Positions 1 to 29,309 of a DNA stretch of 29,309 nt are shown one piece after another (position 1 is the stretch's first letter; each line of letters begins with the position of its first letter). Origin of the DNA: a virus; IMG/VR virus record IMGVR_UViG_3300030328_003556, positions 1-29,309 of that record; one strand, written 5' to 3'. The translations under genes and the position numbers were made by a program. The notes beneath the pieces were generated by a model. The model was not told the origin of the DNA. It was given only the letters and a program-made list of their open reading frames with translations, and did not search any database.

Positions 1-613
1 GATATTCTGTACCTGCTGTTTTAAACAACAGAGTTCCATCAACCAAACCATTGATTGATGCAGTTGCAACTCCAACTGCTTGATTCATAAATTGCAAACC
101 ACCTATTTGTTGAGTACTAGTTGTTCTATCACTCTTAAGTACTAGACCAGTAAATGAACTTCCATGTACAACTAATTCTTGATTGGGAATATCAGTTCCG
201 ATACCAACTAAACCACCATCAGGGTTTAATAATAATGGCCTAACAGTGCTTCCAGAATCAATGTTTTGTGATGATTGAATATATGATGTTCTTTTACTAA
301 CAGTAGTGTTATGCCAGTAAGCACCTATAGTTAATCCACCACTATTTATTGGAGAATAATCATGTGATACAAATCTAGCAATATCCCATTTTGATCCTGT
401 TGTAGGGTTAGTGCCTCCAACTTTCCCAATCACATGTAGTTTTTCAGTAGGATCAGCAGTTCCGATACCAACATCACCATCTGAGTCGATGCGAACCTTT
501 TCATCACTATTAACACCAAAACTTAAAGAAGTATCGCTATTTACTAACGCATTGATAGTAACAGTACTAGAACTTCCTACTGGTTGAATTGTATTGACGT
601 TTAATACACTCAT
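1..613 (-). CDS. Tail-fibre-like structural protein, N-terminal 204 residues (runs off left edge)
   Basis: The frame opens at an ATG at 611-613 and stays open to position 1, so only the N-terminal 204 residues are visible. It begins MSVLNVNTIQPVGSSSTVTI. Two copies of a GIGT-x-x-P-x-x-x-L-x-V-x-G motif are present: GIGTADPTEKLHVIGK near residue 50 and GIGTDIPNQELVVHGS near residue 137. This pattern is typical of beta-structured, often trimeric, fibre or peripheral tail proteins of phages, whose C-terminus often carries an S74-type chaperone; that part would lie outside the window. The gene follows the 74-residue gene by 11 nt and is preceded by a late-promoter-like ATAAATAAC over that gene's stop codon. 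The role in host recognition is inferred from motif and position; the exact fibre type cannot be named. Confidence 0.8.
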   Translation of the reverse strand, partial: MSVLNVNTIQPVGSSSTVTINALVNSDTSLSFGVNSDEKVRIDSDGDVGIGTADPTEKLHVIGKVGGTNPTTGSKWDIARFVSHDYSPINSGGLTIGAYWHNTTVSKRTSYIQSSQNIDSGSTVRPLLLNPDGGLVGIGTDIPNQELVVHGSSFTGLVLKSDRTTSTQQIGGLQFMNQAVGVATASINGLVDGTLLFKTAGTEY

Positions 614-624
614 CTTATTATTTT

Positions 625-849
625 TTAGTTATTTATTAATTGAGATAACATAGTTTTGATATCAGAAAGATCACCTTTCATTTCCTCGACTGTGGATTCG
701 ATTTGATTTATTCTTTCTTTTTCAGATTTTCTGAAATTTCGTTGTGTAATATAATTATTATATTCAGTTTGAGAAGAGTTAACTACAGATCCTGTAATAT
801 TATCTCTTCTCAAATCACTATGACCTTTAACTTTAGAATAACGATCCAT
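625..849 (-). CDS. Small coiled-coil protein, conserved hypothetical type of marine T4-like phages
   Basis: This 74-residue protein starts MDRYSKVKGHSDLRRD. Its C-terminal half (about residues 40-72) is rich in Glu, Lys and Ile with heptad-like spacing (ERINQIESTVEEMKGDL), which predicts a short coiled coil. From memory, similar small proteins with an N-terminal Y-S-K-x-K-G and R-D-x-x-T/S-G pattern occur beside the DUF4815 protein and fibre genes in cyanophages, so it may be a virion adaptor or fibre-assembly factor. That role is not demonstrated by the sequence. The ATG lies only 2 nt after the stop codon of the 2,596-residue gene and no clear Shine-Dalgarno sequence precedes it, which suggests translational coupling. 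Confidence 0.75.
   Translation of the reverse strand: MDRYSKVKGHSDLRRDNITGSVVNSSQTEYNNYITQRNFRKSEKERINQIESTVEEMKGDLSDIKTMLSQLINN
628..636 (-). promoter_or_regulatory. Late-promoter-like motif before the fibre gene
   Basis: The minus strand reads ATAAATAAC, matching most of the T4 late promoter octamer TATAAATA. It overlaps the last codons and is followed directly by the stop of the 74-residue gene, about 15 nt before the fibre start codon. The identical nonamer occurs before gp8. The short leader leaves little room for a ribosome binding site. Confidence 0.4.
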
Positions 850-851
850 AA

Positions 852-3800
852 TTATGCTAATGCAATTGCTCTAAGACTTCTCACCATAGGTACAGAAGCT
901 TGAGATGTTGAAGTCATTACAAGTTTAACCTTATAATATTTAAATTCAGGTAATTCATTTACACTAAAAGTATAAGAAGTTAGATCTGGTGAAGATGATA
1001 CTATATCTGGATCTTTAGGAATAAAATTATCACTTGTTCCATCATTAGCAGTAGGATCTTTACTTACACCAAAACTATTTCTATTTTCATAACCTGGGAA
1101 TGGAGTGAAAATTGGTTCCTCCTCTTCATTATTGCTAATATAATAGAAGGCTCTAATATCAGAATTTATATTCACATAAGAATCCAACATAAGTTTAATA
1201 GAAGTAGCAGGTGTTTCTAAAGTAAGTCTAGTACTTACATAAGTACACTCTGATGGATCTTCTTTTAAAGTCTTAACCTTCCAATCAGTTGAATAATCAT
1301 CAATTACACTATTGATCCTATTACTTGTGAGTATACAACTAACTCTAGTAATATCGATAACAGGAGATAATCTATCATCATCACCTCTATTCAAATCTAA
1401 TAATAAATCAAAAGATTTCTCTCCTGCAATTCCTTCATTATCTTTAAGGTTACGGACCTCATTAATTCTAGATGCAATCATTCTTGGAGTATCTAAGAAA
1501 TTTGTTTCATTCAGTTGCACCCCTTCATATTCTTGTTCAACGTAGGCTGCTTCCGTTCCACTTACACTAGTTGCTGAAATAGTTTTAATTCTTCCACTAA
1601 CACTACATGAAGAAGGATTAGACATTGCAACTTGAGGAGTAATTGCCTCAAATTGTAAATTTCTACTCCCATATACTCGATGTGATGGATACGAATTGCT
1701 TGTTTCTGTTAGATATAAAGGAGGTAAAGTTGTTTGATTCTCACTTCTATCAGTAATCTTACCTACACCTCTTAAATTTCTAAAATCACTCATATTTACT
1801 TTACACCACCAATAATCCAGTCCTAAAGGATATTCTACAGGTTTATTTGGATCATCGTTTAGAATAATAGGATGTCTCCACATAGAAATTCTAGCACAAG
1901 AAACACCATTAAATTCAAACTTATAAACATTATGATTCTTCCTAAGAGGTTTTTTTAACCAACTCCTATTTCCAATATTAACGAATCTTGTTATACCAGT
2001 TAGTTTATTATTACTTACTCCCCGATATGCCATTAACTCATGTCTACATCTTATTAATCCAGGATTAGTTGCACTAACAGGAAGTCCTTCAAAATCTACA
2101 AATTTAGATGCATCTACTAGAGATATAGATCCAGTATCATCAAGACCATAATTAGCAGCAAGTTTAGTAGTTCCACCCTTTTCAACATGTACACCCCATA
2201 TACTCCCAAGACTTCCTGGAGAGTGTAATCCATGATTCTTTTGACTAACTCTTATATAAGTTCCATCATTTACAACTTCAATATTATCAATCTTAGAAGG
2301 AACTTCTACACCAGTAGTAGTCCAAGATTCAAGTAGTTCATATTCAGATCCACCAACATCAGTAACAACCATAGTTGAACCAGCACCAGTAAACCATGTT
2401 CCTTGAACTTGATCTAAAATTATTTCATTAAAACTGGAAAGAGTTCCAATACCCAATCTTAGATTTCTACCAAGAGCACTACTACCTATACTTGCAGTAA
2501 CTTCATCACCTGCTTGATATCCATATCCACCATTACTAATAGTTGCAGCAATTGCTACTCCATTTTTAATGTAAATATTAGCAGTACCATTTTTACCAGT
2601 TCCAGTTATATTAGTAAGAGAAACATTAGTATATTGTTGTTCACCTACTTCTGGAACATATCCTACACCAGGTACACTTATTTCCATTGTACCACTAGCA
2701 CTTCCTGCTACTCCTACAAATTTTCCAGTTGGAGTACTACTACCAGCACCTACATTAATATATTGTCTAATAGTAGTTCCTTCCTTCATTGCAGTGAATG
2801 ATGCACCCATTCCAATTCCACCATTTGTTAATCCTAATCTAAGTTTTCTTGCAACAGAATGAATTGCACCTGGTAGTAATCTCTGAACATGAGAATTTCT
2901 ATTCTCACCCATCATTCCTCTCTTAGGATTATAGAAATTAATAACTCCATCTTTCACAAACTTAGCTCTATAAAGTTTAAAAGTTAAATCTTCATATTGA
3001 CTTGGAGTCCATGTAGAAGCATTTTGAGATTTAAATAAAGATCCTAGTGTTGGTTGTGTATTAACTCGAACTCTATCTCCAGTTTCTTCATCTTTAAACC
3101 TAACATCATTATCTCCCATTCTAGAAATAAAGACTTTATATTCTGTAGAATTAGATAATAATACAATACAATATTCCTTACCTCCTTCTAAGTATACAGG
3201 AGCCTCAAATTCTATAGTAGTTGGTTTAGTTGCATTATTAGTTAATACAATATCATCAGGATCGATATCGACACTAGAGAAAGGAAGAATAACTGAAGTA
3301 GGTAATCCCAATTCCATTGTTCTTAATTGACATGTAACTGGAATATCATTTTTATCCTTTGCTTGGAAATAAACTTCTGCTTTAGTTACAAATACTCCAT
3401 TTTCATCATCACATGCAAAAGATTGTGCAAGAGGGTCAATATACTTACCAGTAAATTTAAGTTCGGTTTTTGTTTTCTTTAATGGTATTTCCTCAACAAC
3501 TGCATTTTTTACAGATATTATTTTTTCTTGTACAGTTTCAACTGTACCTTTAGCTTCATATTTTGCATTTCCAGCAGTATTTACAATACCTATTGGTTTG
3601 TACTTATTATTTTTCTGATCCGTAAGTCTAAAAGTCTTAGGTCCATTAGTCAACCATCTTGGGTTTCCAGGAATATGAGGATCGGGAATATAAAAACAGA
3701 ATTTAATAAATCCCCTATGATCAGAAACTAATTTAACATTAGTAACTTTTGCAATTGCTCCACTCTTCTCTCCAACTATTTCCATTCCTTTTCTAATATA

Positions 3801-6800
3801 TCCAGATCTATCACCTTGATTACCATCTAATCTTCCTAAAGTATGGGTATCGATATTAAGTATTGTAGAAGTAGTTGAATATGCATTTGGAATTTTAGTT
3901 TTTCCATTATCATAAGGATTTCCCTTATATTTGGCACCATATTTTGTTCCTTTAGATCCGGGCCATGAAGTTTTATTTATTTTTCCAGATCTATGACTAG
4001 GATAACAAATTCTAGCAGTAATTTCGGGAACTTCATCTTGAAGATTACCTCCATTACTTATAAAATCAGGCATATTTCCCGAAATATTTTCTCCTGGTTC
4101 AAATACACCCGATATCATTTCAATTTCAACAAGTTTAGGTGTAATCCATTTTTCCATCCTCTTACCCTGTAAAAATGGATAAAGTCTAGTGAAAGATTTA
4201 AATCCCCAACCTCTACCTTCAACATTTCTAGAACGCATCCATTTCGCCACTTCTGTAGAAAGGATTTCATCCCCCATTGATTCATTTTCCCAAACCTCTT
4301 TGACCTGAATCTGACTTCCTAGTTTTTCTTTCTTAACAGTAACAGCTTCAACATATAAACCTTTTGATGGAATTGTTCCATTTTTAAAGTATTTTCTACT
4401 ACCACCTATCCACTTATGTTTACCAGTATGATCTCCATTCTTCATTGCTTTCCGCCAAGCCTTTCTGGTAGCAGCAGATTCTTCTGCTCCGCCAGGTGCA
4501 TCATATCTCTTAGATTGTTTTGCAGTAAGAGCTGGTTTCCATTCAGGTTTTCCTGTCCATGTAGTATTCCAAGAATCCCAAATTTGAGGTGCTAATCCAG
4601 TTTCTGGATCAACTCCATTAATTTTAGCTTGTTCAGCCATTACAGCAGAGAAGTTTCCTTCTACTTTAACTGTTTTTGGTTCAAGTCTTACTTGATCTAC
4701 CCAAACATCTACAGATGGATTTAATCTTAATCTTCCTTTCCAATATTTTACCAAATATGGAGTTACACTTATAATTCTTGTTGCATATTGTTGATCTTTC
4801 CACTCTACGTGAGAATAATCTAAAGTTAAAGTATCACCAGTCAATTTACAATTTTCACCACTTAAAGTACCCATAGTATCGGGTTCTTCTGTAGTCCAAT
4901 ATGGATCTGAAAATGTTCCAATTCCTAATGTAGAAGTAGAACCAATCATCAACTCTATTTCTGTAGTATGATGACTTGCTCTCATAAATGATTGTTGTGG
5001 ATCAATAGAATTCTTTAATCCAGACTGAACATCTTGTGTACTTAAACTTGAGAAATTATCTACAAAGAAACCACTCTTAAATCTATTCAATCCTGTAGAA
5101 TCAGGAATAAACATATTTGCAGTATCTGTTTCTAAAAGAGTAAGAGTTGAAAAATCTTCTAAATTGGCAATTCTAGTTTCCAATCTAGCAATATCAGTCA
5201 TTCTAAATCTCTTATAATTCGTTCTAGAAATACTAGCATCTTCAACATTATAAAGATATGGTGGTAAAAATATTCTTCCTATTTCTATTGAATCTGCAAC
5301 AGCAGGAGGATCCATTGGAACATCTCTAGGAGTTCCTTTTACAATTTGAAATTCTCCTTTACCATTAAGATATATTTTATCAACTCTAGGAAGATAATAG
5401 TTGAAACTCTTTAAGAAAACACTTTCATCATTTGCTAAAATATTTTCAGCACTATTTCCTGAAGATGTAAAATTACGTGAACTAAATTCAAACGGACTTC
5501 TACCATTAGCAACAACAGTATAATCAGAAACTCTAGGTCTCATATCGAGCATATCGCCATTCCTTACATCATGAAAATATGGAACATTTCCATAATCAAA
5601 ACTAGAATAAGAATCTACAGTAGTTAAATCTCCAGTATCAGATGAATCATAATATGCATTTTCAAAATATATTATAATTTTCTGAGATGGTATTTTATCA
5701 TTAGATTTTCTTTGTATACGAGAATAATCATATATTGTATTTCTTTGTCCATTATCAAATATATAATATTCAGAAATATTATTTGATCTTACATCAAGAT
5801 CTTGGAATTTTGCTGTTATATTAGATTCTTCAAATTCTAAAGTTTCTCCTTCTACAAAATTCTCACCATTTAAGGGAATAATATCAATTGTAGTATCATT
5901 AAACAAATTAACTACAGCTGCTTTTGCTAAACTCTCAGATCCAACAACACTTTCTCCTAGAATAAGATCAGATGTAGTACCTTGAGGACCAGACAATGAA
6001 GAAACAGACATTCTAGGTGATGAAGGTGTATCTGCTGGTTGAGTTGCTTCATATATACCATAAATTCTATAAACATCAGAAACATTTAAACTAATAAGTT
6101 CATCTTCTACTCTAGTTCCAAATGGATACTGTCCAGTAGTTGTTCCTGGTCCAACTAATCCATTATTGAGAGTAGTTGCTCCAAGTCCAGATCCAGTATA
6201 TATTGATTTATCAACAATTAAACTATTTGCTCTATTTCTAAGTTTGATTTTAGATGTTAAATTTGTTTTAAGAATAGTAGCTACTAAATCAGCTCCATAA
6301 TCTGTAGTTCCTAAACCATTAAATGTTATTGTTTTTCCATTAGTTGAAATATTTACTTTATCAGCAGTAAGAGGTTCAATTGTACCATCAGTACGAAGTA
6401 ATGTATATCTTTGATCTTGATAATCTAAGAAAGATTCATTTTTATTAGAAAGAGTTACACTTGTACTATTATTATCAATATCTACACTAAATTGTCTTCT
6501 AATAATTAATTTTGATTCACTAGTATCTATTTCTGAAATATTAGCATTAGGAAGAGATGTAAATAGATAACTAGAATCATCAATATCTTCTACTCTTGGT
6601 CGTTGTATTCTAATATTGTTAAGTGTAGATTTAGCAGAATTATTAGGAGTTCCAATAGGAAGAGTACCTGTTGTAATTCCTGTTACAGTTGCAAGACCAA
6701 CTATAGTTAATTCAGTTGAAGTTATTTCATTACTAAAAACTTTTGTTACTCTAGCAAGAACTGGTTCATCATATTCACTAGATTTAAATTTTATAATATC

Positions 6801-8642
6801 ATTATTCTTAACAATAACAGAATAATTTGGATCAGGTAATGTTATACTACTTACACCTGTAGTTACATCAAGAGCAGTAATACCACCTTGATCTAAATTA
6901 ACAACACCTTTTAATGCCATATTAGCATTAAAAGTACTTATACCAAGGCTATCTAATTTAGGAGAGAATACAGATTTAGTATCTGAAAATTCATATTGAG
7001 TAACTCCTGTAGAAATACCACTTGTACTTATACCATTGAATGCAAAATATTCACTTTTTACAAATTTACCTTTAACATCTGTTAAAGTAAGAGTTTTAGA
7101 ATCACTAACTGATTCCTTTAAATATCCACTAGCTCCACTAGATCTTCCTTCAACATAAGTAGGAACAGGTAATGTGATCCTCCTATTCATGTTTATAGTA
7201 GTATAGGTCTGTACATCAAAAAAGGATGTATTCCACTTATTAAGATCTAAATTATTGGTATCATATCCTCCTTTTTTAAGAGAAAAATCATACATACGAG
7301 CCACACCAATTTCTTGTCCAGCCGCTACATTCCAATCACTATCTCCACTAGAAGTAAAAGAATCACCACCTACTCTTTGATCTCTCAAACTTACAGTATA
7401 AGTATTTCCTATACCAATTTTAGGAGTACCAGAAATGCTCTGTAAGGTTACATTTCTTCCTGTTTCATATTTAATATTTTTATTTTTCTTTCTTTTTGTA
7501 GTTCTTGGTTTTTCTACATCTAAACGAATCTGATCAGTAACTTCAACTTCATATCCTCTGACATATGCTTTTCCATCACTTATAATATAATTCATCAAGT
7601 CATCAGAAGGAGTATTTCCTTCATCTGTCTCTTCTCCTGCTAGATAATTACCATTATTTCCTTCTAAATTATTTAAACACTCTTCTACATCTACGCCAAA
7701 TGGTCTTATATAATAATCTCCATCAGTTTCATATGTCCGTGAAGCCATTGCATCACGTATTGCAGTGAATTCTGGACCTTGAGGTAAACTTTGTATAGTT
7801 CCATCAAGAACTTGTGTTAATTCAATAAAACCATCATTACCAGTCGAATCTAATGGATACTTAGCAAGAGTAGCAGTTATTTTAAGTCTATCTGCTCCTG
7901 GTGCACCATAATTATTAAATCCTTGTGCATTATCATATAATGAAGAATCATCATCTGCTGTTATGAATTCCTCAAGAATATCAAACCCTATTCGATAAGT
8001 TGGAGTAGTTCCATACTGATCCAATACTAATAATTGATCCGTTACATTAACAAAATTCCCTCTTATAAAGTATATACCTGCAGCAATTCTAAATATAGAC
8101 CCATTTCCAGTAGAATTTGCTGGAATTGTTGTAGCAAAATTTTCACCAGATGTAATAATTACATTAGACAAAGAAATACCAGATTCAGTTATAAGATTTT
8201 CGCCATCTGCAAAAACTATTGGAGCATCTTCTCCTTCTCCAGGAGTTAAATAACCAATATATAAAGTTGGATTTCCCCTTTCAGACTCAATATCAGTTAA
8301 ATAATGTTCAACTTTTGCTTTAACACCAGTTGTTTGACCTGTAACTACTGTACCTATTAATTCTTTAAGATATGTCGATACTTCAACTCCCCCAAATTCA
8401 CCTTGCAACTCAACAACAGAAACATCCGAATCATAAGATGTTTCACCAGGAATCACTATGGATCCCTCTTTAAACATAGAATTACCAAATTGTTCAATTT
8501 GGTTTTGGAGAATAGATTGTAAAGTGGTTAACTCTCTTGCCTGTACAGGATAAGAAGGCTTAAATAAAACCTTATAAAAATTATTATCCTCATTAAAATC
8601 GTCAAAATATGGAGAGACGTTAAGATTAGTTTCCTGTGGCAT
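852..8642 (-). CDS. Giant DUF4815-type virion structural protein (baseplate/fibre-associated)
   Basis: This 2,596-residue protein starts MPQETNLNVSPYFDDF and has the N-terminal pattern of DUF4815 phage structural proteins (YKVLFKPSYPVQARELTTLQ and FKEGSIVIPG near residues 24-65). A short coiled coil, ARLETRIANLEDF, lies near residue 1,145. A block seen in many T4-like marine phages follows near 1,480-1,530 (MRSRN, FTRLYPFLQGK, KLVEIEMISG, FEPGENISG), and then DPLAQSFACDDENGVFVTKA near 1,735, another family hallmark. Between about 1,340 and 1,450 there is a Trp- and Lys-rich stretch. A glycine-rich G-Y-G-Y segment lies near 1,985-2,050. The start is 6 nt after the gp8 stop. The gene occupies the place of T4 gp9/gp10, and a role linking baseplate to fibres is likely but inferred. 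It is at the long end for the family. Confidence 0.88.
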   Translation of the reverse strand: MPQETNLNVSPYFDDFNEDNNFYKVLFKPSYPVQARELTTLQSILQNQIEQFGNSMFKEGSIVIPGETSYDSDVSVVELQGEFGGVEVSTYLKELIGTVVTGQTTGVKAKVEHYLTDIESERGNPTLYIGYLTPGEGEDAPIVFADGENLITESGISLSNVIITSGENFATTIPANSTGNGSIFRIAAGIYFIRGNFVNVTDQLLVLDQYGTTPTYRIGFDILEEFITADDDSSLYDNAQGFNNYGAPGADRLKITATLAKYPLDSTGNDGFIELTQVLDGTIQSLPQGPEFTAIRDAMASRTYETDGDYYIRPFGVDVEECLNNLEGNNGNYLAGEETDEGNTPSDDLMNYIISDGKAYVRGYEVEVTDQIRLDVEKPRTTKRKKNKNIKYETGRNVTLQSISGTPKIGIGNTYTVSLRDQRVGGDSFTSSGDSDWNVAAGQEIGVARMYDFSLKKGGYDTNNLDLNKWNTSFFDVQTYTTINMNRRITLPVPTYVEGRSSGASGYLKESVSDSKTLTLTDVKGKFVKSEYFAFNGISTSGISTGVTQYEFSDTKSVFSPKLDSLGISTFNANMALKGVVNLDQGGITALDVTTGVSSITLPDPNYSVIVKNNDIIKFKSSEYDEPVLARVTKVFSNEITSTELTIVGLATVTGITTGTLPIGTPNNSAKSTLNNIRIQRPRVEDIDDSSYLFTSLPNANISEIDTSESKLIIRRQFSVDIDNNSTSVTLSNKNESFLDYQDQRYTLLRTDGTIEPLTADKVNISTNGKTITFNGLGTTDYGADLVATILKTNLTSKIKLRNRANSLIVDKSIYTGSGLGATTLNNGLVGPGTTTGQYPFGTRVEDELISLNVSDVYRIYGIYEATQPADTPSSPRMSVSSLSGPQGTTSDLILGESVVGSESLAKAAVVNLFNDTTIDIIPLNGENFVEGETLEFEESNITAKFQDLDVRSNNISEYYIFDNGQRNTIYDYSRIQRKSNDKIPSQKIIIYFENAYYDSSDTGDLTTVDSYSSFDYGNVPYFHDVRNGDMLDMRPRVSDYTVVANGRSPFEFSSRNFTSSGNSAENILANDESVFLKSFNYYLPRVDKIYLNGKGEFQIVKGTPRDVPMDPPAVADSIEIGRIFLPPYLYNVEDASISRTNYKRFRMTDIARLETRIANLEDFSTLTLLETDTANMFIPDSTGLNRFKSGFFVDNFSSLSTQDVQSGLKNSIDPQQSFMRASHHTTEIELMIGSTSTLGIGTFSDPYWTTEEPDTMGTLSGENCKLTGDTLTLDYSHVEWKDQQYATRIISVTPYLVKYWKGRLRLNPSVDVWVDQVRLEPKTVKVEGNFSAVMAEQAKINGVDPETGLAPQIWDSWNTTWTGKPEWKPALTAKQSKRYDAPGGAEESAATRKAWRKAMKNGDHTGKHKWIGGSRKYFKNGTIPSKGLYVEAVTVKKEKLGSQIQVKEVWENESMGDEILSTEVAKWMRSRNVEGRGWGFKSFTRLYPFLQGKRMEKWITPKLVEIEMISGVFEPGENISGNMPDFISNGGNLQDEVPEITARICYPSHRSGKINKTSWPGSKGTKYGAKYKGNPYDNGKTKIPNAYSTTSTILNIDTHTLGRLDGNQGDRSGYIRKGMEIVGEKSGAIAKVTNVKLVSDHRGFIKFCFYIPDPHIPGNPRWLTNGPKTFRLTDQKNNKYKPIGIVNTAGNAKYEAKGTVETVQEKIISVKNAVVEEIPLKKTKTELKFTGKYIDPLAQSFACDDENGVFVTKAEVYFQAKDKNDIPVTCQLRTMELGLPTSVILPFSSVDIDPDDIVLTNNATKPTTIEFEAPVYLEGGKEYCIVLLSNSTEYKVFISRMGDNDVRFKDEETGDRVRVNTQPTLGSLFKSQNASTWTPSQYEDLTFKLYRAKFVKDGVINFYNPKRGMMGENRNSHVQRLLPGAIHSVARKLRLGLTNGGIGMGASFTAMKEGTTIRQYINVGAGSSTPTGKFVGVAGSASGTMEISVPGVGYVPEVGEQQYTNVSLTNITGTGKNGTANIYIKNGVAIAATISNGGYGYQAGDEVTASIGSSALGRNLRLGIGTLSSFNEIILDQVQGTWFTGAGSTMVVTDVGGSEYELLESWTTTGVEVPSKIDNIEVVNDGTYIRVSQKNHGLHSPGSLGSIWGVHVEKGGTTKLAANYGLDDTGSISLVDASKFVDFEGLPVSATNPGLIRCRHELMAYRGVSNNKLTGITRFVNIGNRSWLKKPLRKNHNVYKFEFNGVSCARISMWRHPIILNDDPNKPVEYPLGLDYWWCKVNMSDFRNLRGVGKITDRSENQTTLPPLYLTETSNSYPSHRVYGSRNLQFEAITPQVAMSNPSSCSVSGRIKTISATSVSGTEAAYVEQEYEGVQLNETNFLDTPRMIASRINEVRNLKDNEGIAGEKSFDLLLDLNRGDDDRLSPVIDITRVSCILTSNRINSVIDDYSTDWKVKTLKEDPSECTYVSTRLTLETPATSIKLMLDSYVNINSDIRAFYYISNNEEEEPIFTPFPGYENRNSFGVSKDPTANDGTSDNFIPKDPDIVSSSPDLTSYTFSVNELPEFKYYKVKLVMTSTSQASVPMVRSLRAIALA

Positions 8643-8648
8643 AATCCT

Positions 8649-10208
8649 TTAGAATTGCAAAATTACCTTGATATCTTCTTTTTGATTTACTGAACGAGTC
8701 ACTGCTGGTCGGTTATCGACAAATATAATGTTTCCAGAATATTTCTTAGACTCTGGATACGAAACCCCTTTCGTAAATGTTTGTCCAAGATAATACGTTC
8801 TATTATTTATTACAGTAGATATACCACTAAATGCAGTATCTATATCTAAATTTGTAGATCCACCAACTACAGTAATGTTGCCACCTGTTCCTACATCAGC
8901 AGAAAATCCAAATAATCTGAATCCATAAGTTGGATTAGATACAGCAGCACCAACAGTATTAAAACCAACGTTGGTTTTATCTTGCCAATATTTTAATACC
9001 CCTGTAGTACTATCATATGAAACTACACGACCAACTGCAGTAGATCCAACTCCAATAGTCTGAGTAATAGGAGAATCAGCAGTAAAAGTAGTTGTAGTAA
9101 CAGCCGCACCTGTCAATCTTAAAGCATATAAAGCACTTGCTTTAGGTGAACTTAATAAAGTAGAAGATCCATATTGTTCTGGATTTTCTACAACACCAAC
9201 TCTTGCAATCTCATTACCAGTAATAAAATCTGGATTCTGTTCATCATTCTCAATTCTAGAATAAACTAAAACATAGAAAGAACCTAATTCTCTATAGATA
9301 TTAGATCCATGACCACCTTTAGGTGGTATTATAACGTCAAATGTTGGAGTAGTAGTACCAGTAGGCACTCCACCTGCAACTAAATCTACAGTTCCATAAG
9401 TATATCCAGAACCACCACTTGAAATAGTAATAGATTCTACTTGAGAATTATTATTAACAACAATAGTAGCTTCTGCTCCACTTCCATCTCCATTAATAGG
9501 AACTCTAGTATAAGTAGTATTAGGAGGACCAACTGCTACTCCTCTTTCAGTTATAGTTGCAATCTTTATTTCACCACTTAATGCTGCATTATCTCTTACC
9601 ACACTTACTCCAGCATCTGATGTAGTTAACCAATCAGAAGGAACTGGCATAAAATCAATAGAATCAAATTTTACAATATCACTAGGAGAAATTGTATACA
9701 AATATTTCCAAATATATCCATCACCACTAGTTCCTGCACTTCTAGGTTCCAAATCAGTAAAATTAGGTTCATCTAAAGATGGTCTTCCTGAAGAATTTTC
9801 AGGATCGGTACCATTTTGTAGACAAATATAGACTTTAAATTCACTATTTACAACAAAGTAGTTTGCCGAATAAAGATTTGTAGCATTAGAAGGTTTAGAT
9901 AAATTAGTTCTTGTAATATCATTACGATACATATCATATGTCACACCTGAAGTCCATGTTTTTCTACGAACCATTCTCTTTACATCACCAGCATTAACCT
10001 TTTTCAAGGCAATCATAGTATCCCAATAATCATCTTCCTGCTCAAAACTATCCTTGGGAGCAGGAGGACTAGTATTCCAATCAGATGCTATATCTGTAGG
10101 ATTAGGTAGTCCTACAAAAGTATAATAAGAATTTGAATCAGATCTAGCAGCAGATACAAAATTTGCAGCATTCAATATTCTAATCTGATCGGTTATAATC
10201 GCTGACAT
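8649..10208 (-). CDS. 8: Baseplate wedge subunit gp8
   Basis: This 519-residue protein starts MSAIITDQIRILNAANFV. Its N-terminal half shows the T4 gp8 pattern: YTFVGLPNP near residue 30, DSFEQEDDYWDTMIALKKV near 53-71, VKRMVRRKTW and YDMYRNDI near 75-97, then YFVVNSEFKVYICLQNG and GDGYIWKYLYTISP to about residue 175. In T4, gp8 dimerises and joins the wedge between gp7 and gp10. T4 gp8 is about 334 residues, so this protein carries extra material, including a glycine-rich GSGAEAT and GGSGYTYG beta segment near 245-270 and a C-terminal region after about 300. The order gp6, giant gene, gp8 also supports the call. A late-promoter-like motif overlaps the end of the previous gene. Confidence 0.88.
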   Translation of the reverse strand: MSAIITDQIRILNAANFVSAARSDSNSYYTFVGLPNPTDIASDWNTSPPAPKDSFEQEDDYWDTMIALKKVNAGDVKRMVRRKTWTSGVTYDMYRNDITRTNLSKPSNATNLYSANYFVVNSEFKVYICLQNGTDPENSSGRPSLDEPNFTDLEPRSAGTSGDGYIWKYLYTISPSDIVKFDSIDFMPVPSDWLTTSDAGVSVVRDNAALSGEIKIATITERGVAVGPPNTTYTRVPINGDGSGAEATIVVNNNSQVESITISSGGSGYTYGTVDLVAGGVPTGTTTPTFDVIIPPKGGHGSNIYRELGSFYVLVYSRIENDEQNPDFITGNEIARVGVVENPEQYGSSTLLSSPKASALYALRLTGAAVTTTTFTADSPITQTIGVGSTAVGRVVSYDSTTGVLKYWQDKTNVGFNTVGAAVSNPTYGFRLFGFSADVGTGGNITVVGGSTNLDIDTAFSGISTVINNRTYYLGQTFTKGVSYPESKKYSGNIIFVDNRPAVTRSVNQKEDIKVILQF

Positions 10209-10224
10209 TTTTATCGGTCTTTTT

Positions 10225-10233
10225 GTTATTTAT
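10225..10233 (-). promoter_or_regulatory. Late-promoter-like motif before gp8
   Basis: The minus strand reads ATAAATAAC, with ACATAAATA giving a close match to the T4-type late octamer. It spans the TAA stop of the 4,366-residue gene and lies about 17 nt before the gp8 ATG. The same nonamer is found before the fibre gene, where it also overlaps an upstream stop codon. Confidence 0.45.
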
Positions 10234-13200
10234 GTTAAGTATTGAGAAGATTTAAGTGGATTCACTCTTCTTAAAATTGGAGAAGTGTTAATTCCTGCCA
10301 TACCTTTAGTATTATATATCTCAAAAGTGTTTGATGAAGTTCCACGAGAACTCATATCAACTCTACCCCAACTATAATCACCCATGTCTCCAGTACCAAT
10401 TCCAGTCAAACCATTTAAAGTAGAAACACCAACTTTTACTCGTACAATAGATGTTAAACCTGAACCAACAGAAGGATCTATTCGTGCAAGATCAGTCTGA
10501 GCAATAGAAACATTGGCAGCTTCATATATTCCATCTAAGAATTGTGTTGCCACTCCAACAGTTGCTCCTGTTGGATAAGAAACCGCAGTAATACCATTAC
10601 CAACGTTAGTGTTATTTAGAACAAAATAATAACCAGCAGCAATACTACTCATAGTAATTGCAGTTCCTGTAATAGATGCATCTCTAAGATAGGAATCCAT
10701 AGGAATATGAAGATCTAAAACTAACGAGGTGGAACCAACACCAACTCCATCAATATTCTGAGTAACAGCTATTCCAGTAATAACACCAAAATCTCCACTA
10801 TAAAGAACATTATTAACTTTTTCATAAGTAGGTGAAGGTTCTTCAATCAATACTAGAGGAGGTTGAGTAATCCATTTTCCTTCTTCAGTAGAATAAGTAC
10901 TATATCCTGTTCCTGGAGATGTAATAGTATATCCAGTAACAGTTCCAGCAGCAGATACCGTTGCAGTTACAGTTGCTCTCTGTGTAGAACCTAATCCAAC
11001 AGGACTTGAGATAGTAACAGAAGGTGCAGAAGAATATCCTTTTCCAATTTCAGAAGTAACTATTCCAACTACAGTTCCTGCAACACTAACAATCGCAGTA
11101 GCTGCTGCTCCAGTAATAATATCTTGACTTAATATTTCAATACTTCTTTCTATAGTTGAAGAAGCATCTTCATTCGTAGAGTCAAAAACAGTTCGTACAT
11201 TTTCAACCGATGCAATTGTATCACTTGTTTCTAGTGATTTAATTAAATTGGTTGTTGGGAAAATTGAAGGTTCATAAAGAGGTCTATCTTTAGGAACAGG
11301 AATATTATCAATAATTTTATCTTCTGTTTGACGACACCAATCAACAGGTCTCTTTAATTCTTCATCATCTGATACACCTGGACCGAAATATGAATTAGTT
11401 TTTGCATCTGTTGGACTAGTTATTCTATTTACTAATCTCTTATCTTCTTTTTGATCTAATTGAGTAGAATTAATCTTAATATCATCTCCTTTTTTAACAG
11501 TTTCAAGTATATCAATATCAACCACATCCACACTAGAAGTTCCCTTATAGAACCAAATCTTAGAAGTATCTCCTTTTTTAGGTGGTTCAGAGAAAGTTAT
11601 TCTAGTTCCACCAGGGAAAGTATAATTTCCACCAGGTGCTTGAAGAATATTATTAATAAAGACAATTAAAGAAGCTTCTACATCAACACTAGATCCTGGA
11701 GCAGCAGCAATTGATTTTTCTTCATTATTTAATGTTAAAGTGAAGGTTCTAAGTTTTCCATCAAATTTATTATCTAAAGAATCTAATACTTCTAATTGTC
11801 CAAATGCCCAACCAGAAAATTCATCTTGTTCTAAAGAATCTACAGTTAATGTAAATGGTCTAAAGTTAGTTGTAATGCCAGGATCACCTAAACTTTGTCC
11901 AAACTTAGATGGTTGTTCATTACAAGTTGGAATACCAATATTTCCACCCACCTCTACAGTTAATACATCTCCATACTGATATCCATATCCAACATCTCTA
12001 ACTCTAAAGTCAACTACACTAGATCCAGATCCAACTACTACATCAACTTTTGCTCCCGTCCCAATACCACTTTCAGAACCATGGCCAATATTTGCTGCAT
12101 ATACGAGAGGAACATTGGAATAAGATAATGGAGCATCGATTGATACAACAGGAGGTTCATATTTCTTAATAATAACAGAAGATCCAGAAGATGCCCCTCC
12201 AACGACTCCAGAAGCAAGTGTAATAATACGGGTGTCAATACCTATAAGTGTAGAACCAACGCCCACAGAAGACGATATAGTGCTTCCTAGACCAAGATAT
12301 GTTGCAGCAGTAGAAACAATACTATAATCTTTATTATTAATCTTTATTTTTGACTTCGAAGTATCTACTCCAGTTGGCCATAAAGATGTAGTAACAAAAA
12401 TCTTATCAGTTCCTACACCCGAACCTGCAACAGTATTAATTGGGAAAGTTCCAATACCAATTACACCCAAATTAGTTGCTGCAGCACCAACAATAGAAAC
12501 TACAGTTTCACTAGAAGGAACATCACTACTAAACTTAATACCAGTAGTATTAGCAATCGAAATAGTAGAGAATCCAGTAACCACAGGAGTAGCAATAACA
12601 GGTGCCAATAAACTAGTCTGAGGATTCTTATAATTGGAAATATATGCAGTATACCCCGTTCCTGAACTTGCTGTAATAGCAATTCCTGTAATATATCCAT
12701 CTGATTGAAGAGCAGTACCAATTGCAACTACAGTAGAAATTCCTAGAGATGCTTGTGAAACAGATACATTCACTTTATGACCTGAAACACCACCAGTAGT
12801 TAATATTCCTGTCCTATAACCAGAACCACTATTACCAATAGATACAGAAGATACAGTTCCTAATCCAGAAACTATTGCGGTTCCACCTGCAGAAACTAAT
12901 GGTTGATATGCAAATCCTTCAGTAGAAGAAACTGAAACAATAACTCCACCAATAGGTATAGAAGAATTATTAGGATCATAAGCTTGAGAAACTGCTATTC
13001 CTGTATAACCAATAGTAGTTGCTGCACCAACTTGTGATAATTCATAATCTCCTATAATAGGTCTAACACCACCAAATCGTGCTGGTTGTTGAGCAATTGC
13101 ATTATTTAAAATAAGAGCATTTTGGTCAGAAATAGAAGTTAAATTATTACCTTGATTTTTTAAAGCAAATTGAGTAGATATTCCATTAAATTGTTCACTG

Positions 13201-16200
13201 ATATTATCAAAGATATAATTGCCATTATATGCTGTGACTGCAGTTCCTGTTACTCCACTCCTTGTAAATGTCCTACCACTAAAGGTTGCATGAGTACTAA
13301 TACCAGTCCAGTCTCTATTATCAGGATCTCCTGTAGTTGTAGATATTGGTGAAAGTCCTTTTGGTGCTTCAACAAAGCTTAAAGTATTTCCTCTAACATT
13401 ATAAGATCCAGTAAATTTAGTGACTGTTGAATTTCCAGGATGAATTCCAATGGTAGTATCCATCCATCCACGTTGAACTACTATTCTATTTGCACCTGCA
13501 ACACCAACTTGTTCTACTAATAGATATTCTTGATCTATATTTAAAATATCTCCTACAAAGACTGAAGTAATACCACTAACATCAATAGAATTATCTGCTC
13601 TCACAACAGGATTGGTAAGAGTATATGCAATACCTGTTTGTACAAGAGGAGATTGTATAACATTATCAACAGTAATCAACATCTTTCCTCTACCTTCAGT
13701 AGAAATGAATGAATGTTGAGTTCCAACACCCAATGCATTAAGATCTAAAACAGTAGGATTCTCTTTTAATGCATTTTCAGCAGAAGCAGCAAGTTTAATC
13801 TTTAAATCTCCATCTTTTACTGCGAATACTTTAGTTGGTAATTTATCAGTAGATCCAAATCCTGCAATAGTAGCAGTAACAATACCAATAGGAGAATCTA
13901 ATCTACCATAAGAATATTCAAGTTGTTCTCCACTAACAAAGAAATGATTTGGAACAATAATAGTATTATCTGTTAAATTAACTATTGTAGATTCTGCACT
14001 ATTAAACTCTTTTTCAAATACAGGATTTTGTTTAGTAAAGATATTAAAATCTCTCTTAATATCTCTTTCTGTTCCACTATAGTTTCCTGAATTAGTTTGG
14101 ATTTTTCCATTAGTAAAAGGTATTTCAGTAGTAATAATATCTTCATTTGCAACTCCTATACTATTCTGATATACTTGTACTGTACAAGCTATTCCCGCAA
14201 TTGGTCTAAATGTTAATTCAACATCTGTACCCTTAATATTAGCACCAACAGTACCTAGACCCATATCAGAGAAGATTATACCATATTCTGTTAAATCAAC
14301 CCTTCCAGCAGTTGAAGCAACAGCAACTTCAGACATCTGATGCATAGTTCCACCAGCACTAACACTTACCATACAATAAGAACTTCCATAATCAGTAAGA
14401 TTATATGTAGAAACTGTATGAATTCCAGGAACTTCACCTGCTTTTTCTGTAGCTCCAATACTTGTTACCTTAGATGAAACATCAGTAGTATCAAAAGTAA
14501 CTGAACTTACACCAGTTTTACTTTCATCAAAAGATAATATCATAGAGTTACATACAAATGATGTACTTAATGCTGAATGTGGAGTAAATTCGACTATAAC
14601 TTTATCGCTAGAAACACGAGCACCATAAGTTCCTAATCCTACTCCTGCTTTTGCTACTTTACTTTCTGCAGTCAAATTACCATAATCTAATAATTCTAAT
14701 TCTCCATTAAAACTATTATAAACATAATTCAATTCTTGGAACTCATAGAATGAATCATCAGTTGCATTAAATTCTAATATAACCTTAGATGCATTAAATG
14801 TCTTAGGAATAGTAACTATTCCTGCCATCGATGTCATTGATGTTGGAAGAGTAATAGAAGACGTAATTGCTACTACAGAATCTCCAAATGCTGTACTACC
14901 TACTCCTGTTGCTGTTCCTTTCAAATCATAAGAAATAGCACTTACGGAATAATCATTTCTCTTAAACTTAACAGGATACCAATCAAGATATCCATCAGCT
15001 CCAGAAACTGAGAAATCAAATGATCCTAGAGGAACTTCAGTATCAACTCTTCCATATTGATTAAGATATCCGAAAGTTGTTCTTCCTTCTTTATAGTCAT
15101 GAAGAAGAGTAACTAATAATATTTGTCTTTCATCAGTATATCTTTTATCTCTAGCATAAGTAATATATTTTCTTACTCTAGCATCAGTAAGGGAAAAGAT
15201 ATCTACTGCAGAATATGGTGTTGATCTAGGATCACTATTAAATTCTCCACTTATATCATCAATTACTAATGCCCTATTACCTCTAGATTCAGAATAATCT
15301 TGTATTATTTTTTGGAATGTAACTAAATCAGAACCCAACTCACCTTCGATCTCAAAACTATTTTCTTTTACTAAATCAAAGTCATATTCACAATTCAAGT
15401 TAACATCAGATATCATATCTACCTGAATACTGAATAATCCTTGATCTTGAGTAGTACCAATACCAACAGAAGAAGCATCAAAACATTGTACAATTAAATC
15501 TGAGAATTTTCTAAATCCAACAGGATGATTTAGAACTGTAACAGCATCATCCCATTTATCATAAGAAATTTCAGATTTAATAGAATAAGAAAGGTTTTGG
15601 TAATAATCATTATCTGAAATTCTCTGTAATTCATTATTTAAGAAACCAGATTCAACTTTCCAGCCGTTATTAACTACTGAAGAAGAATCTACCTCAAAAT
15701 GAGATTTTGGTTGTTCTGAAGTAATTATTTTTCCTTGAGCTCCAGATGATTCTCCTATAATTAAATCTCCTTCTTTAAAATCATCATTAGTTTCAAGTTT
15801 AAGTAACTCTCCTAAAGAAGTCCATTTTAAAACCTTACCACTTTTATCTTCAGAAGTAATTATTTCATCTACTAAGAAATTATATTTCTTTAAGGTAGTA
15901 TCAAATATTGGGAATAACCTTTCAGGAGTAGCTAATCCTGCAGATCCATCTTTATTAAAGTTTCCTGGATATTCCCCTTCCTTAAGATGTTTAGATAGGT
16001 TAATAACAACTGATCCATTATTACCACCAATATTCTCATCCATTGAGGTAATTTCAAATAATTGATAACCATAATTTTTACTATTAAATCCAACACCAGT
16101 TGAACCTACACCAACACTTATATTTTCTAATAAAATTTTATCTCCAACTATAAATGGCCAATCAATAGCAACACTATATCCAACATTTGTATAAAGTCTT

Positions 16201-19200
16201 ACATCCTTAGTATTATCGTTATATGTTAAAGAACTTATACCAACACCATTAGAGTTTTGAGTGGGAATAATTCTAGGAGAAACAGAAAAGAGACCCTTAG
16301 TATTTTTAAGAATTTTTACTTGAGTATCTCCTATTTCATATTTTAAATCAGCATCAGGATCGACTATATTTGTAATAGGATCTACTAAAACTAATTTAGG
16401 AGCTAAAGTATAATTCAAACCAGCAGATGAAATACCAACTTTATCTAAAATATTTGCTCTATCTAATCTAATACTTGCTGGAATAGAACCAGAAGGTGCT
16501 ATAGTCTTATCTGCTGAATAATCAAAACCAATATTTCTAATTTCAAATTTATCAATATTACCAATGGTTGTAGTTTTTGGTCTTAATAAAGCATCTTTAC
16601 CAATAGAAGATGCAATAGATATAAATGCTGGTAAAGTTTTAAAGGAACTCCCTTTGGATTGTATATTAACTTTAGATACGGCTCCATCTGCACTAAGAGA
16701 TTTAGTAGTATAATTATAATTGGCAAAAGCAGCATTAGTTGTAGTAATACCAGTAGCAAAATTAGTATCAGATAAGTAAGTAGTTACCTCTGGGGTTTCT
16801 TCAATAGTATAAGAGAACGTAGTAGTTCCTATTCCAGATATCTTATGGATTCCACTATATTCACTTTCAACAAAGAATAATTTATTATTTTCTACTATTT
16901 CCTCTGTATCAGTAACATAAGTTTTTATAACATCATTAAGTGGACTATCCGTAGATGTATCTACAGGAACAATATTATAATACAATGGATATTTTATATT
17001 TGCATTAACAGATAATTCAAGTGTTGCTGAAGAATCAACTCCTGGAATACCTATAGATTTAACTTCAAATGTTCCTGTTGTAGTCGTAGAATCAAATTCA
17101 TCTAAGAATTTAGAATCTGTAAAGAGTCTAAAATTAAATGCATTAGTAGAACCATAACTAACAGGATATGATAAAGAAGAATCAGAAAGATTAAATACTA
17201 TTTTATTATTTCTAGTTAAATCTAAAGGTGGATTTATAGGTGATATAGTTCCACCAGAAGCAGAAGTTATATTAATTATTATTGGAGTTTGTAGTAAAGA
17301 ATTATAATGTGTTTTTGATAGATTAAATCTATTTTTATCAACTACTACTACATAATAAATTTCATTATGTATTAATCCTCCAGAAGGAGTAGAAGATGTG
17401 TAGATAACTTTTTGTCCAGTAGAATATTTGTGATTAATAATTCTAATAGTATTATCAAGAATAGAAACTTCAGAAGCAAGAAATGTTCTTGGGTTAATTA
17501 CTAATCTTCTATTTTGATCATTATACTTAACAACAACATCTGTTGATACGCCTGGTTTTACATCTAAATCTATAGTATCATCCAAACTTAAACCATGAGT
17601 AGTAGCAGTAGATACAGTTACTGTATTCTTACTTAAAATACCTTTAACAACTTTAGAATAATTTGTTTTTAAACTATGATAAGATCCTGTTCCAATACCA
17701 GTAAAATATAATAGATTAGATGTTGTTCCCAATCCAACATAACTTCCACCAGTATTGATTGCTACACGAGAAGAAGAAAGACCAATAAAGTTTGGTTCTA
17801 TAACAGTTGCATAAAGAATACTTCCATCTTCAAGATTATTATTTGTTGTTCCATCTGTAGAAACTGCAATATTTCCACCACCATTAGAATTATAGATTAA
17901 AGCATCACCATCATTTAAATCATTATCTGGAAGATGAATAGATCTATATGGAGATTTAGCTATAACTGGTTTATCAAGATATACAGTTGCTCCAATTCCC
18001 TGTAAAGCACTACTATCAAAAGCAATAGATATTGTAGTTGCTGCAATCGATACAATGGGGAATGTTCCATAAAAAGATGAAGATTCTATACCAGATGCAT
18101 TTCTAGCACTAGAGATAGATACATATCCACCATCATTATAATTTCTATAAGAATACTTTCTCCATTCACTTCTACCTTTATTCCTGAGTTTCCTCTTTTG
18201 CTTACCACTTAATCTATTCCAATTAGGTTTTATTCTTGTATCTTGGAAAGCAATAATAGTAGTAGTTCCTGTGCCAATCCAACCTGGAGTAGTATAGGTA
18301 GTAAGACCAACTACAAATGATGAACTTAATCCAACACCATGAGTAGTTCCAAGAGCAACTGTATCTTTAGGATCAAAATAATATTCTTTATTAAGTTGAC
18401 TCTTTTCCAAATTTGCATAACTTCCATCAAATTCCAATTTTCTAGAAACTTGATAGAATTTATCACTAGCAGAACAAGCAAGTCCAGAAACTGTTCCATC
18501 AATTTCTCTTAGAATTTTAATTTGAGAATTATCTCTATCAATTTCTAATACTTTAACTCTTTCAGTATTAACTCCATCTGATGATATTCCTAAGATATCA
18601 TTCTCCATTAAACTAGGAGATGATAGATTTCCATTTACACTAACATAAGTTGTTACACCAGTAACTGCTACATTTCTCAATTCTTGTGTTAGTGGATATG
18701 TAGAACTTGTTATACCAACACTAAATGAATTTAAAAGATCAGTTTTAGTTGTAGATAAACCTGCAACTGTTATAATTTCTCCATTATAAAGTCCATGTGG
18801 TACTGTTGCTATTCCCAAATATCTTGAATTACCTATTGGTATAAACTCAACAGATTCAAATGAAGTTGATGCTACACTAATATTGGTTATTTCTTTACCT
18901 TTCAATTCTGATACTACAGATCTTGATTTAAATCCTCCAGATTGTTCATAATCAAGTCTAATCTTATCATCTATTTTATAATTATCTCCAGAATTAACAA
19001 TATCAAATCCATCTAAAGATCCTCTTGTTACAGATTTTACTTCAGTAAATTGTTTTTGAATAGAATTTGGGTTAAGTAAGAAATTATAAGAAGAAGTATT
19101 AGAATCTAATTCATAAGGTCTAGTATTTCTAAACCATCCAGATTCATTAATATTAGTAGAATCCTGATTAGATGTTGGTAGATAATTATAATCAATTATT

Positions 19201-22200
19201 GTAGATTTAAATTTATTACCAATAAAATATGGAAATACTGGTTTTCTGAATCCTAAGAAAGGTCCAGAAGATTCATTTGATTCACTTATAGTAGTATAAT
19301 AAGCATATACTCCTTTTGGAAACTCAGGAGTCTTAGCAAATCTACCGTTATATTCATCAAGATCGCCAATTCCTGAATATTCATGATCTTCAACAAAAGA
19401 TCCTACAGGATAAGTATCTACAGATGGTCTATTAGTTTTTGAAACAGTTTTATATCCACTTTCCATTAATTTAATTGTACCACCTTCGGATGTAGAATAT
19501 CCATAAGGTCCATAGATAGGATTTCCATCATATGCCCATCCTATAATAGGAGAATGGAATACAGAAGCAACTTCAGAACCAGTAAAACTCTTCTTTAAAT
19601 CTGGTTCAAATTCCTTTTTACCTCCAACTACTTTAGACCCTTGAACTAATTCTCTTAATCTACGAGGAGCATATAAATGATTATATTGTAAAGTATCAGA
19701 CGTTTCTAAAGTTGTAGATATAACTCCATCATCATCTGTTATTTTTTCTGTAGCAAAAAGTCTTTCTGTTATATTAACAGTCCATTTTCTAAATTCTACT
19801 TCTATCTTTCCTTCAGAACCAGCAGATGTAACTTCAATACTAGTATCATTAGAAAAATAACCACTTCCTCCAGATATAATTTTAACTTCTATAATCTTAC
19901 CAGAACTAAGTACTGGAGTTAATACTGCTCCACTTCCTTGTCCCTCAACAGTAAGAAGAGGTGGAGTATTATATTCTCTTCCTGTATTCTGTACTAATAC
20001 ATCTATAACTTCTCCTTCACTAGAAATAACAGGAATAAATTGTGCTCCTTCACCACTTCTAATAAAGATTTGAGGATCTCTATAGAAATTAATAATATCT
20101 GATGAACCATATCCAACTCCACCATTTTCTATAAAGGATGATTGTAGATGTCCTCTAAAAATAGGTTGAATTATTGCTTTAAAATCTTTAGGATAGAAGG
20201 TTGTATCTCCATATGCAACATTATTAGTAGAGGCACTTCCTACAAATATAGTTGTTAATCCAACTGTTCCACTAATAATTACATTTATTGGAGGATCTGA
20301 GAAAACCTGAGTACTAACTCCAACTGAATTTAAATCAATATATTGTTTTGTATCGTAAAAATATGATGATCCCGTAGTTCCTAATCCTATAGGTGATAGT
20401 TTAAAATTATCTTCATCTAAAGAAGTTACAAGATAATCAGTATCAACTACTAATCCTTCAATAGAAGTTCCTGTGGGACAGGAATATCTAATAGTTTCTC
20501 CACTTTCAAATCCATGATCTACAATTTTAACATTATTTAAAGAAGTAATAATCCCCGTAGGTTGAGCACTTATCCTTCTATTCTTATAATCTGATCCACT
20601 ATCTAAAATACGAATAGAACTTACTTTTTGTTTTTGATCAAAAGACTCTAATGCATGATTACCAACACCCCAACTAATAGCAATTGTAGAAAGACCAACA
20701 ACTTCTCCATTAGGTGCAGTAGAAGCCAATCCTACTCTATTGGTTCCATCGATAGCATCTTTTTCAGTTTTGTAAAGTGAAACATCTAATGGATTATGTA
20801 CTTTTACATAATATTCTGCATCAGTCGAAAGTCCAATAATACTTTTTTGATCAAAAGTACGATAAAAAACTCTTTCAGCATTTTCAAACTTATGAAATGT
20901 ACTAAAACCAATTACACTATTGATCAGATCTACATTAGGAACTGTCAGACCTGCCCCTAAGACATCAGAAGCATTGAAACTTGCTTTATAGGTATAAGGA
21001 AGTAGATTTGCTTCTGCAACAGCACCTACGCCATTTCCACCACTTATAGAGATACTAGGGATTTCAGTATAATTAAATCCCTGTTCTATAAGATTAATTC
21101 TTTTTAAATTACCTATAACATTTGCTCTTATAGTAGCTCCTGTTCCTACAGAATCATTTACATATACAACTGGTGGATTTATTACATCATAACCATCACC
21201 AGGTGCAGCAACTATTGATTTTGTAATATCACCATAAAATAAAGTATCTCTAGATTTATAATTAAGTATCTGAACTCCATTAACTAATACTCCTAATGAA
21301 CCTGGTTTAGTTTCTTCCTTAACATTATTAGAAACAGCAGGAACAATTTTACGAATTAATTTTTGTGCATCAATATCTCTATTATTAAATTTTTCTAATT
21401 GTAATTTACTATCAGATACTATTGCATTAAAAGTAATGAAATTTCCTGTAGAAATATTTGCTCTACTATATGCTAATTTAACAGTTAAAGGATTAACAAC
21501 TTTCACAAAGTAAGGTATTCCAGTAGGAATTCCAAGAGTATCTGTAGAAGAAGAAGGAGTATATGAAACTATATCTCCAGTATAGAAACCATGATTACCT
21601 ATTACTAATTCTTCGGTTTCAATAAAACTTCCACTAAAAGTAATTGCATAATCTTGTATACCTAATGGAGTACTTAAATAATTGGGAAGAGAGTTAGAAG
21701 CAACATATACCTCTTCATCATTCAAATAAACATTTTGAACATCACTGGTATACTTATTAATTTCTGGAAAATTCAAACAATTTACTTTGTTTAGTAATTT
21801 TTCAATTTTATATGAAAAAGAAATATCTAAACTTCCAGAACCTTTAATTTCAACTTTAAATTCATCTACAATACTTGTAACTAAAACATTATATTCAAGT
21901 CCTGTACTACTCTTTAGTAAAGCAGCACTTCCTAATGAAAATCCATGTTTATTATAAGTAGTAATTTCATAAATGTACTGTCCAACATCTACTAAAGAAA
22001 TTTCTTTAATATCATAGGAATTGGAAATATTATAAATCCATTCATTTGCTCTTATATTAGTTTCATCTGCTTTTAATCCTAAATTTTTTACAGAAATTAA
22101 GTCAGATTTACCATATTCAATAGTATTTTCGAGAATATCAAGTTTAGATAAAACACCAGTAATTCTAAATCTTACTTGACCTTGATTATTTGGTAAAGTA

Positions 22201-23330
22201 TAACCATATGCATAAGTATCTAAGTATAATTCCTGTCCTGCTACAGTATTTTGATCAAGTCCTGTACATCCTAAAAATTGATTTACTGTTTTATTTGTAT
22301 ACTCAACTGAAGAAGTTGTTCCATTTGCAAATTGTACAATTAAAGTACCTGAAGAAGGAAATCCTAAAGTTGAATCAACATCAATAGTATTTGCACCTAT
22401 TCCAATATCTGTTATTATTTTAGTCTTGGGATGAATAGAAAATGTACCAAGAACAGAAGTTAGATCTAAATTTAATACATAATAATCTTTTTCACCTCTT
22501 CTTATTGGTTCAATATTATTAATTGTTCCCGATGCACTATTTTGAAAAGTAGTTTCATCTTGGAATATAGTTAAATTGGTTAATTTTTCTATATCTCCAA
22601 TAATAGGTTCTACTACAATATCTCTAGTATTCCTCCAATCTGCATTGGAGGGTATTATCATTCTTTCTCTAGGCTTTAAAACTTCAACATCTTTACCATA
22701 CAATGCTCTAAAAAGTATCTCAAATGATTCATCCGTTCCTTTAGTACTATAAAAATCTTTTACTTGTTTTAAAAAGATGTTTTGATCTAATCCATCTGCT
22801 AAAATTCTATTATCAAATCCTGGAGAAATTTGTTTTTTTAATTTTAAAAGGAATTGTGTTAAAAATTTGGTACTTAAGTTATCTACTATACTTCCAGATA
22901 CATGATCATCTTCTTCTGTAGAAGAAAAAAGAAGATCATCAGGACTATTGGGAGTTTCATAAGATTCTATCCCACTAAATCCCCTATAACAATTTAAAAA
23001 ACTAGTTGATGTTTTATCAGTATAACTAATAATTTCATCATCAATCTGTAAAAGACCATAATGTTCAGGAAAACCTTGAGTTGAACTAACATCAATTGTA
23101 GTATCAACACTGCTTATATTATTAGATAAAGTAGTGGTTGTAGTAATACCAGCTAAATTATCTATTTTTAAATATTGATCAATATTCTCTAAGATATCAA
23201 CAGGTCCACTCTGTACCGTTTGAGAAACATAATATTGTTTTAAAAATTCTCCAATAAGGGGAAAATCTGTTTCAACAAACTCAGGAAGTTGATTCTGAAT
23301 TATTAATGAAGTATTTACTCTCTTATTCAT
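10230..23330 (-). CDS. Giant (4,366-residue) baseplate-associated structural protein in the gp7 position
   Basis: One uninterrupted frame of 13.1 kb encodes 4,366 residues. The N-terminal 225 residues look like a tail or baseplate attachment domain shared with other phages: LPEFVETDFPLIGEFLKQ near 15-32 and STKGTDESFEILFRALYG near 195-212. Most of the rest is repetitive and beta-rich. There are TTIDV-type segments (near 77 and 310), many glycine-rich G-S-G-Y or G-x-G-Y modules (for example near 713, 1,157, 3,510 and 4,100-4,143) and dense GIGT, GVST and GVSS motifs. A YHYH-like segment, IGWAYDGNPIYGPYGYS, lies near 1,260-1,280. The gene sits between gp6 and gp8 like T4 gene 7, but T4 gp7 is about 1,030 residues and I see no direct similarity beyond position. 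It probably forms the baseplate periphery or contacts the host surface; this is inferred. Confidence 0.85.
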   Translation of the reverse strand: MNKRVNTSLIIQNQLPEFVETDFPLIGEFLKQYYVSQTVQSGPVDILENIDQYLKIDNLAGITTTTTLSNNISSVDTTIDVSSTQGFPEHYGLLQIDDEIISYTDKTSTSFLNCYRGFSGIESYETPNSPDDLLFSSTEEDDHVSGSIVDNLSTKFLTQFLLKLKKQISPGFDNRILADGLDQNIFLKQVKDFYSTKGTDESFEILFRALYGKDVEVLKPRERMIIPSNADWRNTRDIVVEPIIGDIEKLTNLTIFQDETTFQNSASGTINNIEPIRRGEKDYYVLNLDLTSVLGTFSIHPKTKIITDIGIGANTIDVDSTLGFPSSGTLIVQFANGTTSSVEYTNKTVNQFLGCTGLDQNTVAGQELYLDTYAYGYTLPNNQGQVRFRITGVLSKLDILENTIEYGKSDLISVKNLGLKADETNIRANEWIYNISNSYDIKEISLVDVGQYIYEITTYNKHGFSLGSAALLKSSTGLEYNVLVTSIVDEFKVEIKGSGSLDISFSYKIEKLLNKVNCLNFPEINKYTSDVQNVYLNDEEVYVASNSLPNYLSTPLGIQDYAITFSGSFIETEELVIGNHGFYTGDIVSYTPSSSTDTLGIPTGIPYFVKVVNPLTVKLAYSRANISTGNFITFNAIVSDSKLQLEKFNNRDIDAQKLIRKIVPAVSNNVKEETKPGSLGVLVNGVQILNYKSRDTLFYGDITKSIVAAPGDGYDVINPPVVYVNDSVGTGATIRANVIGNLKRINLIEQGFNYTEIPSISISGGNGVGAVAEANLLPYTYKASFNASDVLGAGLTVPNVDLINSVIGFSTFHKFENAERVFYRTFDQKSIIGLSTDAEYYVKVHNPLDVSLYKTEKDAIDGTNRVGLASTAPNGEVVGLSTIAISWGVGNHALESFDQKQKVSSIRILDSGSDYKNRRISAQPTGIITSLNNVKIVDHGFESGETIRYSCPTGTSIEGLVVDTDYLVTSLDEDNFKLSPIGLGTTGSSYFYDTKQYIDLNSVGVSTQVFSDPPINVIISGTVGLTTIFVGSASTNNVAYGDTTFYPKDFKAIIQPIFRGHLQSSFIENGGVGYGSSDIINFYRDPQIFIRSGEGAQFIPVISSEGEVIDVLVQNTGREYNTPPLLTVEGQGSGAVLTPVLSSGKIIEVKIISGGSGYFSNDTSIEVTSAGSEGKIEVEFRKWTVNITERLFATEKITDDDGVISTTLETSDTLQYNHLYAPRRLRELVQGSKVVGGKKEFEPDLKKSFTGSEVASVFHSPIIGWAYDGNPIYGPYGYSTSEGGTIKLMESGYKTVSKTNRPSVDTYPVGSFVEDHEYSGIGDLDEYNGRFAKTPEFPKGVYAYYTTISESNESSGPFLGFRKPVFPYFIGNKFKSTIIDYNYLPTSNQDSTNINESGWFRNTRPYELDSNTSSYNFLLNPNSIQKQFTEVKSVTRGSLDGFDIVNSGDNYKIDDKIRLDYEQSGGFKSRSVVSELKGKEITNISVASTSFESVEFIPIGNSRYLGIATVPHGLYNGEIITVAGLSTTKTDLLNSFSVGITSSTYPLTQELRNVAVTGVTTYVSVNGNLSSPSLMENDILGISSDGVNTERVKVLEIDRDNSQIKILREIDGTVSGLACSASDKFYQVSRKLEFDGSYANLEKSQLNKEYYFDPKDTVALGTTHGVGLSSSFVVGLTTYTTPGWIGTGTTTIIAFQDTRIKPNWNRLSGKQKRKLRNKGRSEWRKYSYRNYNDGGYVSISSARNASGIESSSFYGTFPIVSIAATTISIAFDSSALQGIGATVYLDKPVIAKSPYRSIHLPDNDLNDGDALIYNSNGGGNIAVSTDGTTNNNLEDGSILYATVIEPNFIGLSSSRVAINTGGSYVGLGTTSNLLYFTGIGTGSYHSLKTNYSKVVKGILSKNTVTVSTATTHGLSLDDTIDLDVKPGVSTDVVVKYNDQNRRLVINPRTFLASEVSILDNTIRIINHKYSTGQKVIYTSSTPSGGLIHNEIYYVVVVDKNRFNLSKTHYNSLLQTPIIINITSASGGTISPINPPLDLTRNNKIVFNLSDSSLSYPVSYGSTNAFNFRLFTDSKFLDEFDSTTTTGTFEVKSIGIPGVDSSATLELSVNANIKYPLYYNIVPVDTSTDSPLNDVIKTYVTDTEEIVENNKLFFVESEYSGIHKISGIGTTTFSYTIEETPEVTTYLSDTNFATGITTTNAAFANYNYTTKSLSADGAVSKVNIQSKGSSFKTLPAFISIASSIGKDALLRPKTTTIGNIDKFEIRNIGFDYSADKTIAPSGSIPASIRLDRANILDKVGISSAGLNYTLAPKLVLVDPITNIVDPDADLKYEIGDTQVKILKNTKGLFSVSPRIIPTQNSNGVGISSLTYNDNTKDVRLYTNVGYSVAIDWPFIVGDKILLENISVGVGSTGVGFNSKNYGYQLFEITSMDENIGGNNGSVVINLSKHLKEGEYPGNFNKDGSAGLATPERLFPIFDTTLKKYNFLVDEIITSEDKSGKVLKWTSLGELLKLETNDDFKEGDLIIGESSGAQGKIITSEQPKSHFEVDSSSVVNNGWKVESGFLNNELQRISDNDYYQNLSYSIKSEISYDKWDDAVTVLNHPVGFRKFSDLIVQCFDASSVGIGTTQDQGLFSIQVDMISDVNLNCEYDFDLVKENSFEIEGELGSDLVTFQKIIQDYSESRGNRALVIDDISGEFNSDPRSTPYSAVDIFSLTDARVRKYITYARDKRYTDERQILLVTLLHDYKEGRTTFGYLNQYGRVDTEVPLGSFDFSVSGADGYLDWYPVKFKRNDYSVSAISYDLKGTATGVGSTAFGDSVVAITSSITLPTSMTSMAGIVTIPKTFNASKVILEFNATDDSFYEFQELNYVYNSFNGELELLDYGNLTAESKVAKAGVGLGTYGARVSSDKVIVEFTPHSALSTSFVCNSMILSFDESKTGVSSVTFDTTDVSSKVTSIGATEKAGEVPGIHTVSTYNLTDYGSSYCMVSVSAGGTMHQMSEVAVASTAGRVDLTEYGIIFSDMGLGTVGANIKGTDVELTFRPIAGIACTVQVYQNSIGVANEDIITTEIPFTNGKIQTNSGNYSGTERDIKRDFNIFTKQNPVFEKEFNSAESTIVNLTDNTIIVPNHFFVSGEQLEYSYGRLDSPIGIVTATIAGFGSTDKLPTKVFAVKDGDLKIKLAASAENALKENPTVLDLNALGVGTQHSFISTEGRGKMLITVDNVIQSPLVQTGIAYTLTNPVVRADNSIDVSGITSVFVGDILNIDQEYLLVEQVGVAGANRIVVQRGWMDTTIGIHPGNSTVTKFTGSYNVRGNTLSFVEAPKGLSPISTTTGDPDNRDWTGISTHATFSGRTFTRSGVTGTAVTAYNGNYIFDNISEQFNGISTQFALKNQGNNLTSISDQNALILNNAIAQQPARFGGVRPIIGDYELSQVGAATTIGYTGIAVSQAYDPNNSSIPIGGVIVSVSSTEGFAYQPLVSAGGTAIVSGLGTVSSVSIGNSGSGYRTGILTTGGVSGHKVNVSVSQASLGISTVVAIGTALQSDGYITGIAITASSGTGYTAYISNYKNPQTSLLAPVIATPVVTGFSTISIANTTGIKFSSDVPSSETVVSIVGAAATNLGVIGIGTFPINTVAGSGVGTDKIFVTTSLWPTGVDTSKSKIKINNKDYSIVSTAATYLGLGSTISSSVGVGSTLIGIDTRIITLASGVVGGASSGSSVIIKKYEPPVVSIDAPLSYSNVPLVYAANIGHGSESGIGTGAKVDVVVGSGSSVVDFRVRDVGYGYQYGDVLTVEVGGNIGIPTCNEQPSKFGQSLGDPGITTNFRPFTLTVDSLEQDEFSGWAFGQLEVLDSLDNKFDGKLRTFTLTLNNEEKSIAAAPGSSVDVEASLIVFINNILQAPGGNYTFPGGTRITFSEPPKKGDTSKIWFYKGTSSVDVVDIDILETVKKGDDIKINSTQLDQKEDKRLVNRITSPTDAKTNSYFGPGVSDDEELKRPVDWCRQTEDKIIDNIPVPKDRPLYEPSIFPTTNLIKSLETSDTIASVENVRTVFDSTNEDASSTIERSIEILSQDIITGAAATAIVSVAGTVVGIVTSEIGKGYSSAPSVTISSPVGLGSTQRATVTATVSAAGTVTGYTITSPGTGYSTYSTEEGKWITQPPLVLIEEPSPTYEKVNNVLYSGDFGVITGIAVTQNIDGVGVGSTSLVLDLHIPMDSYLRDASITGTAITMSSIAAGYYFVLNNTNVGNGITAVSYPTGATVGVATQFLDGIYEAANVSIAQTDLARIDPSVGSGLTSIVRVKVGVSTLNGLTGIGTGDMGDYSWGRVDMSSRGTSSNTFEIYNTKGMAGINTSPILRRVNPLKSSQYLT

Positions 23331-23334
23331 ATTT

Positions 23335-25257
23335 TTAGTATCTTACTAGAGATCCAGAGGAATAACTTGGGGTAGTAACATAATTTGACCCAGAAATATC
23401 TGTTCCAGATGAAACTTGGTCAATTTCCATATTAACTTTACTATTACTATTATCTAGTTGTAAAAATAAGTCCTGTTTTGCGATAACATCATTAGAAACA
23501 GGAGTTGCAGAAACCTCAATAAGTGGTTCTGGTGATATTTTAAGGGTTGATATGATATTTATTGCAGTTAAATTAACCTCTCCTTTCACATAATCAATAG
23601 TTCCTATCTTTCCAGACAAGATAACAGGTTCATTTTCAGCATCCAAACGGAACAAGAAGAGTCTTCCCTTAGTAGGAACCTCAGATCTATTTCTTCCTAT
23701 CGGTCTATCAGTAATATAAACAGTATCCGCAATTCCATTCACCTTAAATCCAGAAGTTTTAATGTTATATCCATTTCTATCACCAACATAGAAGGAATTT
23801 CCAAAGCATAATTCATACTCAACAAACTTATTTAAGGTTGGAAGTAGATTTCTTCTTATTTTAACATTACTAATGTTAGAAGTTATAGAAGAATCACTTT
23901 TATCAATCACATTTAAGAACTCACTGTACTTAAATTTTGCTCCAAATTGGTTCATAGATGAAGAATCAGCATATTTTTCTAAATTTGTTGAAATTTTAGT
24001 CTTAACTGCTGCTGAATCTGGTGCCAAATTACTATTATAATAGGCAACAGTGTCATATTCAACGTAAAGATACTTAAGATCGAGTAAATTTACCCTCACA
24101 GATGCTACACTATACTTTTTTAACTCTCTAACTAAGTTATTTTTGACCGTATCTGGTACATAATTACCATAAGTAGGCTTAATTGAGATATAGACTTCAC
24201 CAAATCGTGGTGGATCAAGGTCTTCACCTCCATATGCAGTTACAGATTCTGCTTCATTATAGATTCTAGGTATAATTGCTTCATAATCTGCTGTTGTAAC
24301 TGCTCTATTTTGTGCAGAATACATTCTAGGAGCAAACTTTCGAACTGATTCAACAGTTTCTATTGATTGTCCGTTATATGAAGAGGTAATTGTTGTGATA
24401 GGAGAGATACTTTCAGTGAAAGTAGTGCCATTACTGTCTACTAAACGTCCTGCAAAGGAGAAATCATTGATTCCGTTGCCATTTTCACCGTTAGAGATGA
24501 CATAATCTACGTTTATGAAATTTAAATTATCTAATTTTTTACCAAAAATGCCATCTCCGAACAATAATTGGTATCTTTCGTTCGCAGTTTCTTGAATAAA
24601 GAAGACTTGACTCGTATCAGTGACTCCAAAGAGGTTATTTGTTAATTTATAGATGAATTTACCAGTACTTTCTTCCGTATTTCGTACTGAACACGTAATT
24701 AATGACGTATCTATGTTGGGATTATCTAAAATAAACTTCTGATCCTTGTTTGAAGTGTCTACAGTGAACTGTGCGTTCAATTGTGAACCTTCATATATCT
24801 TAATATTAGAGAAATATGCAACATTATTCACCACTGGAGTGGTAACATCCTCTGGAAGTATAAAAGTATAGTTAAAATTACCAAAAGTTGCTGCAGTTGA
24901 TGCAACAATTCCTTTTTTTAGAGTGAGGGAGGCGGGTGTATTACCTGTATTACTTACATCACACTCAAATGACACTGTTGCAACAGCAGATCTTACGGAA
25001 CGAGGTACATATCCAGTATTTCTTGCAATTGATACAATATTTTCCCTAAGTGTTGCACTATCAAGGAACACTTCATTGGATACCATATTGGCATTATATG
25101 AAGAGATATAGGTATTGTATGCTAATAGATCAATTATAGTAGATAAATTAGACCCCTCAAAATCATAATCAGTAAAGTTCGTGTTTGACTTTACATAATC
25201 CTTAAGGGAAGTTTTTATCTGGTCAAAATCCAGATTAGAGAAATTAACTAAAGGCAT
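23335..25257 (-). CDS. 6: Baseplate wedge subunit gp6
   Basis: This 640-residue protein is close to the T4 gp6 length of about 660. The N-terminus carries family-typical segments: NFSNLDFDQIKTSLKDYVK near residue 5, DFEGSNLSTIIDLLAYNTY near 33-51 and SNEVFLDSATLRENIVSIAR near 61-80. Later segments LLFGDGIFGKKL near 229, RKFAPRMYSAQNRAVTTADY near 307 and GEVYISIKPTYG near 354 resemble the J-like core shared by gp6 and other contractile-tail baseplates. In T4, gp6 dimers form the continuous ring at the inner baseplate and bind gp25, gp53 and gp7. Here it follows gp25 by 4 nt and precedes the giant gene by 4 nt, which suggests a single late operon. Confidence 0.93.
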   Translation of the reverse strand: MPLVNFSNLDFDQIKTSLKDYVKSNTNFTDYDFEGSNLSTIIDLLAYNTYISSYNANMVSNEVFLDSATLRENIVSIARNTGYVPRSVRSAVATVSFECDVSNTGNTPASLTLKKGIVASTAATFGNFNYTFILPEDVTTPVVNNVAYFSNIKIYEGSQLNAQFTVDTSNKDQKFILDNPNIDTSLITCSVRNTEESTGKFIYKLTNNLFGVTDTSQVFFIQETANERYQLLFGDGIFGKKLDNLNFINVDYVISNGENGNGINDFSFAGRLVDSNGTTFTESISPITTITSSYNGQSIETVESVRKFAPRMYSAQNRAVTTADYEAIIPRIYNEAESVTAYGGEDLDPPRFGEVYISIKPTYGNYVPDTVKNNLVRELKKYSVASVRVNLLDLKYLYVEYDTVAYYNSNLAPDSAAVKTKISTNLEKYADSSSMNQFGAKFKYSEFLNVIDKSDSSITSNISNVKIRRNLLPTLNKFVEYELCFGNSFYVGDRNGYNIKTSGFKVNGIADTVYITDRPIGRNRSEVPTKGRLFLFRLDAENEPVILSGKIGTIDYVKGEVNLTAINIISTLKISPEPLIEVSATPVSNDVIAKQDLFLQLDNSNSKVNMEIDQVSSGTDISGSNYVTTPSYSSGSLVRY

Positions 25258-25261
25258 CTAC

Positions 25262-25678
25262 TTAATATCTTGTTGGTTCTGTAATGCTAAATTCTATTTC
25301 AATCGGAGGTACATCCATACCAATAATTTCATAGGTGATTTGTACGTCATATCTATTATTTTCAAAGTTGGGTTGTACAATAACTTCTTGTAAGTTAACC
25401 CTTGGTTCATAAGTTTCAATCGTATAAGTAATAGTTGATTTGATAGAGGCAGCTGCAACGAAATCAAGGTTTTCAAATAATGAATTCTGAATGTTGCAAC
25501 CAATTTCAGGTTCAAATGGTCTTTCGCCCTTATTAGTTAATACTAGATTACGAATAGATCTCGATATTGCAGCTTCATTTGAAACAGATATCAAATCATA
25601 GTTAATTGGATTCACCTTAAAAGACATACTAATATCTTTAAAGTACCTACTTTTAATTGTTTCTTGTTGAAGAGGCAT
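25262..25678 (-). CDS. 25: Baseplate wedge subunit gp25
   Basis: This 138-residue protein matches the T4 gp25 length (132) and the GPW/gp25 family pattern. The diagnostic segment is SIRNLVLTNKGERPFEPEIG near residues 41-60, then SLFENLD near 67 and a C-terminal beta segment with YEPRVNLQEVIVQP near 89-102. The family was first compared to lysozyme, but in contractile tails gp25 is structural: it nucleates the sheath and anchors the wedge at the inner baseplate. It is the first gene of the late structural run and is preceded by two CTAAATA motifs. No strong Shine-Dalgarno sequence is visible before the ATG. Confidence 0.93.
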   Translation of the reverse strand: MPLQQETIKSRYFKDISMSFKVNPINYDLISVSNEAAISRSIRNLVLTNKGERPFEPEIGCNIQNSLFENLDFVAAASIKSTITYTIETYEPRVNLQEVIVQPNFENNRYDVQITYEIIGMDVPPIEIEFSITEPTRY

Positions 25679-25707
25679 TCAAATTGACTACTATTCCTAC
25701 TGTAGTT

Positions 25708-25714
25708 TATTTAG
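25708..25714 (-). promoter_or_regulatory. Late-promoter-like CTAAATA, copy nearest gp25
   Basis: The minus strand reads CTAAATA, the variant of the T4 late octamer reported for marine T4-like phages. It is 30 nt before the gp25 ATG, a suitable distance for a late transcript start and a leader. A second identical copy lies 22 bp further upstream. Confidence 0.5.
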
Positions 25715-25729
25715 CACAGTTATAGTAAG

Positions 25730-25736
25730 TATTTAG
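25730..25736 (-). promoter_or_regulatory. Late-promoter-like CTAAATA, distal copy
   Basis: A second exact CTAAATA on the minus strand, offset by 22 bp (about two helical turns) from the copy nearer gp25. Either copy could be the real late promoter, or both may work in tandem. Confidence 0.45.
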
Positions 25737-25787
25737 AGTAAACGCTCGGTTTTTATTGAGAGTCTACGCTCGGATTTTTTAGAACAT

Positions 25788-25819
25788 AAAAAAAGAGAGG
25801 GTATTTCAACCCCCTCTTT
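25788..25819 (-). terminator. Rho-independent terminator after the 47-residue gene
   Basis: On the minus strand a G/C-rich stem (AGAGGG pairing with CCCTCT, loop including TTGAAATA) is followed by a run of seven T. It lies a few bases after the stop codon of the small basic protein and before the late promoters of gp25. It therefore separates the upstream unit from the late structural run. Confidence 0.8.
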
Positions 25820-25823
25820 GATA

Positions 25824-25967
25824 TTATCTACCTTGTCCTCGGTATCTTTTTTTGCCCCTATTTCGACTCGTTGCTGAATACTTAGTATGTTTACCAAGAC
25901 CTTGACGAGTCTTCTTAGGTTTTGTTTCAATAGTCGTTGAACCAGTTGCTGATGTACGAATTGCCAT
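25824..25967 (-). CDS. Small basic protein (47 aa), conserved type in cyanomyoviruses
   Basis: The frame ATG 25965-25967 to TAA encodes 47 residues starting MAIRTSATGSTTIETKPKKT and ending RGKKRYRGQGR. It is strongly basic, with Lys/Arg clusters and few hydrophobic residues, so it is probably disordered and may bind nucleic acid. I recall near-identical small proteins (a conserved ATGSTTI-x-TKPKKTRQG and a KK-x-YRGQG tail) in many marine T4-like phages, with no known function. An AGGA ribosome binding sequence lies 7 nt before the ATG. An overlapping 65-codon frame at 25733-25930 is a shadow of this gene and crosses the terminator. This is the last gene of its transcription unit. Confidence 0.82.
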   Translation of the reverse strand: MAIRTSATGSTTIETKPKKTRQGLGKHTKYSATSRNRGKKRYRGQGR

Positions 25968-25975
25968 AAATGTTC

Positions 25976-26053
25976 CTAATGTGGATTATAAAGATTAAAA
26001 TAAAAGACTGTTCCAATAATAGAGAGAATAATAAAGATTCCAAAATAAGTCAT
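25976..26053 (-). CDS. Predicted single-span membrane micropeptide (25 aa)
   Basis: The frame encodes 25 residues starting MTYFGIFIILSIIGTVFYF and ending NLYNPH. Residues about 3-19 are continuously hydrophobic, long enough for one membrane span, with almost no charge. Its ATG overlaps the TGA stop of the preceding 48-residue gene (ATGA), a common sign of translational coupling. It is followed 8 nt later by the 47-residue gene. No function can be read from it. Small membrane peptides in phages can act in lysis control or superinfection exclusion, but nothing here points to either. Confidence comes from the overlap and the clean hydrophobic profile. Confidence 0.55.
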   Translation of the reverse strand: MTYFGIFIILSIIGTVFYFNLYNPH

Positions 26054-26196
26054 AATTCAATGAGTTCGTCTTTGTGATATACTCGATAACTTTTATTATC
26101 TCGTTTTGAGATTTCTGTGAGAATCTTCGCAACAAGATCCCACAATTGTTCTGACTTAATCTTTTTTATAGTTGCGAGAGATGGATAGTCAGTCAT
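26050..26196 (-). CDS. Small hypothetical protein (48 aa)
   Basis: The frame encodes 48 residues starting MTDYPSLATIKKIKSEQLWD and ending YHKDELIEL. It looks like a mostly helical, charged soluble protein. The ATG shares one base with the stop codon of the glycosyltransferase-like gene (TAATG), and its own TGA overlaps the next gene by 4 nt (ATGA). These two overlaps strongly suggest a co-translated set. I do not recognise the family. Its conserved placement between the glycosyltransferase-like gene and a membrane peptide would be the best clue to its role. Confidence 0.7.
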   Translation of the reverse strand: MTDYPSLATIKKIKSEQLWDLVAKILTEISKRDNKSYRVYHKDELIEL

Positions 26197-26969
26197 TAGA
26201 TAACTCTCATCTTCTCATGACCTACCCGTATGCGAGGATCACACCAAATTTCAAATCCTTCTTCTTTTGCATCAAGACAGAATGAAACATCCTCTCCACA
26301 CATATCTTGTACACTACCAGATTCAAAGACTTGCATCTTAGGAGCAAACCAAGGATATTCAAGTTTCTCGAATACACCTTTCTTAATTAACACCCAACCA
26401 AAACCAGTATAGTCTACTGTGAAAGGTTTACGTCTCTTACTAATAGTATCTACTGTTTCATGATTCATCACTCCACCATTCTTACGGAAGTCATCTTCTT
26501 CTAACCAATGAGCAACTGATGTGGTTTGTCCATCTTCTGTTGCATACCATCCAGCAGTAACTTCTTTCTCTTCTTCTTCAGCAGGAACAGCAAGATCACA
26601 TAGTTGCCAGAACTTCTCACTATTAAAAACAATATCACTATCAATCCATAACTGATAATCATATTCTAGTTTACCATCCCAAGGTATCTGATTAGGACCA
26701 CGTAGTACATTAGCACCTAATACTTTGCATCTTGCGAAGTTAACCATAGAAGAATAGTCTTGAGATATCTGAATACTCATACCATTCTGAACCATGTCAA
26801 AACATAATTGAACGAAGTTCTTTAAGAATATGAAGGAACAACCTCGACCTGGAAGACAGAAGACTATCTTCTTTCCTCTCATTCTTTCTTTGATTGCATC
26901 AATGTCCCATTCAGGTTCTTTTGATTTCTTTGTGGGAGCCTTTGCTTTAACGGTAAATCCTTTTGCCAT
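26196..26969 (-). CDS. GT-A-fold glycosyltransferase-like protein (257 aa)
   Basis: The N-terminus is Lys-rich. A hydrophobic strand KIVFCLPGRG follows at residues 34-43. A DxD-type motif, LWIDSDIVF (Asp110-Ser-Asp112), is where GT-A enzymes usually bind the metal and nucleotide sugar. DYTGFGWVLIKKGVFEKL (186-203) and CGEDVSFCLDAKEEGFEIW (224-242) with VGHEK (His251) fit the catalytic acid and late His pattern of GT2-like enzymes. The family is widespread in marine T4-like phages, usually annotated only as glycosyltransferase or hypothetical. Donor and acceptor cannot be predicted: candidates are virion proteins, host surface glycans or DNA. A sigma70-like promoter lies just upstream, and the gene heads a coupled four-gene unit. 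Confidence 0.75.
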   Translation of the reverse strand: MAKGFTVKAKAPTKKSKEPEWDIDAIKERMRGKKIVFCLPGRGCSFIFLKNFVQLCFDMVQNGMSIQISQDYSSMVNFARCKVLGANVLRGPNQIPWDGKLEYDYQLWIDSDIVFNSEKFWQLCDLAVPAEEEEKEVTAGWYATEDGQTTSVAHWLEEDDFRKNGGVMNHETVDTISKRRKPFTVDYTGFGWVLIKKGVFEKLEYPWFAPKMQVFESGSVQDMCGEDVSFCLDAKEEGFEIWCDPRIRVGHEKMRVI

Positions 26970-26992
26970 AATCGTTTAATACCTTCAAATCA

Positions 26993-27021
26993 ATTTTAAC
27001 AGAATATCTATACAATGTCAA
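26993..27021 (-). promoter_or_regulatory. Sigma70-like promoter of the glycosyltransferase-like unit
   Basis: The minus strand has TTGACA, a 17-nt spacer and TAAAAT, matching 11 of 12 consensus bases. The expected transcript start is about 17 nt before the ATG, and a GAAGG sequence lies 12 nt before it. It fits in the gap after the 54-residue gene and points at the glycosyltransferase-like gene. Confidence 0.75.
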
Positions 27022-27024
27022 CAA

Positions 27025-27189
27025 TTATTTCTCTTCGGTTATCTCTATATGTAGATCTTCTTCGACATAATCAGTCTTCATTAAACCTACCATACCTTTA
27101 ACTGTTGACACCATAGATTTAAACTCTTTCTCTTTGGTGCCCGAAAATAATTCTTTGTTCTTTGCATAGAGGTGATAAACCTTTTCCAT
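27025..27189 (-). CDS. Small hypothetical protein (54 aa), YHLYAKNK type
   Basis: The frame encodes 54 residues starting MEKVYHLYAKNKELFSGTKE and ending DYVEEDLHIEITEEK. An AGAGGA ribosome binding sequence sits 7 nt before the ATG. I recall marine phage small proteins with the same layout: an N-terminal Y-H-L-Y-A-K-N-K, a middle E-E-F-K, and a C-terminal D-Y-x-x-E-D-L acidic tail. No function is known to me. The length and lack of a signal or membrane segment suggest a small soluble cytoplasmic protein, possibly a host-takeover factor. It lies between a terminator and the promoter of the glycosyltransferase-like unit, so it may be a monocistronic gene; its own promoter is not clear. Confidence 0.75.
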   Translation of the reverse strand: MEKVYHLYAKNKELFSGTKEKEFKSMVSTVKGMVGLMKTDYVEEDLHIEITEEK

Positions 27190-27254
27190 GATTTTTTCCT
27201 CTGGGGATTTTTTTTGTAAAAAAGTTATTTCACTACTATACTATATATCTCCAA

Positions 27255-27299
27255 TAAAAAACCCTAGGAAAGACTTTTCTCCTAGGGAAATTTTTTTTT
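27255..27299. terminator. Bidirectional Rho-independent terminator
   Basis: A strong stem (CCCTAGGA at 27262-27269 pairing with TCCTAGGG at 27280-27287, extended inward by A/T pairs) is flanked by T-rich tracts on both strands: nine T on the plus strand and six T on the minus strand. It can stop transcripts from either direction. On the minus strand it would end transcripts from the 34 to 55-residue genes before the 54-residue gene. Confidence 0.8.
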
Positions 27300-27423
27300 A
27301 AATTTATATATCTCTCTCGAATTGTCACCTCTGTAGGTTAGGGTCTCTATCGTTTTTTAGCCCGCTATCGCCGACGGGGGGTTAATACAAACGGATCGAA
27401 ATAACTGTCGATTCACGAACGAA
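27300..27423. other. GC-richer intergenic stretch without an ORF
   Basis: No supportable gene was found in about 125 nt between two hairpins. The stretch is clearly more G/C-rich than its surroundings. It contains a possible stem of TTAGCCC (27356-27362) with GGGTTAA (27378-27384, one G-U pair), a short ATCGA/TCGAT stem at about 27394-27411, and CTATCG twice. It may form a structured RNA; no tRNA or known riboswitch pattern was recognised. Confidence 0.35.
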
Positions 27424-27448
27424 TAAGGGGGCAAATATAACCCCCTTA
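27424..27448 (-). terminator. Hairpin after the 34-residue gene, possible weak terminator
   Basis: A perfect 8-bp inverted repeat (TAAGGGGG and CCCCCTTA) with a 9-nt loop lies about 31 nt after the stop codon of the 34-residue gene. On the minus strand the tract after the stem is only TTATTCGTT, a poor T run, so it may be a weak terminator or a 3'-end stabilising stem. Confidence 0.5.
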
Positions 27449-27478
27449 AGTGTTAATTAACGATTTACAAGTTAGTAA

Positions 27479-27583
27479 CTATAATGCTGTGTAATCTACC
27501 TCCACAATATCATCAAGAACTGCTAGGATTTCATTGCCATTGTTTGCATTTTCTAGCAAGAAGTGTGCAAAGTTAACTGACAT
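27479..27583 (-). CDS. Small acidic hypothetical protein (34 aa)
   Basis: The frame encodes 34 residues starting MSVNFAHFLLENANNGNEIL and ending DDIVEVDYTAL. It is acidic and probably helical. A hairpin lies shortly after its stop codon, as expected for the last gene of a transcript. It is spaced about 80 nt from the 22-codon frame upstream. I recall small phage proteins with a similar N-terminal F-x-x-F-L-x-x-N-A and G-N-E-I-L pattern but cannot name a family. The ribosome binding sequence is weak, so this call rests on the hairpin, the codon use and the plausible protein. Confidence 0.5.
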   Translation of the reverse strand: MSVNFAHFLLENANNGNEILAVLDDIVEVDYTAL

Positions 27584-27663
27584 TTTAATAAGTGTAATAA
27601 GTGGGCAGTTTGAGTAACTTTATAAGGGCAAACTCGTTCCCCAATGTAACACAAATAGACTGT

Positions 27664-27732
27664 CTATTTCCAGTTATAATATGTTACTATTTCATCATAC
27701 ATTTCTATGGGATATTCTATCATTTTAGGCAT
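27664..27732 (-). CDS. Possible micropeptide (22 aa) overlapping the 43-residue gene
   Basis: The frame encodes 22 residues, MPKMIEYPIEMYDEIVTYYN then WK. Its ATG lies inside the last codons of the 43-residue gene, an 8-nt overlap that would allow coupled translation. It is Met- and Tyr-rich and ends over a 17-bp palindrome. The size is near the limit of what can be supported, and it could be a chance frame. Confidence 0.35.
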   Translation of the reverse strand: MPKMIEYPIEMYDEIVTYYNWK

Positions 27733-27856
27733 AATCTGTGTCCCCTTCGATATAACTTTTGAAGTCGAATTTCTCTTGCGTTTGTAACTCTGGTATGTCG
27801 AAGATTTCAAGTTCGGTGTCATTTAACTCCTCCCAAGTTTTAGCAGTTTCTGACAT
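27725..27856 (-). CDS. Small acidic hypothetical protein (43 aa)
   Basis: The frame encodes 43 residues starting MSETAKTWEELNDTELEIFD and ending YIEGDTDYA. It is strongly acidic, with many Glu and Asp and few basic residues, which is typical of small phage early proteins that bind host proteins or mimic nucleic acid, although this role is not shown. A GGAG ribosome binding sequence lies 5 nt before the ATG. A sigma70-like promoter with a TATAAT box sits about 30 nt upstream, giving a leader of about 24 nt. No family recognised. The strong promoter and ribosome binding site make it a convincing gene despite its length. Confidence 0.72.
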   Translation of the reverse strand: MSETAKTWEELNDTELEIFDIPELQTQEKFDFKSYIEGDTDYA

Positions 27857-27885
27857 AAACTCCGCCTTAATTTGTTTATACTATT

Positions 27886-27914
27886 ATTATAAACCATTTG
27901 CAATATTCTGTCTA
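27886..27914 (-). promoter_or_regulatory. Sigma70-like promoter of the 43-residue gene
   Basis: The minus strand has TAGACA, a 17-nt spacer and TATAAT, matching 11 of 12 consensus bases. It is placed for a short leader to the 43-residue gene. An inverted repeat GACAGT/ACTGTC lies just upstream at 27925-27942 and may be an operator. Confidence 0.75.
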
Positions 27915-27924
27915 TTCCTTATAT

Positions 27925-27942
27925 GACAGTTTGTATACTGTC
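27925..27942. repeat. Inverted repeat GACAGT-N6-ACTGTC upstream of the promoter
   Basis: A perfect 6-bp inverted repeat with a 6-nt centre lies 10 bp upstream of the -35 box of the 43-residue gene's promoter. It could bind a dimeric regulator. On the plus strand it is followed by six T, so a weak terminator for plus-strand transcripts is an alternative. Confidence 0.4.
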
Positions 27943-28089
27943 CTTTTTTGCTTTACTTTATAACGATAATATGCTAGACTACGGTGTTACTATCTCTCCC
28001 ACAATCTCTTTGGAGTTGTTATTAGATAGTGCCTCATAAACCCTTACAGAGTTATATATAAACCACTGTAATTTAACGACAGTTACTAA

Positions 28090-28257
28090 CTATAACGAGT
28101 CGGAAGATAAGTTCTCTATGTAAGCATTAACTGCTTCAGTTCCTCCTAGGTCGAATAACTTATCCCAGTTAATATCACGAGGATTAAAGTCACTATACAC
28201 ATCTAAATCTAAGGTTATTCTATATTTACTCTTCGAAGATTGCGTTAACATAGTCAT
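28090..28257 (-). CDS. Small hypothetical protein (55 aa)
   Basis: The chosen start gives 55 residues beginning MTMLTQSSKSKYRITLDLDV and ending VNAYIENLSSDSL. An in-frame ATG 12 codons further upstream exists, but that region overlaps the promoter, whereas the chosen ATG has an AAGGGGG ribosome binding sequence 6 nt before it. The protein has a beta-rich segment (KYRITLDLDVY) and a helical, acidic C-terminus (WDKLFDLGGTEAVNAYIENL). I do not recognise the family. A perfect-consensus sigma70 promoter sits just upstream with a leader of about 20 nt, so it should be expressed strongly and early. Confidence 0.75.
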   Translation of the reverse strand: MTMLTQSSKSKYRITLDLDVYSDFNPRDINWDKLFDLGGTEAVNAYIENLSSDSL

Positions 28258-28284
28258 AAGAAACCCCCTTAAGATTATACTGTT

Positions 28285-28313
28285 ATTATACAATAATCAT
28301 AAAGGATTGTCAA
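28285..28313 (-). promoter_or_regulatory. Perfect-consensus sigma70 promoter of the 55-residue gene
   Basis: The minus strand has TTGACA, a 17-nt spacer and TATAAT, a 12 of 12 match to the bacterial housekeeping consensus. Such strong promoters are typical of phage early genes transcribed by unmodified host polymerase. A second perfect promoter faces the other way about 90 bp to the right. Confidence 0.85.
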
Positions 28314-28334
28314 TAGTTCATTGATACTATGTAT

Positions 28335-28357
28335 AACACAATATGTCTTTTTGTGTT
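28335..28357. repeat. Inverted repeat AACACAA-N9-TTGTGTT between divergent promoters
   Basis: A perfect 7-bp inverted repeat with a 9-nt centre lies in the about 90-bp space between the two divergent sigma70-like promoters. It may be an operator for a shared regulator. It could also be a chance palindrome in AT-rich DNA. Confidence 0.4.
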
Positions 28358-28402
28358 GATATATTAACAAACAGACTATAACAAGAAAATATTATAAATT
28401 CC

Positions 28403-28431
28403 TTGACATTTTCTAGCGAGAGTGTTATAAT
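28403..28431 (+). promoter_or_regulatory. Perfect-consensus plus-strand sigma70 promoter
   Basis: The plus strand has TTGACA, a 17-nt spacer and TATAAT, 12 of 12 consensus bases. An inverted repeat TAGCGAG (28414-28420) and CTCGCTA (28435-28441) brackets the -10 box. No plus-strand gene follows: the only nearby frame is 15 codons without a ribosome binding sequence. It is the only strong plus-strand promoter seen in the window. Confidence 0.8.
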
Positions 28432-28441
28432 CTGCTCGCTA
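28414..28441. repeat. Inverted repeat around the -10 box, candidate operator
   Basis: TAGCGAG and CTCGCTA form perfect 7-bp arms separated by 14 nt, with the -10 box of the plus-strand promoter inside. Binding of a dimeric protein here would block polymerase, so this is a natural operator layout. Confidence 0.5.
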
Positions 28442-28594
28442 AGATCACTATAAGAATCAACATTTATAAGGGATAATAAGACGGATTAAGTATACATTAA
28501 CGATCATAATTCGTATCACTATTTGATATCAATCATGGAAGAGATAGAAAACACATATATGTTTTTTAATACATTTAATTAATAATTAAAAACA
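28438..28594 (+). ncRNA. Predicted untranslated plus-strand transcript (candidate small RNA)
   Basis: The stretch between the plus-strand promoter and the convergent minus-strand gene holds no supportable ORF on either strand. A transcript would start near 28438. A stem of AAAACA (28548-28553) and TGTTTT (28560-28565) followed by T, and a larger A/T-only stem at 28574-28603, could end it, although both are weak. If transcription continues, the RNA would be antisense to the gene at the right edge. Existence is inferred from the promoter alone. Confidence 0.4.
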
Positions 28595-28603
28595 TTAATT
28601 AAA
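28574..28603. repeat. A/T-only stem-loop over the end of the right-edge gene
   Basis: TTTAATTAA (28574-28582) and TTAATTAAA (28595-28603) are perfect 9-bp inverted arms with a 12-nt loop. The right arm contains the stop codon of the right-edge gene. It may act as a weak end for converging transcripts. Confidence 0.35.
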
Positions 28604-29309
28604 CTTACTATTTGTGAAGTTAGCATAGGAGAATAACTCTCTATTCACTACTTTAAACATACCATATTCGTTCTCTAATACATAACCTTCTGCATCAATT
28701 TGAGTGTTTCCGATATAACTTTGTATAGGTGAATCGTGTGATAATGTTGTTAGTATATCATCCTTTAATTCTTTCACTAATCCCCATAATTCAATCAATA
28801 AAGGATTATCAAACTCAGCAGAATTAACAGGTAGTTGTTGTCGAATAAACTCGTTAATCTTCTTCTTATATGATACTAACTGTTTATCTACAATATAATC
28901 AACATTAGATGCAAAGTTCTTAATATCGTTAACTCTTTGCTCTAGATCTTTTAATGGAGTTTGTGATACTTTAGGTTGAAGAAATAATACGTCTTTGTTA
29001 TCACGTATAGACTTATGTGCCTCTGTTAAGTTATAATTAAGTGGTGTTGATCTTGTCGTATTAAGTGATACACAATCCTTATAAGTTGACTTATAAAATG
29101 TATGTGGAGCAACTACAATATTATGTTCTACTTTATCTTTAAACTTGTAAGTTATAGTATTAGGTGTATATGTATTACTACCTTTTATACCGATAAAATC
29201 ACATTGAATAATAGCACTTATCTTAGGTAAGTTATCAAAACATACATGTAATATATCTGCTACTTCACCACTATGATTTAAATTAATATCATCATGTGTA
29301 TAATTAACC
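28595..29309 (-). CDS. C-terminal 237 residues of a phage protein resembling DUF6267 (predicted ligase/nucleotidyltransferase-like)
   Basis: The frame is open from the right edge to the TAA at 28595-28597, so the start lies outside the window; a TTG at 28796-28798 is internal. The visible part holds IIQCDFIG near visible residue 34 and YTPNTITYKF near 47, followed by an antiparallel-looking IVVAPHTFYKS. A helical region (LKDLEQRVNDIKNF) follows, and a final block EGYVLENEYGMFKVVNRELF ends the protein. I recall these blocks, with an upstream K-W-D-G-A-P motif, in a family of marine T4-like phage proteins called DUF6267. The E-G-Y-V and F-K-V pattern resembles motifs IV and V of nucleotidyltransferase/ligase folds. 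The enzymatic role is unproven and the family name is from memory. Confidence 0.6.
   Translation of the reverse strand, partial: VNYTHDDINLNHSGEVADILHVCFDNLPKISAIIQCDFIGIKGSNTYTPNTITYKFKDKVEHNIVVAPHTFYKSTYKDCVSLNTTRSTPLNYNLTEAHKSIRDNKDVLFLQPKVSQTPLKDLEQRVNDIKNFASNVDYIVDKQLVSYKKKINEFIRQQLPVNSAEFDNPLLIELWGLVKELKDDILTTLSHDSPIQSYIGNTQIDAEGYVLENEYGMFKVVNRELFSYANFTNSKFN

Follow-up and report, generated by a model that had tools for sequence, protein, structure and literature searches.

The locus and its two promoters

The stretch of DNA analyzed here in full, which we call the window, is an IMG/VR virus record of 29,309 bp (IMGVR_UViG_3300030328_003556) whose proteins match the baseplate wedge proteins gp25, gp6, and gp8 along with other T4-like cyanophage families, and whose relatives are myoviruses of Synechococcus and Prochlorococcus. 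Its larger genes all lie on the minus strand. The baseplate cluster includes two giant ORFs, one at 10230-23330 (minus strand, 4366 aa) with a YHYH domain and a weak baseplate-wedge match, and a second at 852-8642 (minus strand, 2596 aa) with DUF4815. The site considered here lies between a DUF6267/phrog_455 gene that occupies 28595 to the right edge (minus strand) and a small early gene at 28090-28257 (minus strand).

Between these genes, a sigma70-type promoter, TTGACA-N17-TATAAT, matches the consensus at 12 of 12 positions on the plus strand at 28403-28431, with TTGACA at 28403-28408, a 17-nt spacer, TATAAT at 28426-28431, and a TG preceding the −10. The original prediction had described this promoter as perfect, opposed to the direction of the genes, and followed by no ORF, and each of these points was verified: every reading frame behind it closes within a few tens of codons, and none is of note. 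What had been missed is a second such promoter with the gene behind it. The window contains two 12/12 promoters, compared with 0.1 on average in 200 shuffled sequences, and the other one is a divergent TTGACA-N17-TATAAT at 28313-28285 on the minus strand, 90 bp from the plus promoter. It fits the small early gene behind it, which encodes 55 aa (phrog_12516; 28090-28257, minus strand) and has an ATG at 28257 and the SD sequence AAGGGGG.

The −10 of the plus promoter (28426-28431) is located between the arms of an inverted repeat, TAGCGAG/CTCGCTA, at 28414-28441. The arms (28414-28420 and 28435-28441) are exact, as had been noticed earlier, and this repeat is the sole match to TAGCGAG-N10-18-CTCGCTA in the window, with no match in 100 shuffles. 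The conserved core GCTCGCTAAGATCAC at 28434-28448 (plus strand) overlaps the probable transcription start, and in the alignment of relatives the conserved block ends with ACATTTA at 28460-28466 (plus strand), a word that forms iteron-like repeats in some relatives (loci L160, L197, and L200). Farther along is an AT-rich stretch at 28545-28600 (plus strand) with a weak A-U hairpin (28545-28568), and similar sequence is present on the same side of the element in S-SCSM1, Sf-FS3, and P-TIM68. It is on this side that relatives, unlike the window, carry DnaA boxes.

A conserved single-copy element in cyanophages

The conserved unit is a 65-bp DNA element (element A) consisting of TTGACA-N17-TATAAT/TAGACT followed by GCTCGCTWAGATCAC ... 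ACATTTA. In loci upstream of homologs of the 55-aa gene, gathered without use of the core pattern, the antisense promoter and then GCTCGCTWAGATCAC were found in S-SCSM1, S-SM2, SynMITS9220M01, Bellamy, Marine virus AG-345-O18, and IMG/VR relatives. Viral contigs were also scanned for the core alone, using the pattern GCTCGCTWAGATCACWA, and the scan together with the loci already gathered yielded at least 119 distinct viral contig sites. Conservation of the right repeat arm is partly built into this collection, since the core was the search pattern. Outside the pattern, an exact TTGACA −35 was present at 62 of the 85 non-redundant sites among the matches listed, versus a background of 0.5%, and ACATTT at 49 of these 85. 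The −10 occurs as TATAAT, TAGACT, or TATGCT/TACGCT at an unchanged spacer of 17 nt, and from class to class the distance between the core and the −10 varies by up to 5 bp. Because the core moves against the −10 while the spacer stays constant, promoter and core look like two separate modules.

The promoter passes the check for conservation in relatives that the original prediction called for: it is kept in very divergent cyanophages, where it is opposed to the direction of most genes, and a divergent counterpart matching at least 11 of 12 positions, mostly at a fixed distance, accompanies it in 72 of 82 relatives among the matches listed. The repeat was not kept as a whole: its right arm, CTCGCT, is nearly invariant, but the left arm varies and forms a direct repeat in locus L011, and since the right arm alone is conserved, we no longer regard the key operator as being this 7-bp inverted repeat. 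A generic scan for TAGCGAG-N-CTCGCTA returned varied contigs among the matches listed; we discarded it as uninformative.

In the complete genomes of S-SCSM1, S-SM2, SynMITS9220M01, and Bellamy, the core is present in one copy, antisense to the genes, and the element is intergenic; most of the isolates tested (these four, P-TIM68, and others) have the element once per genome. A sequence model of the element built without P-TIM68, S-SRM01, and Sf-FS3 found one match each in these three (E 1e-4, 8e-6, and 0.04, respectively), and it gave one strong match per genome in isolates with good matches and likewise in each of 16 contigs. In the same search, RN05-S, S-CAM7, and P-HM2 yielded no core, which is missing from them or has diverged too far, and P-SSM2 gave only a weak and doubtful match (E 0.03). 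The diverged cores of Syn9, S-PM2, and S-ShM2 were seen only by eye, beside the box clusters described below.

S-8S55, S-CAM9, and S-BM3 retain the element amid different flanking genes. In S-8S55 the homolog of the 55-aa gene is about 13 kb from the element, and for this reason we rejected control by or of this neighbor as the main role. These same three phages have an ORF behind the promoter in the same direction, and it is possible that the promoter drives a gene there and that the transcript has a coding role.

Two other features were seen around the element. The late-promoter word TATAAATA clusters in relatives on the opposite strand, at about −100 and at +100 to +200 from the core, and an unbiased k-mer count found it enriched near the element (24 of 81 loci among the matches listed versus 8 of 2817 background windows). 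Beside the element in S-CAM9 (L280) and S-PRM1 (L279) is a palindromic stretch, cataacataaagcgcaggca...tgcgctttatgttatg, and with it one more antisense promoter that matches at 12 of 12 positions.

DnaA boxes, AT-rich DNA, and element B

In the same unbiased k-mer count, TTTTCCACA is one of the words most enriched around the element, present in 51 of 81 loci among the matches listed versus 4 of 2817 background windows. This word is the cyanobacterial DnaA box (PMC4674748), and the oriC of Prochlorococcus contains DnaA boxes (PMC2836286). A scan of genome contigs for TTTTCCACA triplets returned many cyanobacteria as well as other phyla, and the box consensus was therefore taken from the literature. 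With TTWTCCACA, 157 boxes were counted at 0 to +200 bp (7.2/kb) at the sites among the matches listed, versus approximately none in the flanking kilobases. At the 62 of these sites that are independent, meaning that their downstream sequence is unrelated, 109 boxes fell within −120 to +300 versus 5 in the remaining 463,733 bp, and 36 of the 62 have at least 2 boxes. Where boxes are present there are 1 to 5 per site, and the gaps between boxes on the same strand are mostly 11-12, 19-22, 32, and 42 bp, that is, one to four helical turns in multiples of about 10.5 bp. Each of the 8 clusters of at least 2 boxes seen in 20 phage records is located at the element, with 22 boxes within 300 bp versus 0.32 expected, a count that is partly circular for Syn9, S-PM2, and S-ShM2, whose cores were located beside box clusters. 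The k-mer, 157-box, and 109-box results are free of this circularity, and the element of P-TIM68 was detected by a model that had not been trained on it.

The window's own copy has zero DnaA boxes within 1 mismatch, and about 40% of the sites among the matches listed are without them; several isolates, Bellamy, SynMITS9220M01, S-SCSM2R, Sf-FS3, and S-SRM01, have none either. Across about 84 sites among the matches listed, the AT excess peaks at +13% (+0.13) between +125 and +175 from the element. There is no switch of GC skew at the element in Syn9 or SynMITS9220M01, where the skew is positive throughout, and GC skew was set aside as an origin marker that is not informative in these two genomes.

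A second conserved sequence, element B (CCCTAACCTACAGAGGTGACAA), is found in the window at 27322-27343 on the minus strand, opposite to the core. It is very conserved and non-coding (taAAAA...CCCTAACCTACAGAGGTGACAAatcGa) and is preceded by a GT-rich, A-poor tract of about 40 nt. A scan for its core found at least 120 stretches, and five isolates have a single copy each (S-SCSM1 at 2196, S-SM2 at 58851, SynMITS9220M01 at 50334, Bellamy at 73827, and P-TIM68 at 58337). Element B accompanies the core, always on the strand opposite to it, in 81 loci among the matches listed, some of which overlap, and in all but one of these the distance between elements A and B is 474-1715 bp. P-TIM68 has the core, the DnaA boxes, and element B in this order within about 400 bp. 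Elements A and B may be two parts of one region. Just past element B, the window also has a strong terminator-like hairpin, CCCTAGGAGAAAAGTCTTTCCTAGGG-TTTTTT, at 27262-27287 (minus strand).

A candidate origin of replication

On balance, we think it somewhat more probable than otherwise that the promoter belongs to a cis-acting replication-initiation region, or origin, of T4-like cyanophages (Kyanoviridae), and the best reading of its type is a transcribed origin that usually bears DnaA boxes. A single non-coding conserved place that combines divergent promoters, AT-rich DNA, and phased DnaA boxes has the look of an origin, and this reading is also favored by the promoter-transcript primers of T4, the transcription dependence of lambda, and the prediction of a single origin in Syn9. 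If this is how the element is utilized, host RNA polymerase would transcribe from the plus promoter early in infection, against the direction of the genes, and the transcript would cross the core GCTCGCTWAGATCAC...ACATTTA and enter the AT-rich interval. In most relatives, the helically phased DnaA boxes in this interval would recruit host DnaA, and transcription and DnaA would together open the duplex; in box-less lineages, the window included, the opening would fall to transcription alone or to a phage protein bound to the core. The RNA would then supply the primer, as at T4 origins, and replication would start at the element. The weak points of the origin reading are the window's lack of boxes, the similar lack at about 40% of sites, and a GC skew that shows no switch. 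Also against it are the genomes in which the core is missing, doubtful, or seen only by eye, and the three phages whose promoter is followed by an ORF.

Element B allows a more elaborate version, to which we give only tentative credence: a novel two-part single origin in T4-like cyanophages, in which element A (the antisense promoter, the GCTCGCTWAGATCAC core, and phased host-DnaA boxes) would be paired with element B (the GT-rich tract of about 40 nt and CCCTAACCTACAGAGGTGACAA) situated 0.4-1.7 kb off on the opposite strand, with opposed transcripts priming the leading strands.

The element could instead be a hub of transcription control, which we consider unlikely. Here a regulator from phage or host would bind the core as its operator and control the two divergent early promoters, with DnaA timing early transcription. 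Such a hub would account for the divergent promoter, whose distance is nearly fixed and which is present in 72 of 82 loci among the matches listed, and for the TATAAATA late-promoter motifs nearby, and a core that overlaps the transcription start and shifts its distance to the −10 between classes behaves like a separate protein site. However, clusters of several helically phased DnaA boxes at one place per genome exceed what regulation needs, and the neighboring genes that would be regulated change. Boxes dense at one place per genome could also be a sink that titrates host DnaA and so stops host replication, with the promoter being incidental, but each site has only 1 to 5 boxes, their position beside the promoter core is conserved, and box-less lineages retain the core, all of which makes this highly improbable.

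The original prediction favored a regulated small RNA or antisense RNA, and in our estimation such a gene is a little less likely than the control hub. A strong conserved promoter with no ORF behind it in the window would suit an RNA gene, and CfrI demonstrates that antisense RNA does occur in cyanophages, as had been said (PMC2984593). A T run and a weak A-U hairpin at 28545-28570 also speak for such a gene; they are the only terminator-like feature behind the plus promoter, and a terminator scan made no call for them. Against an RNA gene, the alignment of relatives has no conserved sequence past about +34 nt from the core start, the consensus fold has 0 pairs, the predicted fold of the window transcript is not better than that of shuffles (z 0.16), and Rfam families gave zero matches. 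The absence of conservation and RNA structure past +34 argues against a small RNA, and a structured RNA is unsupported by Rfam, the single fold, and the consensus fold alike. The convergent gene at which the promoter points differs between phages, and the pattern of a promoter without an ORF fails in S-8S55, S-CAM9, and S-BM3, with their codirectional ORFs.

T4-like cyanophages are among the most abundant viruses in the ocean, and for the start of their replication one theta origin has only been predicted, in Syn9. With a candidate that is conserved, present in single copy, and associated with host DnaA boxes, how they start replication becomes open to direct test in cultured phages (S-SM2, Syn9, and S-PM2), and in the literature on cyanophage DnaA boxes or origins we found no study of this element. 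If the origin reading is true, phage replication would be tied to a cell-cycle protein of the host, and if the two-part origin is true, an abundant group of lytic viruses in the sea would depend on host DnaA. The element also offers a marker for orienting and counting cyanophage genomes in metagenomes.

At T4 origins of the oriF/uvsY type (R-loop), promoter transcripts serve as primers, and the element, which likewise comes from a T4-like phage, resembles these transcription-primed origins in that an AT-rich stretch follows a promoter. It differs from them in its host sigma70 consensus, where T4 has a MotA-dependent middle promoter, in its one site per genome, and in the DnaA boxes of most relatives. 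Cyanomyoviruses lack motA (PMC2984593). With cyanobacterial oriC, which has TTTTCCACA boxes near dnaN (PMC4674748), the element shares the same box word, clustered and adjoining AT-rich DNA, but it is built around the promoter core GCTCGCTWAGATCAC, is carried by a phage, and has some members that are box-less. The predicted antisense-directed transcription recalls CfrI of the cyanomyovirus S-PM2; unlike CfrI, which overlaps psbA, the element is without a conserved RNA body or target. A single theta origin has been predicted for Syn9, as cited in PMC2984593, and the element is like it in number, one origin per cyanomyovirus genome. The activity of lambda ori depends on transcription through lambda ori (PMC3985674). 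The lambda promoters converge whereas those of the element diverge, and no initiator protein was identified here, but the candidate origin has in common with lambda ori and its pR and pO promoters (PMC3985674) that two opposed promoters would stand at a phage origin.
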